A stretch of 63,636 nucleotides of DNA from a virus: positions 1 to 63,636 of the IMG/VR virus record IMGVR_UViG_3300050821_010780; one strand, given 5' to 3'. Below the pieces are notes generated by a model. It worked only from the letters and a program-made list of their open reading frames with translations. It made no database searches and was not told where the DNA came from. Below, one piece after another: positions 1 through 63,636 of this stretch. The translations under genes and the position numbers were made by a program. Each line of letters starts with the position of its first letter. Positions within the stretch are counted from its first letter, which is position 1.

Positions 1-229
1 TAGATGTGCTAAATCCTATTCTCAATATTGCAGAAGTGGTATCATTGTAAATGATTACTCCTCGTCTATTAGTATTTGCAGCTAAAAGTAAAGTGTCAGA
101 AGTAGATACAGAAATAGCAGTAATGGTTCCGGTAGAAGAAATATTAACAGTTTCCAAGGCGCCATTAATAACAGCTACTGGATTACCGTTAGCATCAAAT
201 AAAATTGCTACTGGACTATCACTACTCAT
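1..229 (-). CDS. Partial virion/fibre-like protein (N-terminal 76 residues; 3' end off the left edge)
   Basis: The minus-strand frame starts at an ATG at 229-227 and stays open to position 1, so the gene is cut by the window edge. It begins MSSDSPVAILFDANGNPVAV, then a Thr/Ser/Ala-rich beta-like stretch (ISSTGTITAISVSTSDTLLL) and a NRRGVIIYNDTTSAILRIG segment. Openings of this kind are common in phage receptor-binding, fibre or decoration proteins, and the composition suggests beta-strands. The next upstream gene stops at 243, only 13 nt away. No enzyme motif is visible. The virion role is inferred from composition and position. Confidence 0.6.
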   Translation of the reverse strand, partial: MSSDSPVAILFDANGNPVAVINGALETVNISSTGTITAISVSTSDTLLLAANTNRRGVIIYNDTTSAILRIGFSTS

Positions 230-242
230 TGTATTTCTATCT

Positions 243-893
243 TCAACTTATAGTCCTTGTTCTTGAGCTTTCAAATACATTATTGACGTAGGCAAAAGTA
301 TCTACTACAGTGTGAAGAATTGTAGTTCCATCAAAATCATACATATTCCAAGTAATAGTAACGGGGACTTGATTACTATTATAGACGATTATTTTCTCCA
401 CTAATTTTTTGGTTAGTGTATTATCAAGATACCATACTATATCATTGGGGAACGGGCTTCCAGATGGATTAGTAATTCTAATGGCACCGGAAGCAAATCC
501 ATCACCGGGACCATTGTCAATGAAGTGAATTAATTGTCGCAAGGTTTCGTGTTCAGCTTCCGTCACCCCACCACCCGCATCATCTGCATTCAGTCCGTGA
601 ATAATACCAGCTGATAAAAGAAATGCTTTTTGAGCAAGATTGAATTGTAAAAGATCGATATCACTACATATTACAACAATCTCTTGGGCTTTAATTTTAT
701 GATTGATCTCTCCTTTAAGAAGGGAGCCTCGTATATCTGCCTCATCAACACCGGGAATTCTTAAAAGATCTCGTGAAGTATTCCATACTATTGGATAATC
801 AAAAATACGTATTGTTTTTTTACTTGTTGCTATATTTTGCACAATAAAACAATTAGGATTTTTAGAAAATGGTGCAAAGGAATTCATTCCCAT
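243..893 (-). CDS. Predicted virion structural protein (216 aa, unknown function)
   Basis: A complete 216-residue ORF between a partial fibre-like gene and a coiled-coil gene, with 3 nt to the upstream stop. The N-terminal half carries a helical segment (FNLAQKAFLLSAGIIHGLN, about residues 83-101) and a Gly-rich turn (DDAGGGVTEAEHETLRQLIHF). The C-terminal half is beta-rich with Ile, Val, Thr and Asn (EKIIVYNSNQVPVTITWNMY). This mixture resembles tail-fibre or baseplate accessory proteins. No catalytic motif is seen. A second in-frame Met at residue 3 is an alternative start. The role is inferred from neighbourhood. Confidence 0.6.
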   Translation of the reverse strand: MGMNSFAPFSKNPNCFIVQNIATSKKTIRIFDYPIVWNTSRDLLRIPGVDEADIRGSLLKGEINHKIKAQEIVVICSDIDLLQFNLAQKAFLLSAGIIHGLNADDAGGGVTEAEHETLRQLIHFIDNGPGDGFASGAIRITNPSGSPFPNDIVWYLDNTLTKKLVEKIIVYNSNQVPVTITWNMYDFDGTTILHTVVDTFAYVNNVFESSRTRTIS

Positions 894-896
894 AAT

Positions 897-2309
897 TTAT
901 CCTGTTTTATTTAATGATCGTAATTCATTTATTTGTTCTAAATTTTCTTTTGAGCGTGATTTAATAATCATTCGTTCTTGAATAATTTTATCAACTCTAA
1001 TCATTGTATTAATATTAAGTTCCGCTAACTCTTTTAATGCATTCTTTTCTTCTATTATTTTTTCTTTCAGCATACCTTCTGCTAATATTCGTTCTGAATA
1101 TGGAATATCATATGATGGCCTATCTATAATCATTTTATCATTATATTGTTTAATATCGTACATTTTTTTGTTTCTTAAAAGCTCCATTTCTTGTTTGGCT
1201 CTTTCAATATTAAATATATCATCTCGATATAAAGCAATTTTCTTTTTTAAAACTTCTTGTTGAGATGTATTATGATTAATTTTTTTTGTAATATCTACTT
1301 CTTTACCTTGTTTTAATATTTGTGTAAATTTATTATTTTCTACTATAAGATTATTTAATATTAATTCATCTTTAATTATTTTATTATTAATATTTGTAAT
1401 ATCTTTTATTTTAGAAAGTATAATATTTTCTGTTTTTTGTTTTTCTGCTTCTATTTTTTTACTTGAATTATAGTATGACCATAATTTATATGATGCTACA
1501 TTTTCTTTTGCCTTCTTTTCAGCTATAATTTTTTGATAAGATATTTTATCTTGTTTGATTATATCTAATGATATTTTTTTATTATTTATTGTATTTATTA
1601 ATAATTCTTCTTCTAATTTTAATTTTTCTAATTTATTTTCATCATCACACATAGTATCAATAATATCTGATATTGAAGTAATAATTTTGCTAGATTTAAT
1701 TTGTTTCTCTTTCTTTTGGGCAATAATTTGCTGTTGTGATTGTAATTTATTTTTTTTACTCAAATATTTAAAATTATAAATACCACTATTTTTTAATTTT
1801 TCATCTTTATGAATAATAATTTTTCTAATATTGTCTGAACTATTTTTAACAATATCACTTAATGATAAACGATATCTAGAATTTAATAATTGTTCTAAAT
1901 ATTGTATTGCTGTGCTAGAAAAATCAAAGTTTTTTCCATCAGCTATTGCAAATATTTTTTCTAATGAATGATCCAAATCACTTGCATAACTATCAAACCA
2001 TTCTGGCTCACCAATAAATTCATCTTTTATATTATCAACTGTTTCTTTTAATAATTGTAAAGCATTAATTTTTAATATATCTTGATCATTAATAAAAGGA
2101 TCGCTTCTATGATAATATTGTAAATTTCTACGAGGATTATATTGTGTATTTTGATCAATTCGTCTTGTATCGAATGCTTGTTTTACTAGCGCATAAGATG
2201 GTAACGATTTCAATGCACTAACACGAAATACTCTTATGCCTTCACGCTCTTCTATTGATTTGTGAATGCCAATAACTATTTTTAGTGTATCTGAATAAAG
2301 CACGCTCAT
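897..2309 (-). CDS. Long coiled-coil protein, unknown function (470 aa)
   Basis: Residues 1 to about 170 look globular (an RVSALKSLPSYALVKQAF segment and an aromatic/Arg patch near NPRRNLQYYHRSDPF). The remaining 300 or so residues are a Lys/Glu/Ile/Asn-rich coiled coil with repeated KK, EE and ISD patches, ending in KSRSKENLEQINELRSLN. The gene is visibly more AT-rich than the capsid genes. Its 5' flank carries one copy of the intergenic ATGC-N3-[AT]TTAT motif (2318-2330). Position near fibre and glycosylation genes suggests a tail, fibre-assembly or chaperone role, but nothing in the sequence proves it. Confidence 0.65.
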   Translation of the reverse strand: MSVLYSDTLKIVIGIHKSIEEREGIRVFRVSALKSLPSYALVKQAFDTRRIDQNTQYNPRRNLQYYHRSDPFINDQDILKINALQLLKETVDNIKDEFIGEPEWFDSYASDLDHSLEKIFAIADGKNFDFSSTAIQYLEQLLNSRYRLSLSDIVKNSSDNIRKIIIHKDEKLKNSGIYNFKYLSKKNKLQSQQQIIAQKKEKQIKSSKIITSISDIIDTMCDDENKLEKLKLEEELLINTINNKKISLDIIKQDKISYQKIIAEKKAKENVASYKLWSYYNSSKKIEAEKQKTENIILSKIKDITNINNKIIKDELILNNLIVENNKFTQILKQGKEVDITKKINHNTSQQEVLKKKIALYRDDIFNIERAKQEMELLRNKKMYDIKQYNDKMIIDRPSYDIPYSERILAEGMLKEKIIEEKNALKELAELNINTMIRVDKIIQERMIIKSRSKENLEQINELRSLNKTG

Positions 2310-2317
2310 CCATCAAA

Positions 2318-2330
2318 ATGCATAATTATC
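2318..2330 (-). promoter_or_regulatory. Putative late promoter motif (degenerate copy)
   Basis: Plus-strand ATGC-ATA-ATTATC, lying 9 nt beyond the ATG of the coiled-coil gene (2309) and overlapping the stop codon of the upstream glycosyltransferase. It matches the recurrent ATGC-N3-A(A/T)TAT(G) element of this window. Confidence 0.35.
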
Positions 2331-3594
2331 CGTATGTTCTTTCGAATACGCTTATAAACTTTTTAGCTGTATTTTCCCAGCTATTATCGGTAATGTATGC
2401 AAATTGCTTGCTTATTTGCTCCTCCATTAGCTTTCTATTAGAAAATAGTTTGTCTATTTCACATGCCATATCTTCTATATTATCAGCTTTTATTGTTGGT
2501 AAGTCAGAAAAGTGTGGAATATCCGAAGAAACCACAGCAATACCCTTTGAAAATGCCAATCTTGCGGCGCCAGAAGCTCCAAATACTTCATGTTTTGGAT
2601 CAGAAATATATGGAAACAAAGCTACATTATTGGTTCGCAAGTAGCTATCAATTACTTCTTCTGATTGAAAGCCCCTAATAATAGCTATATTGTCTCGTAG
2701 CTCAAGCTGATCTATTAACTGAATTAACTCGTTATAGTATAACTGATGCCCAGTTTTATTTTGTTCAGTTTCCGAAAATAATATGGTCAAGAATATATCG
2801 CTATACTTCTTTTTAAGCTCCTTAACTACACATATTGAATTATGAAAACCTTTATAGTGGAAGCCAAATCCTTGATGAATAATAGTATGTTCTGATTTGT
2901 ATAGGTTCCATAATTTTTTATCTGTTGTTGTCTTATAACATCCATGAGGTATTACATAAACATCTCCTGAAATCTTCTTCTCGTCCTTCAAAATTTTTTT
3001 AGCACCATCAAGATGAACAATTACTTCCGCAATAGGAGCTTCACAAATGGTTTTATCAAGGTGATGAAATACGCTATGCAATATTATTATTGTGCGATAC
3101 TTTGATATTTGAGTCAGAAATGATAACCAATATCTAGCATTTGGAAATAGTCCATACTCATGATTGATTAGAATAATATCTGGATCATATTGTTTGATTT
3201 TATCAGTAAGATCTGTTAATAATTTACCACGCTCCCAACAAGTTATTGATCGATCATTCAGATTATAATGAGTGAGTAAATCATTTTTCTCAATGAATAG
3301 TTTAAAGTCTTTTATGTGTTTGATAATTTCGGGAAATAAGTTCTCTGCATATGTGCTAATTCCACATTGCATTGCCCAATTACTAACAAATGCAATCTTC
3401 ATATCTTTCGCTATAAATACTTCTTTGCGTTTGAATAAACTACCGTTTTTTAAAGTGTAATCAGTGAATAATTCCTTTGCCGATTTGTTTTCTAACTCAT
3501 CGGTAAGCTTAATAATCTTCAATCCGTCATTAATAATTGGACCATCGGACACAACGCATACATTGCCGTTTTTACATCCAATATACTTTGACAT
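2326..3594 (-). CDS. GT-B fold glycosyltransferase, family 4-like (422 aa)
   Basis: From about residue 65 the protein has a GT-B organisation. The N-terminal Rossmann start is MKIAFVSNWAMQCGISTYAE, the Gly-containing loop typical of GT4 enzymes. A mid segment reads YVIPHGCY, and a C-terminal donor-binding region reads NVALFPYISDPKHEVFGASG followed by AARLAFSKGIAVVSSDIPHF, matching the E-x-FG-xxxxEA-like region of glycosyl transferases group 1. A separate module of about 65 residues (SKYIGCKNGNVCVVSDGP) precedes the enzyme. The gene sits 6 nt after a pyruvyl-transferase-like gene. The likely role is glycosylation of virion fibres or host surface sugar; donor and acceptor cannot be read from sequence. 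Confidence 0.82.
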   Translation of the reverse strand: MSKYIGCKNGNVCVVSDGPIINDGLKIIKLTDELENKSAKELFTDYTLKNGSLFKRKEVFIAKDMKIAFVSNWAMQCGISTYAENLFPEIIKHIKDFKLFIEKNDLLTHYNLNDRSITCWERGKLLTDLTDKIKQYDPDIILINHEYGLFPNARYWLSFLTQISKYRTIIILHSVFHHLDKTICEAPIAEVIVHLDGAKKILKDEKKISGDVYVIPHGCYKTTTDKKLWNLYKSEHTIIHQGFGFHYKGFHNSICVVKELKKKYSDIFLTILFSETEQNKTGHQLYYNELIQLIDQLELRDNIAIIRGFQSEEVIDSYLRTNNVALFPYISDPKHEVFGASGAARLAFSKGIAVVSSDIPHFSDLPTIKADNIEDMACEIDKLFSNRKLMEEQISKQFAYITDNSWENTAKKFISVFERTYG

Positions 3595-3600
3595 ATCATC

Positions 3601-4533
3601 TCATAAAAGTTCATTCATTTTTTTTACCAGCTCGGCAAAATCCCCTACATAAATGTCGTTATATGTGCAAGCGTAAAATGCGTCTATTAGCTTTTGCTTC
3701 GTTATTTCGAAGTATGAAATCGATGCATTATGCATCAATTTATCGTGATGATGTATGGTTAAACAAGGTGTTTTACACATATTCGATAGGATTGTTCCGT
3801 GATATCTTTGGGTAATTATATTGGTATATGAACTGAATAATTTGGTGAGAGATGCAATATCTTTTTCGCAGTCAGTAATATACTTGGAACTTCTATGCCT
3901 CATCTTATTGATGATCTCCGCAGATGCAAAATTATCATTCAACTCATTGTCTCTACACATACCGAAAAGATTTATGCTGTATCTATCATCAATAAGTATA
4001 TCCAAAAATTGCGCAAACTCAATCTTGAACTTCTCCCAAAATACGTGTTCCCAATGAGATGTAAAATATTGAGGAACAACTGATACGTTAGGTAATATCA
4101 ATATCGATTTACTATGTCTATCTGATTGAATAACACAATCCGATAAAGAATATACCAAATCAGGAATGACTATTGTATTGGTATTCAGTGAGTAAAATAC
4201 TTCCTTCTTGATGACCGATCTAATAGCTACAAGCTTTGCTGCTTTAATAAGTTCAAGATGAAATGGATGAATATCTGTTTCAGATCCAACCCCAATATAG
4301 AAACTTGGCATCAATTTTATTGCGTTGATTGCATCATCTGAAATCAAAGGCTTTGTATCAAGAAAAGAGCCACCACCAAAAAAAAGAGCATCAACACCAA
4401 GAAGATGTTGACGCTCTATATGATCGGTGAATACGAAATGTATGTGCGGAAACAGCTTATGGAGTGCGTCTATAAAAAGCTGGTCTCCTATATTGTTCTT
4501 ATAATAAAATCCATATACTAAAACTTTTTTCAT
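3601..4533 (-). CDS. Polysaccharide pyruvyl transferase-like protein (310 aa)
   Basis: The protein begins MKKVLVYGFYYKNNIGDQLF, with the N-x-GD motif near the N-terminus, then LFFGGGSFLDTKP, FYIGVGSETD and TQRYHGTILSNMCKTPCL. These are the hallmarks of the polysaccharide pyruvyl transferase family (PF04230), including the conserved R-(Y)-HG near the C-terminus. I start it at 4533, not 24 nt upstream, because that ATG overlaps the previous stop as ATGA, a translational-coupling arrangement. It and the following glycosyltransferase probably form a small sugar-modification unit. Some family members act as glycosyltransferase-like enzymes, so the substrate is open. Confidence 0.8.
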   Translation of the reverse strand: MKKVLVYGFYYKNNIGDQLFIDALHKLFPHIHFVFTDHIERQHLLGVDALFFGGGSFLDTKPLISDDAINAIKLMPSFYIGVGSETDIHPFHLELIKAAKLVAIRSVIKKEVFYSLNTNTIVIPDLVYSLSDCVIQSDRHSKSILILPNVSVVPQYFTSHWEHVFWEKFKIEFAQFLDILIDDRYSINLFGMCRDNELNDNFASAEIINKMRHRSSKYITDCEKDIASLTKLFSSYTNIITQRYHGTILSNMCKTPCLTIHHHDKLMHNASISYFEITKQKLIDAFYACTYNDIYVGDFAELVKKMNELL

Positions 4534-5417
4534 AATAAGTAAAAATCTGATTGCCAAATACTTATTATTTTATATCCTAATTTTTTTAAGATCTTTTCTC
4601 TTTTAATGGTGGCCTTGAAAAGTTCTCCATATGTTTTATTTGCTTTTTTATTAAAATCATTAGGCTTAAATTTTTTAGGATTACCGTGCCAATAGTCTCC
4701 ATAGAATTCGTATATGGTATTGGTAGTTGGATCGTAAGCATCTACTTTAAATTTTTTATTCTTAATTTTGATAATATGTTGTCTATAATTTGTTGGAATT
4801 TTTAATAAATCGAGCCATCTTGTTTCTATTTTAGATATAGAAGATCTACATTTATCACACCCATGTCCCGATAAATGATGATTTGGTCTTTGTTCAAATT
4901 CACCATGAATTGGACAAATAATTATAATATTTGTATGTGAATTAATATAATTAATTTTACTATAATTAAAAACAAAATTATGAATTATATTAGCTTTTTT
5001 TATAAAATTTTCTTGACCTAAAATAATATTTTCAGTAGAACATTGTTGACATCCTGATCCATTCAAATGGATAGATGCTTGCTGCGGAAATTCACCGTGT
5101 TTTTTACAAATAATTATTATATCATTATGTGAATGAGTATATTCTACTTTTGAATAGTCAAAAATATTTCCATGAATTTTTTGAGCTGCCAAAATAAATT
5201 CTTCTGTTGTATAATATTTATTATCAATACCACATTGATAACAACCCTTTCCACTGCTATGAAGTCTTGGTTCTTGCTCAAATTCTTTATGTATTGGACA
5301 AATTATTATTACTGATGTTTTACTATTAATATAATTAACTTGTGAATAATCATATTTATGTCCATGTTTTATTACAGATTTAGCAACAAATTCTTCTTTT
5401 GTCTGTTTTTTCGGCAT
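4530..5417 (-). CDS. Zinc-ribbon-repeat (DUF723-like) homing-type nuclease with Vsr-like C-terminal domain (295 aa)
   Basis: Three repeats of about 60 residues read F-(x)n-HG-x-x-(Y/F)DYS-x-V-x-Y, then II-C-x-x-H-x-E-F-x-Q, then H-x-x-G-x-GC-x-x-C (first repeats end GCYQCG and GCQQCS). These look like DUF723-type zinc-binding DNA-recognition repeats. The C-terminal part (about residues 195-295) has VDAYDPTTNTIYEFYGDYWH and ends KKLGYKIISIWQSDF, which resembles the Vsr/EDxHD branch of PD-(D/E)XK nucleases. The gene overlaps the pyruvyl-transferase start as ATGA. It is one of three paralogues in the window, is AT-rich, and shares a leader with the 40970 copy. Likely a free-standing homing endonuclease. 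Confidence 0.8.
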   Translation of the reverse strand: MPKKQTKEEFVAKSVIKHGHKYDYSQVNYINSKTSVIIICPIHKEFEQEPRLHSSGKGCYQCGIDNKYYTTEEFILAAQKIHGNIFDYSKVEYTHSHNDIIIICKKHGEFPQQASIHLNGSGCQQCSTENIILGQENFIKKANIIHNFVFNYSKINYINSHTNIIIICPIHGEFEQRPNHHLSGHGCDKCRSSISKIETRWLDLLKIPTNYRQHIIKIKNKKFKVDAYDPTTNTIYEFYGDYWHGNPKKFKPNDFNKKANKTYGELFKATIKREKILKKLGYKIISIWQSDFYLL

Positions 5418-5419
5418 AT

Positions 5420-5432
5420 CTTACTATATATC
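5420..5432 (-). promoter_or_regulatory. Shared leader GATATATAGTAAG before a homing nuclease
   Basis: Read on the minus strand, GATATATAGTAAG lies 2 nt before the ATG at 5417. The identical 13-mer occurs at 42093-42105, 1 nt before the start of another nuclease of the same family. It contains the recurrent TGATATATAG core seen in other gaps, so it may be a promoter or ribosome-binding leader carried with the mobile gene. Confidence 0.4.
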
Positions 5433-5435
5433 AAT

Positions 5436-5693
5436 TCATTCCACGAAATCAACGGCCCAAGATACTGTTCGCACTCCGGATACATTCCACTTGATTTTGA
5501 GCATAAATGAACCATTACCAAAATTGACTTGCCAATCCAAAGTATCTTTATGACTATCACAAGGAGTAGTTCCCCCATCATCCTTGAATTCAACAAGAAT
5601 GGTAACGGGTTTTCCAAATAGCGTAATATCAACTTCATCCTGACCCGAAACATCAAGTGTTCCGGACATAATATTGTCGAGTGGTGTTGCCAT
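5436..5693 (-). CDS. Small beta-rich virion protein (85 aa)
   Basis: A compact 85-residue ORF with a clear ribosome-binding site (GGGAGAAT before the ATG) and a well-formed promoter motif about 45 nt upstream (5737-5749). The sequence alternates charged and hydrophobic residues (VDITLFGKPVTILVEFKDDG, then LKIKWNVSGVRTVSWAVDF), predicting a small beta-sandwich or barrel. Size and position downstream of the capsid region suggest a capsid decoration or head-completion protein. A longer overlapping minus-strand frame (5372-5656) has no start signal and is rejected. Confidence 0.65.
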   Translation of the reverse strand: MATPLDNIMSGTLDVSGQDEVDITLFGKPVTILVEFKDDGGTTPCDSHKDTLDWQVNFGNGSFMLKIKWNVSGVRTVSWAVDFVE

Positions 5694-5736
5694 TTTATTC
5701 TCCCAAAGTTATAGGTTAACTTACTCGGACAATAAT

Positions 5737-5749
5737 ATGCGGGAATATG
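5737..5749 (-). promoter_or_regulatory. Putative late promoter ATATT-N3-GCAT
   Basis: Plus-strand ATGC-GGG-AATATG, followed by a second ATGC-GTTG-AATATG 10 nt on. On the minus strand this is CATATT-CCC-GCAT about 45 nt before the ATG of the 85-aa gene, which has its own Shine-Dalgarno. It lies just inside the gap after the methyltransferase fusion gene. Confidence 0.5.
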
Positions 5750-5766
5750 CGTTGAATATGATTATG

Positions 5767-7806
5767 TCACTTTCTGAACATATAGACGTTTTCGTACTTT
5801 GGTATGTTATGCTTAGTAAAGTGCGTTTTTTGTATGTGGAGTGGTATTTGCTCAATGATGTTTCCAAAACACTCCTTAGCCATATCCAACATTTGGGGAT
5901 ATCCAGAGACATTTAATCCAAACCATTTACCAGGTTTGAGCATTCGTTTGGTATTGCTCAAAGTCTTTTTCCAATACACATTATAGAAGTAGTCCTCATC
6001 TTTTGCATAAGCTTGTGTATTATCAGATGAATATACTTCCAGATTGTAGTATGGTGGAGAACTGAAAGCAAAATCAACGCAATCCTCTCCCAAATCTACA
6101 TTCTCCGAACCGTCCTGAATTAGTTGCACATCTTTCAAACCAAGATCAGTTTTAAGTTCAATCAAAGAAGGTGTGGTTAAAGGATCAACACCAATATATT
6201 TGCGACCACAAGACGTTGCCCCCAACATTCTTGTCCCCCATCCAGCGGAATAATCGTATACCGTATCACCAACTTCCGAATACTTGTGATAGACATATTT
6301 GGCTACCGCAGGCTTAAAAATAGAAACGTTGTAGCAAATCCCTGACGAGGCAAATCCTCTGACAATGTTTGAGAACGATATAGCAAACTTCTCTTTCGTT
6401 ATCCAATTTAAGCCAAGCCTATTTTCAATACACTTCATTAATAACTCATCATCATTAAATGCTTCAATTACCGATGGCTTATTGAGATATTTGGCTCCAT
6501 AGAAGTCTCGACAATATGATTTACATAGTATAGTGCATAAGCGACTAAATGGTTCCAATGAGATTAGGAATTTAGTATCCTCACATAGCTTTTTGTAATC
6601 GTCAAGTATTCGTTTATCGAAGGTGAAATTGAACCCATTATGCCTCAAACGATCCAAAATATCGTGCGCCATATATTGCTTATCTTCTTTGCTCATTTGA
6701 GCAACATTATCAGCAGTTAATTCTACACCATTAATATTGAGTACTTGGTGATATTCTGGATAATTACTGTGTAAATGTGCTTTTGGATATCCACGTGTTC
6801 CAACAAGCGTTTTTCTATCGATCTCTTCCATTTTCTGACTGAACCGTAAATAGGCTTGATATTTGCGCTCCAAATAAATTGTTGCACCAGCATACATCCA
6901 GTTTAAGAACTTCTGAATATTGCGATTACCACTAAAAGCAATTACCCAAGTGTTTTTATCCTTAGCTTCTTCACTATCATCATTCTTGTAGATGTTGCCT
7001 TTTACTATCGTATGTTTATGCATACCTTCGATGAACTCTTTTGTCGAGACAATTTTGCAACCGGAAAGCTTTTTGGTCTCATTGTTAATCGTGCCATCTC
7101 CATCAAAATATCCTCGAATGAAATGACGATGAAGCTTTCTATCCAACCATATTGGATACTGCAATAAAAAGGTTTTGCGCGGCATACATCCCTTCTTCAT
7201 AAGCTCAAAACATATGTGTTTGCTGTTGATATGCAGTGTATGCATTATACCACGATCTCTATTTTCATGTCTTCTATCATGAATGGTTATCTGTTTTTGA
7301 CTATCAGATGCATTCTTGTATATGAGCAACGATAACTTGTTTAGTATATCCCTATCTATCTCATTTAGGGAAAGATTAACTGCGTAATAGTGGTTTGTTT
7401 GATTACATCCATCAGCATATAAAAAGCCTAAAAAATAGGCCTTTTCTTCTGTATCAATTACATCAAAAAAATCCTCGTAAATGGGGTATATTCGATGCGC
7501 TTCTTCCGAAGATCTTCTTGGGATGTCCAAGCGTTTGAAATACCTCAATACAAGTCCCGCCCCAATACCGAATTCTTTCCCAACATCTTCAAGAGAGTAT
7601 CCGTCTTTATACATCGCCTCCATTGCCCTTATTTCGGTTTCCAGCTTCTTTGGACGATTTGGTCCTCGTCTTGGGATACTGTATTGTTTGAGCACTTTTA
7701 GAATGCAGTTTGGATGAATATCAAGTTCGTTGGCTATTTCGTTAGAACTTAATCCTCCGATGTATTTGTCGATAATCACTTGCTGTTTTTCAGTTGGTTG
7801 TTTCAT
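5767..7806 (-). CDS. HTH - LAGLIDADG homing endonuclease - DNA methyltransferase fusion (679 aa)
   Basis: Three modules are visible. Residues 1-95 hold two helix-turn-helix-like repeats, each ending in IPRR (SSNEIANELDIHPNCILKVL; SLEDVGKEFGIGAGLVLRYF). Residues 118-330 hold a LAGLIDADG endonuclease with both motifs intact: YFLGFLYADGC at 124-134 and FIRGYFDGDGTI at 229-240. Residues 390-679 form an amino-methyltransferase: SAM motif I VYDYSAGWG (516-524), YIGVDPL, and catalytic motif IV SSPPYYNLE (582-590). It is not an intein, since there is no N-terminal Cys/Ser nucleophile and no splicing C-terminus. The start ATG at 7806 is the first Met. Downstream is a gap of about 70 nt holding a promoter motif. 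Target specificity is unknown. Confidence 0.88.
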   Translation of the reverse strand: MKQPTEKQQVIIDKYIGGLSSNEIANELDIHPNCILKVLKQYSIPRRGPNRPKKLETEIRAMEAMYKDGYSLEDVGKEFGIGAGLVLRYFKRLDIPRRSSEEAHRIYPIYEDFFDVIDTEEKAYFLGFLYADGCNQTNHYYAVNLSLNEIDRDILNKLSLLIYKNASDSQKQITIHDRRHENRDRGIMHTLHINSKHICFELMKKGCMPRKTFLLQYPIWLDRKLHRHFIRGYFDGDGTINNETKKLSGCKIVSTKEFIEGMHKHTIVKGNIYKNDDSEEAKDKNTWVIAFSGNRNIQKFLNWMYAGATIYLERKYQAYLRFSQKMEEIDRKTLVGTRGYPKAHLHSNYPEYHQVLNINGVELTADNVAQMSKEDKQYMAHDILDRLRHNGFNFTFDKRILDDYKKLCEDTKFLISLEPFSRLCTILCKSYCRDFYGAKYLNKPSVIEAFNDDELLMKCIENRLGLNWITKEKFAISFSNIVRGFASSGICYNVSIFKPAVAKYVYHKYSEVGDTVYDYSAGWGTRMLGATSCGRKYIGVDPLTTPSLIELKTDLGLKDVQLIQDGSENVDLGEDCVDFAFSSPPYYNLEVYSSDNTQAYAKDEDYFYNVYWKKTLSNTKRMLKPGKWFGLNVSGYPQMLDMAKECFGNIIEQIPLHIQKTHFTKHNIPKYENVYMFRK

Positions 7807-7903
7807 TTGGCCGTAAACTCCTCTGCACCCATAATCTAATCAATGTTGGGTGTGTTGTCAATAAGATACTAACCAAATGCTGAAAGATTGGTTGATTTTG
7901 GAC

Positions 7904-7937
7904 AAAAAAGAGCCCGTGAAGAAAATTCCTCACGGGC
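7904..7937 (-). terminator. Rho-independent terminator after the major capsid gene
   Basis: An 8-bp perfect stem (plus strand GCCCGTGA at 7912-7919 pairs with TCACGGGC at 7930-7937), a 10-nt loop, and on the minus strand a TTTTTT run at 7909-7904. It lies 35 nt beyond the capsid stop codon. Confidence 0.9.
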
Positions 7938-7971
7938 CTTAAGATAAGCGAAAACAGGCTAAATTAGGCTA

Positions 7972-8988
7972 TTAGACGCCTACGAGAACGGATTTATTGC
8001 CCTTCGCACAGCCGCGAGGGTTAACTATTCCGATTCCGATAATTTCATTTACGACCCATCCGAGCTTTAATTGTTTCGGTTCGTCAGCAGGAAGCACCTC
8101 TATATCCTGACGAATTGGCATAACGCCCAAAAATTCGGGATCTGCTCCTGCGTATACCGTTCCTGGCGGGACAATCTTGCTTACGAGAATGTCTGCACCC
8201 CAGAGATGGGCATATAGACCAGTTTGGAGGATTTCACGTTGTGTCACGGGATCAACTTCGCCACCGCCAACGCCTTGTCCGCCACCAGAGCCCCAGCCAA
8301 GAATATCATTGAACTCATTTATGTTCATAAAGAACTTGGTCGTTACGAGGTCCCAACGATCAACCTGAACTTTGAGCTCACGAAGATCGCGCTTAAGCAT
8401 ACCTGCATCTGCAATATCTTGAACTGTGTTTTCAACAGACGCTGCGGCATCGAGAGCTGCGAAAATGTTCGCATCTTCTTGTGCCATTATTTCTTGACGT
8501 GCTTTCTGAACCGCACGGTCAATTACGTTAAACCGACGACGCTTGACTTCTGCGATACGAACGGTGGGATTCGAATAGATTTCGAACTCGGGAACAACGA
8601 CACGATCACCGAATACGCGTGACTCGGGACCTGTACCGTTTGACGAGATTACGACTGCGGCGACATCGATATCGCGGTCATACGTCGGTAAAGCACCTTG
8701 CGGTAATGGATCTACAACAAGTGCCCTACGAGCGAGACCATGATAGTCCAAATTTCGGCGAATTGGATTTGCCATTGCTTGTGCAAGCGCAAGCTTTCCT
8801 TCCTGAGTGTTAATTGCTCTGCTTATTAGACTGTCGCGAGCATCTTCTGACATAGAAGGCGATGTTAGCCCAACATTTGAGGGTTGGCCTTCTTGTAGAA
8901 GTGATGCGTATTTTGCGATCTGCGTGAGTGCATCACGAAGATCCGAGGCATTCATTTGCCCCTGGTTATTGAACATTGAATTACTCAT
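7972..8988 (-). CDS. Major capsid protein, HK97-like (338 aa)
   Basis: The protein fits a short HK97-fold major capsid protein. A helical N-terminal arm is followed by PIRRNLDYHGLARRALVVDP, then an E-loop-like region with VVVPEFEIYSNPTVRIAEVK, a spine-helix-like stretch (RRRFNVIDRAVQKARQEIM), and a C-terminal beta region (GADILVSKIVPPGTVYAGAD; LKLGWVVNEIIGIGIVNPRG). Codon use and GC are higher than in the neighbours, as expected for a highly expressed gene. It has an AAAGGAA ribosome-binding site, a promoter motif about 70 nt upstream and a strong terminator. No N-terminal propeptide cleavage site can be assigned from sequence alone. Confidence 0.85.
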   Translation of the reverse strand: MSNSMFNNQGQMNASDLRDALTQIAKYASLLQEGQPSNVGLTSPSMSEDARDSLISRAINTQEGKLALAQAMANPIRRNLDYHGLARRALVVDPLPQGALPTYDRDIDVAAVVISSNGTGPESRVFGDRVVVPEFEIYSNPTVRIAEVKRRRFNVIDRAVQKARQEIMAQEDANIFAALDAAASVENTVQDIADAGMLKRDLRELKVQVDRWDLVTTKFFMNINEFNDILGWGSGGGQGVGGGEVDPVTQREILQTGLYAHLWGADILVSKIVPPGTVYAGADPEFLGVMPIRQDIEVLPADEPKQLKLGWVVNEIIGIGIVNPRGCAKGNKSVLVGV

Positions 8989-9058
8989 TATACATTCCTT
9001 TAGCTAAAGTGAATTGATTGCCAGTTTCCCAGCTGAAAGCATAGTGCTCTCACTTTCA

Positions 9059-9071
9059 ATGCCAAAATATG
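9059..9071 (-). promoter_or_regulatory. Putative late promoter for the capsid gene
   Basis: Plus-strand ATGC-CAA-AATATG, which on the minus strand is CATATT-TTG-GCAT. It lies about 70 nt before the capsid ATG and gives a leader that contains the gene's AAAGGAA ribosome-binding site. The same 13-mer occurs at 36289-36301. Confidence 0.55.
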
Positions 9072-9109
9072 CGTTTTGGAACAAGAAAAATGCTTGACGA
9101 TGTCGATTT

Positions 9110-10120
9110 TCAGTCGTAAAACCTGAATAATCCAGGATCGCTGATAACAATTTCACGAGTTGAAGGGCGTTGCATAAGGTTATTTCCGTGCAAATCATTC
9201 CAATACACCCCCGCATCTCGCAAATTGCCCAAGAACTGCATGACCGATCTAGACTCCGGAATGGTCTCGTAGTATTGTGTTTGAGCGGGCGCTAGATCAG
9301 CTATTTCTGAACGCTTTGGAAAAGTTGTCTGCAGCAATAATGCTAATCTATCATGCATACCATTAACAAACGCTCTAACATCATTGTAATCAAGATCCGG
9401 TATATTCATCATTACGAAATGAACGGTTCTTCTTAACATTGTTCCAATGAACGTTACAAGCTCATTAATTTTAAGCGGTCTTTCTCCCACCCCAACAATG
9501 AATTGCTCAACAAGGTGATATAGTCTTGTTTTATGAGGTTGCAATCGTTCTTTTTGCTCCTTTGAGAGATCTGACCAAGAAAGATGTAGCAACTGATTTA
9601 TAGCTTCTTTATTCCGAAGCACATTGAACGTTTTTCTTGGTGTTTGAAAGACGTGCGATTGTTTTCCAGCTCCCTGGAATAGCATCATTTTTAAGTGAGG
9701 ATCAAGGGGTTCAAGATATTCAACCTCAATCATATAGAGACCGTTATCTTGATCATATTCCACATCATACACTTTAAGAAGATGTTTGCTATCTTGCAGT
9801 TTGGATCGAAGAGCTTCGAGACGAAGGACCGCATTAACATCGTCGTGAGAAAGAGTGAATTTGAGAACGTGGTTCTTGTAGAGAAAGGTTTTGTTGAACA
9901 CGCCCGCCCCAAGAAAACGAAGAAGACGAGGATCTCGGTTGAACTTGCGGGACGTTGAATGGATCATCTGATCGGAGATGTCTTTTGAATGAAGAGTGGA
10001 TGGAGCTTTAGTATCAATATCTTCTGATGGTGTGAAGTCTCGTTGCGGCAGTTTCTGTGGTTTAATTCGCACAGTTTGAGCTTGAATTTGGAAGATGGAA
10101 GCGAATTTAAAAAGAAGCAT
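9110..10120 (-). CDS. Protein kinase-like fold protein (336 aa)
   Basis: The order of kinase motifs is clear. A Gly-rich loop FLGAGVFNKTFL is at about residues 69-80, the Lys of VLKFT at 87, a helix C-like Glu in RLEALR (E102), a hinge-like VEYLEPL near 133, a catalytic loop WNDLHGNNL (D309, N313/N314) and a DPG (328-330) in place of DFG. All residues needed for ATP and metal binding seem present, so it could be active. About 60 N-terminal residues and an unusually long helical insert (about 150-290) separate it from ordinary Ser/Thr kinases. It is closest in style to HxDLHxxN small-molecule or protein kinases. The gene lies between the capsid and minor structural genes, with a promoter motif 12 nt upstream. 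Confidence 0.75.
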   Translation of the reverse strand: MLLFKFASIFQIQAQTVRIKPQKLPQRDFTPSEDIDTKAPSTLHSKDISDQMIHSTSRKFNRDPRLLRFLGAGVFNKTFLYKNHVLKFTLSHDDVNAVLRLEALRSKLQDSKHLLKVYDVEYDQDNGLYMIEVEYLEPLDPHLKMMLFQGAGKQSHVFQTPRKTFNVLRNKEAINQLLHLSWSDLSKEQKERLQPHKTRLYHLVEQFIVGVGERPLKINELVTFIGTMLRRTVHFVMMNIPDLDYNDVRAFVNGMHDRLALLLQTTFPKRSEIADLAPAQTQYYETIPESRSVMQFLGNLRDAGVYWNDLHGNNLMQRPSTREIVISDPGLFRFYD

Positions 10121-10131
10121 TGGATGATGAA

Positions 10132-10144
10132 ATGCGGGAATATT
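10132..10144 (-). promoter_or_regulatory. Putative late promoter before the kinase-like gene
   Basis: Plus-strand ATGC-GGG-AATATT. The minus strand reads AATATT-CCC-GCAT, then 11 nt to the ATG at 10120, implying a very short leader without a Shine-Dalgarno. Confidence 0.5.
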
Positions 10145-10150
10145 GAACGG

Positions 10151-10654
10151 TTATTGAAGGCCAGACATCTCTTTTATTCTGCGTACGATTGCATCTCGGT
10201 TCCAATCTGGTGGTGGCTCTCTAACTATCAATGCAGTACTAGAATGAAATACTTTTCTACTGCTAACGGTATCAAGATAATACGACGAGGTATCATAATC
10301 CAAATACTGTCCTCCAAATACAATCTCGTATAATGGAGCAGGAGATGCCAAATACGCTGAATTATGTGCCCAATCTCCCGGAAGTATATCCTCAACTGCT
10401 TTTTTATGCGTTCCACCATAATAGCGTTTGATTATCCAATTCATCATCTCTTCACTGGACCTTTTTATCTCTCCCTCTTCAAGAAGCATATCCATTAACA
10501 CCTGGGAAGCTTCATCATTTTCAAGCGCTTGTTTGGCCAAATCTTTGCGCAATGCTTTTCGCTGCAAAAACTTCTTCCATTGTTCTTGATCAGCATCGTT
10601 CATTGGATCATTGGCCAATCGTTGAAATATAGCAGCTTTGAAGAAAAGAGACAT
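10151..10654 (-). CDS. Unknown late protein (167 aa)
   Basis: The N-terminal half is helical and charged (FKAAIFQRLANDPMNDADQE through a long Lys/Glu/Leu segment). The C-terminal half is aromatic and Tyr-rich (GGQYLDYDTSSYYLDTVSSR), ending IVRRIKEMSGLQ. No known motif was recognised. It sits between the kinase-like gene and a terminator-flanked structural gene, and has the promoter motif (10665-10677) 10 nt upstream. A head-associated role is possible but unproven. Confidence 0.6.
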   Translation of the reverse strand: MSLFFKAAIFQRLANDPMNDADQEQWKKFLQRKALRKDLAKQALENDEASQVLMDMLLEEGEIKRSSEEMMNWIIKRYYGGTHKKAVEDILPGDWAHNSAYLASPAPLYEIVFGGQYLDYDTSSYYLDTVSSRKVFHSSTALIVREPPPDWNRDAIVRRIKEMSGLQ

Positions 10655-10664
10655 TCCAAGAAGG

Positions 10665-10677
10665 ATGCAAGAATATG
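10665..10677 (-). promoter_or_regulatory. Putative late promoter ATATT-N3-GCAT
   Basis: Plus-strand ATGC-AAG-AATATG; minus-strand CATATT-CTT-GCAT about 10 nt before the ATG at 10654. It lies just downstream of the terminator at 10687-10714, so it would restart transcription after termination. Confidence 0.5.
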
Positions 10678-10686
10678 GGCAAAAGA

Positions 10687-10714
10687 AAAAGGAGATGATT
10701 GCTCATCTCCTTTT
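10687..10714 (-). terminator. Rho-independent terminator
   Basis: A 12-bp stem (AAAAGGAGATGA pairing with TCATCTCCTTTT) with a 4-nt loop, and on the minus strand a T-rich tail (TTTTTCTTTT). It closes the 10741-11469 gene. Confidence 0.85.
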
Positions 10715-10740
10715 CACTAAACTAACTTGTTAGTCAGTTA

Positions 10741-11469
10741 TTAGATGGTTGTGCTATTGGCATACGCCCCATAGAACCAAAATACAACCTGGAAGAACTT
10801 CTGTTGCTGCAAGCTTGAAACCGAGCTTGATGGGCTATTAAGCGCAGCTACGAGATTTTGCGGGGTCGTGACGAGCGAACCGTTCGTCTCGAACTCTGCA
10901 AGTCTACCAATTACGATGCCACCAGTATTTTTACCCGTTGTGGTTGTTAACAACCCAGCCGATGTGTAATAGAGTGGCATGCCAACTGTTAGACCAGTCG
11001 TTGTTGGAGTAAGATTGGTTGTATCTACTGCGTCAAGTGTGACACCGTAAAGACCTTGCTTATCCCAAAGTGTAATCTTACCAGAACCTGTTGCTGTATG
11101 AGGTCCAAGTAAGTTAGCTGATGCAACAGTTGAGTTTGGACCATAAGCGGTTGTTCCAACTCCACCACCAACTACTGTTCCGAAAAGCGTTCCGTAGCCT
11201 TTGAGACCATCATCAGCGAGGAAAAATGGAGGAGCATTTGTGCCCATACCAGCCCAATCTTTGCTGACCGCTGGATCAACAAAACCAAGACCGCCTTCAT
11301 TTAGATAACCATCATTTGGAACATCTGCTGCACCAGCACCAGCTGCTTGTGATTGAAGTTCTGCGCGCCATGTGCAAATTTCTCCGCCCTTAAAAGTAAG
11401 GGTTTCTGTTCCATAACCGTCAAACTGCCCGAGCGGTTGAGTGCCCGGTTGGTGTAAAATTAAAGCCAT
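10741..11469 (-). CDS. Abundant virion structural/decoration protein candidate (242 aa)
   Basis: The protein is rich in Gly, Ala, Thr and Ser and poor in Cys and Lys. It starts MALILHQPGTQPLGQFDGYG and contains a Gly-rich middle (GTVVGGGVGTTAYGPNS) and a Thr-rich stretch (DTTNLTPTTTGLTVG), ending in an aromatic segment FFQVVFWFYGAYANS. Composition suggests an all-beta capsid-surface or decoration protein. It has its own promoter motif (11549-11561), a good ribosome-binding site (AAAGGATAA) and its own terminator, the same arrangement as the capsid gene, consistent with high expression. The family is not recognised. Confidence 0.7.
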   Translation of the reverse strand: MALILHQPGTQPLGQFDGYGTETLTFKGGEICTWRAELQSQAAGAGAADVPNDGYLNEGGLGFVDPAVSKDWAGMGTNAPPFFLADDGLKGYGTLFGTVVGGGVGTTAYGPNSTVASANLLGPHTATGSGKITLWDKQGLYGVTLDAVDTTNLTPTTTGLTVGMPLYYTSAGLLTTTTGKNTGGIVIGRLAEFETNGSLVTTPQNLVAALNSPSSSVSSLQQQKFFQVVFWFYGAYANSTTI

Positions 11470-11548
11470 TGTATTATCCTTTTGTGTTTGTTAGTCTTTC
11501 ATCTATTGGTCTTACAAATCTGTGAGACAAGTAAATATCTCTACTGCT

Positions 11549-11561
11549 ATGTCCAAATATG
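11549..11561 (-). promoter_or_regulatory. Putative late promoter (variant)
   Basis: Plus-strand ATGT-CCA-AATATG about 80 nt before the ATG at 11469. One mismatch from the ATGC consensus. The 120-nt gap 11470-11589 holds this motif, a long 5' leader and the Shine-Dalgarno; nothing else was seen in it. Confidence 0.4.
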
Positions 11562-11589
11562 CCTATTCGAATCAAAAATCGTCAACTAT

Positions 11590-12318
11590 TTATTCCAAGC
11601 TCTTAAAAAACTCAAGCTCCTTCAAATTTGGTTTATGCCCCAAGAACTCAAAAAGTCCATCCATAAATCCACCGCTCTCTTTCTTTTCTCCGTCTTTTTC
11701 ATCGCTTTTACCGATTGTTGCCTCGATCTTGTCTTGAAATCTGCCTTTCACTTCGTCAAAACTTTTAGCCTTGTCATAGTAGCTCATTAATGATCCTTTC
11801 AACGGATTAAGTGCATTCACTGCTGAAATGAAATCGTTTGCAATTAACCCCCAACGACCATGTAGCGCTTCTCCCGCCCATCCTGAAATATTTCCAATCC
11901 AACTTGGTTTGGTGTGAGTAAGTTGATACTCTCTATCGCTGAACTTATTAATCGCTGCAACAATCAGCGGGGCGAGCTCTTCCACCGACTTTTTGAAACC
12001 TTCAACGATTGTTTTTGCATTGCTTCCAATGCTTTCTTGTAGCTTTTGCAACTCTTCCGGATCGTTTAAACTGATTGGTTTATACGCCTCATCAACGAGT
12101 TGAAGAAATTGATTGGCGTATTTTGAGAACGTATTGATTTGTTTCTCGAGAATGTCTACTTCATGCTGAACAGTATCATCAACGTCGCTTTCATACCACG
12201 AATTTGTTTTCAGATCATCAAGCTGTTGAAGAGCGTTGGTGATGTTCTCTTTAAGACCGCGATTTGGATCATCTGCGTGTTGTTGCAACCACAAACCAGC
12301 TAATGCAACTACAATCAA
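11590..12318 (-). CDS. Membrane-anchored virion protein, probably the -1 frameshift extension of the 12372-12854 ORF
   Basis: The frame has no ATG start. The first in-frame candidate (TTG at 12318) falls in the middle of a transmembrane helix. The frame is open back to about 12393, and with a -1 slip at 12378-12384 it reads on from the upstream gene as ALNPSIELHKQAIAPLLIGG then LIVVALAGLWLQQ, giving one complete hydrophobic helix. The rest is helical and soluble (ENITNALQQLDDL; VDILEKQINTFSKYANQF), has a Trp/Gly patch (SWIGNISGWAGEALHGRWG) and ends in a charged tail. The likely role is an internal or tail protein contacting membrane. It may instead be an independent gene with a weak start, or the site may be a homopolymer assembly error. 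Confidence 0.65.
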   Translation of the reverse strand: MIVVALAGLWLQQHADDPNRGLKENITNALQQLDDLKTNSWYESDVDDTVQHEVDILEKQINTFSKYANQFLQLVDEAYKPISLNDPEELQKLQESIGSNAKTIVEGFKKSVEELAPLIVAAINKFSDREYQLTHTKPSWIGNISGWAGEALHGRWGLIANDFISAVNALNPLKGSLMSYYDKAKSFDEVKGRFQDKIEATIGKSDEKDGEKKESGGFMDGLFEFLGHKPNLKELEFFKSLE

Positions 12319-12371
12319 TCCACCAATAAGGAGCGGCGCTATTGCTTGTTTATGCAGCTCTATGCTGGGAT

Positions 12372-12854
12372 TTAGGGCTTTTTTTTTACGTCCTCATTTG
12401 AGAGCTCTTCAATGCATTCATCAGCAAGCTTGCGAAGATCTTCTTTGCCCTGATTGTCCATGTCATTTGCAATACGCACAAGCTCCATAAGAAGTTCTTT
12501 TTGAGCATACTTGGTATAGTTAGGAATACCGTCGGTTGGCTTGTTAACAATGTTGATGGAGATAGTTTGTTGCTCGATATTATTTTCAACGAGACCATTA
12601 ATCTTGTCATATGATGGCGCAATGATAACCGCTTTAGGATGAGCACTCTCCATAATGTTGTGCTTATATTTGAGCGGACTATCTGGTTTGACACCATAGA
12701 GCGCTTCAATGGTCGAAATATCATCCGAACCAACGCGAGGATGATCGTCTGACTTGTATTTCTTGAGCTCTTTGCTTTCGGTTTCTTGGGCAATTTTGAC
12801 CAAGCCCTTTGCTTCTGCTATCTTTGCGTATTCGTCGAAAATTGTGCTCCGCAT
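12372..12854 (-). CDS. Small virion protein with a putative -1 frameshift at its 3' end (160 aa)
   Basis: MRSTIFDEYAKIAEAKGLVK continues IAQETES, carrying the K-x-A-Q motif (K20-Q23) found near the N-termini of other late proteins. The rest is helical with a short beta segment (SINIVNKPTDGIPNY), ending LRKLADECIEELSNEDV-KKKP. The last codons (GTA AAA AAA AAG CCC TAA) contain a zero-frame A_AAA_AAG slippery heptamer. A -1 shift there would add 262 residues from the 11590 ORF to give about 421 aa. A promoter-like element (12861-12873) lies 7 nt before the ATG. Function unknown. Confidence 0.65.
   Translation of the reverse strand: MRSTIFDEYAKIAEAKGLVKIAQETESKELKKYKSDDHPRVGSDDISTIEALYGVKPDSPLKYKHNIMESAHPKAVIIAPSYDKINGLVENNIEQQTISINIVNKPTDGIPNYTKYAQKELLMELVRIANDMDNQGKEDLRKLADECIEELSNEDVKKKP
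12378..12384 (-). other. Candidate -1 programmed frameshift site A_AAA_AAG
   Basis: The heptamer AAAAAAG sits in the correct zero-frame phase of the 12372-12854 gene, inside a run of nine A on the minus strand (12387-12379). The zero frame stops 4 nt later. The -1 frame enters the downstream ORF and completes a transmembrane helix. Only a weak 4-bp hairpin (CAGC/GCTG) follows, so transcriptional slippage on A9 or a sequencing indel are alternatives. Confidence 0.5.
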
Positions 12855-12868
12855 AGTATAATGCCTTG

Positions 12869-13945
12869 TTATTCGCTCTTTGTATAGTTGTTAACGATTG
12901 CTGATACGATGTCTATTTTGCGTTGAAATGGCTTTGGCATAGCGATTAAACCAGTTCCCGATGCAAACGAATTTCTTGCTCTGAATGCAGAAACTACTGA
13001 TTGAAATCCGCTTGATGAACGCAGTTTATCCTTATCTTTTGCAAGTTGCGGATATGCGTTAAGTGTCCAAGAGAGAAGATAGTCTTCAACGTTTTCTATA
13101 TTGCCCTTTTCAATCCAGATCGCTCCGGTGTCATTCCTATGTACCTCAAAAAGAGATCGTGGAACTGATGGAGACATTTCAAGTTTGGGTGCTTTAAGTT
13201 GCTCTTTACTGATTTGTGATCCACCACCTGTAGTATCTTCTTTGTCCTGTTTAAGAGGTTGCCCAGTAATTCCTGAAAGAAGCGCCGCGCCCGAAGCAAA
13301 ACCAAGACTGATGAGTGCTGTTTTTGCAATCCAGGAAATGAGACGAATGAAAAACCCTGATAGTTTGCGTTTGAATAATCTACCAAGAAGCGCCTCTTTA
13401 ACGATTGGATCCCGTTCCAATGAATGAGCGATTGCCTTAACTTCAAGTGCATCGTTCAAGTCCTTTTTGAATGATGTTGATACTTTCTGTTTGGCAATTT
13501 CGAGAAGCTTTGCTGTATCTTCTTCTCCTGTAAAGTGAGCATCGAACGCTTCTGATACTACGTTATTAACTTGTTGAGAAACCTGTTCTGGTGGTGCTTG
13601 ATAAGACGGATTGGTTTCTCTAATCGAAAGAATTGACTTGACGATTGACACTATACCATTGCCAACAGATGTCCAAAATGGTTTCCAGTCAAAACCAAGT
13701 GCTTCCGCCACTGTATAAAGAACTGATAACCACCCACCGAATGGAAGAGCCCAAAGAATTTCGGGAGCAAAAAACGCTGCAATACTTGCAAGCGGATGTT
13801 CTGCATCATACTGATCGGATATGAAACTCTTGATATGATTGACAATGGTAGCGAGAAAACTGTCTTGCGCTGTTTTTTGTATCTCACCTTTGCCAAGCGC
13901 TTCAATGATAATGCAGTCAGCGATATATGTTAGCTCACCATTCAT
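12869..13945 (-). CDS. Virion protein with two hydrophobic segments (358 aa)
   Basis: The N-terminus contains EALGKGEIQKTAQDSFLATI, with the K-x-A-Q motif at residues 24-27. Two hydrophobic regions follow. One is near residues 51-85 (LASIAAFFAPEILWALPFGG, then WLSVLYTVAEALGF) and one near 205-235 (FFIRLISWIAKTALISLGFA). Between them is a charged helical part, and the C-terminal region is basic and polar. The start overlaps the upstream stop as ATGA. The membrane-active segments suggest an internal or ejected virion protein, or a tail component that inserts in the host membrane. No enzyme motif seen. Confidence 0.65.
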   Translation of the reverse strand: MNGELTYIADCIIIEALGKGEIQKTAQDSFLATIVNHIKSFISDQYDAEHPLASIAAFFAPEILWALPFGGWLSVLYTVAEALGFDWKPFWTSVGNGIVSIVKSILSIRETNPSYQAPPEQVSQQVNNVVSEAFDAHFTGEEDTAKLLEIAKQKVSTSFKKDLNDALEVKAIAHSLERDPIVKEALLGRLFKRKLSGFFIRLISWIAKTALISLGFASGAALLSGITGQPLKQDKEDTTGGGSQISKEQLKAPKLEMSPSVPRSLFEVHRNDTGAIWIEKGNIENVEDYLLSWTLNAYPQLAKDKDKLRSSSGFQSVVSAFRARNSFASGTGLIAMPKPFQRKIDIVSAIVNNYTKSE

Positions 13946-15114
13946 CTTGCCCCAGATCCAAAGTTTGGATTATATGAGTGCAATAATGATGCTGCACGAC
14001 TAAAAGCACCAACATACGCTTCGCCAATCTCTACTTGTTTAGTTAGAACATCTTTACCAATCAACTGTGAAATCGATGGACTTGATGCAAGCGTTTTTAG
14101 AAGTGCATTGATGCTCAAACAAATACTTTGCATCTTGGATAGAAGAGCGATTGCAACATCAGTTCTATTGCCAGCGTAGTGCATCACGAAGTTATCAACG
14201 TTCTTCGCATCACCTGGCGAGAAGTAAAAACCCTCTTTTGCATATGACTCCGCTATCGTTGTCCAATCTGTTAGCTTTTCATTAAGCTGCCTATTCTCAT
14301 TCTTGATAATCTCTGCATATAGACCAAGATCTCCGAAGCTTTGAACGATCTCTGGTGTTCCAAGCATCTTTTCGATTGTGCTAACGAATGTAAGCATCTT
14401 TGGAATGCTAATCATCTGCGATACAGGATCATATGGTAGTAAATTTACCGGTGATACGTTGGTATCTTTCATTGTCTCTTCAATTGTCTTTGGCGCCATT
14501 TGACCAGGAACTTGTTGAGACGGTGCTTGTGCTGTTCCTGTTGGTGATACAACCCCTGGTTCTGATACTCCTGGTGTTTTTCCAGGTGAAACTTGCTTTT
14601 GTTCTTCCTTCGCAAGTTCCGATCTAACCGCTCCCGGACGCATTCCAAGATTTTGGAACTCGACATCGTTAATCAGTTTATCAACAAGCTCTTGTAGATA
14701 TAGATTGTTGGACGATTTTGCTTGTCGCTCAAATTGCTTCAACACTTCAAGAAGACCATTTGTATGGATGAAGTATTTTGGGTCCTTACTTGGGTATGGA
14801 AGATAACCAGCATCGATCATTTCCTCTTCGCTTCTTACAGGTCCTACATCATTATAGTTTGCGATAACTTGATTCCCGCTTTCGGTATGAGTAAATCCAT
14901 TTGCACGAAGATAGTTAATGAAGTGTTCAAGAGTATCAAGATCTGTTTGTCTCGGTTGTTTCTTAACCGCTGATGTTGCTTGTGCAGAAAGACGATTAAG
15001 CATCTTATTGGCAAGCTGATAGTTTGTAAGCAACGTAGATTGATCTATTGCTTGCGCTTCTTTTTTGAGCAACTCGTTTACGAAAGCGTCATCAAATATG
15101 GTAGGTAGTCTCAT
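13942..15114 (-). CDS. Virion-associated helical protein with Pro/Gln-rich linker (390 aa)
   Basis: Residues 1 to about 170 are helical, including NELLKKEAQAIDQ (K-x-A-Q at 18-21). A low-complexity Pro/Gln/Thr/Ser linker follows (about residues 170-210, SPGKTPGVSEPGVVSPTGTA), then a second helical domain (MLTFVSTIEKMLGTPEIVQS onward). The gene overlaps its upstream neighbour by one base (TAATG) and the downstream one by ATGA, so it belongs to a translationally coupled set of four genes (12869-17416). Two domains joined by a Pro-rich linker are common in the internal head proteins of large phages. Function not recognised. Confidence 0.62.
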   Translation of the reverse strand: MRLPTIFDDAFVNELLKKEAQAIDQSTLLTNYQLANKMLNRLSAQATSAVKKQPRQTDLDTLEHFINYLRANGFTHTESGNQVIANYNDVGPVRSEEEMIDAGYLPYPSKDPKYFIHTNGLLEVLKQFERQAKSSNNLYLQELVDKLINDVEFQNLGMRPGAVRSELAKEEQKQVSPGKTPGVSEPGVVSPTGTAQAPSQQVPGQMAPKTIEETMKDTNVSPVNLLPYDPVSQMISIPKMLTFVSTIEKMLGTPEIVQSFGDLGLYAEIIKNENRQLNEKLTDWTTIAESYAKEGFYFSPGDAKNVDNFVMHYAGNRTDVAIALLSKMQSICLSINALLKTLASSPSISQLIGKDVLTKQVEIGEAYVGAFSRAASLLHSYNPNFGSGAR

Positions 15115-16037
15115 TACTTCTTCCCTCCACCAAGAGTATTCGCTCTAACCGTTATTTCGTTTCTAATCTTGTCGATCGCTTTCATTACACTGGGACCTTC
15201 CCATGCATTTTGCCCATCAATCTGTATATTATTGGTTTTGAGATACGATACCAAATTTTGCATCGATGAGATATCATTGAAAGTTATGTAAGGAAAGCTC
15301 ATGTCGGGAATTGGTGCATTTGATGAAACGAGAACGGAGGCCGCTTTATTTTCTTCTGGTGTTAATGTTGGTGTCTTATCTTCTGGAAGAACGCTAAACG
15401 ACTTTCCAAGTGTATGCGGTGTATATTGGTGAGAAGCATCAATCAATGTGTCAATGAACTCATTCATTGATTGTCTCATCTTCGCAAGCAATGGTATCAA
15501 TCTGTGCGCTCGGAGAATTTTATCTCGCTCCGATAATCCATTGGTATCTTCAAAAGACTTTGGAACCAATCTTTGCATTGCAGAGAAATCCCCGCTTGAA
15601 AAGGGGACCTTTGCACCAATTTTCTTTGCCAATGAGGATAAGGTATATGCAAACGGTATAACTACACGAAGCTTATCATCGGTAATCTTGTCCCAATTAC
15701 CATCAACTTTGCCTTTATTAATTTCAGCACGCAATACTTCATAGTGTGGAACATCAAAACCTTGCTTGGTGGCGTCCTTGCGGCCCATCGTTGAATACTT
15801 ATTGAACAAGAAACTTGCAAACTTGTTCTCTTGAATGGTTGCAAATCCTTTCCAAATCATTGATGAAAGAGCAACTAATTGTTTCTGCATCTCCATAATC
15901 GATTTGCTTGCCTTATCTTTTACGGTGGCGGGAGCTGATTGTCCTCCGGAAGATGGATGATAGGATCGTCCTGGTGATGGCGCAGAAGGTGGAGCAGCTG
16001 CTCTCGGTAAATCAACATTAGAATGCTTGAACATCAT
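15114..16037 (-). CDS. Virion-associated protein with disordered N-terminus (307 aa)
   Basis: The first 45 residues are Ala/Pro/Ser/Gly-rich and probably disordered (PRAAAPPSAPSPGRSYHPSS). The rest is mainly helical, with patches such as MEMQKQLVALSSMIWKGFAT and RAHRLIPLLAKMRQSMNEFI. The C-terminus ends in TLGGGKK. An AAAGGA ribosome-binding site precedes tandem ATGs at 16037 and 16034. The first overlaps the upstream TAA by one base. No homologous family is recognised; co-transcription with three other unknown late proteins suggests parts of one virion substructure. Confidence 0.62.
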   Translation of the reverse strand: MMFKHSNVDLPRAAAPPSAPSPGRSYHPSSGGQSAPATVKDKASKSIMEMQKQLVALSSMIWKGFATIQENKFASFLFNKYSTMGRKDATKQGFDVPHYEVLRAEINKGKVDGNWDKITDDKLRVVIPFAYTLSSLAKKIGAKVPFSSGDFSAMQRLVPKSFEDTNGLSERDKILRAHRLIPLLAKMRQSMNEFIDTLIDASHQYTPHTLGKSFSVLPEDKTPTLTPEENKAASVLVSSNAPIPDMSFPYITFNDISSMQNLVSYLKTNNIQIDGQNAWEGPSVMKAIDKIRNEITVRANTLGGGKK

Positions 16038-17416
16038 TATCCTTTAACTTGTTGAGCCCTTATCGCAGCGTTAAGTATTGTGTCGTGGTCTTTTTTCAGC
16101 ATTGCTCTTAATGCCGCTATTGTGGTGACACTTTCACCCTTTGAAAATGTTGCTGATTGCCATTCAGGTAACTTCATAACTTCTGATACTGGCATAGTTT
16201 TCTTCAATGCCACCAGCTTGTTAGCTATGGCATTGTATTCATTTCTCTGTCGTTCTGCTACCATTAATATTTGCACAGTATTTGGTGTTGATTGTACCTT
16301 ATCCAAGATTTCGGTTTGTATCTTGGATGCTGCTTCTTTAAAAATACCACCAATCCAGTCAGATGGTAAGTGATTGATGTGATAGCTTGCTGCTTCTTGA
16401 TTTCCTCTAACAAGTTCTTCTGCTGACCACATAGCATTCAAAAGATACTGGAACCATACGATATAAGTATTGCGTGTCTTTGTATTTTCATCAGCATCAG
16501 AATTGAATTCTACTTTGCCTATCAGTATGATGATCTTGTCAAGAAGAAACTTTATAGCTTCCAATGTAGTAATGCTTGTATTCTTCTCAACAGCTTCTTT
16601 TGCTGATTTGAACTCTTCTTTGAAGATGTCCAACAGATCGCGAAGAGGCTTGAATGAATGACCAATCATTCCTATCGCAGCTGCATATCTTGTGTTCAAA
16701 ATATTGGGATGAAGCTGTTGAAGTAATATGTCGCAGTTCTTTATAGCTCTATCCGCAACTTGTTTTGCTTTATTACGAGCGTCAGTAATTTTGTCTGCCC
16801 CTGTTGCTGGAGTTTCTTCAATCTCTTGCGCCAATACCACCTTACATTGCTGCACATAAGATGCAAGTTTTCCGGTTGGTGTCTTATGCATCACATCAAC
16901 GATCTTCTTGTGTTGCGAAACGATTGTCTCAACATCTGCTAATGCATCAGACGCTTCACCCATCGTCTTATCGCCATCTGGATGAGCACGATCCACCAAA
17001 TCTTCACCATCTTCATCGTGAGTGCGATACATATGCAGGTTCGTGGCTTGTTTTTCAAGTGCATTTGCTTGTTTATAATCGACAAACCGCTGTCCGAGAT
17101 TTGAAGCGTATTTTTCCTGTCCATTTGCGTTCAAAAGAGAGCAAAGAGCAAGAATGTTTTCATCGAATGAACGCTTATACTTTGGTGTTAATACCTCCAC
17201 CGCATCAAGGACCTGACCCCAAAATCTATGCTTCTCCTTATCTGGTTTGCTTCCGAAAGCGTCGTGCTCCATTCTGAAATACGATGCCATTTCGTGCGCT
17301 ATTTGAGGTGAAGAATAGCGATCCATCAGATTACGTGCGATATCTTCCGGTGATTTTTTGTGCGGAAGAGAAGTCATTAAGTCAAGATGCTTAAGATCAG
17401 AGAATGTATAGACCAT
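16037..17416 (-). CDS. Large helical virion-associated protein (459 aa)
   Basis: An almost entirely helical protein, with an N-terminal HKKSPEDIARNLMDRYSSPQ segment and then charged helices containing EKYASNLGQRF and EKQATNLHMY. These K-x-A-(S/T) patches resemble those in other late genes. The C-terminal half has ATGADKITDARNKAKQVADR and a long helix ending AAIRAQQVKG. It is the first gene of a coupled group of four (17416 to 12869), with a promoter motif (17454-17466) and a GGAG ribosome-binding site. No catalytic residues or known domain recognised. A tape-measure role is unlikely at this length. Confidence 0.62.
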   Translation of the reverse strand: MVYTFSDLKHLDLMTSLPHKKSPEDIARNLMDRYSSPQIAHEMASYFRMEHDAFGSKPDKEKHRFWGQVLDAVEVLTPKYKRSFDENILALCSLLNANGQEKYASNLGQRFVDYKQANALEKQATNLHMYRTHDEDGEDLVDRAHPDGDKTMGEASDALADVETIVSQHKKIVDVMHKTPTGKLASYVQQCKVVLAQEIEETPATGADKITDARNKAKQVADRAIKNCDILLQQLHPNILNTRYAAAIGMIGHSFKPLRDLLDIFKEEFKSAKEAVEKNTSITTLEAIKFLLDKIIILIGKVEFNSDADENTKTRNTYIVWFQYLLNAMWSAEELVRGNQEAASYHINHLPSDWIGGIFKEAASKIQTEILDKVQSTPNTVQILMVAERQRNEYNAIANKLVALKKTMPVSEVMKLPEWQSATFSKGESVTTIAALRAMLKKDHDTILNAAIRAQQVKG

Positions 17417-17453
17417 TAGCTAAAGCTCCGTTAAAATGGTGGTTATCAAGGAA

Positions 17454-17466
17454 ATGCTGGAATATG
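17454..17466 (-). promoter_or_regulatory. Putative late promoter ATATT-N3-GCAT
   Basis: Plus-strand ATGC-TGG-AATATG; minus-strand CATATT-CCA-GCAT, about 38 nt before the ATG at 17416. It heads the coupled four-gene group that runs to 12869. Confidence 0.55.
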
Positions 17467-17469
17467 CGG

Positions 17470-18162
17470 TTAGAGCCACATAAGTTGAAGTGATCCTAAA
17501 ATTGGGCTCGGTGGAGCCATAACTATACCTACGGATGGGTAATTTGGAGCAGGTTGTCTTGTAGTAAATAGACCAAGTTCGCTAACAAAGAGATTGGCGT
17601 TTAATGGATACACTTGATTTGTTTCCAGTTGATCTGTTTCCAAAATCATTCGCTGATACCAAAAGCTAACGCGTCCAGAGCCTTGGGTTGAGTCATCGCC
17701 AATTATGTTCGGTATCTGATATGTATAACGAACATTGGTCTTTATCGCATTCGGTGTTCCAGTTCCCAAAAGATCGAAATTCAAGATCGTTCCAATTGGA
17801 AATACAACTACACCATTTCTTGGTATCAAGTGAACCGGAACTGGTATCGATATGAAACTTGAAGCAAGAACATTTGGGTTATTCAACTCGACTTTGATTT
17901 CAGCGGTTGTTATTAGTTGCCCAGCATTATTTGGAACACCAGTAGCTGGAACTACTATCGTTTCGTCCCAAGCAACTGCTGTAAATGCCTTAACCTTTAT
18001 ATCGTCAATTACGCCAAGAGGTGTAGTTCCATTTGAAACTGTTCCAACAACCTGATTACCTATTACTGTGGTTTGAAGAACCATTCCAGGCTGAAATTCC
18101 GCTGATGGATCGCAAGGCAGCGAATAAGGCAGTGAATTTCCCGTGGCTATTAAACGAAGCAT
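17470..18162 (-). CDS. Beta-rich virion structural protein (230 aa)
   Basis: The sequence is low in charge and rich in Val, Thr, Asn, Pro and Gly. It opens with a decoration-protein-like segment (LPCDPSAEFQPGMVLQTTVI, then GNQVVGTVSNGTTPLGVIDD), which resembles the small beta-domain of capsid-stabilising proteins. A second beta domain follows (VPVHLIPRNGVVVFPIGTIL) and the end is LGSLQLMWL. A terminator lies upstream at 18225-18250, so it is transcribed from its own leader, which contains the TGATATATAG element. Likely a capsid-surface or head-vertex protein; family not certain. Confidence 0.65.
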   Translation of the reverse strand: MLRLIATGNSLPYSLPCDPSAEFQPGMVLQTTVIGNQVVGTVSNGTTPLGVIDDIKVKAFTAVAWDETIVVPATGVPNNAGQLITTAEIKVELNNPNVLASSFISIPVPVHLIPRNGVVVFPIGTILNFDLLGTGTPNAIKTNVRYTYQIPNIIGDDSTQGSGRVSFWYQRMILETDQLETNQVYPLNANLFVSELGLFTTRQPAPNYPSVGIVMAPPSPILGSLQLMWL

Positions 18163-18193
18163 CTAAAACCTCTATCTATACACATCATATCAA

Positions 18194-18204
18194 CCTATAT
18201 ATCA
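18194..18204 (-). promoter_or_regulatory. TGATATATAGG intergenic element
   Basis: Minus-strand TGATATATAGG, 32 nt before the ATG at 18162 and just after the terminator at 18225. Matching cores occur at 24047-24057, 31304-31313, 5420-5432 and 42093-42105, all in gaps before minus-strand starts. Confidence 0.4.
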
Positions 18205-18224
18205 GCACTCGATGGTCCTTACAC

Positions 18225-18250
18225 GAAAAAAGCCGCAAAGCGGCTTTTTT
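18225..18250 (-). terminator. Rho-independent terminator after the Lys-rich protein gene
   Basis: A symmetrical hairpin (AAAAAAGCCGC / GCGGCTTTTTT with a short AAA loop on the plus strand). On the minus strand it is a GC stem followed by TTTTTT. It closes the 18279-18812 gene and could act in both directions. Confidence 0.88.
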
Positions 18251-18278
18251 CTTTCTCAATCATCTTTTGCGTTTGTTT

Positions 18279-18812
18279 TTACCAACTATCTCTTCGAGCC
18301 TTATTCCCACCAAAATCTGGCGTTTCTACTTCATCTTCCCACTCTTCCATCATATCTTGATCGTTAAGATCCCAACTATAATTAGTGTCATCACACATCG
18401 AACAATCGCATTCATCTTCGTGATCATCTGTTAAGCTCAAGTCATCAACATTAAATACCCAGCCTTTCTCTTTAAGATTATCGACCATTTTTTCGCTTGT
18501 AAGTCCACTTGTAGCTTTATCGGTCTTCTTTGTTTTTGCTGGTGCTTTTTTCTTTGTTGTATCTTTTGGTTTCTCGATTGATTTACTTTTGGTCTTTGGC
18601 TTCTTCTTTTTTTTTGCAGCAACTACCTCTAAAAGCCTCGTTGTTGCCTCTGCTTCTTTCATAAGCCCGAGATCATCAAATATTGAAGCCGCTGCATTTA
18701 AACAGTCCATTGCCTTATCGAAATCTGCGCTGATTTGTTTATGCGCATTTTTGATCAATGAACCTTCCATTGATGTGGCTATCTCATTTGAGAAATCGGT
18801 CTTTTTGAACAT
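18279..18812 (-). CDS. Lys-rich/acidic-tailed late protein (177 aa)
   Basis: The N-terminal 65 residues are helical (ISADFDKAMDCLNAAASIFD, DLGLMKEAEATTRLLEVVA). A highly basic Lys/Pro/Thr linker follows (AAKKKKKPKTKSKSIEKPKD onward), then an acidic Cys-containing region (DDHEDECDCSMCDDTNYSWD) and an acidic tail. I start it at the ATG at 18812, which overlaps the upstream stop as TGATG; a GTG one codon earlier is less likely. A histone-H1-like basic stretch plus an acidic segment suggests DNA binding or condensation in the head. This is inference only. It shares its domain layout with the next gene upstream. Confidence 0.6.
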   Translation of the reverse strand: MFKKTDFSNEIATSMEGSLIKNAHKQISADFDKAMDCLNAAASIFDDLGLMKEAEATTRLLEVVAAKKKKKPKTKSKSIEKPKDTTKKKAPAKTKKTDKATSGLTSEKMVDNLKEKGWVFNVDDLSLTDDHEDECDCSMCDDTNYSWDLNDQDMMEEWEDEVETPDFGGNKARRDSW

Positions 18813-19456
18813 CACTTCTTTTCCGTTGACTTTTTGCTATCCTTCTTCTTTGCAGCTTGTGCCTTTTCTTTCTCTGTCATCTTCTTGTCTGACTTCTTTG
18901 ACTTCTCGGTTGATTTCTTGCTATCTTTTTTGGTGCTTTTTTTCTTGGCTTTTGCTTCCGATACTTTTGAAGCAATAACAATTGCAACTGCTGCAAGCTT
19001 ATCAAAACCAAGATTGTCAAGATCCTCGGATACTTTTAGAAGTGTCTCTATTACATTCGATGTTGCTTTTGCTGAATGCATTCCGGGTAAATCTGCCCAA
19101 GGCTTTGGAGGATCGCTATGACAAGAACATAGCCCTTTCTTTGCATTGACAGCACATTTAGCTATGCCACCGCATTTACAAGCACAAGGTTGTCCTTTAC
19201 CTTTATCTTTGACATAGGTTCCGCCGCATTCAGCACAATCTGCTCCTTTTGCCTCAACCATACTTGCCGCTTCTTTTGTTTGAGAAGTTGATTGTTCAAG
19301 ATCAAGCTCTATTTCGGTCTTTTGATCTTGATCTGATACCGTCTTAATTGTTGGTTGTTCGAAAGCAAGTTTTTCAAGGGTTGCTGCCTTTGAAAACATA
19401 TCTTGATTACTTGTTAATGCCTTTTGCATATCTGATGCAATATCGGTTTTCCACAT
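18812..19456 (-). CDS. Cys-rich zinc-binding, Lys-rich late protein (214 aa)
   Basis: MWKTDIASDMQKAL starts after a clear AAAGGAA ribosome-binding site at 19456; an upstream in-frame extension overlaps the protease gene and is rejected. The middle has a dense Cys cluster (about residues 78-115: CAECGGTY, QPCACKCGGIAKCAV, CSCH), likely binding one or two zinc ions. A helical segment LLKVSEDLDNLGFDKLAAVA follows, then a Lys/Ser/Thr-rich tail of about 55 residues (KKKSTKKDSKKSTEKSKKSD). The helical-plus-Lys-rich pattern matches the next gene downstream, so the pair may have arisen by duplication. A nucleic-acid-binding internal head protein is possible. Confidence 0.62.
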   Translation of the reverse strand: MWKTDIASDMQKALTSNQDMFSKAATLEKLAFEQPTIKTVSDQDQKTEIELDLEQSTSQTKEAASMVEAKGADCAECGGTYVKDKGKGQPCACKCGGIAKCAVNAKKGLCSCHSDPPKPWADLPGMHSAKATSNVIETLLKVSEDLDNLGFDKLAAVAIVIASKVSEAKAKKKSTKKDSKKSTEKSKKSDKKMTEKEKAQAAKKKDSKKSTEKK

Positions 19457-19472
19457 TGTTAGTTCCTTTCGG

Positions 19473-22400
19473 TTAGTATTTGCGACCAGAGAATGCGCGA
19501 TCGAGTTCCGATTGGAAATCATTCGATTGTGGTCTAACTGAACTATCGTCTGTTCCAAGACCAACTTGTGGTATTGAAGCAGTTTTTGAAAGCGATGTTG
19601 GTGCATGCTTTGCAATGACGCGCTTCATACTATCAAAAGCCTCATCATTCCATTGCATAATCTCATCGACCTGCGCTGATACTGCAATTCTATCATCGGA
19701 AAGAAGACCGCGACGAACCATGTCATATGCAAGCTCATATGAACGAGCAAGCTTGATTTTGTATGTTTTGAGTTCTTCTTCTGCCTTTGCCTTCATTGTT
19801 TCAGTTGTAAGCATCTTTGCAAAGTCCGAACCTTCTTTACCGGCTTCACCATAATATTGTCTCCAATATTTGACGACTTCTGAATCAAGCCCTTCAGCGA
19901 CAAGCTTATCAAGATCGCCAACACTTACTGAACCTTCTGCAATTAGCTGATCAAGACGCTCTGCTTCTTTGCGAACCTTTGGGGGCGCTTTTGCAACGTC
20001 CATCATTTGCTTATTGACTTCCACAACAGTCTCTACTTTACCAAGGCTGTCTGATGGTTTTGTATCAAGCTTGGTTTGACCATTTGCAAGACCCTCTGAT
20101 TTATCGAGCATGTCTGTAAACTTGCAATGTGCCATGTCTTGCACTTCACCAGTTTCTTGTTTACCAGTTGCATCTGCTGCAAGTTTTGCACGATATGCTG
20201 TGCGCCCTTCTTTTGTGGTTAGATCGAATGACGCTGCTTTCATCGGTGCTCCTGGTGTTTGTGCTGGTGCTTTTGCTCCTGTTGGTATTTGTGCTCCGGG
20301 TGGAAGATCAACCATTACATCGTTTGTATCCATACGAGGCAATGTCTCTTCTGGTTCAAGTTCTGGAAGATCATCATGCTCGTCCTCTTCTTCGCCTTTA
20401 AGAGCATCTTCATCTTCATACGCATCCATCCCTTCACCTAATTCATGCATAGTATCAAACTCTGGTTCTGAATGATCATTGAGATCATCAATAAGGCCAA
20501 CATCATCAACAGCATTTGCTGACGACATGTCAGATGATGACATATCATTAGCATCTGACTTGTCTTCTGTTGATGTTGAGCTTTCATCAGTTGAAGTTGT
20601 ATCATTGGCGAAAGCAAGAAGCGCCTCTTCCTCTGCTTCTTTTGCTTTCTTAAGCAGGCCCATCGTGCCACGCATATACTTTTGATACGCTTGCTTGAGA
20701 GCTCTTGCATCAGTAAGTGCTTTCTTCGCATCTTCAAAAGCATCTTCTACGATTGTGTTGATGTAATCCTTATTGATACCTGCTCCAGCATCAACGATGT
20801 TTGCAATAAGTTCGAGCTCTTCTTTGTGTTCTGTAAGTTCTGCCACTGACTTCTTCATTCCTGACATAAGACCCGCATTGAGTTCTTTACGCATTGTATG
20901 AAGTGGCATAAGCATTTTGCTCGCTGCTTTTGGAAGAGCTTCAAGGTTCTCTTGCATATCGCCCATTTCAGCTTGTTCACCGGTAAGCTCTTTAACTGCT
21001 TCCGAAAGATCCGAAGCATCATTCTGAACTTGTTCCGCAAGACGAAGAGCGGTCTCTTTTGGATCTCCCTTTCCACCTTTATCTTCTGGTTTGCTTTCCA
21101 ACATACCAGCATCCAAAGGAGGGGCTGCGTCCATTGCAGGAACGGGTCCTGGACCGGTTGCGTCAGGTGGTGCTCCTGGCATTGCGCCTGGACCAGCAAC
21201 TGCTTGACTCTTCTTGTAGATTGACGCTGCTTTTGCAAAACCCTCATTACGAATCTTGTCAAGAAGCTTCGTTCCAAATTCTTTGGTTGCAATCACATCG
21301 AAAAGCGCATCGCTTCTACCACCAGAAATCTCATTGACCGATGCGGTGAAGACCAATTTCTCGCCTTCATCATTCTTCGTGAATACTTGCCACGCACTAT
21401 CACCTTGATTATCTGTTCCATCTGTGTTTGCAACACGAACAAATTTTGCTTTCAAAGAAGCGCGTTGAAGCATTTTCTTACGCTCAAGCTCATCTTTCTC
21501 ATCTGCGGACAGTGGACTTGGATGAAGACCGTCAACATCGCCAACATCGGGGAATGGTTTTTGACCAACCATTTGCTTATCTTCTTTAAGACGTAATTTA
21601 TTTTCGAGGGGGTCGATATCATACTTCACTTTCTTGGGCTCTGGTTCATTTACACCACCGCCACCCAGCCAATAGCCTTCTTTGTGCTGACTCATTAAGT
21701 TCTCCTTAGCTTTTTGTAGCGCTGCGTCCCGACGGAGTTTGCGTTGCTCTTGTTCCGCACGGGCCAACATTTTCTTGCGTTCAAGCTCATCTTTCGGATC
21801 AACAGATGCTGGCGATGGATGCATTCCATCAACAGAGCCTACATCAGGAAAAGGAGGTTGACCGTTCATTTGCTTATCCTCTTTGATCCTACACTCTTCA
21901 TTTTTAGGATCAACGGGATATTTCTTTTGTCCCGGAGTTGGTTCGTTAACACCACCTGCGCCTTGAAAATAAGCCGATTTATCCATTGGTACACCCTTGT
22001 CAGACATAGTTTCCTCTTTGAAGTTATTCAATACAGTTTCCAAATTGCCAAGCTTTTGCTCCATAGCAAGCTTTAAATTATTCAGTTCTACTAACAATGC
22101 CTCATTATTCAATGCGTTATTATTCGCTGAAAATCGTTCCGGTAGGTTAAGGCCAAAAGATTGGTTAACCTCATTATTAGGTTCCGCATATGTTCCAGAT
22201 GATTGACCGTATGGAGCTTGAACGGTTTTTTCGGAACTTTCTTCTTGTTCAATGACACTCTTTAATTCAGCAAGCTTATCGGAGGCATTTTTCAAGTCGT
22301 TTTCAAGCTCTTTCAGCTTGCGTGTTTGTTCTTCGTTCAACGCGCTATGATCGGATAACTTGGTGAATTCTTTTTCTTGATCGGAGAGACGTGAGTGAAT

Positions 22401-23159
22401 TTGATTTGCTGCGGCGATGATAGTGCGAATTTTGGCTTTAGTATCAGCAGGACTCGCAACAAGGCTAATTTCCAGTGGAGAAAGCATTTCATTGATCTCT
22501 CCATAGCAAGATTTTGTGCGCATATGAACACAGAAATCACGTTCAGTGCGAGCACGTTGTCCGCAGTCATAACATTGCGCGATACCAACTGCCGTTCCCA
22601 TTGAAACTGAATTTTTGTATCCCGATGTAATTCCTCTTGCTAAATCTGGATATGACACCTTATCCAAAGCGCAAAGCCCAATAACCCTCTTGTGCTTTCG
22701 ATCATAGTATGCGTCAAGTATAATGCCACGAATTGCATCAACATCACTTGACCGATGGTTTACACATACTGGTTTCCCCACGAAATCCTTAAAGGATTGT
22801 AGCAACGCTTCTTCCCTAAAAATATCGCCGTTGTTATTTTTGTATGGCTTGACGCTTGGATCGTTGCACACCCAAAATAATGACTCATCTTTCTTTTCCC
22901 AATGTGCATTAATTTGTTCGCCAGCTGAAGTTAATTTTCTCGAACCGTCAGGATTTACAAGCGCGGCTTCCGCGGCGTGCATGAAAATTGCTGAGAAGTA
23001 AAGGAACTCGTCAGCTTTCGGAGCGATACGTTTCAGTGTTTGCGCAAACTTCGAAAATCGTTCATTGATATCAGCATCAGCAAATACCGACTCAACAGAT
23101 TCAATCGAATCAGATGTCAATTCAGTTAATTCCCCTATCTTGATAAAACCGGTCCTCAT
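19473..23159 (-). CDS. Prohead protease fused to scaffold-like core protein (1228 aa)
   Basis: Residues 1 to about 250 resemble a prohead maturation protease. VGKPVCVNHRS (His135) is followed by RGIILDAYYD and IGLCALDKVSYPDLARGI, then YKNSVSMGTAVG (Ser186) and EISLVASPADT (about 230-240). A Cys cluster CYDCGQRARTERDFCVHM (196-213) fits a zinc-binding insert seen in large-phage proteases. The remainder is scaffold-like: coiled coil (255-305), two tandem repeats (396-468 and 495-567), a Pro/Gly/Ala linker (655-695), and an acidic Ser/Asp/Glu tract (850-960). Internal Shine-Dalgarno plus ATG pairs lie before each repeat (22007 and 21695), so free scaffold may be made from the same frame. The start at 23159 has AGAGGAT. 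Confidence 0.8.
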   Translation of the reverse strand: MRTGFIKIGELTELTSDSIESVESVFADADINERFSKFAQTLKRIAPKADEFLYFSAIFMHAAEAALVNPDGSRKLTSAGEQINAHWEKKDESLFWVCNDPSVKPYKNNNGDIFREEALLQSFKDFVGKPVCVNHRSSDVDAIRGIILDAYYDRKHKRVIGLCALDKVSYPDLARGITSGYKNSVSMGTAVGIAQCYDCGQRARTERDFCVHMRTKSCYGEINEMLSPLEISLVASPADTKAKIRTIIAAANQIHSRLSDQEKEFTKLSDHSALNEEQTRKLKELENDLKNASDKLAELKSVIEQEESSEKTVQAPYGQSSGTYAEPNNEVNQSFGLNLPERFSANNNALNNEALLVELNNLKLAMEQKLGNLETVLNNFKEETMSDKGVPMDKSAYFQGAGGVNEPTPGQKKYPVDPKNEECRIKEDKQMNGQPPFPDVGSVDGMHPSPASVDPKDELERKKMLARAEQEQRKLRRDAALQKAKENLMSQHKEGYWLGGGGVNEPEPKKVKYDIDPLENKLRLKEDKQMVGQKPFPDVGDVDGLHPSPLSADEKDELERKKMLQRASLKAKFVRVANTDGTDNQGDSAWQVFTKNDEGEKLVFTASVNEISGGRSDALFDVIATKEFGTKLLDKIRNEGFAKAASIYKKSQAVAGPGAMPGAPPDATGPGPVPAMDAAPPLDAGMLESKPEDKGGKGDPKETALRLAEQVQNDASDLSEAVKELTGEQAEMGDMQENLEALPKAASKMLMPLHTMRKELNAGLMSGMKKSVAELTEHKEELELIANIVDAGAGINKDYINTIVEDAFEDAKKALTDARALKQAYQKYMRGTMGLLKKAKEAEEEALLAFANDTTSTDESSTSTEDKSDANDMSSSDMSSANAVDDVGLIDDLNDHSEPEFDTMHELGEGMDAYEDEDALKGEEEDEHDDLPELEPEETLPRMDTNDVMVDLPPGAQIPTGAKAPAQTPGAPMKAASFDLTTKEGRTAYRAKLAADATGKQETGEVQDMAHCKFTDMLDKSEGLANGQTKLDTKPSDSLGKVETVVEVNKQMMDVAKAPPKVRKEAERLDQLIAEGSVSVGDLDKLVAEGLDSEVVKYWRQYYGEAGKEGSDFAKMLTTETMKAKAEEELKTYKIKLARSYELAYDMVRRGLLSDDRIAVSAQVDEIMQWNDEAFDSMKRVIAKHAPTSLSKTASIPQVGLGTDDSSVRPQSNDFQSELDRAFSGRKY
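21459..21677 (-). repeat. Protein-level tandem repeat, copy 2 (residues 495-567)
   Basis: Residues 495-567 of the protease-scaffold match residues 396-468. Both contain GGVNEP, IKEDKQM/LKEDKQM, PFPDVG-VDG-HPSP and DELERKKML-RA. An ATG at 21695 with AAGGAG seven nt upstream lies just before this copy. Confidence 0.85.
21756..21974 (-). repeat. Protein-level tandem repeat, copy 1 (residues 396-468)
   Basis: First copy of the 73-residue unit (period 99 residues). An ATG at 22007 with AGAGGA upstream lies just before it. Confidence 0.85.
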
Positions 23160-23205
23160 TAGAATCCTCTTATGATCAATGCCTTACTACGATATGCCAT
23201 AGTAT

Positions 23206-23877
23206 TCATACCTTCTTCCAAGATCTGTATTTCTCTATATCAACGATGTTGCTATAACTTACTCCAAACCTTTTGGCAAGCTCATGTCTCTTGATTCCAT
23301 CATTCAAAAGTTTCCTGATCTCAACAACATCTTCGGATGTTAGGATTGCACGACCATTATTTTCACCTGTTCGCGCAATAGAAAGCTTCTTCAATGTTTC
23401 AACTGATGGACTCTTTCCCCAGTTTGGATTTTTGTCTCCCATTTTAGCTTTCGCTATATTAGCACATGCTTCCTGACTCATTTTTACTCCAAGCATTTTA
23501 CCCATTAGTGTCTTGGATATTTTTGCACGCACATTTTCTGGATGATGTTTACCAAACATAGGATGATCTTCACCCTTTTTTCCAACACCTCTTGTTCCAT
23601 CTCCACCATCAGTTATGTTATATACATTCTTCTTGCCAAGAAACTTTCTCATCTCGTTGATCCAAAACATCTCTGATTGATTGGCTTGTTCATCAGTATC
23701 AACAATCTCGATTGTTGTAAGCTCAAATTTGTCTCTACCATACTTTCTGATTGCTGCATCAATCCCGGCCTTTTTGTCTGAACAACAATGTTCGCTGTTC
23801 CTTCTTTGCACATTATTGGTCTGACCAATATATACCTTTCCATTCACTTTGTTCTCGTACAAGTAGATATACAACAT
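23206..23877 (-). CDS. GIY-YIG homing endonuclease with NUMOD3 and HTH modules (223 aa)
   Basis: The N-terminal GIY-YIG domain is clear: YIYLYENKVNGKVYIGQTNN, the catalytic Arg region QRRNSEH, KYGRDKFELTTIEI, and a Glu in NQSEMFWIN. Short NUMOD3-type repeats follow (GKKGEDHPMFGKHHPENVRA, then GDKNPNWGKSPSVETLKKLS). A C-terminal helix-turn-helix (LTSEDVVEIRKLLNDGIKRH, ELAKRFGVSYSNIVDIEKY) probably gives DNA contact. The start overlaps the stop of a 53-aa gene by one base (TGATG). It is a free-standing mobile gene beside the protease-scaffold gene. Its target could be a neighbouring late gene in a related phage. Confidence 0.9.
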   Translation of the reverse strand: MLYIYLYENKVNGKVYIGQTNNVQRRNSEHCCSDKKAGIDAAIRKYGRDKFELTTIEIVDTDEQANQSEMFWINEMRKFLGKKNVYNITDGGDGTRGVGKKGEDHPMFGKHHPENVRAKISKTLMGKMLGVKMSQEACANIAKAKMGDKNPNWGKSPSVETLKKLSIARTGENNGRAILTSEDVVEIRKLLNDGIKRHELAKRFGVSYSNIVDIEKYRSWKKV

Positions 23878-24038
23878 CAGTTCTTCTTTGCCTCTTCCAC
23901 AATCACGCCCTCTTTCTTCTTTTCAATCTCTTCAACCAGATCTTGCATCTTCTCACCAGCATCTTTACTTACTTCTTCCGGGACAATGGCACCATCAACT
24001 ATCAATATCTGCTCCGCATCTCCTGTTTTTATAAACAT
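23877..24038 (-). CDS. Small acidic protein (53 aa)
   Basis: A short gene with an excellent ribosome-binding site (AGGAG, 6 nt before ATG at 24038). The product begins MFIKTGDAEQILIVDGAIVP and continues as a Lys/Glu-rich helix ending IVEEAKKN. The first 20 residues predict a beta hairpin. Its stop overlaps the GIY-YIG start. The intergenic element TGATATATAGG lies directly upstream (24047-24057), and a degenerate ATGC motif a little further. Function not known; it may be a small virion or regulatory protein. Confidence 0.7.
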   Translation of the reverse strand: MFIKTGDAEQILIVDGAIVPEEVSKDAGEKMQDLVEEIEKKKEGVIVEEAKKN

Positions 24039-24046
24039 CGTATTCT

Positions 24047-24057
24047 CCTATATATCA
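24047..24057 (-). promoter_or_regulatory. TGATATATAGG element overlapping the ribosome-binding site
   Basis: Minus-strand TGATATATAGGAG, in which the final AGGAG is the ribosome-binding site of the 53-aa gene. Same core as at 18194, 31304, 5420 and 42093. Confidence 0.4.
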
Positions 24058-24073
24058 CTGCAATAATGCGTGT

Positions 24074-24709
24074 TTATCCATTTACGCCTTTCAGTTTTTC
24101 ATTTCTCTCATTTACAAGTTCAACTGAAAATGGTAGCTTTTGCTCAACTTTTTCTTCAAGACTTTCTGACACGGCATCTGTCCAATTTTGCGCTAATATA
24201 TGCGTTATAAGATGATCCTTTATTCTATCCTCAATTATTTGCTCCAATTGGGCAATTTCCTTCTTGATGTTTTCAACTGCCTTAACAATTCCCTGCGTAA
24301 ATTCTTTTGCCTCTAAATTGGAGAATAATTCAATGCATCTATTAACTTGCTTTTCAATATCTCCAATTGAAAGAACGAATGACTTATTGAGTTTAATGAC
24401 TTGTGTATCTGTAGAAAATGGTTGAAGTGCAACGAAACATTTGAAAGCAATGCGCTTCAATCTATTAAAGTTATCAGCCATCTTATCTCGATATCGCCTT
24501 AATGCAGCTCGAACTTTAAAGATCTGTTCTGGTGCTATATTAGGATTATCTTTGAATGGAGTATAGATCAAATCAAGATGAGAATTGCACTCCTTCATTA
24601 CCTTCAATAGGTAATCAAAACGCAGAAGTGCCTTATTTGCCCTGTCTTTATCTTCATCAGGAACTTCATATGATAGTTGAACGGCATATATTTTACGTGC
24701 GTTTGCCAT
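24074..24709 (-). CDS. Helical late protein, unknown function (211 aa)
   Basis: An almost wholly helical, charged protein: YEVPDEDKDRANKALLRFDY, RAALRRYRDKMADNFNRLKR, then a coiled-coil-like region (IVKAVENIKKEIAQLEQIIE) and a charged end. No catalytic motif was recognised. The start ATG at 24709 has a short leader and a promoter motif (24717-24729) that overlaps the stop of the upstream phosphatase gene. A head or tail assembly role is inferred from position only. Confidence 0.6.
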   Translation of the reverse strand: MANARKIYAVQLSYEVPDEDKDRANKALLRFDYLLKVMKECNSHLDLIYTPFKDNPNIAPEQIFKVRAALRRYRDKMADNFNRLKRIAFKCFVALQPFSTDTQVIKLNKSFVLSIGDIEKQVNRCIELFSNLEAKEFTQGIVKAVENIKKEIAQLEQIIEDRIKDHLITHILAQNWTDAVSESLEEKVEQKLPFSVELVNERNEKLKGVNG

Positions 24710-24716
24710 ATAGGAA

Positions 24717-24729
24717 ATGCCTAAATATA
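24717..24729 (-). promoter_or_regulatory. Putative late promoter ATATT-N3-GCAT
   Basis: Plus-strand ATGC-CTA-AATATA; the minus strand reads TATATT-TAG-GCAT 7 nt before the ATG at 24709, with no Shine-Dalgarno between. Confidence 0.5.
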
Positions 24730-25500
24730 ACCTGTGCCTACATAACTCGGACCAAATCCCATCATACTTGATGGTATGCTTTCATATTGACCTGATTGTG
24801 GAATTGATTTTCTCTTATACTTTGATACTATATCGCTATTATCTAAATGATAATCTACATCCGAACTGAATTGCTCATTTGGATAAGAACTTGGATAATC
24901 ATTTACTGATGCATATGGAAACTCTCTAACACGATAATCAGCATATGGAGACCAAGACTGTTGCTCAAATGGGCCTAATGTATAGTCTTGGTAGTCCGAA
25001 GGATATTCGCGCTGATTACTAACTATATCATATGCATCATTGTGATCTTGCCTATCTTCACAAGCTTGGTTAAGTATTTGAAGATACAACTGTTTGAGTT
25101 TATGCGGAATACCATCTCCAAAACCAAGACTATAAGCTTCTTTCAACGCCTTATCATATGACCAACCATCGCTTTCACATCTGAATAATGCAATAGCAAA
25201 TCCAGTGCGATCGCGTCCATAAGCGCAATGAAGAAATGTTGGCCCATCTTTTAACAGCAATGTCGATATATCGTGCTTAAGGAAATTAAGCAGCGAACTC
25301 TTCTTATTGATATCAATAGGGAGCATAACGTGTTTAATACCAAGAAGCTTGCATACCCTATCAATTCTTTTACCTGCAGTATAATCAAGAGAGATAATCT
25401 TCTTTACACCGAGATTGCGATTTAGAAAAACAACATCCTCAATAGATGGAGCACTTCCACGAAATACTCCGTCCTGCACTTTTTTGAACCGATGTATCAT
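24721..25500 (-). CDS. Dual-specificity/tyrosine phosphatase-like protein (259 aa)
   Basis: Residues 85-105 contain the phosphatase P-loop HCAYGRDRTG (Cys92, Arg98), a full HCx5R(S/T) signature. Upstream segments fit the fold: FRGSAPSIEDVVFLNRNLGV, KKIISLDY and VMLPIDI. The last 90 residues are disordered and rich in Tyr, Ser, Pro and Asp (YPSDYQDYTLGPFEQQSWSP), ending SSMMGFGPSYVGTGYI. The start overlaps the upstream stop as ATGA. The gene lies in a run of structural genes, with a kinase-like gene also in the late block. The substrate is unknown; it could act on proteins, inositides or nucleotides. Confidence 0.82.
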   Translation of the reverse strand: MIHRFKKVQDGVFRGSAPSIEDVVFLNRNLGVKKIISLDYTAGKRIDRVCKLLGIKHVMLPIDINKKSSLLNFLKHDISTLLLKDGPTFLHCAYGRDRTGFAIALFRCESDGWSYDKALKEAYSLGFGDGIPHKLKQLYLQILNQACEDRQDHNDAYDIVSNQREYPSDYQDYTLGPFEQQSWSPYADYRVREFPYASVNDYPSSYPNEQFSSDVDYHLDNSDIVSKYKRKSIPQSGQYESIPSSMMGFGPSYVGTGYI

Positions 25501-26189
25501 TGTAGATAACCCACAATCGTATTGATAACATTACGGATATAACTTGGGTTATGACCCATTAGCAAATTCTTAATGAGCGTAATCGCTTGACCATACATCT
25601 GTCCGCCCTTAACTTTTTTTGCTCCTATATCGTACTCGTTTAAGTAGTAGAGCTTTCTCTTCATCAAGTCTATTGTATGCTTACGCTTTTCTGGCTTTGC
25701 TCGACTTAAAAGGAAACTAACCAACTGCGCAAGTCTTTGACCAGCAAAAAGAGGATCTCCAAGATTTAATGCCTCTGCTGCTTGCTTAACCATTGTTTGT
25801 TCTTTGGATGCTACGCTTTCAATAGCTTTTTCAAGAGCTTCTTGTTCTGGGCTATCTGAATTAGCTTCGTATGCCGCATCAAAAGACTTCTTGAACTCCT
25901 CTTGGAATTTGCACATTGCCTCATCATCATTTTCTTTCTTCATCTTGCGCATTATTGCAGAATAACTATTGTTATCTGATGCTTTCTTCTTGTGCTTCCA
26001 AAATTCTATACTGCGTAATCTTTTCACTGCTTCTTGTTTGGTTTTATATCGTCCAAGAATTTTTCCCTTCTCCGACTTTACCGCCCACTGTCCTCCTGGA
26101 AGTTTGACAATGAATGCAACTTTATTGATCTGATTGCATAGCTTCTCAAATATGAAGGTATCGTTTTCTATTTGAGAAGAGTAAGACAT
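25497..26189 (-). CDS. Unknown late protein with KGK-type N-terminal motif (230 aa)
   Basis: Residues 30-70 read VKLPGGQWAVKSEKGKILGR then YKTKQEAVKRLRSIEFWKH, a small beta-hairpin plus helix module often found at the ends of large-phage proteins. Helical Glu/Lys-rich segments follow, including MVKQAAEALNLGDPLFAGQR. The C-terminal part contains KVKGGQMYGQAITLIKNLLM. The gene starts immediately after the upstream stop and is coupled to the phosphatase gene by ATGA. Function unknown. Confidence 0.6.
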   Translation of the reverse strand: MSYSSQIENDTFIFEKLCNQINKVAFIVKLPGGQWAVKSEKGKILGRYKTKQEAVKRLRSIEFWKHKKKASDNNSYSAIMRKMKKENDDEAMCKFQEEFKKSFDAAYEANSDSPEQEALEKAIESVASKEQTMVKQAAEALNLGDPLFAGQRLAQLVSFLLSRAKPEKRKHTIDLMKRKLYYLNEYDIGAKKVKGGQMYGQAITLIKNLLMGHNPSYIRNVINTIVGYLQ

Positions 26190-26600
26190 TTATTGACCTG
26201 TTTTCGAGACTAATGCTCTAATTTTTGGAGCATCATTAACACTCAAAAAAATATCACCAAGTGATCCTTTGCCATCAAGTTCTGTCATTGCACGAATTTG
26301 GAAGCTGTTCAAGAATACCCTGTTATCTTTACGCAGTTCCTTTGTTTTCTTATCCACATAATAACATTCGAGAACAATTACTCTATCAAGAACATCTACT
26401 AACTTCCCTATCACAACACAATTTTGTGGCTGTGAATAGTCATCAAATTCAATGGTCTCAAACTGATCTCCGATGTAGATCTCCAATAGCTTACCTTTCA
26501 TTTTAGTAAGCAGTTCATCCGAAAACTTTTTTAGCTCTCCATTCGTATGTGCTGCAAATGCTTCGAATGGATTCCCGCTATCTCCGTTGTTAGTTGCCAT
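26190..26600 (-). CDS. Unknown late protein (136 aa)
   Basis: The N-terminal 40 residues are flexible and helical. A likely beta-barrel-like core follows: KLLEIYIGDQFETIEFDDYS, CVVIGKLVDVLDRVIVLECY and VFLNSFQIRAMTELDG. It resembles a small OB- or SH3-like adaptor. It overlaps the upstream transglycosylase gene by 11 nt. Candidate for a baseplate or tail-associated adaptor, based only on position. Confidence 0.6.
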   Translation of the reverse strand: MATNNGDSGNPFEAFAAHTNGELKKFSDELLTKMKGKLLEIYIGDQFETIEFDDYSQPQNCVVIGKLVDVLDRVIVLECYYVDKKTKELRKDNRVFLNSFQIRAMTELDGKGSLGDIFLSVNDAPKIRALVSKTGQ

Positions 26601-27645
26601 TTCTGTCCTTCAAAAATAGTGTGTGGAACTTCGTGTAATTAAACTCCGCTACCTTTATGCCTAATTCTTGATAGTGCGGAACAACATTCGGTGTAATGAG
26701 GGTAATTATTTTCACTCCACCAATTTTCTTTGTTGCATCCTTAAAGACATTTGAAAGTGTACCACAAACTTTTCTCACTTCATTTAGCTTGTTTGAATAG
26801 CATACAATCTCTGTTCCATCGCCATTTGAATATGTTTCTGACTTGATATTAAGCTCTTCTTTCAGTGCTAATGATAAAACACGCGCAAATTCAAGCTTGG
26901 ATGAGAAATCTGAACCTGACCCTATAGATATAAGAAGCTTATCCCTTGTATCATTCGCAAAGGTGTCAATGTATTTATTGAGGTATGTCATTAGTTTATC
27001 AACAAGAACATCTGAACCATCACTTGATTGTGGGATCTCTGCTGGTTTTTGTTTGGTTTTGGATAGATCAGACACTGTTCCAGGACCCGCCACTTCATTT
27101 AATCGTTTAAGCATCGATTGGAAACCAGCGCTTCTTGAACGCGCCATCAACGTGCTTGAAAGATCTCCAACTGTAATTGCTCCCTTTTTTCCGTGATCAA
27201 GTGTTGTATTCCACTCATATGCCTGTCTTTCTTTTGGAGATGAGGCATCTTTTGCAGCAACAATTACATTAGCATTTGCTGCTGGATCTGTTCCTTTCCA
27301 TCTATGAAGCGTAGCGGGAAAAAAGTTTGCGTGCTGATATTGAGTCGCTGATGAAAATGGCCTTCCACCATTAACTCTTTGATTGGTTTTTACGAGTCTC
27401 TCAACATAGTCTAACTGATCTTCTGCTGGTTTGAACTTGAAGTTTTTGATCTCATCTTTCGAAAGACCCATACCTTTCAGCGTAAAATCCATAAAGCCAA
27501 GAAGACCTTGAGCGCTTGCCTTTGGGTGTTTTGCCGCTGGATTGACACCGCTTTCAAGATACATCACCAATAACAAATCCCTTGGGTTCATGCCAAGACG
27601 ACCGCTTACTTCGTTGAGTTTGGTGAAGAAGCGATTTGACAACAT
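26590..27645 (-). CDS. Virion lytic transglycosylase-like protein (351 aa)
   Basis: The N-terminal domain matches soluble lytic transglycosylase-type muramidases. RLGMNPRDLLLVMYLESGVN carries the catalytic Glu in the E-S context, and PKASAQGLLGFM is the conserved GL-x-GF/Q-like stretch. Residues 100-150 (SSATQYQHANFFPATLHRWK) complete the domain. A Ser/Thr-rich linker follows, then a second domain of about 140 residues (KLMTYLNKYIDTFANDTRDK to the end) with predicted Rossmann-like alternation, of unknown role. Transglycosylase at a virion or tail position would make a local hole in peptidoglycan during infection. Start TAATG overlaps the upstream stop. Confidence 0.8.
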   Translation of the reverse strand: MLSNRFFTKLNEVSGRLGMNPRDLLLVMYLESGVNPAAKHPKASAQGLLGFMDFTLKGMGLSKDEIKNFKFKPAEDQLDYVERLVKTNQRVNGGRPFSSATQYQHANFFPATLHRWKGTDPAANANVIVAAKDASSPKERQAYEWNTTLDHGKKGAITVGDLSSTLMARSRSAGFQSMLKRLNEVAGPGTVSDLSKTKQKPAEIPQSSDGSDVLVDKLMTYLNKYIDTFANDTRDKLLISIGSGSDFSSKLEFARVLSLALKEELNIKSETYSNGDGTEIVCYSNKLNEVRKVCGTLSNVFKDATKKIGGVKIITLITPNVVPHYQELGIKVAEFNYTKFHTLFLKDRNGN

Positions 27646-28094
27646 TACGAGACCTTAAAATTCCGTTGAATTGTGCGAAGGGATAGTATACCAGTTTTGA
27701 GCGAAAGACGACAAAGTATTTTGAGCGTAGCTTTTCCAATGATTGACGGATCTATCTTCGAAAAGTCTATGTAGGAATAGACTTCAAGCTGACGATCATT
27801 TGTGGCATCTTCCGCTGGATGATTATATAGCACGATACCTCTTACAACGGATCGTCTAACTTCATCGATGATCTTTTGCTCAAAATTTGGCGGAATTATA
27901 TCTGGTTCCATATTGAGATCATACAATCTCTCACTAACGATACCGGTGATGTGATGAAATGATCCCACCGTGACCCTAATGTTATTTGGCGTGATTGCTT
28001 GAAGAAATGGAAAACTGGAAAACGGTCTATCAACGCGACCTTCTTGTATGTTGTGCTGAGGTGGCCCTCGTCTCTCGCGTTGAGGAGGGCTCAA
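27645..28094 (-). CDS. Baseplate/tail-like protein, TTG start (149 aa)
   Basis: A basic, Pro-rich N-terminus (SPPQRERRGPPQHNIQEGRV) precedes a beta/helix domain (NNIRVTVGSFHHITGIVSER, IDEVRRSVVRGIVLYNHPAE) and a compact end LSLRTIQRNFKVS. The only sensible start is TTG at 28094, which overlaps the upstream stop as TTGA; the next in-frame Met is about 60 residues on. It sits between the transglycosylase gene and a long helical gene. A tail or baseplate role is inferred. Confidence 0.55.
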   Translation of the reverse strand: MSPPQRERRGPPQHNIQEGRVDRPFSSFPFLQAITPNNIRVTVGSFHHITGIVSERLYDLNMEPDIIPPNFEQKIIDEVRRSVVRGIVLYNHPAEDATNDRQLEVYSYIDFSKIDPSIIGKATLKILCRLSLKTGILSLRTIQRNFKVS

Positions 28095-29437
28095 ACTAAA
28101 GGGGGCGTTTCTTCCTTTTCCTCTTCTTCCTTTTGCTCTTGCGGTTTACCTTTTAAGAAGTCAAACACACCGGCAGTTTTATATTCTTCAACAATACCCT
28201 CTGCTATTGCAAGAAGCTTCAAACTCATTTCGGGATCTTGATCTTCCATCGCTTCCGAATGATCAAGAATTTCAAGCACCATTAGCTCTGGATTTTCTTC
28301 CTCCGCAAAAATCTCCAAGCGCTCCAAGAACTCTTGATTTGATGCTCCTTTTTGCTTTTCAAGATCAAGTGGCATATTTTCATCCGGTGTTTGTTCGACC
28401 ATTGTTTTTGGCAATAGGTTTGGTAGATTTTGAGGTTGATACATTAACGTCTCCGGTTTGTTGCCCATCATGCCGGGTTCTTTAAGAGGACCGGTTGAAA
28501 CTTGTTGTTGAAGCTGTTCTCCTAATGGTTTTGCTTGCTCTGTTAATCTTTGTTGCATCTCCGCTTGTTGTTGCGCTTCCATCTGTTGTTTAGCAGCATC
28601 TTCTTGTCTTTGCTTGATTTCAAGCTCTTTCTTTTTCTCCGCAACTAACTTCTCATGTTCCTTTTTCAACGGAACAATGCGTCCCTCATAATACTTTACG
28701 AACTCCTTATGGTATCCTGCAAATTTCTCAACAAAACCTTTTGACAAAGCGGTGTACTGATCAAGACTTCTTTTAGCAAGAGCACTTGCCAATTTTTTGA
28801 ACGTGGAAAGCAAGAACGCAACAAATCTCTCAGATCGCTCAATCATTATCAAGGTATCTCTTTTGAGATCCTTCAAGAATGCAACGGAGAAATTTCGCTC
28901 CAATACCTTCATAGCTTTTGCACGTTCATTCGTTAGATTATGAACTACATCAGAAAGAGGATCTGTAATTTTGAACCACCAATCAGATAGACCAGCTTGT
29001 TTTTTGAGCGATGCACTGACTTCAATATTGTCATTAGCTTCTTGAAGATCTTCAAGCTGAAGCTCGCGTGTCGGATTGTATCCGAATAACTGCTCCTTCT
29101 GATCATCATCAAATTGATCAAGTAGCACTTTGAAGTTTTTCAAGTCAACAGTATTACGGAAACGCTCAAGCTCCGCTGCTATGTAGCGTGCGCGTTCGTG
29201 AAATGATGACAATGCAGCGGCACAAGAAAGATAATCACGTCTACGATAGTATTGCTTTGCTGAACGAAGAAGATTGCGAACATTCTCCGCATAACCTCTA
29301 ACCTTCTCATCAGCTTTGCGAAGATGCTCCATTGTCTTACCGAATTCTGGATTAAGCCTCTCAATTAAGCGACCAGACAAATTTGCCTTCTCATGCAAAT
29401 GGTTCCAAAATCCGCGTTCTTGTGCCAATCGTTCCAT
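28091..29437 (-). CDS. Long helical/coiled-coil virion protein (448 aa)
   Basis: MERLAQERGFWNHLHEKANL begins at the ATG at 29437 after an AGGAG ribosome-binding site; the TTG one codon earlier is not needed. The first 270 residues are helical. A Gln/Lys/Glu coiled coil follows (EKKKELEIKQRQEDAAKQQM; MEAQQQAEMQQRLTEQAKPL), then a Pro-rich linker and an acidic C-terminus (QEQKEEEEKEETPPLV). Gene order (next to the portal) suggests a scaffold, head-completion or internal protein. The promoter motif at 29459-29471 lies in the gap after the portal stop. Confidence 0.62.
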   Translation of the reverse strand: MERLAQERGFWNHLHEKANLSGRLIERLNPEFGKTMEHLRKADEKVRGYAENVRNLLRSAKQYYRRRDYLSCAAALSSFHERARYIAAELERFRNTVDLKNFKVLLDQFDDDQKEQLFGYNPTRELQLEDLQEANDNIEVSASLKKQAGLSDWWFKITDPLSDVVHNLTNERAKAMKVLERNFSVAFLKDLKRDTLIMIERSERFVAFLLSTFKKLASALAKRSLDQYTALSKGFVEKFAGYHKEFVKYYEGRIVPLKKEHEKLVAEKKKELEIKQRQEDAAKQQMEAQQQAEMQQRLTEQAKPLGEQLQQQVSTGPLKEPGMMGNKPETLMYQPQNLPNLLPKTMVEQTPDENMPLDLEKQKGASNQEFLERLEIFAEEENPELMVLEILDHSEAMEDQDPEMSLKLLAIAEGIVEEYKTAGVFDFLKGKPQEQKEEEEKEETPPLV

Positions 29438-29458
29438 CAAAATCTCCTGATATCAATA

Positions 29459-29471
29459 ATGCAGAAATATT
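29459..29471 (-). promoter_or_regulatory. Putative late promoter ATATT-N3-GCAT
   Basis: Plus-strand ATGC-AGA-AATATT; minus-strand AATATT-TCT-GCAT 21 nt before the ATG at 29437, followed by an AGGAG ribosome-binding site. Confidence 0.5.
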
Positions 29472-29473
29472 GG

Positions 29474-31285
29474 TTACGCTGGAGGCGGTGTTCCACCGGT
29501 TGGACCAGGTGGTGCTCCACTTGGTGGCGGAGGTGGTGGCATACCTGGACCGGGTCCTCCAGGTAATGGCGGAAGCCCTCCAGGGCCTCCCATGCCCATA
29601 TCCATTCCCATTGGAGGTGCACCTGGCGCTCCTGGTAAAGCTCCAGCTTGATCTGCATAAGGAGATGATCCTGGAAGTGGTGTTTCCGCAATCTCTGGAA
29701 TCTCGTCTTCCTCCGACATAGCTCTTAATTCATTCAATGCCATACGATCAAGAGACATCGTTTCCTTTTTGCGAACTGCTTCCATAATGTCTTCTTTCTT
29801 GATCTTTCTTCGTTCTTCATCATAATCAAGTCCTAATGATCTGTATAATGTTTGATGAGACACTTTCTTTTGATCTCCTGCTAACTGAATAAGCATATTG
29901 ATATACTCACTTGTATCGAAAAGAGACATGTGATTGAATTCTACTTCCGGTATGATTAGTTTCTTTTCTCCATTCTCATGCTCATAGAACTCATTAAGCT
30001 TTGATATCGGGGCAAAAATTTTCTTCTTCAACCAAGCTGCCATCATATTACGGAAGCTCATATAACGATCGCGCAATACTTCAAGGGACACTCCTCCATT
30101 TGCGTATGTTATATCACCCCCTCCTTCCATAATAACTTGCGGCACCATAAGTCCAATATACACTTCTTTCAGTAGCTGGGTAATATCTCCCGATGTATCG
30201 TAGATACCTTGGTTCCATCCAATACGCTCAACGGATACTCCGGCGTGAGTGAAGATTTTAAAGTTAGGATCACCCTCTGCGTTCTCGAACACATTTCTCC
30301 ACGCTTCCAAATCAGCTTGCAATGGATGCAAACCTTCGGGTCCATCGGTTCCAACTTTCACAATCGTCATCGGATTGATCATTGCTTGCGCTTGAACGAA
30401 TTTTGCTTCTCGGATCGTATCAAAGATCATCAGCTGACGAAATATACAAACCGGTAGTCCAGTTCCTCTAATCTCGTATGGGCTAATCTTCCTTGCAAGA
30501 TGCGAGATGTAGAAGTTGTCCAATGGTATATTCTCACCACGCTTAACGTGATCAATTATTGTCTCGTTTAACTGTCTGCGCTGTTCTATATCGGATGGAC
30601 GATTTGAAAAGACAATACGACGAAGATTTTCATCTGGACGAAGCATTATTACTGGTTCATTAGCAATGACCGATCGTTTGACTACTATGTAATCAGGATT
30701 CTGTATTATAAGGCGCGCCCACTTCGCCGTTCGTTCATCAAGCTCTGCATATACGAAAGCCTCTCCAAGCAACCAATATTCTTGGGCAACTTGAATGCAA
30801 ACATTCATCAGATCAATTTCCTCAATCATATCGTTGAAGAATTGTTCAACTTTCTTGTTGCGACACTTGATGGTTAGTTTTGAAATTGGATATGTTGAGT
30901 GAAGATTGATTGCATTTTGGACTGGAGCTTGTAGAGCAAAAAAACTTCTGAGCCAAGAATTTATCGTCGCCCGATCGCGCGGAAGGTTCATATTGGAATT
31001 TAGCCATAACGGACTATAGATCCCATTAATCTGTCTTACCGTATTATCAGAGCTACCTCTCCATTGTGATCCAACTGTATTCTGTTGTGTTGATTGCGCA
31101 CTCTTTTTGATACCGGAAGCTACAACATTTGCTGCTTTTGAAGTTCCCTCATCATCATATGAACGACCAGAACCATCTCTATATCTTCCTTGTTTAACTT
31201 CACCTTCAAGTGAAGCTCTACGATGTTCTGATACTGCTTTATACATCACTGGCGTTACTGGGGGAACGAATTTGTTTTCAGTCAT
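29474..31285 (-). CDS. Portal protein (603 aa)
   Basis: Length and sequence fit a phage portal. The N-terminal region carries PLWLNSNMNLPRDRATINSW and RSFFALQAPVQNAINLHSTY (wing and clip region). Then come a crown-like QEYWLLGEAFVYAELDE, a stem region around PQVIMEGGGDITYANGG, and a long helix with DRYMSFRNMMAAWLKKKIF. The C-terminal 70 residues are a Pro/Gly/Met tail (ADQAGALPGAPGAPPMGMDM then runs of PPPPPP), likely disordered. Next to TerL, as usual. The start at 31285 has AAGAGG upstream. The Pro/Gly tail is longer than in typical portals. Confidence 0.85.
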   Translation of the reverse strand: MTENKFVPPVTPVMYKAVSEHRRASLEGEVKQGRYRDGSGRSYDDEGTSKAANVVASGIKKSAQSTQQNTVGSQWRGSSDNTVRQINGIYSPLWLNSNMNLPRDRATINSWLRSFFALQAPVQNAINLHSTYPISKLTIKCRNKKVEQFFNDMIEEIDLMNVCIQVAQEYWLLGEAFVYAELDERTAKWARLIIQNPDYIVVKRSVIANEPVIMLRPDENLRRIVFSNRPSDIEQRRQLNETIIDHVKRGENIPLDNFYISHLARKISPYEIRGTGLPVCIFRQLMIFDTIREAKFVQAQAMINPMTIVKVGTDGPEGLHPLQADLEAWRNVFENAEGDPNFKIFTHAGVSVERIGWNQGIYDTSGDITQLLKEVYIGLMVPQVIMEGGGDITYANGGVSLEVLRDRYMSFRNMMAAWLKKKIFAPISKLNEFYEHENGEKKLIIPEVEFNHMSLFDTSEYINMLIQLAGDQKKVSHQTLYRSLGLDYDEERRKIKKEDIMEAVRKKETMSLDRMALNELRAMSEEDEIPEIAETPLPGSSPYADQAGALPGAPGAPPMGMDMGMGGPGGLPPLPGGPGPGMPPPPPPSGAPPGPTGGTPPPA

Positions 31286-31303
31286 CTAATCCTCTTAATA
31301 TCT

Positions 31304-31313
31304 CTATATATCA
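31304..31313 (-). promoter_or_regulatory. TGATATATAG element before the portal gene
   Basis: Minus-strand TGATATATAG between the TerL stop codon (which supplies its TGA) and the portal ribosome-binding site. Core shared with 18194, 24047, 5420 and 42093. Confidence 0.4.
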
Positions 31314-33140
31314 ACGTAATTTGGGGCAGTATCCTAAAATTGCCGGAATGCCTTCTTTTTTCTCCGTTTTCATCAAAGAAGGGTGCTTAATCTTAAACCC
31401 GTTCGATACATAGAACTTCATAGCGATGTAGGCATTTAAAAGCGCACTGAAACCATCAGTATGTCCTGACTTTACATAATGAGGCTGAACATCGCCAGTT
31501 CTTGATATTGAAGGTTTGATCTCAAAATTCACGCAATGCTGCAATAACCACGAAATCTGCTCAAATGAACCCAATGGAAAACGAACATTGCCTTTCTTCA
31601 TTTGCTCAAACATATCAGCGATCCAAAAATCTTTCTCGAACATTATGGTCTTTGGAAATACTTGATCTGCGAATTTGATCTTGTCATTTACACGAGGAAG
31701 AGCATTTGATGAAAGCATCTTCATTCCGTATTCTGTTTGCAGTATCTCGGAAAGATCTCTCGTATAACCCAAGTCAATAACACCAAGATTAACACTGTAT
31801 TTGCGCATAATCTCATCAATGATACCCTTTTTGGAAGTAAGATCATTTCGTTTGAATTTGGTAGCGAATTCAATGGACATTCGTTGAGGACCGGTCATCG
31901 CAATAACAACCGCTGTTGAGTATGATTGACCTTTGTTTCTAACTTTGTCGCTATCAACAAGGTTTTCAATGTCAGCTTTCTCACCAATATCTATACCGAG
32001 GAAAACGAGAAGATCCTCTGCGGGTGATATTGATGCACGGAATTTTCTTTCTGGATCCCCGCAAAGCTCGCGAATTTGATCGGGTGTAATGATTGCGCTT
32101 TCACCGTGATAAAATTCACCAAGGACTTCATTTTGATATGCGCGCTCTGTATTGATTGCAGAAATGCCAGGTTTTTCAGAGAGAAGCTTTTCTTTGGTGA
32201 TATGTGGCATATAAAGCTGATTGATATGAAACCCCATGAATTTAGCGTCCGACTTATCTTTTGTCGATATCCATTTTCCACGTTCAGCAGCATCCCTTTT
32301 ATCTTGTTCAAAACCACAATGTGTGCAGCGAACTATAAATCCGTAAAGCCAAATATCTTCCCAGTCATTAGAATTTGGGGTGTAAAGCGGAAAATGCTTT
32401 TTGCACTTCTCACAACCAAGGTAATAGTACTGTTGTGTTGAGTTGTTCCATATATCGTAGAACATTGAACCCCTTTGTAATGGTGTTCCAAACATTACCT
32501 GAACTCCACCATTTCCATATTGAGCCTGCATCATCGTCTTCAACGCATTACTCATCGCTGTTGAACTCATTTGTTGCACTTCATCGAAGAAGATAATATC
32601 TACGGTTTTACCACGAAGTCTTGTGGCATCTATACCAACACTCTCAATCCATATATGGTTGTTTCCCTTGAATTGTTTGAACTGTTGCGATTCACTGCCC
32701 TCTTCATCGAGAAGAAGCTGCATACACGACTTTTGCTTGCCTTTAATTGGTTGTTCATCAGGAACACTTGATCCTGATATCATTGCTGCAAATTTTGTTT
32801 TGCTGTATGAGAACGCAAGATCAAGAAACGGAAACGCATGTATGATACGAATTGGAGGACGACCATTGAAACCAAAAATACCCGAACCAAGAAAATACAT
32901 CTCCATAGCAGATGCGCAAGTTGTCATACCAGTTTGACGACTTTTACATACTGCAATTGGAAGGCTGTCTTTTTCCAATGCCTTAACGCCAATACATCGA
33001 TAAATCTCTGCATATGGCTTATATCCATTCCCATGAATACGGAATGGCTTTCCATCGAGCGTAAGATGTTTCTCGACCCAATAAACGGGATCGAGTGCAA
33101 GCAACTTGTCCTTAATCGTATCTAATAGCGAAGCTTCCAT
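31311..33140 (-). CDS. terL: Terminase large subunit, GpA-like (609 aa)
   Basis: Walker A-like CKSRQTGMTT (about residues 65-74) and Walker B DIIFFDEVQQM (about 181-191) define the packaging ATPase. A GpA-type zinc ribbon follows (CEKC near 243, CTHC near 272). The C-terminal nuclease has the RNase H-like opening LLVFLGIDIGEKADIE (D384), with LGVIDLGYTRD further on. A GETP/coupling-like LGEFYHGES segment is also present. TerL cuts and pumps genome DNA into the prohead. The portal gene is immediately downstream. The start ATG at 33140 has no Shine-Dalgarno but a promoter motif (33150-33162) ends 9 nt upstream, hinting at a near-leaderless message. Confidence 0.9.
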   Translation of the reverse strand: MEASLLDTIKDKLLALDPVYWVEKHLTLDGKPFRIHGNGYKPYAEIYRCIGVKALEKDSLPIAVCKSRQTGMTTCASAMEMYFLGSGIFGFNGRPPIRIIHAFPFLDLAFSYSKTKFAAMISGSSVPDEQPIKGKQKSCMQLLLDEEGSESQQFKQFKGNNHIWIESVGIDATRLRGKTVDIIFFDEVQQMSSTAMSNALKTMMQAQYGNGGVQVMFGTPLQRGSMFYDIWNNSTQQYYYLGCEKCKKHFPLYTPNSNDWEDIWLYGFIVRCTHCGFEQDKRDAAERGKWISTKDKSDAKFMGFHINQLYMPHITKEKLLSEKPGISAINTERAYQNEVLGEFYHGESAIITPDQIRELCGDPERKFRASISPAEDLLVFLGIDIGEKADIENLVDSDKVRNKGQSYSTAVVIAMTGPQRMSIEFATKFKRNDLTSKKGIIDEIMRKYSVNLGVIDLGYTRDLSEILQTEYGMKMLSSNALPRVNDKIKFADQVFPKTIMFEKDFWIADMFEQMKKGNVRFPLGSFEQISWLLQHCVNFEIKPSISRTGDVQPHYVKSGHTDGFSALLNAYIAMKFYVSNGFKIKHPSLMKTEKKEGIPAILGYCPKLR

Positions 33141-33149
33141 ATGTAATCA

Positions 33150-33162
33150 ATGCGAAAATATA
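33150..33162 (-). promoter_or_regulatory. Putative late promoter before TerL
   Basis: Plus-strand ATGC-GAA-AATATA; minus-strand TATATT-TTC-GCAT, 9 nt before the TerL ATG. Confidence 0.55.
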
Positions 33163-33170
33163 GGGAGAAG

Positions 33171-33845
33171 CTACTTGTAATGCCCCATCATTGTTGCACA
33201 AGGTTCGCACTTTTCAGGATTATCAACGTCATGGCCACGACGTGCTGGGCTCCACAAAAGCTGATGATTTGCTGCCGCAAACAATTTCAGATCATCATTC
33301 TTTGCGCCTAACCATCTGAATGTAATCACATCATCTCTGAATGGACCTTTATTCGGCCCCAGTATCTTTAACGCCTCATTTTCCAGTCCGTGCTCCATCA
33401 TATAATCACCCAGCACTTGGCGTGCTTTATCATCATAATCAATAAACGCTTTATGAGCGAGCTGCATAATATGAGGTGGGAATTTATTGACTGATGCTTG
33501 TTTTACCAACCACTCAAATCGAGATGCTTGTTTATTAAGTTCATCATCCAATAAATCAGCGTTGTAAAACCTTTGGCACACACCGCATACACCCTTGTCG
33601 TATTCGTGCCCATATAGATTGTGTTGCCCGCGTTTCTTGTCGATATGATGTTCAACCGTTTGATACAACGGAAAATCTTTGGCATGCATTGCTAATAGTG
33701 CAAGCGGTTCAATGCTACCAACTCGCAAATCATGAGCCTCATCATTCGCACCATTATCTTCAAACCAATCTGCAATGACTGCGCGAGCCTCTTTGTCGAT
33801 TATTGCTTTATGCGCGACATCAAGAATATGTCTTGGAATAAGCAC
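33171..33845 (-). CDS. TIGR02996-like repeat protein with two CxxC motifs (224 aa)
   Basis: Residues near 20-40 read ARAVIADWFEDNGANDEAHD, and near 137-160 RQVLGDYMMEHGLENEALKI. Both match the A-DW-E-G---EA---L pattern of TIGR02996 repeat-companion domains. Two Cys pairs (CGVCQRFY and CEPCATMMGHY) could bind zinc. Other segments are NLYGHEYDKGV and AANHQLLWSPARRGHDVDNP. It starts with GTG at 33845, and the next gene upstream ends at 33849. Late position suggests a virion protein; function unknown. Confidence 0.62.
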   Translation of the reverse strand: MLIPRHILDVAHKAIIDKEARAVIADWFEDNGANDEAHDLRVGSIEPLALLAMHAKDFPLYQTVEHHIDKKRGQHNLYGHEYDKGVCGVCQRFYNADLLDDELNKQASRFEWLVKQASVNKFPPHIMQLAHKAFIDYDDKARQVLGDYMMEHGLENEALKILGPNKGPFRDDVITFRWLGAKNDDLKLFAAANHQLLWSPARRGHDVDNPEKCEPCATMMGHYK

Positions 33846-33848
33846 AAC

Positions 33849-34457
33849 TTACATCCCTTGACGATTTGGATTGCACCCACCGAACGGATCATTGTCCTTT
33901 GCAAGGTTATCATCAACCTTTACATCTACCTTACCAAGCTGAAGATCTTCTTTCATTGCATATGGGGAATTCTGTCTCTTCTCCGTTATCTTATCGTTGA
34001 TATAGCGCTTTATATCTTCCGGAAGATCATTTGCTTCGGGAAGATTTTCCTTCACCGATTTCAGTTTTAGCAGGTCGTGTATTACCGCTTCAATAGATGT
34101 TCCTGGATGTGCATCAACATAGTTATCAATAAATGTTTTCAGCTCCGGGATCTTGGAAAAGACATCTTCCTTGGTATCTTGCGCTTGCTTAATCTGTTTG
34201 AGATATTCAGTAAGTCCGGTGCGTTGCTTAAAATTTTCAACAGCTTCCTGAACTGTCGAAAACTTACCTTTATTTCCCAGAATGCTATTGATCTGATCGT
34301 ATATAGAATTACTATCAGCTTTTGTTGTCGTAATGGCCTGTTGACTTTTTGCAAAGTCATTTAACCAATCTGGAATAATTTCAGAACGAGAAAATGAGCC
34401 ATTATCTCTCGATATAGTTGATAATGAACGTGCAGTAAATTTTTTGTCATTAGCCAT
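33849..34457 (-). CDS. Helical late protein, unknown function (202 aa)
   Basis: The start is set at the ATG at 34457 (MANDKKFTARSLSTISRDNG), since the longer frame runs through the divergent promoter region of the HNH gene. The protein is helical and charged, with GKFSTVQEAVENFKQRTGLT and PELKTFIDNYVDAHPGTSIE. It ends with a small Gly/Asn motif DPFGGCNPNRQGM. The late motif (34464-34476) ends 6 nt upstream of the ATG. No family recognised. Confidence 0.6.
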   Translation of the reverse strand: MANDKKFTARSLSTISRDNGSFSRSEIIPDWLNDFAKSQQAITTTKADSNSIYDQINSILGNKGKFSTVQEAVENFKQRTGLTEYLKQIKQAQDTKEDVFSKIPELKTFIDNYVDAHPGTSIEAVIHDLLKLKSVKENLPEANDLPEDIKRYINDKITEKRQNSPYAMKEDLQLGKVDVKVDDNLAKDNDPFGGCNPNRQGM

Positions 34458-34463
34458 ACAGGA

Positions 34464-34476
34464 ATGCAAGATTATT
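34464..34476 (-). promoter_or_regulatory. Putative late promoter in the divergent HNH/late-gene gap
   Basis: Plus-strand ATGC-AAG-ATTATT; minus-strand AATAAT-CTT-GCAT, 6 nt before the ATG at 34457. It sits back-to-back with a sigma70-like promoter on the other strand. Confidence 0.45.
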
Positions 34477-34487
34477 GACCTAATAAC

Positions 34488-34515
34488 TTGACAATAGTAT
34501 CGCAGATGATATATT
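34488..34515 (+). promoter_or_regulatory. Sigma70-like promoter for the HNH endonuclease
   Basis: TTGACA at 34488-34493, a 16-nt spacer, then TATATT at 34510-34515. About 20 nt downstream is the HNH start, with AGGAAG (34523-34528) as the ribosome-binding site. Confidence 0.65.
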
Positions 34516-34535
34516 ATTATGTAGGAAGTCATAAA

Positions 34536-35399
34536 ATGAAATCTAAAGAATGCTCAAAATGCCATGTAGAAAAACCAGAAACAGTTGAATTTTTCAGAAT
34601 GAGAAAACGCAAAGATAAAGAAGGATTATTCTTTTTGGCGTGTTGCAAAGACTGTGAAAAAAAGTATGATGAAGAATATAGGGAGAAAAATAAAGACGCA
34701 ATTAATGAACGTAAAAGAAAATCCTACCATAAAGATCCGAGTAAACACGCGATGAGTTCAAAAAAATGGCGCCAAAATAATCCAGATAAGGTTAGAAATC
34801 GTAATGTAAAATGGAGAAAGGATAATCCGAATTATGGTTTGCAATGGTTAAAAGATAATCCAGAAAAAGCAAACGCAAGTTCAAAAAAATGGAAGAAGAA
34901 TAATCCAGATATGGTTAATGAATATAGTGCCAAATGGAGAAGTGATAATCCGGATAAAGTAAGAGCAATGAGGCGGAGGGCCGAAAGAAAGAGAAGAGCA
35001 ACGGATCCTGCATTTAGACTTCGTAGAAATGCATCAAATTCAGCATATAAAATGCTCAAATCTCGTGGATTAGACAAACAAGGAAAATCTATGCTTGATC
35101 ACGTAGATTGGACACCTGAACAATTTGCTCAACACATAGAAAATCTTTGGTCTCATCCCGATAATCTTGATGAGAATGGTAATATATGGATGAATTGGGA
35201 TAATCATGGAGTGTATAATCCGAATATAAAAACTTGGCACGTGGATCACATAAAGCCACATTCAGATTTCTATTACCTATCACCAGAAGATCCGACATTT
35301 AAGGAGTGCTGGTCTCTATCAAATTTGCGACCGTTAGAAGCAAAACAAAACATATTGGATGGTATCAAAAGAACTCGTCATATCACCAATCAAGAATAG
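34536..35399 (+). CDS. HNH homing endonuclease with tandem basic repeats (287 aa)
   Basis: This is the only plus-strand gene. The start ATG at 34536 has AGGAAG upstream and a consensus-like promoter. Residues 1-45 hold a zinc-ribbon-like region (CSKCHVEKPE, CCKDCEKKY). Several tandem repeats with the core KW(R/K)xxNP(D/E)(K/M) follow (about residues 70-150), likely DNA contacts. The C-terminal HNH domain reads IKTWHVDHIKPHSDF and CWSLSNLRPLEAKQNI. The gene ends 10 nt inside the 3' end of the convergent 35390 gene. A mobile free-standing gene that stays under host-type transcription, so it may be expressed early. Confidence 0.88.
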   Translation: MKSKECSKCHVEKPETVEFFRMRKRKDKEGLFFLACCKDCEKKYDEEYREKNKDAINERKRKSYHKDPSKHAMSSKKWRQNNPDKVRNRNVKWRKDNPNYGLQWLKDNPEKANASSKKWKKNNPDMVNEYSAKWRSDNPDKVRAMRRRAERKRRATDPAFRLRRNASNSAYKMLKSRGLDKQGKSMLDHVDWTPEQFAQHIENLWSHPDNLDENGNIWMNWDNHGVYNPNIKTWHVDHIKPHSDFYYLSPEDPTFKECWSLSNLRPLEAKQNILDGIKRTRHITNQE

Positions 35400-36271
35400 T
35401 ATTGCGAAGCATAATCGCCCTTACCATCACTTACGTCCCATTTCTCTTTACTTTCAGGTGGGAATAAACGATCACGACGAACAAAATATCCCATATCAGA
35501 AAGAAGTTGTGTTAGCTCTATTTGCTCTCTTTTGGAAAGATCATACTCTTTTACTTGATGCGCATACATATTTTCTATGTCGTGGCCTCCTGAAACCATT
35601 CCGTTGATCATTGTTCGTGCAATAGTTGAGATTAGAAGAGGAACGGTTACAATTATACTACCTACGTGAGTTTGCTTGGCTTCTTTTACTATGCCAGCCT
35701 TCTCATCAGCGCTATGCTTATATTGCTTCATCAAGTTTTCTTTTGCTTTCTCCAATCTTGGAAGTGCATCATATATCTCTCTACGAAGAGCTTCAAATGC
35801 TGCAATATCTATCTTACCGAGATAATCACCAGAGATCATCTTTGACATCTCATTATCAACTCGTTTGAGATATGAAAGAACTCTCTCAATCCCGAGTATT
35901 TGTTTCCCATCGTGTCTTGGAATTTCTTGCAGTCTTGCTTTTGCCCATTCAATTGCGCCATCTGGTTTGACGGATTTTGTATCCCAAGGATCGGCAACTT
36001 CCAATGTCGATACATCGTTCTTATCTTTCTTTGTTGTCTTTTCTTCAACTTCAATATCACTATCAGTTGATACTTCGAGAGGAATTTCAGCATCCGATCC
36101 GGGAAGTGGTGCAAGCTTAAATACAACCTCCGTTTCTTTTGGTTCTTGATGAAGCTCAACCACATCTTCCATATCGGGTTTCTCTTCATATAGGATAACC
36201 TCATCATCCTTGCCAAGATCTTTGAGATCATTGATTTCCATCATATCCTGCGCTGATTTATATAGAGCCAT
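35390..36271 (-). CDS. Late protein with acidic N-terminus and hydrophobic segment (293 aa)
   Basis: The start is placed at the ATG at 36271 (MALYKSAQDMMEINDLKDLG), which follows a CGAGGA ribosome-binding site. An ATG 24 nt earlier lies inside the promoter motif and is rejected. K5-S6-A7-Q8 matches the K-x-A-Q motif of other late proteins. Residues 20-90 are acidic (EEKPDMEDVVELHQEPKETE). Helices and a moderately hydrophobic stretch follow (VGSIIVTVPLLISTIARTMI). Function not recognised. Confidence 0.6.
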   Translation of the reverse strand: MALYKSAQDMMEINDLKDLGKDDEVILYEEKPDMEDVVELHQEPKETEVVFKLAPLPGSDAEIPLEVSTDSDIEVEEKTTKKDKNDVSTLEVADPWDTKSVKPDGAIEWAKARLQEIPRHDGKQILGIERVLSYLKRVDNEMSKMISGDYLGKIDIAAFEALRREIYDALPRLEKAKENLMKQYKHSADEKAGIVKEAKQTHVGSIIVTVPLLISTIARTMINGMVSGGHDIENMYAHQVKEYDLSKREQIELTQLLSDMGYFVRRDRLFPPESKEKWDVSDGKGDYASQYYS

Positions 36272-36288
36272 TGTTAGTCCTCGTTGCA

Positions 36289-36301
36289 ATGCCAAAATAT
36301 G
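36289..36301 (-). promoter_or_regulatory. Putative late promoter, identical to the capsid one
   Basis: Plus-strand ATGC-CAA-AATATG, the same 13 nt as at 9059-9071. It lies 17 nt before the ATG at 36271. Confidence 0.55.
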
Positions 36302-36307
36302 GGTATC

Positions 36308-36739
36308 TTACGCCTTTTTGACCATCTCTTCAAATAATGAAGCCATTTGATAAGTGTTGTTATATGAGTTTGTGGTGGTGTTGGGATTTTCTCCGATATA
36401 ACCACCATAATAACCGGATGGGTATGCAAAAATACCTTCGGAACCGACCTGACCATACATATTGGAATATGCTGGCGCTGGTGTAAATACATCCTTCCTT
36501 TTCTTCATCTTTATTCGTTTTCGAAGCTTTCGCTTCATAAACTCTTTGAATTCCTTAAACTCGCTTCCATCTCGTTGATGATTTTGCATACGATCAAGAT
36601 CTCTATCTCTATCGATCATCACTCCTGTATTACCGTATTCATTGAATGGATACATTTGCTCATTGTATGATTGACTGCCCGCAAAATAAGCATAGCTATG
36701 CAACTGGTATTGTTCAGCAAAATAGTTAGGCTTTTTCAT
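36308..36739 (-). CDS. Tyr-rich small late protein (143 aa)
   Basis: The N-terminal 40 residues are aromatic and polar (NYFAEQYQLHSYAYFAGSQS). A basic helix follows (EFKEFKEFMKRKLRKRIKMK), then a Tyr/Gly/Asn-rich, probably disordered, segment (GSEGIFAYPSGYYGGYIGEN) and a short terminal helix MASLFEEMVKKA. The start overlaps the upstream stop as ATGA. The many tyrosines make it a possible substrate of the window's phosphatase or kinase-like proteins, which is speculative. Confidence 0.55.
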   Translation of the reverse strand: MKKPNYFAEQYQLHSYAYFAGSQSYNEQMYPFNEYGNTGVMIDRDRDLDRMQNHQRDGSEFKEFKEFMKRKLRKRIKMKKRKDVFTPAPAYSNMYGQVGSEGIFAYPSGYYGGYIGENPNTTTNSYNNTYQMASLFEEMVKKA

Positions 36740-37668
36740 TTCGCCTTCTCTTGCACCAGGTGCATTTTCTTGATCCCATCGAGTATCTTCTTGCGCTTCT
36801 TTCGTCGTTTTTTCCTAAACTCGGAAACACTTTTAACTTTGCCCTCGTTCATTGCGGAATACATTCCCTCACCGTAATCAAAATTACGTTTCAACTGTGC
36901 TTCTTTTACTGACTTCTTGGCAAAGTATGGATATAGTTTCTCGGTTATTGGAATTGCATCCCAAAGATTGGTCTTCTCAATTAACCATATTGCACGTTCT
37001 GGATTTTTATCAAGTGCTTTATCGATATATCTTGACACATACTGTTGAGATGAATGTTGAAGAAATGCCTTGTTTTCCGATATCCATTTAATGATCCCTG
37101 GATCAACATCAAAATCAAGTTTGGACGCAAGATAGATTGTGCGGATTATTCGATTGGTATTATGTCGAAAGGTCGTATCCGGATCAAGACAAGTGCGAAT
37201 AATCTTTTGCTCGATATCTTTAATGCCCTTATGAGTTGGATCTTTGATTGTCTTTAAATCAAGTGTCATTAATAGCGTATTGATTGTAAAGTCGCGCGAA
37301 AACTGTTCTCGTTCTATACTTGTTGGTTTTTTTATTCCGAGGTTTTGGAGGTATGTGTCAATATGAGGCAAAATAAAAAAGCTTGAAAAGTCTATTTTGA
37401 GCGTATTTTTACCAGATCCAAGCCATAGACTTATATGACCATCATCAAATCTTTTGACCTTAATTGAATATTGTTCCTTTAACTCATTAATTGTTTTGAT
37501 AGCGAGTTTATGTATATCTATCGAACCATTGGTTATATCAATGTCTGATAATCTATCGAGACGGTTTAGCACTTTATCCCTAACGGTCCCGCCACAAATC
37601 ATAGGTTCTGGAAACCTATTTTGCTTTGATATCCTATCAATTATATTAAGCAGATCTCTTAATTTCAT
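36736..37668 (-). CDS. Poly(A) polymerase/CCA-adding enzyme-like nucleotidyltransferase (310 aa)
   Basis: The protein has the class II nucleotidyltransferase signature. EPMICGGTVRDKVLNR gives the GG (26-27) and RD (30-31), and LSDIDITNG gives the catalytic DxD (42 and 44). REQFSRDFTINTLLMTLD fits the RRDFTINALA motif, with TCLDPDTTFRHNTNRIIRTI as the RNA-binding ERxxxE-like region. The start is set at the ATG at 37668 (MKLRDLLNII), 23 nt inside the end of the upstream nuclease gene. The enzyme could repair tRNA 3' ends (CCA) or add poly(A) tails. The Lys/Arg-rich tail (KKRRKKRKKILDGIKK) fits RNA binding. Confidence 0.85.
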   Translation of the reverse strand: MKLRDLLNIIDRISKQNRFPEPMICGGTVRDKVLNRLDRLSDIDITNGSIDIHKLAIKTINELKEQYSIKVKRFDDGHISLWLGSGKNTLKIDFSSFFILPHIDTYLQNLGIKKPTSIEREQFSRDFTINTLLMTLDLKTIKDPTHKGIKDIEQKIIRTCLDPDTTFRHNTNRIIRTIYLASKLDFDVDPGIIKWISENKAFLQHSSQQYVSRYIDKALDKNPERAIWLIEKTNLWDAIPITEKLYPYFAKKSVKEAQLKRNFDYGEGMYSAMNEGKVKSVSEFRKKRRKKRKKILDGIKKMHLVQEKAK

Positions 37669-38596
37669 TATGCATTTGATCCCAGTCCATTTCCCAAATG
37701 AACATAATGTTGTATCCAGCTTTTTTAAGCATATCAAATCTTGATATAGTCAAATTATACAACTCGCCATAAGTTTTTTTAGCTACCTTGTTTAGATCAG
37801 TATGATTATAGACATTAGGATTTCCGTGCCAAAAATCTCCAAGAAACTCATAAATGGTATTAGTATTTTGATCAAATCCATCTGTCGTGATCCATTTCCT
37901 ACCAATCTTAATGTGCACTTGTCTGTGCTCATTATCATTCAATAATCCAAGACTATCTAACCAATCAATTTCTTTTTTTGATACCTTGGTATAACATTTT
38001 GGACATCCGTGTCCTTTGCGATGAGCATCTGGTTTTTGCCAAAATGATCCATGATTTAGAATTGGGCAAATTATCTCAATTTCATCCTTTTGTCCGGTAT
38101 ATACAACTTTTGAGTAATCAAATTTACCTTCGTGGATAATATTCCATTTTTCAATCATCTCGTTCAATTTATTTCTATGTGAATTAGCTTTCTTTATTTT
38201 ACCACACTTATGGCATCCGTGCTTACGAATATGATCTGATGGTTTTTGCCAAAATGATCCGTGCACACGACATATTATTTCCATAGGAATATGCATTTTT
38301 GTATACACTGATTTAGAATAGTCATATGTATTCCCGTGTATAGATATACATTTTCGTATCACTTTACCTTGCGTATAACGAGATTTAGGCTTTCGATTTT
38401 TGCGAGCACATTTGGGACAGTGAGAACCGCGATAATGCACTCTCGGATTTTGCCAAAACCATTCGTGTATTTTGCATCCTATCTCGATCTCGACATGTGC
38501 GCCTAAATATTTTACACGAGAATAGTCATATAAATCTCCGTGCATCTTTACACATCGTTCTATTATCTTTTCTTGTGATGCTTTTATACCTGACAT
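37646..38596 (-). CDS. Zinc-ribbon-repeat (DUF723-like) homing-type nuclease with Vsr-like domain, second copy (316 aa)
   Basis: Three repeats of the HG-x-x-YDYS-x-V-x-Y type are visible (GDLYDYSRVKY, GNTYDYSKSVY, GKFDYSKVVY), each followed by C-x-x-H and a GC-x-x-C or similar pair. A C-terminal nuclease (about residues 200-316) carries NTNTIYEFLGDFWHGNP and YNIMFIWEMDWDQ. It lacks the 13-nt leader shared by the other two copies. It overlaps the 5' end of the poly(A)-polymerase-like gene by 23 nt. Its best use may be as a mobile gene aimed at a neighbouring late gene in related phages. Confidence 0.8.
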   Translation of the reverse strand: MSGIKASQEKIIERCVKMHGDLYDYSRVKYLGAHVEIEIGCKIHEWFWQNPRVHYRGSHCPKCARKNRKPKSRYTQGKVIRKCISIHGNTYDYSKSVYTKMHIPMEIICRVHGSFWQKPSDHIRKHGCHKCGKIKKANSHRNKLNEMIEKWNIIHEGKFDYSKVVYTGQKDEIEIICPILNHGSFWQKPDAHRKGHGCPKCYTKVSKKEIDWLDSLGLLNDNEHRQVHIKIGRKWITTDGFDQNTNTIYEFLGDFWHGNPNVYNHTDLNKVAKKTYGELYNLTISRFDMLKKAGYNIMFIWEMDWDQMHNEIKRSA

Positions 38597-38599
38597 TCA

Positions 38600-40192
38600 T
38601 TACCTTACCGGTGGTGCTGCGGGACCTGGTCTTTCAACCTGAACGGGTTGCGCAGCCAATTCTTCCGCAGGAGCCTCCACTGTTGCTTCCGGTTTGGATT
38701 TATCAACAAGCTCTTGATCTTGTAGCTTCTTGCGCATTTCTTTACGCTGTTTCTCTTTATTCTCTTCACCTTCAAAATGCTTTTGTAATCCGCTTTCTGG
38801 ACGATCGCTCTTCTCTTCAAGATCGGTTTTGTATGTATCCATATTTCCACGCAATCGAGAAAGCATTATCTCCAAACGAGTATTCGAATAGTTTGAGCTC
38901 TCCAAATTCTTCTGAATGACTTCTGATAGCTCGGAAAAGAAAGGAGCAATATTCAGTTTATCCATCATCATATCAACAAGCGATAGCTTTCTCACTATCT
39001 CCCTATTCTTGAATATGAAGCTAACCTCTTCTAACTCTTGAACAACATCATTAATCGATACATTCGCTAATGCACTATCAACAAGCGCATCAACATTCCT
39101 TTCTTGTGGTTGTTTCTTTTGATCGGTTTTTTGATCCGGCTTTCTCGCAGGCGCCTCAACTTCCAAATCCCTTGTAGGCGGTTTGGGAGGAATTGGTTGT
39201 CCAGCTGGCATTGCTTGCGCTTCAACAACCAATTCTTTTTCGTCTTCGGGAACGATTATTTGATCAAGCAAAACATCTTCATCTACTTCTATCTCATCTT
39301 TTGCTTGGTTTTTGTCATCGAAGTTAGTTATTCCAGATCCTTCCAGGTTTTCCAAGAACTCGGATATTGCTTCATCATTAGTTGTTCCGGATGGTAATGT
39401 GGAAGTTTGTGTTGGATCCGCGGCATCAAGTGTTGCGGGATTTGGAATGTTATTGTCAAGCGCTCCAAGACCTTGCGGTTGAGAGCCTCCTGCCGGTGTA
39501 TCTCCCAACTGAAAAGAAAAGTCTCCTGGTGTGTTTTGGGCAAACTTGACCATAAATTCAGACGCACCAGAATAGCCTTGCATCTTCAATATATTCGCTT
39601 GACGAATAATTAGATCAACACAAGTTTGAGCGGAGATTGATATCTTGTTAGATGTTTGTATTTGTTTCTTCAACTCATAGATTGAATGTAATAGCTTCTC
39701 AAATTCTGGTCCAGCAAACATTTGTCCTTGCTGGGAGCTTAAAAGCTTTTCAACCGAATTCAATCTGCCAAGGATCTTCTTTCGTTGTTCCTCAATAATC
39801 CTTCTCTTATCATCCTGCGTTGGAACTGGATTTGCTTTTACTTCTGTTGGAATTGCAGCCATCTGATCATTGATTGATTTGATTGGACTTGGGACCGTTG
39901 ATATTGGATTTGGTAGGAAATAATTTAGATCATCATTAACATAGTAGCGATTATTTTGTGCCTGTTTGTATTTCAAGTAGTCCCCACTCTCATAGTATTT
40001 CAGCCAGTTTAGGAAGGAAAGTTTTTCAACCTTTTCCCAATCTTTTGTTAGGTCGTTTATCGCTTCTAATTTTGTCGAGCCAAAATGAACCTTTGAATAT
40101 ATATCCCTAAATGTCTGCATCCATTTTGAGATATCGTATCTTGGTCCAGTATTAAAGTATTCAGAATAGTTTGGATAGGCTGTTAGACGCAT
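38600..40192 (-). CDS. Large multidomain late protein with Pro/Ala-rich linkers (530 aa)
   Basis: An aromatic N-terminus (YPNYSEYFNTGPRYDISKWM) is followed by helices, a K-x-A-Q motif (FMVKFAQNTPG near residue 218) and a Pro/Gly/Ala/Gln linker (residues 220-290). A helical segment follows (NDEAISEFLENLEGSGITNF), then an acidic linker with the Pro-rich VEAQAMPAGQPIPPKPPTRD and a Lys/Glu-rich C-terminal coil (GEENKEKQRKEMRKKLQDQE) ending PGPAAPPVR. It has an AAAGG ribosome-binding site and a promoter motif (40208-40220). No fold was recognised. It may be a head or neck component. Confidence 0.6.
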   Translation of the reverse strand: MRLTAYPNYSEYFNTGPRYDISKWMQTFRDIYSKVHFGSTKLEAINDLTKDWEKVEKLSFLNWLKYYESGDYLKYKQAQNNRYYVNDDLNYFLPNPISTVPSPIKSINDQMAAIPTEVKANPVPTQDDKRRIIEEQRKKILGRLNSVEKLLSSQQGQMFAGPEFEKLLHSIYELKKQIQTSNKISISAQTCVDLIIRQANILKMQGYSGASEFMVKFAQNTPGDFSFQLGDTPAGGSQPQGLGALDNNIPNPATLDAADPTQTSTLPSGTTNDEAISEFLENLEGSGITNFDDKNQAKDEIEVDEDVLLDQIIVPEDEKELVVEAQAMPAGQPIPPKPPTRDLEVEAPARKPDQKTDQKKQPQERNVDALVDSALANVSINDVVQELEEVSFIFKNREIVRKLSLVDMMMDKLNIAPFFSELSEVIQKNLESSNYSNTRLEIMLSRLRGNMDTYKTDLEEKSDRPESGLQKHFEGEENKEKQRKEMRKKLQDQELVDKSKPEATVEAPAEELAAQPVQVERPGPAAPPVR

Positions 40193-40207
40193 ATAGACCT
40201 TTCTATA

Positions 40208-40220
40208 ATGCAGAATTATG
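40208..40220 (-). promoter_or_regulatory. Putative late promoter ATATT-like-N3-GCAT
   Basis: Plus-strand ATGC-AGA-ATTATG, 15 nt before the ATG at 40192, overlapping the stop of the upstream gene. Confidence 0.4.
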
Positions 40221-40968
40221 GATTGAGCTTATTTTCTATCTGATCTTCAAGCTTCTTGACGATTTCTAATCGAGTTTCAATGGGTATAATAGTAGTATCT
40301 ACTGGCTTTATAGCTTGCATTTTATTTTCCCATAGCTCCATAAATCGAAGACTGGTATCATAATCAAGCATTGTCAAGATCTCTCGAATGATATCATAGA
40401 CCATATTCATATGAGTATCAAGAACTTGGATATTGATATTGTTCTGAATATTGATTTGTTCATTATTTAGGTTAGGAGGATTAAGAATTGCATCATACTT
40501 GGAAAGTATATCGGAAAGAGCGCTAAACCATTCAATAATCGTTCTATCAGCCTTGAAATTTCGCGGATCTTCTTGAATGATGTCATACATTTGCGACATA
40601 CGCTCTTGTGCATTAACTACCATCTTTTTGACAATCGTGCGTATATCTATCTCGCTGTCAATATACTTTTCAAGTGCTTTGTGATATGATGGGGAGCTAA
40701 TTATTTCGTCTCTTAATTCTTCATTAGGAGATTTGACTTTGACAAGATCATCCTTTATGTGAGTATAGATATCGAGATATTCATCTTGGAACTTCTTAAT
40801 TGTCTTCTCTGATAGAATAAATTTCTGCTCATTGATATCACTATATGTTGCAGATAACCATTCGTGAATATCTTTTGGAGTAATACCTATTAGCAACTTG
40901 CTAATAATCTCTTCCTTATTCGGATGTTCAAGTATATTTTGGACTATGTTTTGTTTTAGCTTGGTCAT
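40216..40968 (-). CDS. Helical protein, possible small terminase/HTH protein (250 aa)
   Basis: Residues 15-60 contain KEEIISKLLIGITPKDIHEW and KFILSEKTIKKFQDEYL, a short helix-turn-helix-like pattern in which an I-G-x-T-P-x-D-I motif precedes a recognition helix. The rest is helical (YIDSEIDIRTIVKKMVVNAQ; DTHMNMVYDIIREILTMLDY). Small terminase subunits have such an N-terminal HTH followed by an oligomerisation coil, and the genes lie upstream of terL in many phages. Here terL is 7 kb downstream. The assignment is tentative. Confidence 0.45.
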   Translation of the reverse strand: MTKLKQNIVQNILEHPNKEEIISKLLIGITPKDIHEWLSATYSDINEQKFILSEKTIKKFQDEYLDIYTHIKDDLVKVKSPNEELRDEIISSPSYHKALEKYIDSEIDIRTIVKKMVVNAQERMSQMYDIIQEDPRNFKADRTIIEWFSALSDILSKYDAILNPPNLNNEQINIQNNINIQVLDTHMNMVYDIIREILTMLDYDTSLRFMELWENKMQAIKPVDTTIIPIETRLEIVKKLEDQIENKLNP

Positions 40969-40969
40969 A

Positions 40970-42091
40970 TTATGCTACCTTTTTGAATTGCCGTTTCCAA
41001 TCGCTTTCCCAAATAGTGATTAGGTTATAACCAGCTTGTTTTAGAAGTTCCTCACGCTTGATTGTATTGTGGTATAGTTCTCCAAAAGTCTTTCCGGTAT
41101 GTCTATGTGTCTTATTATGGTCAAATTTTTCGGGATTACCGTGCCAATAATCACCATAAAACTCGTATACTGTGTTAGTTGTTGGATTATAGGCATCGGT
41201 TTTAATCGTCTTGCCATCAATTTTCAAAATGCTTCCTCGATATTTTTCCGGAATGCCTAAATAATCAAGCCAATTCTTTTCCGATCGTGATGTTCTAGAT
41301 GGACACTTTGGACAACCACTTCCTGATAAATGAACCATTGGTTGTTGTGGAAATGTAATGCTGCAAGTCTTGCATATAATATCTACATCAACTTTTGAAG
41401 CTATATAATGCACTAATGAATAGTTATACTTATCGCCGTGAATACCTATTGCTCTCTCTATAAATATATCAGTATCAATAATTGGAGAACGGCTACACCA
41501 CGGACATCCCTGTCCCTGTAAATGATTACTCGGAAGCTGCGGAAATTGTTTTCCACAAGCACGACAAGACACAATCACCTTATCTTTATTGGTCTTGTAG
41601 ATAACAAACGTATAGTCATACTTATCTCCATGTGTCTTTTTAGCTGTCTTGATAAAAAGTTCTGTTGTTAGAAACTTGCCAGCACAAAATGGACACCCCC
41701 ATCCACGAAGATGGTTATTGACTATCTGCCAAAAATCTAAGCCGCACTCATTACATATGATCTCAATTTTGTCATCTGCTGTTGTATATATAGATTTTGA
41801 ATAATCGAACTTGTCTTTATGTTTATTTTGTGCTTTACAAATAAATTCTTCTGTAGAAGATCTCGATCTTTCTGTTGCTTCCCTACTTTTTTCTTTCCCA
41901 CAATCTTGACATCCCTGTTTAGAAGCCAAATGTTTGTTTGGTTTCTTCCAAAAGGATTTCTTATGCGCCTTACAAAATATCTTGACCGGAATAATAGATG
42001 TTTGATACTCAACTTCTGAGTAGTCGAATTTATTACCGTGAATGCTAATAGCTTTCTTTATGAACTGTTCAGTGGTTAATTTGATTGGCAT
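40970..42091 (-). CDS. Zinc-ribbon-repeat (DUF723-like) homing-type nuclease with Vsr-like domain, third copy (373 aa)
   Basis: Four or more repeats are visible: GNKFDYSEVEYQTS, KDKFDYSKSIY, GDKYDYTFVIY and GDKYNYSLVHY, each followed by I-C-x-x-C/H and GC-x-x-C pairs (GCQDCG, GCPFCA, GCPWCS, GCPKCP). The C-terminal nuclease has TDAYNPTTNTVYEFYGDYWH and YNLITIWESDWKR. It shares the 13-nt leader with the 4530 copy. It sits between a possible small terminase gene and a zinc-ribbon gene. The longer repeat array may give longer target recognition. Confidence 0.8.
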   Translation of the reverse strand: MPIKLTTEQFIKKAISIHGNKFDYSEVEYQTSIIPVKIFCKAHKKSFWKKPNKHLASKQGCQDCGKEKSREATERSRSSTEEFICKAQNKHKDKFDYSKSIYTTADDKIEIICNECGLDFWQIVNNHLRGWGCPFCAGKFLTTELFIKTAKKTHGDKYDYTFVIYKTNKDKVIVSCRACGKQFPQLPSNHLQGQGCPWCSRSPIIDTDIFIERAIGIHGDKYNYSLVHYIASKVDVDIICKTCSITFPQQPMVHLSGSGCPKCPSRTSRSEKNWLDYLGIPEKYRGSILKIDGKTIKTDAYNPTTNTVYEFYGDYWHGNPEKFDHNKTHRHTGKTFGELYHNTIKREELLKQAGYNLITIWESDWKRQFKKVA

Positions 42092-42092
42092 A

Positions 42093-42105
42093 CTTACTAT
42101 ATATC
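42093..42105 (-). promoter_or_regulatory. Shared leader GATATATAGTAAG before a homing nuclease
   Basis: Identical 13-mer to 5420-5432, 1 nt before the ATG at 42091. See that entry. Confidence 0.4.
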
Positions 42106-42117
42106 GATATCAACCAA

Positions 42118-42795
42118 CTATTTAGTTCCCAATCGATCACTTCTCGTATCACTTTGTGTATCGAAAACATTCCTTCCTACATCGTGAGAAAGCGGAATTT
42201 GATTGGCTACTGAGCCATATTCTTCGTAGTTATATACCTCACCATCTAATAAACACTTGAATTGTCTTTCTCCAATTCTTTGTAATTGTGCTCCTGGATG
42301 CCTTCTGCACGTTCTTGTGCTCAACGGTTGATCGTGTATCTTTGCTTCTTGGAACTTCGGACTTTTCTCCAATGCCTTCTCTGCTTCCGCAACTCGATTG
42401 ACCTCGTCTAATTGAGGCTTTACATCGTTATACTTCTTCTTAAGTTGTTCAATTCGATCATCTTCTGCTTTTTTTGCTTCCGCAATCGCGTTCTTTGGTG
42501 CTGCTAATGTTATCAATATCTCATCAAGAACACTTGCTTGTTTCTTTAACATCTCATCATCGCTTTCATCAAAAGCTGTTGCAAGCGCTGCCATTTCATC
42601 CAAACTTTCGGGAGTAATTATACCCTCTTCTGTTTTGCTTATTTCTTCTGCGCCATCTTGTAGCGCTTCTGATGCCTTAACAAGAGCATTTGCAACGATA
42701 GTTAAGTGTTCATCATTGCTTGTACTAACAATCAAATCATTTTCTGTACTTTCAAGCCAAGCTGCAACCGTTAGAAGCTTTTCCGATAGTTTCAT
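42118..42795 (-). CDS. Late protein with C-terminal zinc ribbon (225 aa)
   Basis: The N-terminal 170 residues are helical (MKLSEKLLTVAAWLESTEND; EMLKKQASVLDEILITLAAP; ALEKSPKFQEAKIHDQPLST). The C-terminal part has CRRHPGAQLQRIGERQFKC then LLDGEVYNYEEYGS, a C-x2-H...C type ribbon with one visible Cys at each end, so ligation is uncertain. It has a ribosome-binding site AGAGGAATAG. No known family recognised; possible late-gene adaptor. Confidence 0.58.
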   Translation of the reverse strand: MKLSEKLLTVAAWLESTENDLIVSTSNDEHLTIVANALVKASEALQDGAEEISKTEEGIITPESLDEMAALATAFDESDDEMLKKQASVLDEILITLAAPKNAIAEAKKAEDDRIEQLKKKYNDVKPQLDEVNRVAEAEKALEKSPKFQEAKIHDQPLSTRTCRRHPGAQLQRIGERQFKCLLDGEVYNYEEYGSVANQIPLSHDVGRNVFDTQSDTRSDRLGTK

Positions 42796-42805
42796 CTCTA
42801 TTCCT

Positions 42806-44362
42806 CTATATTAGCACTTTTGAATGCATAAAGCTTGCACCATCATATGTTTCGCTCATACCCTTTCTATAACCCGGAATACAATTTCCATTCTTATCTT
42901 GCCACACTTTATGTAGGGGTAGATTGGTATGCCCACAAATATCATACTTGCTATTAGCATTTCTAATGATCATACTGCATTTACTCACACATTCATCTTT
43001 CTTATTGCTTAAACTACTGGTATAAATCGCCATAGCTGAATGATATGCTTTATCATCTTCATTTTGAGCAAGAATATTGAGCGCATCTTCTGCTTTTGCA
43101 TAGTTCTCTTCGAACATTGCCTCTTTAACAACATCAATAAGATCTGATGCTTTTAACTCGTGAAGTGGCGAAGCTATTGCTGCTGCTTTATTATCTGTTG
43201 CCCCTTTGTTCATAATTGTATTGAGGCCGCTTTTTGAAAAGTTTTCCACAATTCCATTAGCAATAACTATTGATGGCTCTATAACTTGTTTATCAGCAAT
43301 CTTGACCGGAACTTTGAAAGCAAGATTATTAGCATTTACCGATACTGCATATGAAATAGATGAATTATCAATATTGCATACTGATACTTGACAATGCCTA
43401 TATCCGTAATTAGCAAGCTTATTCAGAATAACTTTTCTTCCTGTATCAACAACTTCCTCCCCGAATGCAAATTTAGCTGCACCAAGAACAGAACCAAATT
43501 TTGAGGCAAATGTCTCAATTTCAGGATCCTTATAGTTTTGCACATTAAGCAATGATTTTTTATCTTCAAGCACCTGACTATAAATCTCTTCATTTTCGGA
43601 CTGACTTGCTTCAATTTGTTTGTGTGCATTTAATTTAGCAAGTGCAATATCTACATTTGTGCTATATTGTTTTAACGGGATATCACCAACATTAAGTGCT
43701 TTGCCGGTATTCTTAACTATGTAGCTTTCAAGATTTGCTTTTGATAAATTCTCTACTCCATCATTACCGTAGAAAATAGATGGAATTAATGCTTGATTAC
43801 TTACTATTTCAACCGGTATAAGGACCGATGTTATGCCTTTTGGCGTTTCAAATGATGCACGGCACACTATACAAGTACTATCTCCCTTTGCTACCTCAAT
43901 ATTTGGTGTATTGCAAATTGAGGAACAAATATTTTTTGCTCGTTCAGCTGCTACCACAGTATAAGCATTTGTTTTATTGCCAAATGCTGAATGCAAAGAA
44001 TTGACAAGCGCCTCATCGATATTATCACCAACTGGTGTAGTTTCAGACGCATCTCGTTTATATAGCGTTGGAGTAGCAAGTTTTATACCATCTCCAAGCT
44101 CCTCTTTAAAAATCTCTGCGAACTTTGTATTACGTGAGTATAGCTTGTTATACAGCTCTTTTAGCTCCGCACGTGATATAAATAACTTGCTATCTGACAT
44201 ACGAGCTACTACATTGTTCATCATTCCTATCGTGTAATCATCACCAAACATCTCTGCCGCTTTTGAAAGCTTGGCCGAAAAAATTGGCAATGATATCTTT
44301 TCGTTATCATCAACTATTTTTGATAGTGCGAGAATGGCGTCTTGTAGATGTTTGGTATCCAT
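42806..44362 (-). CDS. Late protein with an internal duplication (518 aa)
   Basis: Residues 149-220 and 316-387 are related. Both contain (I/V)PV(E/K)I-x3-Q-x-(L/I)-x-PSI, then G-(V/I)-VEN-(L/F)-SK and a Gly near the end (first copy ends IVKNTG, second IMNKG). Cys pairs (CIVCRASF; CQVSVCNI) precede each copy. The C-terminal 80 residues contain CGHTNLPLHKVWQDKNGNCI, another Cys/His cluster. A mostly helical N-terminus leads the molecule. Function not recognised. The duplicated beta-like domain could form a dimer-like unit in the virion. Confidence 0.65.
   Translation of the reverse strand: MDTKHLQDAILALSKIVDDNEKISLPIFSAKLSKAAEMFGDDYTIGMMNNVVARMSDSKLFISRAELKELYNKLYSRNTKFAEIFKEELGDGIKLATPTLYKRDASETTPVGDNIDEALVNSLHSAFGNKTNAYTVVAAERAKNICSSICNTPNIEVAKGDSTCIVCRASFETPKGITSVLIPVEIVSNQALIPSIFYGNDGVENLSKANLESYIVKNTGKALNVGDIPLKQYSTNVDIALAKLNAHKQIEASQSENEEIYSQVLEDKKSLLNVQNYKDPEIETFASKFGSVLGAAKFAFGEEVVDTGRKVILNKLANYGYRHCQVSVCNIDNSSISYAVSVNANNLAFKVPVKIADKQVIEPSIVIANGIVENFSKSGLNTIMNKGATDNKAAAIASPLHELKASDLIDVVKEAMFEENYAKAEDALNILAQNEDDKAYHSAMAIYTSSLSNKKDECVSKCSMIIRNANSKYDICGHTNLPLHKVWQDKNGNCIPGYRKGMSETYDGASFMHSKVLI
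43202..43417 (-). repeat. Protein-level internal repeat, copy 2 (residues 316-387)
   Basis: Second copy of the unit that has PSI-x-(I/F), G-(V/I)-VEN-x-SK and a Gly. Compare with 43703-43918. Confidence 0.75.
43703..43918 (-). repeat. Protein-level internal repeat, copy 1 (residues 149-220)
   Basis: First copy of the duplicated unit in the 42806-44362 protein. Confidence 0.75.
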
Positions 44363-44364
44363 TG

Positions 44365-44805
44365 TTATTTTCCAAGTTCAGGAAATGATTGTAAAAGCTT
44401 ATCTTTATCTGGTAATGAGTTTAGCAATGCTTTGACAAAAGTTTTGTCCGTTGCAAGTTTTTTAGGGAGAAACAATCCCATTGTTTCAGCGTCTGATTTA
44501 GCTGCTATTTTGGTTATCGGATGACCTTTGTAGAATACACTAACTTCACCTTGACGAACAATAACGCTCCAACTTGAAGCTATTTTTTCTTCTTTTGGTT
44601 CATCAAGTTCATATTTAGCAACTATATACTCACCGTCATCAGCAGATTGAATTTGCCATAGATTATCTGGATCATTCTGCATTTTAAAAACATCAAATCC
44701 AACTTTTACAAGCTTATGTTTAACGTCAGATAGCTTATAGACTTTCTTATCAAGATGATCGAATGACTTGCTAAGATCCTGATAGTTTATGGAAAACTTA
44801 TGCAT
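44365..44805 (-). CDS. Unknown late protein (146 aa)
   Basis: A compact alpha/beta protein: INYQDLSKSFDHLDKKVYKL, LVKVGFDVFKMQNDPDNLWQ, IQSADDGEYIVAKYELDEPK and SSWSVIVRQGEVSVFYKGHP, then a helical C-terminus (FVKALLNSLPDKDKLLQSFP). It has an AGGAG ribosome-binding site and a promoter motif (44839-44851) upstream. No motif known. It is the first virion-side gene after a GIY-YIG insertion. Confidence 0.6.
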   Translation of the reverse strand: MHKFSINYQDLSKSFDHLDKKVYKLSDVKHKLVKVGFDVFKMQNDPDNLWQIQSADDGEYIVAKYELDEPKEEKIASSWSVIVRQGEVSVFYKGHPITKIAAKSDAETMGLFLPKKLATDKTFVKALLNSLPDKDKLLQSFPELGK

Positions 44806-44838
44806 TATGGCTCCTGAAAATAGACACTATTCAGATTG

Positions 44839-44851
44839 ATGCGATAATATT
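44839..44851 (-). promoter_or_regulatory. Putative late promoter ATATT-N3-GCAT
   Basis: Plus-strand ATGC-GAT-AATATT, 33 nt before the ATG at 44805 and downstream of the GIY-YIG stop at 44858. Confidence 0.45.
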
Positions 44852-44857
44852 GCCAGA

Positions 44858-45619
44858 TTAGTGCTTATAACCTCTGTGCGGGCGTTTTGGGAGATTATTT
44901 CTCTTCGCGACGCGAGCGATGCAGCTTGATGAAGTATTGAATATTGTTTCTATCTCTTTATACGGCATTCCTTCAAGATATGCTTTTATAATGGCTTCTT
45001 CTCGTTCTTTGGACATTAAACGAGACGATATAAGTTTTTGTTTATGCTCTTCTGAATTTTTGCGACCTTTACTTGCTTCGCCAATTAGTTTACGAGTTTC
45101 TTCGGTATGATGCTTTCCTTGCATTGGATGACCATCACGTTGATGACGCATCTTCATAAATTCTGATGTTTGAGCTTTTTGCTCATCAGTTTTTGGACCT
45201 CGTTTTTTACCTTTCCAAGATTTTCCACCTTTTGCTCTACCGGCAAGTGCTTCTTCTGACCACTCTTTTTCTCGGATAGATTGGGCAATCTTTTGTTTAG
45301 TTTCTTCGGAATGTTTTCCGGCACTACCACCTTCCTTGATATTGTAGCCAATATCGTGATTTTTACTATCGAATTGTTCAATATATTGCTTTTCTAATTC
45401 ATCTGCTACTTCTTGATTATTGGTGGTGGCAAGAATTTCATACACGAAATTTTCAGATCCATATTTCTTGATAGCATTAAATATGTAGATAGAATTTTGA
45501 TATCCACTACCTTTATGACCTATTCTATCTTCTATTGGCATCCAAGTTTGTCCAATATAGATTTTATCATTGATTTTGTTTATTAATTTATAGATCTTGC
45601 ATATATTTTCTTTTGTCAT
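44858..45619 (-). CDS. GIY-YIG homing endonuclease with NUMOD3 and HTH modules (253 aa)
   Basis: The N-terminal GIY-YIG domain reads KIYKLINKINDKIYIGQTWM, EDRIGHKG, KKYGSENFVYEILATT and ELEKQYIEQF. NUMOD3-type repeats follow (GGSAGKHSEETKQKIAQSIR; GHPMQGKHHTEETRKLIGEA; GRKNSEEHKQKLISS), then a C-terminal helix-turn-helix (MPYKEIETIFNTSSSCIARV). It is the second GIY-YIG gene in the window. Its position right after the sigma-like gene and its AGGAAAG ribosome-binding site suggest insertion at the head of the late region. Confidence 0.9.
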   Translation of the reverse strand: MTKENICKIYKLINKINDKIYIGQTWMPIEDRIGHKGSGYQNSIYIFNAIKKYGSENFVYEILATTNNQEVADELEKQYIEQFDSKNHDIGYNIKEGGSAGKHSEETKQKIAQSIREKEWSEEALAGRAKGGKSWKGKKRGPKTDEQKAQTSEFMKMRHQRDGHPMQGKHHTEETRKLIGEASKGRKNSEEHKQKLISSRLMSKEREEAIIKAYLEGMPYKEIETIFNTSSSCIARVAKRNNLPKRPHRGYKH

Positions 45620-45634
45620 AAGGCAACTTTCCTA

Positions 45635-46084
45635 TTATAACCAACTCTCGTTTCGTAGATCTGAAATTTGCTGTAATATCTCGTTGATACGTTTATCATC
45701 TTTAACTGCTCTCTTTATTTTCAATTTGATACCTCCGTATATTGTTTTGTGGTTATTATCGATAATTTGCGAACCTATGAGTGCCTTGCTGACACTCGAC
45801 TGATTAATACCTAATTGTTTTGCTGTTTCTTGCTGCGTATATCCACTAGCCAGCAACTCTACCACCTCTCTCTGTCTATCAGTTAAATTCTCACCTATAA
45901 CCCTCCAAAATTCCTTTCTTAATTGTTCTTCAAGATCGGCGATTTGTTCATTATATGCGTGAGGATTTAGTCTTTTGTATATACTATCATCATTACAAAA
46001 TCCTTCTAACATTTCAATAGGGAACGAAATCTCACAAAAAAGATGTTGTATAAGATCACTTCTGCATCGTTTTCTTTCAACCAT
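45635..46084 (-). CDS. Sigma region 4-like HTH protein, candidate late regulator (149 aa)
   Basis: MVERKRCRSDLIQHLFCEIS starts at 46084 after a strong GGAGG ribosome-binding site; a longer in-frame start lies in the terminator stem and is rejected. Residues 80-115 read LTDRQREVVELLASGYTQQE then TAKQLGINQSSVSKALIGSQ, the classic sigma-70 region 4/LuxR-type helix-turn-helix. The rest is helical. There is no region 2. The gene lies between the terminated replication operon and the late genes, the place expected for a middle or late transcription activator. It could pair with host RNA polymerase at the ATGC-type promoter, which is inference. Confidence 0.78.
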   Translation of the reverse strand: MVERKRCRSDLIQHLFCEISFPIEMLEGFCNDDSIYKRLNPHAYNEQIADLEEQLRKEFWRVIGENLTDRQREVVELLASGYTQQETAKQLGINQSSVSKALIGSQIIDNNHKTIYGGIKLKIKRAVKDDKRINEILQQISDLRNESWL

Positions 46085-46108
46085 TTTCCCTCCAAATACA
46101 AAACACAA

Positions 46109-46145
46109 AAGCCTTGATATACTATATGGTAATATATCAAGGCTT
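46109..46145 (-). terminator. Strong hairpin terminator of the replication operon
   Basis: A 13-bp perfect stem (AAGCCTTGATATA with TATATCAAGGCTT) and an 11-nt loop; on the minus strand it is followed by TTGTGTTTTG. It lies 26 nt beyond the primase-like stop codon. Confidence 0.8.
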
Positions 46146-46170
46146 ATTATGTTATTACGATTTTATGCCT

Positions 46171-46917
46171 CTAAATTAATAACTTTACACTATCAGTTCC
46201 ATTCTCTGATAAAAATTCATCTAAATCTTTGTATAGTGTTGGTAGTTTTCCAATCTTAATATTGGCTTTATCACTAAACATTCTTATAATCTTTTCAGAC
46301 CCTAATCTTCCAGCATCATCATTGTCAAGTAATAACATTATATTGTTAGTATATCTCATAAGTAATGAGAATTGATCAAATGACATATTTGATCCTCCAA
46401 GAGCAACAATATTTATTAATCCTTTATCATGCGCACTTATACAATCAAATTGACCTTCGACAACATAAGCAATATCATTAGCTATAATACTTTTTTTTGC
46501 TTCAAATAATCCAAATAAATGACTACCTTTTGAAAAAGATGTATTTTTGTATTTAGATATTTTTCTTTCTCTTCTTTCCTGATCGGAAAGTATTGATCTA
46601 CCAACGATAGCAATAATATTACCATATACATCTTTATATGGCATTATCAGATTATGATTTTCGAGCGGTGAATATCTATTCTTCTGTTGCATCAATCCAC
46701 CATCAAATTTATCGAAAATAAGGTTTAGTTCTGCAAGATTATCTTCACCAATATATTCAATCATATGCTGAAGATTTTGATTTGTGGGAAAATATCCAAA
46801 TGAAAAATGCTCTTGTCCTAATCTTGATAAACGACTATCTATATAATCTCTTGCACCTGTCGCATCATAGAAATTTAGTAATCTATCTCGACAATAATTA
46901 ACTACTTGTTCCAGCAT
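46171..46917 (-). CDS. DnaG-type primase core with TOPRIM domain (248 aa)
   Basis: The TOPRIM motifs are intact. YVVEGQFDCISAH carries the catalytic Glu, and NIMLLLDNDDAGRLGSEKII gives the DxD(D). The DnaG-specific middle MPYKDVYGNIIAIVGRSI and FGLFEAKKSIIANDIAYVVE are recognisable. It is only about 250 residues, lacking the CHC2-type zinc N-terminus and a helicase-interaction domain. The neighbouring 47467 gene encodes two zinc ribbons, so the zinc function may have been moved to a separate polypeptide. It probably makes primers for lagging-strand synthesis. Confidence 0.85.
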   Translation of the reverse strand: MLEQVVNYCRDRLLNFYDATGARDYIDSRLSRLGQEHFSFGYFPTNQNLQHMIEYIGEDNLAELNLIFDKFDGGLMQQKNRYSPLENHNLIMPYKDVYGNIIAIVGRSILSDQERRERKISKYKNTSFSKGSHLFGLFEAKKSIIANDIAYVVEGQFDCISAHDKGLINIVALGGSNMSFDQFSLLMRYTNNIMLLLDNDDAGRLGSEKIIRMFSDKANIKIGKLPTLYKDLDEFLSENGTDSVKLLI

Positions 46918-47470
46918 TAATAAATTGCTCTAATTCTTTCATTGGGCGAAGTTTTTTGAACGGAACTGCCCACTTCTTATTATCATAATTCCAACGATCT
47001 TTAATATCTTCGCTATAACACCATCCAGCCAATATTACTTTATCGACATTTCTTCTATCTTTACCAAGTGTGAATGCACATATATAGATCATATTGCGAT
47101 GTAATTCTCTATCGGGGATCACTAAATTTAAGTAGTTGATTTTGTTCTCGTTCTCAATGAATGAAGACTTAATATCTATAAGACGAGTTTTACCTTTATA
47201 TGTTATACTATCATCAAATCCATTATCACCAATATTCTTTGGTCGAAGATTTTCGAATTTATAGTCAAGTAATGCCTTCAACTTATCATATGATCCATAT
47301 CTATGAATATACCAAGCTAATTCACCAAAAATACCTGTTTTTTGATAATCATTTCGTGAAAATTTTTCAAGATCTTTTTTATCAAGATTGGACAGCCCCC
47401 CGATCGTTTGTTTATCAGCATAAATATCAACAAATTTTTTATGCTCTTCTGTAATTGAAACTATATTCAT
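46898..47470 (-). CDS. PD-(D/E)XK nuclease-like protein (190 aa)
   Basis: Residues 75-110 contain FENLRPKNIGDNGFDDSITY then KGKTRLIDIKSSF, giving the D...DxK pattern of PD-(D/E)XK nucleases, with a Glu (FGELAWYIHRYG) nearby. MIYICAFTLG and VILAGWCYSEDI fit the core beta-strands and the LxGW-like stretch of several phage nucleases. It overlaps the primase-core gene by 20 nt and the zinc-ribbon gene by ATGA. It may act in DNA processing or host DNA degradation. The fold call rests on a short motif. Confidence 0.6.
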   Translation of the reverse strand: MNIVSITEEHKKFVDIYADKQTIGGLSNLDKKDLEKFSRNDYQKTGIFGELAWYIHRYGSYDKLKALLDYKFENLRPKNIGDNGFDDSITYKGKTRLIDIKSSFIENENKINYLNLVIPDRELHRNMIYICAFTLGKDRRNVDKVILAGWCYSEDIKDRWNYDNKKWAVPFKKLRPMKELEQFINAGTSS

Positions 47471-47802
47471 AAATCTTTATTTCCTTCTTTAATTGCTTTT
47501 CTCACTAAAATTTCGAATGGTTTTGATATGTTAGAAGGCGTATTACATCCTGAACATACCAGTGTATCATCAATTAATTTTGGTAATGCTTCTATTTTAC
47601 ATTTATTACATTTAATTGCAAATGCTCCTTTCAAAGGACGACGCACTTGTCCAAGAGTTTTTAACTGCACTTTGGTAAAATGAGATATACCCTGAATTAT
47701 TTGATCGCAATTAGAACAATATACATCGCCTGTTTTTGGATCTATGAGAGGCTCTTGATATTTTCCGCATCCTTTGTTATTACAATTAATACTAATTGGC
47801 AT
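47467..47802 (-). CDS. Two-zinc-ribbon protein (111 aa)
   Basis: Two zinc ribbons are visible. The first is CNNKGCGKYQ...VYCSNCDQ (about residues 7-36). The second is CNKCKIEALPKLIDDTLVCSG ending in CNT (about 65-88). A short basic C-terminus follows. It overlaps the DnaJ stop by 11 nt and the nuclease start by ATGA. It may supply the zinc-binding template-recognition part missing from the adjacent primase core, or act as a small RNA-polymerase- or DNA-binding protein. Confidence 0.7.
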   Translation of the reverse strand: MPISINCNNKGCGKYQEPLIDPKTGDVYCSNCDQIIQGISHFTKVQLKTLGQVRRPLKGAFAIKCNKCKIEALPKLIDDTLVCSGCNTPSNISKPFEILVRKAIKEGNKDL

Positions 47803-48772
47803 TAGATATCTCCAAGTGTTCTATTAATGATTGTGTATCTTTTGGATAAAGAACATTAAGCTTAATAATTTGTGCTCCATCTGTATTCTTTACACCAAGT
47901 CCTTTTATCTTGATCTCATCGTTATTTTTCGAAAGAACCGGTATTATTATTTCTTTATTTCCATCTATTGTTTTAACTGTTTTATTGCATCCTTTCAATG
48001 CTTCAATAAGAGCTATATTGATTGAGCATATAACATTATTATCTTCAAGATAAAGAAAATCGTCTTTTTCTACTCTTATGCGTACATTAACATTTGTATA
48101 TGTTTCACCAAACATAGATGTTCCATTATAGTGGCCCGCACCTCTAATTTGTAATATTGAATTATCAACAATACCTGGCGGTATATTTATAGTAGTATTT
48201 ACTTTTGATTTAATTGCACCTTTTGCTGAACACTTCGGACACTTTTCATTTTGGATATTACGACCAAAACATTTCATACAAGTTTGAGAAAACATCATAT
48301 TATTTGAATTGGTAATAATCTTTCCAAAACCATTGCAACTTGTGCAACCATTTGATTTGAATTCCAGTCCTTGACCATTACAGGCATCGCATTTGACAAA
48401 CCGATCGAATTCAATTTCTTTCAATACACCAATGATCGCCTCCTTAAATGAGATATTTACATCAATATTTATTGCTGAATGATTTGGCGATGCTTGTTTT
48501 CGTGATCTTGCATTAGTAAAACCACCTAATATATCTTCAATATTTATATTGAAGCCACCATTAAAACCTTGAAATGGTGAATAAGTATGAGGATTAGATC
48601 GATATTCTTGAACAGCTTGGTATGCTTCATTGATCTTTGAAAAACGAGTTTCGTCTTCTTTATATCGATCGGGATGATATTTTAATGCTAATGCTTTATA
48701 TGCTTTCTTAAGATCATCGTCTGAAATATCTTCTGATACTTCTAATAACTTATATGCTGCACGAATATCCAT
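47792..48772 (-). CDS. dnaJ: DnaJ co-chaperone (326 aa)
   Basis: A J-domain with HPD (residues 33-35) in AYKALALKYHPDRYKEDETR is followed by a short Gly/Phe region (FQGFNGGFNINIEDILGGF). The zinc-finger region has four CxxCxGxG-type motifs (CDACNGQG, CTSCNGFG, CMKCFGRN, CPKCSAKG). The C-terminal substrate-binding domain reads NTTINIPPGIVDNSILQIRG and VNVRIRVEKDDFLYLEDNN. The architecture is full type I. It may recruit host DnaK to assemble or disassemble phage complexes. It starts 1 nt after the RuvC-like stop. Confidence 0.92.
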   Translation of the reverse strand: MDIRAAYKLLEVSEDISDDDLKKAYKALALKYHPDRYKEDETRFSKINEAYQAVQEYRSNPHTYSPFQGFNGGFNINIEDILGGFTNARSRKQASPNHSAINIDVNISFKEAIIGVLKEIEFDRFVKCDACNGQGLEFKSNGCTSCNGFGKIITNSNNMMFSQTCMKCFGRNIQNEKCPKCSAKGAIKSKVNTTINIPPGIVDNSILQIRGAGHYNGTSMFGETYTNVNVRIRVEKDDFLYLEDNNVICSINIALIEALKGCNKTVKTIDGNKEIIIPVLSKNNDEIKIKGLGVKNTDGAQIIKLNVLYPKDTQSLIEHLEISNAN

Positions 48773-48773
48773 T

Positions 48774-49322
48774 TTATTTCTTTGTCTTTCTTACAATTTT
48801 TCCAGTCAATATATATGCGTAATATAATGCTACTGCAATCGCATCAGCTTTATCAAAATTTTCATTCTTTATTTTACCATTCTTATTAAATTGATAATTG
48901 AATTTAATACCTAATCGTTCTGCAACAAGATCAGGAATATCTTCTTTCTTTGGTAATACTTTATTTATTTTTAATCCGTGGCGTATAGTCATAACATTAA
49001 TCATTTCTGGGCATTTACCAAGATAGTCATATGCTAATAATCCAATCATTCTATTAAAAGCAGTAAGTGTTATTATGGTTTTTGCGGTCGATCCTCCACT
49101 AATAAATTGAATTATTTCTTCTATACAAATATGAACTGGTTTACTTTCTTCAATAATAGTTTTTATTTTTGTGCGCGTATCTGCAAGCCTTTCTATAATT
49201 GAACCTTTTTTAATTGGTTTAATATAGTCTGATTTAAGCAATGATATATAGCCATCGTAATCAATATTTAATAATGCATAACCAATTGTGGTGCTTGACG
49301 CGTCAAATCCAAGTATCCTCAT
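48774..49322 (-). CDS. RuvC-like Holliday junction resolvase (182 aa)
   Basis: The N-terminal RNase H-fold strand reads MRILGFDASSTTIGYALLN (first acidic residue Asp7). CIEEIIQF gives the Glu, and KADAIAVALYYAYI near the C-terminus gives the remaining Asp(s). The spacing matches RuvC. The start is placed at the ATG at 49322, since the TTG two codons earlier is not needed. It should resolve recombination intermediates made by the RecA-like protein, or trim branched DNA before packaging. Confidence 0.85.
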   Translation of the reverse strand: MRILGFDASSTTIGYALLNIDYDGYISLLKSDYIKPIKKGSIIERLADTRTKIKTIIEESKPVHICIEEIIQFISGGSTAKTIITLTAFNRMIGLLAYDYLGKCPEMINVMTIRHGLKINKVLPKKEDIPDLVAERLGIKFNYQFNKNGKIKNENFDKADAIAVALYYAYILTGKIVRKTKK

Positions 49323-49342
49323 ATTCAATTATATATCAGCGT

Positions 49343-49374
49343 ATAAAAGAAAAGGCGAGATTTTTGATCCCGCC
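49343..49374 (-). terminator. Terminator after the ssDNA-binding protein gene
   Basis: An 8-bp stem with one wobble (GGCGGGAT with ATCTCGCC on the minus strand), a 5-nt loop, then TTTTCTTTT. It sits 29 nt beyond the stop at 49403. Confidence 0.75.
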
Positions 49375-49402
49375 TCTCTCTTCAATCTACTTTATTGTTT
49401 TA

Positions 49403-50089
49403 TCAGAAGGGGACTGCTTGCTTGCTGTCATAATCCTTGAAGAATTGATCATCAGAATTATCATCTGAACTTCCATTCAATAACGAATGATCAACGCCTG
49501 TATCCTTTTTTATTTCTGCCAAGATACTATCCATTCTTTCTTGAACACTATCTGGTGTTGGTGCTTCTGTTTTCTTCTCCAAGTAAGATAAATCCATTTT
49601 TTCTTCAATTGTCTTAATTTGAGCTGCACTTAATGGCTTCTTTGGCTTTGCAATTACACGATAATAATTCGCGGGGCTTCCGTTTGGATCACATATAATA
49701 TCAAAATCATATTCTGTTGTTGGACCCCATTCATCATCATTGGCATATACTCCAATTCCATCGTGAACGCCTGGACCAATATCAATTATCTTATACATAC
49801 CTGTTTTGGTCTCAATAGCTCCAACTAACCAACGCTTCTTTGCTTTATCACCACGCTCGCATAATGGACAAGATGACGTTTTGGTGCGCGAACAATTAAT
49901 TCGATATCCATATTTTTTTCCACCATCAACCATCCATCTGTGTTGTTGATATTGATATGGATCGGTGACTATTCTAACTCCATTTGAACCTGGATTTAAT
50001 CTTAACCATAAGTCCTTACCGCCTTTACCATCCATATTACCTAATGCTTTATCACCCCAAGATACTTTACCATTTTTAGTTTCACTCAT
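49403..50089 (-). CDS. gp32-like single-stranded DNA-binding protein (228 aa)
   Basis: The core (residues 25-145) has a gp32-like OB fold with a zinc-binding insert (YRINCSRTKTSSCPLCERGD). The C-terminus is the typical acidic SSB tail (DDNSDDQFFKDYDSKQAVPF), ending in a terminal Phe. Basic and aromatic segments include DPYQYQQHRWMVDGGKKYGY. It binds and protects ssDNA and recruits partner proteins through the tail. It has its own promoter motif (50154-50166), a hairpin overlapping it, and a terminator, so it is regulated separately. Confidence 0.88.
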   Translation of the reverse strand: MSETKNGKVSWGDKALGNMDGKGGKDLWLRLNPGSNGVRIVTDPYQYQQHRWMVDGGKKYGYRINCSRTKTSSCPLCERGDKAKKRWLVGAIETKTGMYKIIDIGPGVHDGIGVYANDDEWGPTTEYDFDIICDPNGSPANYYRVIAKPKKPLSAAQIKTIEEKMDLSYLEKKTEAPTPDSVQERMDSILAEIKKDTGVDHSLLNGSSDDNSDDQFFKDYDSKQAVPF

Positions 50090-50153
50090 TGTTTTATCCT
50101 TCTATTTTGTTTGTTATTACCTAATAAAACGCATCACGCGTTATCCTATCAAT

Positions 50154-50166
50154 ATGCGAGATTATG
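50154..50166 (-). promoter_or_regulatory. Putative promoter of the ssDNA-binding protein gene
   Basis: Plus-strand ATGC-GAG-ATTATG, overlapping the 3' arm of the inverted repeat 50161-50206. About 65 nt before the ATG at 50089; an AAGGAT ribosome-binding site follows. Confidence 0.45.
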
Positions 50167-50206
50167 CTGGAAATCTCCACGCTTTGCTTTAATTTTCCAG
50201 CATAAT
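50161..50206. promoter_or_regulatory. 13-bp perfect inverted repeat overlapping the ssDNA-binding protein promoter
   Basis: ATTATGCTGGAAA at 50161-50173 pairs with TTTCCAGCATAAT at 50194-50206, separated by 20 nt. There is no T-run on the minus strand after it, so an operator or structured regulatory site is preferred over a terminator. Confidence 0.6.
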
Positions 50207-50229
50207 TTTCCCGCTTGTTTTCACTTGAT

Positions 50230-50523
50230 TTATCGTTGTGAAAAACTTACAACGCGCTTGCGGAAATGATCCGTTTCACGACTAAATTGAACCTTCACGC
50301 CTTCCTTACGAAGCGAAGGAACAACCCTATCAACTACCCGACGAAGAACGCTTGGTGATTTTGGCCAATTTGTTGGTGTTGCACGACGGAGGCCCGAAGT
50401 AATTGCCTGATTAAGCTCTGTCATTGACCCATTCCACGAGCCATTTTTACGATCGAGAAGAGTTAGAATTCTTGATTGAACATTTGTCATTAGATCACGA
50501 TCTACATTGAATTTTCCAGTCAT
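50230..50523 (-). CDS. Stand-alone winged-helix protein related to the D5-primase C-terminus (97 aa)
   Basis: LLDRKNGSWNGSMTELNQAI is followed by SGLRRATPTNWPKSPSVLRR then VVDRVVPSLRKEGVKVQFSR. The pattern W-P-x-S-P-x-x-L-x-R-x3-R-x-x-P-x-L-R-x-x-G-I/V-x-V-x-F is the C-terminal winged-helix domain attached to many D5/phage primase-helicases. Here it stands alone. It is basic and likely to bind DNA, possibly at the replication origin or as a regulator of the neighbouring genes. It has an AAAGGAA ribosome-binding site. Confidence 0.68.
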   Translation of the reverse strand: MTGKFNVDRDLMTNVQSRILTLLDRKNGSWNGSMTELNQAITSGLRRATPTNWPKSPSVLRRVVDRVVPSLRKEGVKVQFSRETDHFRKRVVSFSQR

Positions 50524-50565
50524 TGTTTTATTTCCTTTCAGTTTAATATTGTTGATAAGTTAAGA

Positions 50566-50874
50566 TTACTTTTGTTTGTGTTTATAAATAAGATTGCGAA
50601 TATTGAGTATCCTTGTATAAGGGATAAGGACTTCTACGAAGTTTGACACATCTGTTGTCGATATAAGCTCTTGGTAATTTTTGGCTACATCGTCCTTATT
50701 CCCTTCTACAAAGAAGCCAACAAATTTAGCATAGTGATTTGATGTTTCATCGAATTTAGTAGCAAGAAAAAGATTACTTCCCTTACCTTCGAGTGATACT
50801 AAATACTGTGGAACTACTCTTGTTCCTACATTATAATTTGGTAATCCTGTTGGATTAATTGTTAAGTCTGACAT
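50566..50874 (-). CDS. Small protein after recA (102 aa)
   Basis: A compact alpha/beta protein (GTRVVPQYLVSLEGKGSNLF; HYAKFVGFFVEGNKDDVAKN; VEVLIPYTRILNIRNLIYKH) with an excellent AAGGAG ribosome-binding site. It lies between the RecA-like gene and the winged-helix gene. No motif was recognised. It may be a recombination accessory factor. Confidence 0.65.
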   Translation of the reverse strand: MSDLTINPTGLPNYNVGTRVVPQYLVSLEGKGSNLFLATKFDETSNHYAKFVGFFVEGNKDDVAKNYQELISTTDVSNFVEVLIPYTRILNIRNLIYKHKQK

Positions 50875-50920
50875 TATTATTTACTCCTTCTTTTTCGTTT
50901 TGTTTCAGTTTTGAGAACTT

Positions 50921-51976
50921 TTACTCACTATCATCTTCTTCTGCATCATCCCAACCCTTTATGTCATCAAAATTTTTGACATCCTTGGCAAGGTGAATGC
51001 CTTCGGCTGATACAACCAATTCCAATTGTGCGATACACTCATCTCCATCAAAAAGATGGTTCTTTTTTGCTTTGGCTTTGGTAATAATACCGTATTTATA
51101 CTTCTCGCCTTTCTTGATACGAGTAAGATCTCCTTTTCTCGAAAGCTGAATAATGAGGCTCGAAAAATAATAAAGGGCCTGACCTCCCTTTTCAATTTGA
51201 GTTGGCGCTCCCATTCCGATAGATGAATAAGTTTGATTGATAGCCAACACGGCAATGTTTTCAGCTCCGGTTTCTTTATTTGCATATCTGTTCATCAACT
51301 TAACAAACTTTTTGACTGCATAAGAATTTTCCTTTGCAGAAACACCAGGCTGCTGTGAAAAATCTTCATCCTCCTCTTTGTCTTCGGTAGAATTAAGCGA
51401 GGCCCCGACGCTATCCCAAACAATTAGAATTTTTACTTCTGGGTCCATTTCTTTCGCTGCATGCACGAATTGAGCCACTGCTTTTGCTCCATCAACTATT
51501 TTGTTGGTATCCACAATCAAAAGCTGATCAGATTTACCACCAATTTTTTCATCAAAACGAGTGGCAGAAAACTTTCTCTCTGCATCCCACAAAATGACAA
51601 GAACATTTTGTTCTTGGGCAAACTTCATAAAACACATTGCACAACTTGATTTACCGCTATCAGGTTTGCCGCTAATCTCTACAATCCGACCAAATGGCAA
51701 GCCTTTAAGATGAGTAAGGGTCTGCCAAAAATCACCCTTGGTCCATACTACGAAATCTTTGTCATCGTTGGGACGGTGAATGGTGCGACCAGTAGCAAGA
51801 CGTTTAGCTGCGCCTGCATCTTTCTTTCCATAGCTATCTTGTGCTTTTTTAACAAGCTTATCTATATCTATTCCAGCGACAATATTTTTAGTGGCTCCAT
51901 TGCTTTTCTTCTCTGAAACTGTTTCTTCTTTTACTGTCATTGCCTTCTCCATTTGTTTATTATCAGCATTCACCAT
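50921..51976 (-). CDS. RecA/UvsX-like recombinase (351 aa)
   Basis: Walker A GKPDSGKSSCAMCF, Walker B ILIVWDSVGAS, and NIAVLAINQTYSSIGMGAPT (RecA L1/L2 and motif 3 region) with GGQALYYFSSLIIQL. The C-terminus ends in an acidic tail (DDIKGWDDAEEDDSE). The start is set at the ATG at 51976, which overlaps the upstream stop as TAATG; a nearer ATG at 51940 has a better ribosome-binding site, so the true N-terminus is uncertain by about 12 residues. It should carry out strand exchange for recombination-dependent replication. Confidence 0.92.
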   Translation of the reverse strand: MVNADNKQMEKAMTVKEETVSEKKSNGATKNIVAGIDIDKLVKKAQDSYGKKDAGAAKRLATGRTIHRPNDDKDFVVWTKGDFWQTLTHLKGLPFGRIVEISGKPDSGKSSCAMCFMKFAQEQNVLVILWDAERKFSATRFDEKIGGKSDQLLIVDTNKIVDGAKAVAQFVHAAKEMDPEVKILIVWDSVGASLNSTEDKEEDEDFSQQPGVSAKENSYAVKKFVKLMNRYANKETGAENIAVLAINQTYSSIGMGAPTQIEKGGQALYYFSSLIIQLSRKGDLTRIKKGEKYKYGIITKAKAKKNHLFDGDECIAQLELVVSAEGIHLAKDVKNFDDIKGWDDAEEDDSE

Positions 51977-52398
51977 TATTCTGCCCAACTTTTTGTTTTA
52001 CCTATATTACGAAAGTAAATATGACCATCTTTAAGAGTATTCAAAATAAATGACCACTTTTTTAGTGAAGCCTCTGCTTGTGCTGCATTTGTTTTAGCAG
52101 ACATAACTTCTGAATTTTTAGCTACAAAATTAGTTAACATACTTTCAGTTATTTTTTTATCAACATTAGATGTTTTACATTCAAAATATTTTTCGGCTTC
52201 CAATCTTGCAATCTCATTCTTGGCTTGTTTTGAAGCCAACTCAACTTCCTCTATTAGAAATGATATTTTCATTTGAGCAACCAAAAACATTGCTGCTGTT
52301 CTTTCTGCCATTTCCTGATCATACTTTTTTCTACTTGCCTTTGTCGTCTCTTCCAAGCAAGAAGAAATTAAATCTTCAACTTCTTTTCTGTCAGCCAT
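51976..52398 (-). CDS. UvsY-like recombination mediator candidate (140 aa)
   Basis: An all-helical protein with a hydrophobic-charged pattern (ERTAAMFLVAQMKISFLIEE; VELASKQAKNEIARLEAEKY). It ends EASLKKWSFILNTLKDGHIY then FRNIGKTKSWAE. Length, helical character, the C-terminal W-x-(F/I)-L-x(4,6)-I-x-F-R motif and its place directly upstream of the UvsX-like gene resemble T4 UvsY, the factor that loads UvsX on SSB-covered ssDNA. Sequence identity is too low to be sure. Confidence 0.5.
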   Translation of the reverse strand: MADRKEVEDLISSCLEETTKASRKKYDQEMAERTAAMFLVAQMKISFLIEEVELASKQAKNEIARLEAEKYFECKTSNVDKKITESMLTNFVAKNSEVMSAKTNAAQAEASLKKWSFILNTLKDGHIYFRNIGKTKSWAE

Positions 52399-52747
52399 TT
52401 TTATTCTCTTTCTTTTCGTTGCTATTTATGTTACTCAAAAGTTTATTTGCTTCAGCAATTTTATCTCTCAACTTGCTACATAAACCTTCAACTTTACTAT
52501 GCATCAATCGCAAATGTTGATGATTCATTATTGCTAATACGAAACAAAATACCTCCATTGAAGTGTATTTTTGACTTGGTGGTTTTACGAATACTATCAA
52601 TCCGTTATTATCTGTTTCAAATAGATCATCAAATAATGCTTCGCCCTTAAACGAAGGCCGATCGTACGACCTACAAATTTGCTGATAGTAAGCAAACTCT
52701 TCTTCCGTCATATCGACTTTCTTATTCGAGATTATCTTTATTGACAC
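52391..52747 (-). CDS. Small replication-module protein (118 aa)
   Basis: A GTG start (52747) follows directly after the previous stop. EEEFAYYQQICRSYDRPSFK and EALFDDLFETDNNGLIVFVK look beta/helical, then PPSQKYTSMEVFCFVLAIMN and a helical Lys/Asn tail. No known family. The position upstream of the UvsY-like candidate suggests a role in recombination or replication initiation. Confidence 0.6.
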   Translation of the reverse strand: MSIKIISNKKVDMTEEEFAYYQQICRSYDRPSFKGEALFDDLFETDNNGLIVFVKPPSQKYTSMEVFCFVLAIMNHQHLRLMHSKVEGLCSKLRDKIAEANKLLSNINSNEKKENKNG

Positions 52748-52748
52748 C

Positions 52749-53330
52749 TTACTCTGATCTCCTAAATTTTCCCTCGCCTTGGGCTTGTGATCGTAATCTC
52801 TTCAACTTTTGAAGCTCTAATTCTTGTGGAACTGGTGGTTCTTCAAAAAGATTTGACATTGCACTCTTGTCCGAGTTATCGAATGATCCAGTCTCTTCCA
52901 TTTCTACCTCGTCTTCAACAACATCGTTCAACGTAATTGTCTGACCCTTTATTTTATCTACCATACTCTTGAAGTTTGCACCGGAGCGCTTTGCAAATAC
53001 TGTTGTTTCTTCTACATCTGATATATCATCTCCGTCCGAACGTTTGACGATATTTCCTTTGCCTGAACGAAAACTTCTTTCTGAATTTTCAATCTTCACT
53101 TCTTCATTCAGATCAAATTTCTTAAGCGAATAATTAGCCATTAACCAATCCTCAATTTGAGACATATATTTTGCCGAATTATCCATTGTCTCTTTAAGAT
53201 TGCTTAAAATAATTTGTAACTCAGTATCAATTATCTCTTTTCCGCAGAATGGACAAGTATTACATTTTATCGCGTGAGCAAATTTCGTGGATATATTTTC
53301 TTGACAAGATTTACACTTCAAGACTATCAC
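52749..53330 (-). CDS. Zinc-ribbon protein with acidic middle (193 aa)
   Basis: A GTG start (53330) gives MIVLKCKSCQENISTKFAHA then IKCNTCPFCGKEI, a clear C-x2-C...C-x2-C-x2-C ribbon (residues 6-32). Helices follow (LNKL-type), then an acidic Ser/Asp segment (DGDDISDVEETTVFAKRSGA) and a charged C-terminus (KLKRLRSQAQGEGKFRRSE). It overlaps the previous gene by 20 nt. It could be a DNA-binding accessory or polymerase-associated factor. Confidence 0.65.
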   Translation of the reverse strand: MIVLKCKSCQENISTKFAHAIKCNTCPFCGKEIIDTELQIILSNLKETMDNSAKYMSQIEDWLMANYSLKKFDLNEEVKIENSERSFRSGKGNIVKRSDGDDISDVEETTVFAKRSGANFKSMVDKIKGQTITLNDVVEDEVEMEETGSFDNSDKSAMSNLFEEPPVPQELELQKLKRLRSQAQGEGKFRRSE

Positions 53331-53595
53331 CTTCTTTAATATTAGATACTTCCTCTGTACTATTTTTACCTAATTTTCTATCTCTATTTTCAGTATGAAC
53401 TTTTTCATGAAAGGAAATAATTTTCTCTTGGATATGTATTGGCATACTTGTTGAATGTATAGATCTCGCTGCATTAAGTGCGTAAGAAATTTCTTTACAC
53501 AATTTATCTACTTCTGTTTCTGTCTTTTTATTTGGATCTATATTCCTGACCTTTAAAAGATGAAGCATTACGCGTTTCAACAAGTTAATTTCCAT
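53311..53595 (-). CDS. Small helical protein after the DNA polymerase gene (94 aa, start uncertain)
   Basis: The first ATG after the polymerase stop is at 53595 (MEINLLKRVMLHLLKVRNID); an in-frame ATG at 53670 inside the polymerase 3' end is possible but has no ribosome-binding site. The product is helical and basic (LCKEISYALNAARSIHSTSM; IQEKIISFHEKVHTENRDRK). No known motif. Confidence 0.55.
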   Translation of the reverse strand: MEINLLKRVMLHLLKVRNIDPNKKTETEVDKLCKEISYALNAARSIHSTSMPIHIQEKIISFHEKVHTENRDRKLGKNSTEEVSNIKEGDSLEV

Positions 53596-53644
53596 TTTTA
53601 CCAATGAAAACCAATACTTAACATATATATCCTTGACCGTATCT

Positions 53645-56600
53645 TTAATTCGTCGGAAACTCAAATTCATCGTCATCACCATTATCATCCTTGGTTAAAT
53701 CAATCAATCCCTCTATAAATAGCTGATCCTCCAACGACACTATTGTATCATCTATGTTCGTAAGATCAACCTGGCCCATATCATTATTCTTTTGCGTCTT
53801 TCTTGTAGAAAGTTTTTTCGTTTTCAAATCTTTTGGCATCGGTGGCGAACATTGAAAATCAAAAAGTGTATCCATTATAATACCAATATTATCTTCGTAA
53901 ATATTCACTGAACCGGCGAAATGTATAGCAAGACCAGGCTCAAATTTACGCTCGTTTTTTAGCTCTTTCATTCTTTTCTTTATTTCCTTCCATTTATCAG
54001 GGAAAATTGTCAAAGTGATTTGTTCGCTAAGTTCATCTTCAATAGTTGCTTTGATCATGTCTTGGCCAAGATATTTTGATGTCTCTTTCTTTACTTTGAA
54101 TTCGTGAATACTTTTAACTTCTGCACGCATATCCTTAATATAATCTCTATCATCCATATTCACAATATCTTTTACGAGAACTGATTTATGCTTAAAGAAA
54201 TTTGAATACGCATCAATTTTATTGCATATGAAAGCTTCTCCAAGATAAAATTTTTCAAGCGCATATAATTCTTGAACTGGCCATTCTTTTTCCACTGGCC
54301 AAGGATATTCAAATGTTTCTGTATTTTTATCGTGTGTCTTTAACCATACTTGCAATTTCTTTTTGTAATCAGAACAATATAAGAACAATAACTTACGAGG
54401 AACATTAAACATATCAAAACATCCGCTCGCAGCAAGCGCTTGTATTGTATTTGATCTTAATACTTTTGGATCGCACCGTGCTATGAAGTCAGCAAAACTT
54501 GTAAATGGTCGTTTGCTAACAATTTCCTTAATAGCATCTTCTCCAACGAATTTAAGCGCTTCAAGCCCTGTTAATAATGATTTGTCAGATTGAAGTTTGT
54601 ATGTCATATCTGACTTATTGATGTCAGGTGGATGTATCCTTATCTTCATAGCGCGAATTTCTTGCTTGATCTTATCGATATTTTCTTTTGATATCTTTGA
54701 AGCCGATCTAACTTCGAACATCAAATTGGAAAGAAGAAATTCAATTGGAAAGTGAGCTTTTAAATATGCGGTATGATAACTTACCATCGAATAAACAATT
54801 GCGTGAGATAAATTAAATGCGTATGATCCAAATTTTGAAACTATATCATCCCATATTTTGATTGTTATTTCTTTATTGATACCGTTCTTGAATGCTCCCT
54901 CAATAAATTCCTGCCTCCATTTTTCTACCTTCTCTGGATTTTTGCCCTTCTCTTTTGTAAGCTTTCTTAACTTATCTGCTTCTGCAAGATCCCACCCAGC
55001 AACATCTTTCGCAAGAATAAGCAAGCTTTCGTCATATAGCTGAAAACCAAACGTATTTTTAAAAGCACGTTCAAGACTTGGATGTAGTAATTTATGCTTA
55101 ATTTTTCCTTCTCTTGCTTTAATAAAGTCTGCTCTAATTGCCTTGGTGACTGGACGAGCAATTGCTGTAATAACCGCTAAATCCTCAATACTCTTTGGCT
55201 TTATCTTTTTGCATAGATCTATTGTTCCGGCACTTGTTCCGAATTGAAACACACCGAATGTATCACCGCTCGTTATTAGATCATATGTTTTCTTGTCATA
55301 CTCATCATAATCTATTGTGGGAACTTCTTTATCGGCTTTTTTTATCAATCTATTTGTTTCATCTATAATATCAAGTGTTTCAAGCCCAAGAATATCTATC
55401 TTTACAAGACCAGCTTCTTCAACTCTATCCTTATCAAATTGAGTAGATATGATCCCATCCTTATCAATTCGTAGTGGAATTATTGTGTGTAGTGGTCGTT
55501 GAGATACTATGATGCCAGATGCATGCACGCCTAATGCACGTGGCTTTCCACAAATAGCTGCATATTTTTCCAACAATGGATATCGTTCAACATACATAGA
55601 ATATAATGGCGATTTTTCTACCATCTCTTTATATGTTCTAACTTCTTTTCCTTCTACTGAACGCTTTGGTATTATATCAGCAATATCAGTGCCAATTTTT
55701 ACAGCTGTTTTTCTATCTCCACCAAATTCACAAGATCTTGATATATCTCTCACATACACTTTTGGCGTTATGAATATAATATTCGTGATTTGAGCAAAGT
55801 TTTCTTTACCATATTTGGTTATGAGATACTGTAATATCTTATCTCTTTGTCCCTTTGCAAAATCCAAATCAATATCAGAATAGGATGCTTTAAGCTTATT
55901 ATGAAACCTTTGAAAAACAAGACCATATTTAATCGGATCTGCTTTATGAATTCCAAGTAAATATGCTACTAATGATCCTCCGCAACTCCCACGGCCAGGC
56001 GACGTAGATAGTCCGTTAGTTTTGGCCCAATTTACTATATCAGCCACTATTAACATATAGGAACTAACACCACAATAGTATAGTGTATCAAGTTCTTCTT
56101 CAAGTCTATCTTTGTATTCTTTATCTTTACCGATCGGTGTTTTTAGTTTCAGGGCCATTTCACAACGGAAACGAAGATAATTCTTATCCGCATCAAGTTT
56201 CTTAATACTATCTGATTGTTTTTCTAACCAGACTTTAAAATCACCATAGTATTTATCTTGTTCTATTGGAAATATTGGTAATTCTTTTTTACCTGGGCTA
56301 TCATACATAGGATCTATCCAAATAGGATCTTCACACATATCAGCGAATTGAATAGTATTCTCGCATATTTGCTCTGCAAATTCCTGTGTATAATTTCTTG
56401 CGAAAAAAGCCTTAACATCTTCCGTTGATTTTAGATATAAATCTGGTACGCTATATTTTAATCGCGCATTTGAATATACCGGCTGCATCGCACCTACCGC
56501 CAACATAACATCGTGCGTTTCTGCATCTTCTTTACACAGATAATGTGTATTTGTTGTTGGTATTATTTTGACATCATACTTCTTTGCCAATCTAATAATT

Positions 56601-57190
56601 TGAGTATTTGTAAATACTTGATTGATACTTTCTGAATAAAAACTTGTTGGCCTATTCAAATGATGCGTCTGAACTTCTAATCCTAAATTAGATCCGAACA
56701 ATTCTATTAAACGCTGAATTGTTGCTTCTGCTTCTTCAAATTTCTTTACATTCAACAACTGACTAACTATACCATTACCACAGGCAGTGAGGCAAATTAA
56801 TCCATTTCGATATTTTTCAAGCAATTTCCAATCTATAATCGTGAGTGGTCGTTTTGTTATTCCAACAGAATTTTCAAAACCAATTTTTGTAAGTGCTAAT
56901 AAGTTTTGATATCCTACAACATTCTTTGCTAATAATACTACTTGACGAAGTTTGCTTTTTTTCTCTTCCATTGAATTTAAGAAGTAGAACTCGCTCCCTA
57001 TTATTAACTTAACACCTGTTTCTTTTGAAGCTTTTAAACTATCCCACGCACCACTCAATGTTGAGTAATCGGTAATCCCTATACCTGGCTGATTCAATTC
57101 TTTGGCTTTCAAGAATAAATCTTGTGGTGATACCAAAGAATTTAGTAATGAGAAATAAGTATGGTTATGTAGTGAAATAAAATTAGACAT
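53645..57190 (-). CDS. dnaE: DNA polymerase III alpha subunit-like replicative polymerase (1181 aa)
   Basis: An N-terminal PHP domain begins FISLHNHTYFSLLNSLVSPQ, with GIGITDYSTLSGAWD and GSEFYFLNS. A C-family polymerase core follows: TSPGRGSCGGSLVAYLLGI, SYSDIDLDFAKGQRD (catalytic Asp pair near residues 439-443) and VKIDILGLETLDII (third Asp, near residue 600). Finger motifs are FHNKLKAS and FGSYAFNLSHAIVYSMVSYH. The OB domain and C-terminus end with NVYEDNIGIIMDTLFDF-like text and an acidic tail. All catalytic residues look intact. It overlaps the M41-like gene by TAATG. A phage-encoded DnaE is uncommon compared with family A or B polymerases. Confidence 0.95.
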   Translation of the reverse strand: MSNFISLHNHTYFSLLNSLVSPQDLFLKAKELNQPGIGITDYSTLSGAWDSLKASKETGVKLIIGSEFYFLNSMEEKKSKLRQVVLLAKNVVGYQNLLALTKIGFENSVGITKRPLTIIDWKLLEKYRNGLICLTACGNGIVSQLLNVKKFEEAEATIQRLIELFGSNLGLEVQTHHLNRPTSFYSESINQVFTNTQIIRLAKKYDVKIIPTTNTHYLCKEDAETHDVMLAVGAMQPVYSNARLKYSVPDLYLKSTEDVKAFFARNYTQEFAEQICENTIQFADMCEDPIWIDPMYDSPGKKELPIFPIEQDKYYGDFKVWLEKQSDSIKKLDADKNYLRFRCEMALKLKTPIGKDKEYKDRLEEELDTLYYCGVSSYMLIVADIVNWAKTNGLSTSPGRGSCGGSLVAYLLGIHKADPIKYGLVFQRFHNKLKASYSDIDLDFAKGQRDKILQYLITKYGKENFAQITNIIFITPKVYVRDISRSCEFGGDRKTAVKIGTDIADIIPKRSVEGKEVRTYKEMVEKSPLYSMYVERYPLLEKYAAICGKPRALGVHASGIIVSQRPLHTIIPLRIDKDGIISTQFDKDRVEEAGLVKIDILGLETLDIIDETNRLIKKADKEVPTIDYDEYDKKTYDLITSGDTFGVFQFGTSAGTIDLCKKIKPKSIEDLAVITAIARPVTKAIRADFIKAREGKIKHKLLHPSLERAFKNTFGFQLYDESLLILAKDVAGWDLAEADKLRKLTKEKGKNPEKVEKWRQEFIEGAFKNGINKEITIKIWDDIVSKFGSYAFNLSHAIVYSMVSYHTAYLKAHFPIEFLLSNLMFEVRSASKISKENIDKIKQEIRAMKIRIHPPDINKSDMTYKLQSDKSLLTGLEALKFVGEDAIKEIVSKRPFTSFADFIARCDPKVLRSNTIQALAASGCFDMFNVPRKLLFLYCSDYKKKLQVWLKTHDKNTETFEYPWPVEKEWPVQELYALEKFYLGEAFICNKIDAYSNFFKHKSVLVKDIVNMDDRDYIKDMRAEVKSIHEFKVKKETSKYLGQDMIKATIEDELSEQITLTIFPDKWKEIKKRMKELKNERKFEPGLAIHFAGSVNIYEDNIGIIMDTLFDFQCSPPMPKDLKTKKLSTRKTQKNNDMGQVDLTNIDDTIVSLEDQLFIEGLIDLTKDDNGDDDEFEFPTN

Positions 57191-57840
57191 TAGATTGTGT
57201 ATATCGTATCTTCCAGAATTGCTTCTTTTATATATATTTCGGATGGTATATTCTTTTCATTATGTAATAACTTAATCTTTTTGAAACGCTCTTTCCAAAA
57301 ATCATTATGATTAGTTTTCTTGGTTAGAATAGACTTTAACTCATCAAAAGATAACTTCTTCTTTTTGTATAAAGTATGAGCAACTATTTTTACACCATCC
57401 CAATGCTCTTTGAGAATTTGAGATGCATTATACTGAATTTGTTTCTTCAATAAGTATGTATGTTTACCTGGTTCAGCTAATTTACCTTTTCTAATTAGAT
57501 CAGCGGCCATAGCAATATCAATCGCGGAGCCTCTTCGCAAATGCATTGGAAATTTATCTGATCCACATATTTCCTTATAGTATATGCGTTCCCCAGATAA
57601 TCCACCATATAGTGTTTGTAATTCCTGCATAAGAATGATTACTAATAAATCATGATCTTGTATATTGGATGTATCGAACAATAAATAATCCGTTGTTCCT
57701 TCATTTGTTTCTGGGCTCATACTTACATTTGATATCTTGATATAATTAAAAAGACCACATATTATATGACTACTTTCGTGCCAAGAAGTTGCGATTTTTT
57801 CATAATCGTGAGATTGTTTTTTGACATCCGATATCATCAT
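57190..57840 (-). CDS. HExxH zinc peptidase-like protein resembling FtsH M41 (216 aa)
   Basis: IATSWHESSHIICGLFNYIK holds an HExxH (H21-E22-S23-S24-H25). LYGGLSGERIYYKEICG resembles the LGGRAAEE-like stretch, and GSAIDIAMAADLIRKGKLAE the GASNDL-like stretch with the third zinc-ligand Asp of the M41/FtsH peptidase domain. No AAA+ domain is present. The C-terminal helices are charged. It stands beside two tiny helical genes and before the polymerase gene. A soluble zinc peptidase might cut phage or host proteins during infection. The family call is by motif order only. Confidence 0.65.
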   Translation of the reverse strand: MMISDVKKQSHDYEKIATSWHESSHIICGLFNYIKISNVSMSPETNEGTTDYLLFDTSNIQDHDLLVIILMQELQTLYGGLSGERIYYKEICGSDKFPMHLRRGSAIDIAMAADLIRKGKLAEPGKHTYLLKKQIQYNASQILKEHWDGVKIVAHTLYKKKKLSFDELKSILTKKTNHNDFWKERFKKIKLLHNEKNIPSEIYIKEAILEDTIYTI

Positions 57841-58127
57841 AGCAATTTCAATATACTTTCTAACTTATCTATACCAATATCACAGTTGTCTATTTTGCAT
57901 TTGATTTGCAATCTATTAGATCCAAATGGACCAATGGCCACGAGATATATATCTTCGATGTATAAAAGACCGTTCTTTATGTATAACTTGTTATTTGAAT
58001 AACCATTGTCTATGAAATACTGTGTATATTTTTCTTCAAGAGAAATTGATAATTCAAAAAGTAATTGCTTTTTCTTATTGCAATTACAATTAGTCAAATT
58101 TAGAATAGTTTTTTTGACCTCTGTCAA
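57837..58127 (-). CDS. Small cysteine-containing protein (96 aa, TTG start)
   Basis: A TTG start overlaps the upstream stop as TTGA. MTEVKKTILNLTNCNCNKKK is followed by FELSISLEEKYTQYFIDNGY and a beta-like stretch (IKNGLLYIEDIYLVAIGPFG; RLQIKCKIDNCDIGIDKLES). Two Cys pairs could bind zinc. It is coupled to the peptidase-like gene by ATGA. It might be an inhibitor or partner of that peptidase, which is speculative. Confidence 0.55.
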   Translation of the reverse strand: MTEVKKTILNLTNCNCNKKKQLLFELSISLEEKYTQYFIDNGYSNNKLYIKNGLLYIEDIYLVAIGPFGSNRLQIKCKIDNCDIGIDKLESILKLL

Positions 58128-58396
58128 ATATTTATACCCCTATTTTCAAGAATGTATAAGCAATACTTAATCTTTGCCATTTCAAGCGATTTATTCTCCC
58201 GATATGGTGCCGCTAATTCTTTTGCTGTTTCTTTCGCTTTGGTGAGTTTTTCATCTTCATCCTTGGCTTTTTCAACATCATACAGATTGCTTTCACAAGT
58301 CAATATACGAGATTTAATTTCATCTCCATTCATTCCATCGATAGCATCAATAAATTCTGGTGATAGTTTCTTCATTACTTTATTTATATCTTGCAT
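58124..58396 (-). CDS. Small helical protein (90 aa)
   Basis: An AAGGAG ribosome-binding site precedes MQDINKVMKKLSPEFIDAID. The product is a charged helical bundle (GDEIKSRILTCESNLYDVEK; LTKAKETAKELAAPYRENKS). No family recognised. It lies between the trigger-factor-like gene and the small Cys-containing gene. Confidence 0.6.
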   Translation of the reverse strand: MQDINKVMKKLSPEFIDAIDGMNGDEIKSRILTCESNLYDVEKAKDEDEKLTKAKETAKELAAPYRENKSLEMAKIKYCLYILENRGINI

Positions 58397-58407
58397 TGTC
58401 TTACTCC

Positions 58408-59646
58408 TTACTCGATTATATTACTATTCTTCTTTATGAAGTCAAGCGTATACTCATCTTTAATACGATTAAGAAATACACTCAACTGTCCGCTACTTAT
58501 TAAGTCCTGAAATACTTTTTCAGGTTCTTTCGTGAATTGCGATATATTGTTTTTTGCAATTCCAAGCATTTCATCCTGGGTTAATTGCGCATCTGGTTCT
58601 TGTTCTCGCACTTTCTCCAAAATCATAGATAACTTAACATTATTCGCAGCGTGTTTGATTATACTTTCTTTTTCTTCGTCAGTCAATTTATCCCATTCTA
58701 ATTTATTGGTATTAGCATTAAATTTTGCCTCTGCTGTCGAGATCCAATATGGTATTTTAAAAGTATGATTTTCAATCAATCGTTTTGAAATTTGATTGAA
58801 TACTTGCTCATTATCAAGTTCAGATATTCTTGATGAAGCTATTGATACTGCATTAGTCATAAGATCATTTACATTAGTTAATCCAATTTTGGATGCCAAC
58901 TCATCATCAAGTATTGCATCTTCTATTTTAGATCCCATTAACAATTTAACTTCGAATTTGACCGTCTTACCTGCTAAATCTCCACCATAATTTTCAGGAA
59001 TACTTAATTCAAATTCTCTATTATCATTGCATTGCATTCCAAGTATATTTTCGCTAAACCCTGGAACATTTATTCTTCCAACATTAAGAATTTCGCCAGA
59101 GAATGTTAATCGTTCTATTGGTTCATTATTAATGAATGTCTTGCAATCAATAATTATTTGATCGCCCATTTGCACAAAATCATTTTCTGTATATGGTGTT
59201 GTTTTTCCGTGTTTCGTTCGTAGTTCTTGGACAATTTTTTGGGCGAGCTCTTCTATTTGAGGAAGTTTTGGTTTTGGAATATCAAAACCTTTATATGTAG
59301 CAAGTTCAAAATCAGGACGTTTATGTAATGTGAATTTGCAAGTGAATTTCTCACCATTAAGCTCTACTGATGTAAAATTTGGATATCCAAATGGCTTAAT
59401 GTTCTTCTCTGATATTACATTCTGTAATGCATCATTTGCAAGTTCTTGTTTTAATCTGGCATCAATTTCTTTACCAAAGTGAAATTTCACCACTTCCTTT
59501 GTAGCTTTATTTTGCCTAAATCCAGGTATTTTTGCTGATTTAAATTGATTAATTACTTCTTCTCTTTTATTTAAGACCGTATCTATATCAGCTTCATAAT
59601 CAATATCTAACTTACAATATTCGCTTTCTTTCATCTCTATTTGCAT
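58408..59646 (-). CDS. tig: Trigger factor-like chaperone (412 aa)
   Basis: The N-terminal ribosome-binding-like domain carries FKSAKIPGFRQNKATKEVVK, in which GFR(Q)N (42-46) stands where bacterial trigger factor has the GFRxGKVP signature. DARLKQELANDALQNVISEK follows. A PPIase-like domain occupies residues 150-240 (GDQIIIDCKTFINNEPIERL; GEILNVGRINVPGFSENILG; FELSIPENYGGDLAGKTVKF). The C-terminal helical arms occupy the last 170 residues (DELASKIGLTNVNDLMTNAV; LEKVREQEPDAQLTQDEMLG). All three domains are present. The ribosome motif is degenerate at the Gly/Lys, so docking may differ. Phage-encoded trigger factor is rare. Confidence 0.88.
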   Translation of the reverse strand: MQIEMKESEYCKLDIDYEADIDTVLNKREEVINQFKSAKIPGFRQNKATKEVVKFHFGKEIDARLKQELANDALQNVISEKNIKPFGYPNFTSVELNGEKFTCKFTLHKRPDFELATYKGFDIPKPKLPQIEELAQKIVQELRTKHGKTTPYTENDFVQMGDQIIIDCKTFINNEPIERLTFSGEILNVGRINVPGFSENILGMQCNDNREFELSIPENYGGDLAGKTVKFEVKLLMGSKIEDAILDDELASKIGLTNVNDLMTNAVSIASSRISELDNEQVFNQISKRLIENHTFKIPYWISTAEAKFNANTNKLEWDKLTDEEKESIIKHAANNVKLSMILEKVREQEPDAQLTQDEMLGIAKNNISQFTKEPEKVFQDLISSGQLSVFLNRIKDEYTLDFIKKNSNIIE

Positions 59647-59650
59647 TGTC

Positions 59651-60463
59651 TTATCTCCAATTCACTTGTCCAAATTTAATGTCTTTTACCATGAATTCTT
59701 TGCCAGCATCACACTTATCAAGAAATGAGCAATAGTTGCATAGTTTGCTTGTTGTTGGTGCCCAATCTTTTTCTTGTTCTATTTGTTTGGCATAGTTATC
59801 ATACATATCTTTAATCTGAATAATTTCGTCCTTATTAAATACCTTTGTGAGATATTCAAAATTATGTCTCAATAAAATATATGATCCTCTAACTTTTTCT
59901 AACGATGGATCCTCCACGAAAAGTGTGTATGCATATGTTAAAAGCTGTAAAAAATCGTCTTTGAGGTAGCGTTTATTTTTGGTGCTTTTATAATCGCAGA
60001 TATGCAACATACCATCTTCATCTCGTTGAATTCTATCAATCATACCATTTAGTGATACATTATTGGATATTGGTATATTGAAATGTTTTTCAACAGAAAG
60101 AATATTGTTAATAGTTATTCGTTTCTCCGAAAGACCTTTAAGATAACTGTCTATGATCTGATAGATTTCTTTTCTCATATCATTAGTTATCTTTGATCCA
60201 TATTTTTCGAAAGCACTTTTATATGCGCGCGACATAACCTTATTTTTTGGCTCTTTTGTTCCATTTAAATAATCAAGATGAAAAAGCTCTAATATCATAT
60301 GGACTGCTTTTCCCAAAACGTGGTGCGCTTGTTCTTTTTGTGGTAGTTTTAGGATGTAAGTAAAGTGATATTGAGCTTTGCACTGGTCCCAAACTTTAAC
60401 ACGGGAAACTGAAAGTCGTAATGAATTGTTTATTTCATTCGAGCCTAATAACGGTAGTTGCAT
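59651..60463 (-). CDS. Cas4/RecB-like PD-(D/E)XK nuclease with Fe-S cluster (270 aa)
   Basis: A Cys at residue 28 (LSVSRVKVWDQCKAQYHF) and the C-terminal CNYCSFLDKC give the four Cys of a Cas4/AddB-type iron-sulfur cluster. VLGKAVHMILELFHLDYLNG (with the GxxxH), LNGMIDRIQRDEDGMLHICD and YKSTKNKRYLKDDFLQLLTY give the PD-(D/E)XK active site (D...DYK) and the QLLTYAY helix. It is a 5'-3' or bidirectional ssDNA exonuclease by family knowledge, probably for recombination with the RecA-like protein. No Cas1, Cas2 or CRISPR array was seen. Confidence 0.87.
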   Translation of the reverse strand: MQLPLLGSNEINNSLRLSVSRVKVWDQCKAQYHFTYILKLPQKEQAHHVLGKAVHMILELFHLDYLNGTKEPKNKVMSRAYKSAFEKYGSKITNDMRKEIYQIIDSYLKGLSEKRITINNILSVEKHFNIPISNNVSLNGMIDRIQRDEDGMLHICDYKSTKNKRYLKDDFLQLLTYAYTLFVEDPSLEKVRGSYILLRHNFEYLTKVFNKDEIIQIKDMYDNYAKQIEQEKDWAPTTSKLCNYCSFLDKCDAGKEFMVKDIKFGQVNWR

Positions 60464-60513
60464 CTATCAATCATATATCAGTCAATAATATGATGCGAGC
60501 GCACGAAAAGAAA

Positions 60514-61524
60514 TTAGATTAGAAAACGGCGAGGATACACGATCCAATTAAAGATTTTTGAGCTTGATCTACCAAAGACCATCCCTTGAAGCGCATTTGG
60601 ATTAGGTGGCGTTGGCTGAAACGGTGATGACGAAATTATCCATCTATTCACGGAATTGTCGTAATAATATGAAGTCATCATTTGTGTTCGTGGATTAATA
60701 TAGCTCTTGATAAAAGATCCAGATGTTGATGGACTATCCAGCGCATTATTGAATAATAAAACACCATCACGATCTGTTTCAGGCATTTGAAGCGTAAAAT
60801 CAGATCTATTTATTACCGCTGGATCAGTAGGATCTTCGGTTGTGCTGTCCTGAAAAATAACCATTGCTCTCGGATTGAATAACTTATCCGATCTTGATGA
60901 TTGTTCTTGTGTAAATTCTACCGGTGTATTTTTTCCTCTAATAGTAACTTTCGCTGGAAGATTTCCAACACCTGGTAATACTTCACCTTCTTTATTTGTT
61001 GTTGAATATATTTGCTTAAATTGAAGGTCAAGAGATGGTTGATTGATAAATCCAGCAGGATTTCCTTTATTATCAAATCCTGACGGAGTTGCCGGTTGCG
61101 ATTGATCAAATACCGTTGTTCCAGCTTTTGCAGGATTTAGATAATTGAATATTGTATTTGGTGTTGATGTTCCAAATGGAAATAGACTATTGCTTGTGCT
61201 TGCATTATTAAGATTAGTAGTCGGTGAATGCGGCAATCTATCACCAGCTGCTGTTGTTATCTCTGATACTATTGCATTATATTGTTTAGTTATTATTGCT
61301 GAATTATCAATACCATTAGTAGCGAATATATTCAATACTACTGTAAGTAAATTCTGTGGCATAAGAATTGGAGATAAATAAACATTAGAATATGTATTGG
61401 GTATTGAATTATCAAGAGAATAAAAAATAGTGGAGGGTATGTTTGTAGATAATGCTACTGTGTCCGGAATTCCAGGAATTGTTTGATGCACATTTTCTGT
61501 AATGGTTATTGAAATTACTGACAT
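60514..61524 (-). CDS. Structural/tail-like protein with chitobiase-C-type repeat (336 aa)
   Basis: Residues 1-75 read ISITITENVHQTIPGIPDTV then STNIPSTIFYSLDNSIPNTY SNV-like text, a beta-sandwich that resembles the CHB_HEX_C_1 (chitobiase C-terminal) module of phage surface proteins. A Ser/Thr/Asn/Pro-rich middle follows (SPTTNLNNASTSNSLFPFGT), then TIRGKNTPVEFTQEQSSRSD and a Tyr-rich end (MTSYYYDNSVNRWIISSSPF). It is out of place in the replication module, with a 50-nt gap on its 5'-proximal side only to the nuclease gene. Possibly a virion protein made early, or one moved by recombination. Confidence 0.65.
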   Translation of the reverse strand: MSVISITITENVHQTIPGIPDTVALSTNIPSTIFYSLDNSIPNTYSNVYLSPILMPQNLLTVVLNIFATNGIDNSAIITKQYNAIVSEITTAAGDRLPHSPTTNLNNASTSNSLFPFGTSTPNTIFNYLNPAKAGTTVFDQSQPATPSGFDNKGNPAGFINQPSLDLQFKQIYSTTNKEGEVLPGVGNLPAKVTIRGKNTPVEFTQEQSSRSDKLFNPRAMVIFQDSTTEDPTDPAVINRSDFTLQMPETDRDGVLLFNNALDSPSTSGSFIKSYINPRTQMMTSYYYDNSVNRWIISSSPFQPTPPNPNALQGMVFGRSSSKIFNWIVYPRRFLI

Positions 61525-61833
61525 TTAAATCACATTTAGAAATCGATCACTTATTTTTATTTTACCTTGTGCTAACAAGATCTTGTAGGTTTTGTGTGCA
61601 GCTTTTCTGAATAGTTTCGCTATCTCCAAAAATGCTCTATTATGTTCTTTGCGAAATAAAGCAAGAAACTTATCATAGTAGTCCATTAGTTCTATTTCAG
61701 GACTTTGTCCTTTGTGAATATTATCTTCTACTATTCTGTTTATGGAATAGTTTATGAGAAACTTATAAAATTTTTCTTCTCCAAAAGAATTATACTTATT
61801 GAGAAATAGTTTTTTAGTATCGTCAGATAGCAT
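61525..61833 (-). CDS. Small helical protein, unknown function (102 aa)
   Basis: A charged helical protein (LFLNKYNSFGEEKFYKFLIN; DYYDKFLALFRKEHNRAFLE; LFRKAAHKTYKILLAQGKIK). It has the promoter-like element 61844-61856 about 10 nt upstream (degenerate). It ends one base before the structural gene starts. No family recognised. Confidence 0.55.
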   Translation of the reverse strand: MLSDDTKKLFLNKYNSFGEEKFYKFLINYSINRIVEDNIHKGQSPEIELMDYYDKFLALFRKEHNRAFLEIAKLFRKAAHKTYKILLAQGKIKISDRFLNVI

Positions 61834-61851
61834 CTTGATTAAAATGCCTTA

Positions 61852-62427
61852 TTATGTGGCTTTTAGTTTATTAGAAATACTTACTACTTCTGTATATAGA
61901 TCGTCTAATGATGAATTATTATAAATAACAACATCAAATAATGAATTTGGTATTTCATTTTGTTCTGTTTCTGATATATCATCTATTTTTTCGCTATTAT
62001 CACGAATTATTCTAATCATATAGAAATTATGCTTTCGTAAAAACTCAAATTCATTAATAAATCTACAATCACTGACAATATACACAATCTTATCTTTTGA
62101 TTGATTTAAATCATTTTCCAAATAATGCAACCATATATCCTTATTATATGCTCTTCCAAATTTACCTATATCAAGCAATGCCTGTCTGTATGTTAAATCG
62201 TAATATAGATCACATATAGTTTTACTACGATTTTCACTTGGACCATATAAATTATATTTATCTAATCCTTGAAACATAATTTCAACTATCTGTTTCATTG
62301 GGTTAGCTATTGCAGTAATTTTTGCACTATATTCATTAAGAGTTAATACTTTATAAAACATTGATGCAATAAGATCTTTTCCTGATCTTGCTTTGCCCGA
62401 TATAGCAATTCTATATTGTTTAGCCAT
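61852..62427 (-). CDS. Deoxynucleoside monophosphate kinase-like P-loop protein (191 aa)
   Basis: Walker A ISGKARSGKDLIASMFYKVL, a Lys/Arg-rich lid region, VYIVSDCRFINEFEFLRKHN (Walker B-like with the D-x-R) and MIRIIRDNSEK match the phage dNMP kinase family (T4 gp1-like). It should convert phage dNMPs to dNDPs for DNA synthesis. It overlaps the SbcC-like gene by 8 nt, which fits the pairing of nucleotide supply with recombination genes. Substrate specificity is not visible. Confidence 0.85.
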   Translation of the reverse strand: MAKQYRIAISGKARSGKDLIASMFYKVLTLNEYSAKITAIANPMKQIVEIMFQGLDKYNLYGPSENRSKTICDLYYDLTYRQALLDIGKFGRAYNKDIWLHYLENDLNQSKDKIVYIVSDCRFINEFEFLRKHNFYMIRIIRDNSEKIDDISETEQNEIPNSLFDVVIYNNSSLDDLYTEVVSISNKLKAT

Positions 62428-63636
62428 TTACTAATCTCGCTGTTGATACGAAGTTTTCATTTTGTTCTACTAATAAAATATTTCGAAACTTTGATTTAAG
62501 TTCATTATTATGAGTTATTACAAGTATCTTGAAATCCTGCTGTAATAATTTTATAGCCGCTTCAAAAGCTTCAAGACCACCATCATCTAATGATTGATCA
62601 ACTTCATCTATTAAAAGAACATTTATACTAACGCCCAAACGCTTCTTCATAACTGATGAAATACCAAGTCTCAATGCCAATGCCGCAGTAATTTTTTGCG
62701 CGCCGGATAATTGAGCATACTCAAGATCATTGCCATTCAATAAGTAGATTATATTTAGTGTATCTTCTTTATCTCCATCCGTTCTATCTTTGATAATTTG
62801 AAATTGTAATTGTAATCCCGGTCTTAATTTAAATAATAATTCATTTGTTTCTATTTGTAAATCATCAAGCACAGTTTGTGTAATTAATGATGGTATGCCT
62901 TTTGAACTAAAAGCTTGAACTACTTTATTATGTATTGAATACTTATCTTCAAGATTATTGATCTCAATAGTAATTGTTTTAGATCTTTCTATATCTTTTG
63001 ATCGTTGCTCTATTTTATGAACAAATACTGCCTTATTATTAGAAAGTAGCTCTATATCTTTATTAAACAGTGCAATAGAATTTGATAACTCAATTAATAT
63101 AGTTTTTGAAGCTGTTATTAATAATTTAAGTCTATCAGCTTCTCTTGCATTTAATGCTTCTAACTGGGATTTAGTTTCTTCAAATAAGTCTTTTTTATCA
63201 ATATACTCACTTTGCATCTTGTAATATAAAGATTTATACTCATCATATAAAGATCCGTTATTTTTGAGTTTGCTTTCTTGCGTTAATAACTGTTGTTTAT
63301 ATTTTTCAATCAATAATTCTTTTTCATTAAAAGAAGATAAAGCATTATTATATTTGGTATGTAATGCATCTAATTCATTAATATCTTGTTTGAGATCCCT
63401 TAAGAATTTTTCTGTATCTTTTTTTTCTACATCTATTGCTTCTTTACAGGATTGTCTTGCTTCTGACACAATCTTTTGTCTGCAATGCTTACATATGCCA
63501 TCATCTGGAATTGGAATATTAAGATCTTTTAACTTTAAAAGAAGAGAGTTGAATACTGATTTCTTGTCTGTTAAACTTTTTAATGTTAGCTCAATTTTTG
63601 ATTTAATGATCTGTTTATCATCCTTACTTATTGAAA
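62420..63636 (-). CDS. SbcC/Rad50-like ATPase, C-terminal part (N-terminus off the right edge)
   Basis: The frame is open from the right edge (63636) to the stop at 62420. Near the edge is the zinc hook PIPDDGICKHCRQKI (CxxC), then a coiled coil (SEARQSCKEAIDVEKK...LITASKTILIELSNSIALFN). The C-terminal ATPase half contains EYAQLSGAQKITAALALRLG (signature motif), VLLIDEVDQSLDDGGLEAF (Walker B and D-loop) and ILVITHNNELKSKFRNILL (His switch). It belongs to the SbcC/gp46 family and should act with an SbcD/gp47 nuclease, likely encoded beyond the window. The 63469 GTG is not the real start. Confidence 0.92.
   Translation of the reverse strand, partial: SISKDDKQIIKSKIELTLKSLTDKKSVFNSLLLKLKDLNIPIPDDGICKHCRQKIVSEARQSCKEAIDVEKKDTEKFLRDLKQDINELDALHTKYNNALSSFNEKELLIEKYKQQLLTQESKLKNNGSLYDEYKSLYYKMQSEYIDKKDLFEETKSQLEALNAREADRLKLLITASKTILIELSNSIALFNKDIELLSNNKAVFVHKIEQRSKDIERSKTITIEINNLEDKYSIHNKVVQAFSSKGIPSLITQTVLDDLQIETNELLFKLRPGLQLQFQIIKDRTDGDKEDTLNIIYLLNGNDLEYAQLSGAQKITAALALRLGISSVMKKRLGVSINVLLIDEVDQSLDDGGLEAFEAAIKLLQQDFKILVITHNNELKSKFRNILLVEQNENFVSTARLVNG

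Follow-up and report, generated by a model that had tools for sequence, protein, structure and literature searches.

A LAGLIDADG nuclease fused to a probable DNA methyltransferase beside a viral capsid gene belongs to a family with several homing-type nuclease partners

One gene in the window, a stretch of viral DNA of 63,636 nucleotides (IMG/VR record IMGVR_UViG_3300050821_010780), encodes a protein in which two helix-turn-helix (HTH) repeats and a LAGLIDADG nuclease are followed, after a linker, by an amino-methyltransferase. We report that this methyltransferase belongs to a subfamily that, to judge from sequence, is repeatedly fused to unrelated homing-type nucleases of at least four types. 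Throughout, P0001 is the fused protein of the window, and L-numbers (e.g. L014) denote the loci or proteins of relatives.

Results

The fused gene and its surroundings

The fused open reading frame (7806..5767, minus strand) encodes 679 amino acids in one frame with no internal stop, and the plus strand over positions 5767-7806 is dense with stop codons (Table 1). The HTH-LAGLIDADG-methyltransferase architecture of P0001 is confirmed, well above chance: the original prediction of a 679-residue protein with tandem HTH repeats, both LAGLIDADG motifs and an intact methyltransferase is borne out by Pfam, PHROG, AlphaFold2 and motif evidence. The AlphaFold2 model, computed with 40 relatives, has a mean pLDDT of 87.6 and a pTM of 0.54; given this pTM and the pLDDT below 50 in the linker (residues 335-350), we read it as two well-modelled modules whose relative placement is not fixed. 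GC/GC3 is alike in the two halves of the gene (0.372/0.370 and 0.368/0.355), so composition gives no hint of a recent join. At least about 20 other contigs carry full-length homologues of P0001 with the same architecture; the two-domain order thus recurs elsewhere, and these independent homologues exclude the joining of two genes by a sequencing error, an objection that the prediction had itself raised. The further suggestion that an endonuclease gene colonised a phage methylase is not supported as an insertion: no break interrupts the methylase, and the nuclease lies N-terminal to it. An intein reading was rejected on similar grounds, since the nuclease module starts near residue 1, leaving no N-extein, and the methyltransferase (residues 348-679) is collinear with the standalone methyltransferases L016-L019 and L142.

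The fused gene starts about 165 bp past the major capsid gene, behind the capsid terminator, and the capsid genes of relatives have a similar terminator behind them. The promoter-like site before the fused gene should be read with caution, as such matches are equally frequent in shuffled sequence and not above chance in this region. Downstream of the fused gene lie a small ORF (5436-5693) and then a treble-clef/EDxHD nuclease gene (4530-5417, minus strand; PHROG 559), a second mobile-type nuclease two genes away from the fusion, which is probably a recent arrival because its GC3 is so low (0.12, far below its neighbours). Not far from the capsid gene, genes for a polysaccharide pyruvyl transferase and a glycosyltransferase occupy 2326-4557 (minus strand); in locus L111, too, these two and the small ORF come after the fusion. 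In an Rfam scan of the window, L012 and L013 nothing reached the gathering score, and the fused gene thus has no recognised intron or RNA family around it.

Table 1. Features of the fused gene and its neighbourhood (window coordinates unless a locus is given)
Feature	Position	Strand	Basis
Fused gene: HTH-HTH-LAGLIDADG nuclease-linker-amino-methyltransferase, 679 aa	5767..7806	-	ORF, Pfam, PHROG, AlphaFold2
First helix-turn-helix, residues 6-41	7684..7791	-	AlphaFold2 helices 6-16, 21-28, 32-41; weak HTH_38
Second helix-turn-helix, residues 56-92	7531..7641	-	AlphaFold2 helices 56-67, 72-78, 83-92; weak HTH_7/Sigma70_r4
Monomeric two-motif LAGLIDADG nuclease domain, residues 116-321	6844..7461	-	PF14528, PHROG 4645, VIA
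LAGLIDADG motif 1, AYFLGFLYADG, residues 123-133	7408..7440	-	sequence motif
LAGLIDADG motif 2, HFIRGYFDGDG, residues 228-238	7093..7125	-	sequence motif
Flexible linker, residues 335-350	6757..6804	-	pLDDT under 50; same linker ends endonuclease-only L092-L101
Methyltransferase module, residues 348-679: helical N-part and Rossmann catalytic part	5770..6765	-	family HMM, structure model
Motif I, YDYSAGWGTRMLG, residues 517-529, AdoMet binding	6220..6258	-	sequence motif
Motif IV, SSPPYY, residues 582-587, N4-cytosine-type catalytic motif	6046..6063	-	sequence motif
Major capsid protein gene, anchor of insertion slot	7972..8988	-	PHROG 2522 major head protein, E=1.9e-77
Intrinsic terminator of capsid gene, upstream of fused gene	7911..7938	-	12-bp stem and T run
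Promoter-like site TTGACA-17-TAGATT, then GAGGAG ribosome-binding-like sequence	7833..7861	-	shortly before fused-gene start codon
GNAT-type genes of relatives	L016:4227-4979, L017:4210-4995, L018:4234-4995, L019:4238-4987, L142:2574-3323

The two halves of P0001

The nuclease half, taken by itself, is an ordinary member of a known family of free-standing phage endonucleases. Pfam LAGLIDADG_3 scores 38.3 bits (cut-off 22.5), PHROG 4645 ("endonuclease") matches residues 21-324 with E=2.9e-57, and both LAGLIDADG motifs end in the catalytic Asp; the Pfam HTH matches are all sub-threshold. VIA comparison of residues 116-321 returns a pseudo-dimeric LAGLIDADG fold (Z 17.6 to PI-PfuI, 15.3 to I-Tsp061I and 15.2 to I-DmoI), and a PDB profile search also brings up I-Tsp061I. 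The free-standing endonucleases of PHROG 4645, from Staphylococcus Twort-like and Bacillus phages, have the same two HTHs and two LAGLIDADG motifs, but in the matched phage records they are not joined to the methyltransferase.

The methyltransferase half is probably of the N4-cytosine type. Its motif IV fits the S/T-S-P-P-Y pattern typical of N4-cytosine DNA methyltransferases; Pfam N6_N4_Mtase reaches 25.7 bits against a cut-off of 26.7 and exceeds the cut-off in the homologues L010 and L021, and PHROG 12517 (function not annotated) covers residues 487-626. A profile of relatives matches solved DNA modification methylases in the PDB, two of them cytosine-N4 enzymes, and sequence profiles also match PADLOC type II methyltransferases. 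By structure the module resembles class-I methyltransferases (VIA Z 18.6, top match Trm11), the top Foldseek and VIA neighbours being tRNA m2G methyltransferases. In the model the protein stops right after the catalytic domain, with no separate C-terminal target-recognition domain.

One methyltransferase family, several nuclease partners

We collected the family by querying IMG/VR with aligned methyltransferase halves, then with more distant members, and by searching GTDB genomes too; alignment queries were needed, as single-sequence IMG/VR queries (P0001, its methylase half, L022) returned nothing or almost nothing new. Nearly all relatives are metagenomic contigs. The family tree takes in 71 methyltransferases, 49 of them nuclease fusions, and in every fused protein found the methyltransferase is C-terminal to its partner. 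Pfam was run on a sample of the fused proteins and the remaining partners were assigned by motif or close similarity, which gave HTH-LAGLIDADG_3 (n=15), HTH-LAGLIDADG_2 (n=22), zinc-finger/HTH with a PD-(D/E)XK-like nuclease (n=11) and HNH (L235; PHROG 374, E=4.5e-105). The PD-(D/E)XK-like partners over the Pfam cut-off are Vsr in L003 and TnsA-like in L022 and L202. The nuclease regions of L222 and L224 match a PHROG homing endonuclease (E about 1e-5); a PDB sequence search with the L224 region found nothing credible, and VIA and Foldseek matches of L224 were all to the methyltransferase and so uninformative on the nuclease, which leaves the assignment in the L224 clade resting on the PHROG homing-endonuclease matches and a conserved D..E.HG. 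The N-terminal part of L188 could not be assigned, and L188 is left out of the count of nuclease fusions. The original prediction was thus right that the fusion is real and understated matters in calling it unusual: it is a widespread family with at least four nuclease types.

Partner type changes at least 14 times on the tree of 71 methyltransferases, which has several long branches and unsure deep nodes. The TnsA-like L022 is sister to the LAGLIDADG_3 fusions L021 and L112 (SH-aLRT 98-99), and the L033/L222 PD-(D/E)XK clade is sister to a LAGLIDADG_2 clade (SH-aLRT 91; 95 in a smaller sample). In the endonuclease tree, well supported branches require at least four switches between the fused and the free-standing state. 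The reverse search, from the LAGLIDADG_3 endonuclease alone, gave 74 distinct proteins among the matches listed: 57 are endonuclease only, 10 of the 74 are fused to the methyltransferase (a share that leans upward, the query alignment having held nuclease halves of fused members), 4 have HTH-rich or unannotated extensions and 3 are truncated. None of the 74 has any other recognisable enzyme as fusion partner, so the partnership of LAGLIDADG_3 and methyltransferase appears specific.

Among 50,697 phage records there was no cultured carrier of the LAGLIDADG_3 form, and none of the 158 matched records covers 80% of P0001 at one place. The fusions in archaeal and bacterial metagenome-assembled genomes (L183, L195, L202, L209) may be viral or misbinned. 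L183:2861-7314, on a 17 kb contig of a Candidatus Altiarchaeales assembly, holds two different LAGLIDADG_2-methyltransferase fusions in tandem.

Active sites and standalone methyltransferases

Both LAGLIDADG motifs keep their Asp in 14 of the 15 fused LAGLIDADG_3 proteins; the exception is L113, with DGKG in motif 2 and an intact methyltransferase motif. The motifs are intact in nearly all LAGLIDADG_2 fusions, and motif IV (S/T-S/C-P-P-Y/F) is present in all fused proteins but L003 (TSIPYF) and L112 (SSTPYY). Since the motifs are intact nearly everywhere, selection seems to retain both activities jointly, with occasional loss of one. The relatives of the methyltransferase are therefore far from a set that shares one dead LAGLIDADG insert at one site, an outcome the original prediction had allowed for: some have no nuclease, some the same one and some others, and the catalytic Asp is nearly always kept.

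The five standalone methyltransferases closest to that of the window (L016-L019, L142) have no nuclease at all and lie mostly within a few kb of a capsid gene, and each of the five is directly preceded by a homologous GNAT-type (LPG_synthase_C-like) gene of 250-262 aa (Table 1). This pairing suggests a joint modification function, and thus the methyltransferase may have a role of its own.

A capsid-side slot and an occupied/empty pair

The full-length homologues with the P0001 architecture share a single slot on the 3' side of the major capsid gene. A capsid-anchored scan listed 80 relatives with capsid proteins 78-86% identical (its E-values being relative to the candidates only), and removal of identical capsid sequences left 64 distinct loci. 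Among these listed matches, whose frequencies are not unbiased, the slot holds an endonuclease-methyltransferase fusion at 10 loci, an endonuclease-only gene at 12, neither at 31, and endonuclease, GNAT and methyltransferase as separate genes at 1, the remaining 10 being cut by contig ends. L167, one of the fusions, points the opposite way. The nuclease half of P0001 is 52% identical to the endonuclease-only genes L092-L101 in the same slot.

The most direct observation on mobility comes from L014 and L105, an occupied/empty pair from one metagenome (3300032053). The interval is 2,215 bp in L014 (2837-5051) and 197 bp in L105, the flanks are 91.3% identical on the capsid side and 80.1% on the downstream side, and the right boundary of the insert coincides with the end of the fused ORF. 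Because the insert spans the whole fused ORF, the mobile unit is nuclease and methyltransferase together; it is in this pair of relatives, as distinct from the window itself, that the whole fused ORF was seen to come or go in one piece. The slot survey of capsid relatives found no empty allele close to the window's own locus, and the 3'-end sequences of the major capsid genes, whose divergence is too high to name a site, held no obvious shared target that separates carriers from non-carriers.

Other arrangements were seen around the capsid gene. In L012:1682-3753 and L013:1592-3782 (contigs of 353 kb and 394 kb) the capsid gene is split, with an ORF between the parts; that of L013 is a LAGLIDADG_3 endonuclease in a gap that matches a group I intron weakly (E=4.9e-5, below the gathering score), and no intron was detected in the L012 gap. 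Packed end to end behind the capsid gene in L021:944-5235 are an endonuclease-only gene, an endonuclease-methyltransferase fusion and, on the opposite strand, a standalone methyltransferase. A gene of about 413 aa, which by the appearance of its sequence resembles a CCA-adding enzyme, adjoins the capsid gene on the opposite strand in many relatives (e.g. L110:2858-4096 and L116:7078-8316, both minus strand).

Discussion

Relation to known systems

In the literature searched, which was mostly open-access, we found no description of this fusion family; what comes nearest to the combination in print is the mycobacteriophage ShiLan gp65-type DNA methylase, which carries insertions, one of them a "seemingly lone LAGLIDADG" (PMC11855218). 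As in P0001, a phage DNA methylase there carries a LAGLIDADG endonuclease with no detectable intein or intron (PMC11855218). In ShiLan, however, the endonuclease lies inside the methylase and is vertically inherited in one group (PMC11855218), whereas P0001, set apart by that description, has a complete N-terminal nuclease before an uninterrupted methylase, and in its family the partner nuclease varies between lineages.

Type IIC/IIG restriction enzymes such as BpuSI likewise hold an N-terminal nuclease and a C-terminal amino-methyltransferase in one chain, and would work in the same way if both activities of P0001 use one site. Classical enzymes of this type combine a PD-(D/E)XK nuclease with a separate specificity domain. 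P0001 has LAGLIDADG instead, only relatives such as L003, L022 and L202 being PD-(D/E)XK-like, and the separate recognition domain is absent; lacking these two defining features, it could resemble a Type IIC enzyme at most in how it acts. The word "LAGLIDADG" is absent from the text of a review of Type II restriction enzymes (PMC4081073), and "methyl" from that of a survey of phage homing-endonuclease architectures (PMC10448857).

Related methyltransferase domains occur in other settings. Mad2 (PADLOC mads_2) is one (L221 against mad2, E=1.7e-14), and ParB-methylase phage proteins are another, the fusions L205-L207 falling within the same methyltransferase tree; no homing-type nuclease was seen in L205-L207, and we know of none fused to Mad2 or ParB-methylase proteins. 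The Vsr-like nuclease-Mom phage proteins (PHROG 559/3339) also join a homing-type nuclease to a DNA-modifying enzyme, but there the modifier is a Mom-type acyltransferase, not a methyltransferase. Proteins with a Vsr/EDxHD nuclease and a Mom-like (PF25680) domain were seen in L022:2549-4003, L003:3-1310, L171, L173, L175 (LR756508) and L172 (Prevotella phage Lak-A2); there are several such genes per huge-phage genome, labelled in PHROGs only as endonucleases. In L022 one lies just upstream of the nuclease-methyltransferase fusion, as does its homologue in L003; Mom (PF25680) is absent from the window, so the link is not general. What is unusual is the breadth of partner nucleases for one methyltransferase.

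A restriction-modification-like reading and its rivals

Since the same methylase has at least four kinds of DNA-cutting partner in phages, the gene may be a mobile one that can cut rival DNA and protect its own. We accordingly favor, with our judgement evenly divided for and against, a mobile restriction-modification-like homing enzyme that would cut unmodified DNA and methylate its own at a shared target; the "compact self-protecting selfish element" of the original prediction appears to be the best reading of the gene. The HTH and LAGLIDADG parts would recognise a long site, which may lie beside the capsid gene of a co-infecting phage, and cleave it, upon which repair would copy the fused gene across or the rival phage would be damaged. 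The tethered methyltransferase, probably of N4-cytosine type, would modify the carrier's own target copies or nearby DNA, and a carrier so protected could keep its own site intact. Interference competition between co-infecting phages is one role that phage homing endonucleases can play, as reported for the intron endonuclease gp210 (PMC11620839). Standalone methyltransferases, and a carrier with a damaged LAGLIDADG motif, could represent immunity genes against such elements.

This restriction-modification-like reading draws on the same end-to-end architecture in independent contigs, on four unrelated nuclease types with close-kin methyltransferases attached to different nucleases, and on active sites kept almost everywhere, the reverse search, the L014/L105 pair and the slot survey. 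Against it, the match between cleavage and methylation sites is something we infer, and exchanging the nuclease while the methyltransferase stays would undo a shared specificity unless specificity were swapped too. The structural neighbours are led by tRNA m2G enzymes, so the modelled fold would be compatible with an RNA target; a few members (L113, and L003 and L112 with altered motifs) appear to have lost one activity; endonuclease-only homologues thrive in the same slot with no methyltransferase; and standalone methyltransferases pair with a GNAT gene in close kin.

The chief rival holds that the methyltransferase is cargo, independently useful in an anti-restriction or epigenetic role and translationally joined to homing endonucleases, with cleavage driving spread and methylation sheltering the phage from host restriction enzymes whose sites are unrelated. 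Phages often carry orphan methyltransferases, standalone homologues exist here (five beside a GNAT gene, most near a capsid gene), and L113 keeps its methyltransferase motif behind a damaged LAGLIDADG motif; the standalone genes L016-L019 and L142 could, however, equally be read as genes for immunity to the mobile element. A passenger would not need to be joined independently to four or more nuclease types in constant order and frame, the listed LAGLIDADG_3 endonucleases have no other recognisable enzyme partner, and 57 endonuclease-only homologues among the matches listed do without the methyltransferase, so that we regard cargo as unlikely, if a serious contender. It is quite improbable that the HTH and LAGLIDADG parts mainly guide methylation to one site, for instance in capsid regulation, with cleavage vestigial: the gene does adjoin the capsid gene, and DNA-binding domains of homing endonucleases are known to have become capsid repressors (CapR, PMC10448857), but the catalytic Asp and the motifs are retained in almost all LAGLIDADG_3 and LAGLIDADG_2 fusions, and presence/absence polymorphism at a precise site resembles homing.

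Methylation of RNA or protein, with the halves joined by chance or for reasons of expression, would fit the tRNA m2G methyltransferases at the top of the Foldseek and VIA matches; we consider it very improbable, as the N4-cytosine-type motif IV, the profile matches to DNA modification methylases and PADLOC type II methyltransferases, and the action of every partner nuclease on DNA all point the other way. An artefact or neutral read-through, in which a sequencing or assembly error or one lost stop codon joined two genes, might be suspected from the poorly ordered linker, within which endonuclease-only homologues end; the chance of it is negligible, the same fusion occurring in many independent contigs and with four nuclease types, and the homologues already refute it.

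We propose more tentatively, and with some doubt prevailing, that the restriction-modification-like reading extends to a general phage strategy, in which one methyltransferase module placed on many homing nucleases would make a mobile single-gene restriction-modification system. The carrier's target would be protected, conserved genes such as that of the capsid could be attacked while the carrier's own copy stays uninterrupted, and standalone methyltransferases at the locus would be immunity genes.

Implications

The usual view of homing endonucleases is that self-cleavage is avoided once their insertion, or divergence in sequence, has removed their own site. If the restriction-modification-like reading is true, a methyltransferase that is tethered and exchangeable would be a further way round self-cleavage, and homing genes and restriction-modification systems would be two ends of one continuum. 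At present many such fused genes carry no label beyond "endonuclease" or "methylase". The family offers natural nuclease-methylase pairs whose recognition sites are probably long, and it makes testable the long-standing question of whether mobile nucleases and restriction-modification systems interconvert.

Follow-up and report, generated by a model that had tools for sequence, protein, structure and literature searches.

The sequence motif ATAWT-N3-GYAT is well supported as a late promoter serving the genes for particle construction in a group of megaphages that is widespread and uncultured, and it probably acts through a sigma factor that the phages make themselves. We consider it likely that this megaphage late promoter is read by the host RNA polymerase core in company with a phage sigma factor of ~209 amino acids, and that transcription would begin 7 nt after GYAT. 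Promoter activity, the start site, late timing and the identity of the reader are what we infer from sequence comparison.

The DNA analysed here (the window) is a 63.6-kb fragment of a tailed phage. Its left side carries capsid, portal, terminase and protease genes, and its right side carries genes for a primase, a UvsX-like recombinase, a DNA polymerase, an exonuclease and SbcC. The closest cultured relative found by capsid was Bacillus phage G, with a major capsid protein (MCP) 54% identical to that of the window; no near DNA relative of the window was found among cultured phages. The window MCP is 78-86% identical to the capsid proteins of many uncultured contigs, several of them 360-450 kb in length. 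These MCP identities place the phage in a large, mostly unstudied megaphage group.

Rfam elements and tRNAs were not found in the window. The late block is interrupted by three homing-endonuclease-like genes (37646-38596, 40970-42091 and 44858-45619), two of the HNH type and one matching GIY-YIG homing endonuclease families. It also contains a polysaccharide pyruvyl transferase-like gene at 3601-4533 (Pfam PF04230, E 3e-11) and, at 34536-35399, a lone plus-strand gene with no assigned function. A sigma-70-like promoter, TTGACA-16-TATATT, lies just upstream of the latter gene at 34488-34515, and proteins ~30% identical to its product are found elsewhere in the relatives. Directly 3' of the MCP gene is a strong intrinsic terminator-like hairpin of 12 pairs with a T-rich tail (7911-7938, minus strand), and a similar hairpin precedes the motif copy at 10665.

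Read along the minus-strand genes, plus-strand ATGC-N3-AWTAT is ATAWT-N3-GCAT. A previous sequence-only reading of the window had listed fifteen such sites. Fourteen of these are exact matches on the plus strand, and the remaining one at 11549 (ATGTCCAAATAT) has one mismatch (ATGT). The reported identity of the copies at 9059 and 36289 over 13 nt (ATGCCAAAATATG) was confirmed; the copy at 61844, which had been called degenerate, is actually an exact match. The earlier list had left out six sense copies that lie within genes (3076, 3924, 22097, 22112, 35797 and 61632), as well as two copies in antisense orientation, which start at 40371 and 62718. The window therefore holds 21 exact sense copies versus 2 antisense copies, with 1.7 +/- 1.3 expected from an order-2 Markov model. 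Genes were called with a simple codon-usage caller, a refined version of which was used for gap counts, and intergenic DNA so defined makes up 3.7% of the window. These 2,339 bp hold 13 of the 21 sense copies, and the 61,297 bp of coding DNA hold the other 8 (odds ratio 43, p 3e-14); no antisense copy falls in a gap. Equal density of the motif in coding DNA or on the other strand, the outcome named beforehand as speaking against a promoter, is excluded by these counts.

Exact copies are present in 11 of the 26 gaps of the left block (1-45,000) and in 2 of the 12 gaps of the right block. Alignment of the window sites revealed an extra preference for C/G just upstream and for T just downstream. 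The distance from the end of GCAT to the ATG is 6-17 nt at 9 of 16 window sites and 21-79 nt at the rest. The sites and their predicted leaders are shown in Table 1.

Table 1. Predicted late promoter elements of the window and the gene for a sigma-region-4-like protein
Position	Strand	Feature	Predicted start	Predicted leader (nt)	Gene	Remark
2318..2329	-	late promoter element ATAATTATGCAT	2311	2	897-2309	
5737..5748	-	late promoter element	5730	37	5436-5693	
9059..9070	-	late promoter element	9052	64	7972-8988	MCP gene
10132..10143	-	late promoter element	10125	5	9110-10120	
10665..10676	-	late promoter element	10658	4	10151-10654	hairpin just upstream
11549..11560	-	one-mismatch element	11542	73	10741-11469	ACAT for GCAT
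17454..17465	-	late promoter element		31	16037-17416	
24717..24728	-	late promoter element	24710	1	24074-24709	
29459..29470	-	late promoter element		15	28091-29437	
33150..33161	-	late promoter element		3	31311-33140	large terminase gene
34464..34475	-	late promoter element	34457	0	33849-34457	start = A of ATG; predicted fully leaderless
36289..36300	-	late promoter element		11	35390-36271	
40208..40219	-	late promoter element		9	38600-40192	
44839..44850	-	late promoter element		27	44365-44805	
50154..50165	-	late promoter element		58	49403-50089	replication block
61844..61855	-	motif copy			61525-61833	replication block; 10 nt before gene
45635..46084	-	149-aa sigma-region-4-like helix-turn-helix protein				beside primase

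The same motif was recovered de novo from related phages. Unseeded motif discovery (EM, random starts) on the gaps of about 150 related loci, taken from partly redundant contigs, returned aATAat-N3-gYATa as a signal second only to Shine-Dalgarno/ATG, and a seeded model placed it in about half of the relatives' gaps. Exact copies in these gaps numbered 82 sense versus 4 antisense. The motif matrix gave 478 gap sites, compared with a mean of 58 and a maximum of 88 for 20 column-permuted matrices; because the matrix was built partly from contigs that were later scanned, and because contigs overlap, the site counts are not independent, and the controls are affected equally.

Sites recur upstream of orthologous genes. 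They precede 48 of 50 orthologues of gene 35390-36271, 23 of 24 of gene 28091-29437, 41 of 48 of gene 10741-11469 (mostly at 67-86 nt) and all 9 of gene 16037-17416 (at 28-37 nt). Related MCP genes have a site in 31 of 57 cases, mostly at 60-83 nt, and TerL in 30 of 60, and two other orthologue sets are almost devoid of upstream sites (0 of 27 and 1 of 24). The near-complete relatives G001 and G004 were scanned in tiles, as was G008. Sites were present in 18 of 35 structural-block gaps of G001 versus 38 of 195 gaps elsewhere (p 2e-4), and in 23 of 41 versus 40 of 235 in G004 (p 4e-7), a 2.6-3.3-fold higher frequency in the structural-block gaps. The de novo recovery, the strand bias, the placement at orthologous genes and the concentration in structural blocks all support the proposal of the sequence-only reading that the motif is a late promoter. 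That some sites fall beyond the structural blocks, two of them in the replication block of the window, counts against it. The motif was not enriched in the first 50 kb of phage G, nor in Rctr197k or Tunturi_5 (about 41 kb each). To the extent that the literature could be searched, with most subscription papers outside reach, no description of ATAWT-N3-GYAT was found.

Strand bias is also shown by a second motif, GATATATA, frequently in the form TGATATATAG, which occurs on the minus strand of the window at 5432, 18203, 24056, 31312, 42105 and 49337. Its copies lie 6-33 nt before gene starts, among them those of two endonuclease-like genes. The relatives' gaps contain 66 sense versus 16 antisense copies. 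This motif, for which modelling gave no clean matrix, may represent another promoter class.

A start of transcription at GCAT itself is less likely than one 7 nt further downstream. The distance from the end of GYAT to the start codon in the relatives is 0-5 nt at 2 sites and 6-12 nt at 62, giving a hard floor at 6 nt, and peaks at 6, 9 and 28-37 nt. Among genes with the ATG 15 nt or more beyond GYAT, 71% have a purine at the seventh position past GYAT, and 57% show a step from pyrimidine to purine at this position, compared with 17-31% at neighbouring offsets. Together, the 6-nt floor and the pyrimidine-purine step of leadered genes point to a start at the seventh base. Numbered from such a start, ATAWT would span -18 to -14 and GYAT -10 to -7, with the two blocks about one turn apart. 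There was no sign of a -35 element: in 376 sites the region from -55 to -28 showed no information peak.

At several genes the message seems to start exactly at the start codon or a few nucleotides before it. In non-redundant gaps, all 50 genes located 6-12 nt downstream of GYAT start with ATG. A Shine-Dalgarno 4-mer was found in 6% of this class versus 64-86% of the longer-leader classes, a contrast inflated by the gene caller's preference for Shine-Dalgarno starts, although that preference also counts against finding a leaderless class. Another in-frame start, accompanied by a Shine-Dalgarno sequence, lies within 75 nt in only 3 of the 50 genes. Almost all genes of the 6-12 nt class lack a Shine-Dalgarno sequence, so that messages with no leader, or hardly any, are expected from them. 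The terminase gene starts exactly 6 nt after GYAT in 14 of the 30 relatives with a site, the commonest terminase spacing. The suggestion that the window messages may be almost leaderless thus holds for 7 of 16 sites, where the predicted leader is absent (gene 33849-34457) or 1-5 nt in length (six more genes); leaders of 9-73 nt are predicted for the others.

The candidate reader of the element is a conserved ~209-amino acid sigma factor, one of which is encoded by each of the seven longest relatives (G001-G007, >350 kb); in G001 its gene lies near position 88968. Sigma70_r2 was detected in 11 of 11 family members and r4 in 7 of 11. Profile matches to the PDB were to sigma factors, and the structural model of the protein matched sigma structures (Foldseek). 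No match to this sigma factor is present within the window, and so the link between sigma factor and promoter rests on the longer relatives. The phage G genome also had no match to the sigma profile at E 0.001. A region 4 is present in the protein although no -35 element is seen, which counts against this candidate as reader.

The window gene 45635-46084 belongs to a ~150-amino acid family that resembles sigma region 4 only and is conserved beside the primase gene across the group. Its product is a candidate late-transcription co-factor that might play a role like that of gp33. No match to the protein was found in cultured phages except for a weak one to a Brevibacillus phage sigma factor. The protein at first appeared nearly unique (1 relative), which reflected the limit of exact seeds, the family being conserved. 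Identification as a terminase small subunit was rejected on the grounds that the PHROG matches are weak and the sigma-family matches stronger and more general.

A late promoter with a different reader, be it a phage-encoded polymerase that escaped recognition (single-subunit or like that of phiKZ) or host RNA polymerase with a host sigma factor and a phage activator, is unlikely. Short single-block promoters without a -35 element are also typical of phage RNA polymerases (PMC7598289), and the absence of the 209-amino acid sigma gene from the window would be in keeping with such a reader. However, the beta' domain PF00623 was found in none of 20 genomes and the beta domain PF00562 in none of 9, with positive controls in both searches, and a phage multisubunit RNA polymerase was consequently rejected as the reader of the motif. 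In the search for a T7-type polymerase (PF00940) the controls were silent too, and so its absence is not proven. Further arguments against another reader are that the 209-amino acid sigma factor is conserved, at one per near-complete genome, and that sigma-70-like sites in window positions 1-40000 are no commoner than in shuffled sequence. A sigma-70-type promoter (TTGACA-N17-TATAAT) was rejected for the latter reason and for the lack of a -35 element.

The motif could alternatively be an RNA-level element of the 5' leader, a ribosome recruitment or processing signal with no promoter function. Such an element would be expected to occur, as the motif does, in the sense direction only, in gaps and often just before starts lacking a Shine-Dalgarno sequence. 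Nevertheless, this explanation is very improbable, given that distances to the start codon range from 6 to >80 nt in separate classes (6-12, 15-50 and 67-80 nt), that the Shine-Dalgarno sequence is mostly kept in leadered genes, that an initiation-like pyrimidine-purine step occurs at a fixed 7 nt, and that the window has no Rfam match. Although the AT-richness of the motif and the likeness of GCAT to start contexts would suit a compositional origin, the chance that the pattern arises merely from AT-rich gaps and ATG codons is negligible, the Markov, antisense, reversed and column-permuted controls all being far lower.

According to the preferred late-promoter reading, ATAWT at -18 to -14 and GYAT at -10 to -7, with no -35 element, would be recognised by an RNA polymerase holoenzyme in which the host core carries the phage-encoded ~209-amino acid sigma factor, with its regions 2 and 4. 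The sigma-4-like protein would perhaps assist. An ATG at the predicted start would yield a leaderless mRNA, and an ATG further downstream would yield a leader, usually with a Shine-Dalgarno sequence. A more specific scheme, in which one phage sigma factor and a sigma-4-like co-factor use a bipartite -18/-10 element throughout the megaphages and systematically give leaderless mRNAs for selected genes (e.g. that of terminase), is possible but on balance doubtful. If the bipartite reading is true, the halves of the element are one helical turn apart and the architecture is distinct from those of T4, phiEco32 and phiKZ.

This megaphage group is widespread in metagenomes and has few cultured relatives. 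With a start position predicted and a candidate sigma factor identified, the late programme of the group can be tested in vitro without the host. The motif is also a tool for annotating late genes and correcting gene starts, and it adds a clear example in which promoter spacing would determine that late phage messages are leaderless.

Among known systems, the middle and late promoters of phiEco32 have the sequence tAATGTAtA with a start 6-8 bp downstream, and are used by host RNA polymerase with the gp36 sigma factor (PMC8948821). Similarities to the megaphage element are a single AT-rich element without a -35, a phage sigma factor (here a candidate) working with host RNA polymerase, and a predicted start spacing that fits the 6-8 bp of phiEco32. 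Both AAT and GTATA of the phiEco32 element are contained within the relatives' consensus ATAAT-N3-GTATA. Nevertheless, unlike in the contiguous tAATGTAtA, a 3-nt spacer splits AAT from GYATA here, and the element is thus not of the phiEco32 type. It also extends to -18, the 209-amino acid sigma factor has a region 4 whereas gp36 has no region 4 homology, and many genes are predicted to be leaderless, unlike those of phiEco32.

T4 late promoters, which are used with gp55, gp33 and gp45, have TATAAATA at -13 to -6 (PMC1524935), and T4 gp55 works with gp33, which is described as a sigma-4 mimic (PMC2988020). The T4 and megaphage systems have in common an element in the -10 region only, no -35, late structural genes as targets and a sigma-4-like protein, and host RNA polymerase is proposed here too. 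As the sequence-only reading had noted, the motif is not the T4 late box, the consensus ATAWT-N3-GYAT being different in sequence and spanning -18 to -7. Unlike in the T4 system, a single polypeptide, the candidate sigma factor, contains both region 2 and region 4, and no T4-like gp55 was identified in this group. By analogy with T4, the presence of a sigma factor and a sigma-4-like protein makes a gp55/gp33-like division of labour possible.

The late promoters of AR9 (AACA-N6-TA/G, PMC5312081) and phiKZ (TATG, PMC7598289) are likewise short motifs of very large phages at a fixed distance, here a predicted one, from the start. However, they are read by phage multisubunit RNA polymerases, none of which was found in this group, and the AR9 leaders of 26-491 nt are the opposite of the leaderless class described above. 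Two sigma factors, gp3 and gp69, are encoded by phage G itself. Our best reading is that the transcription logic of the megaphage late genes is closest to that of phiEco32 and T4, and that the predicted promoter matches neither in sequence nor in its two-part span.
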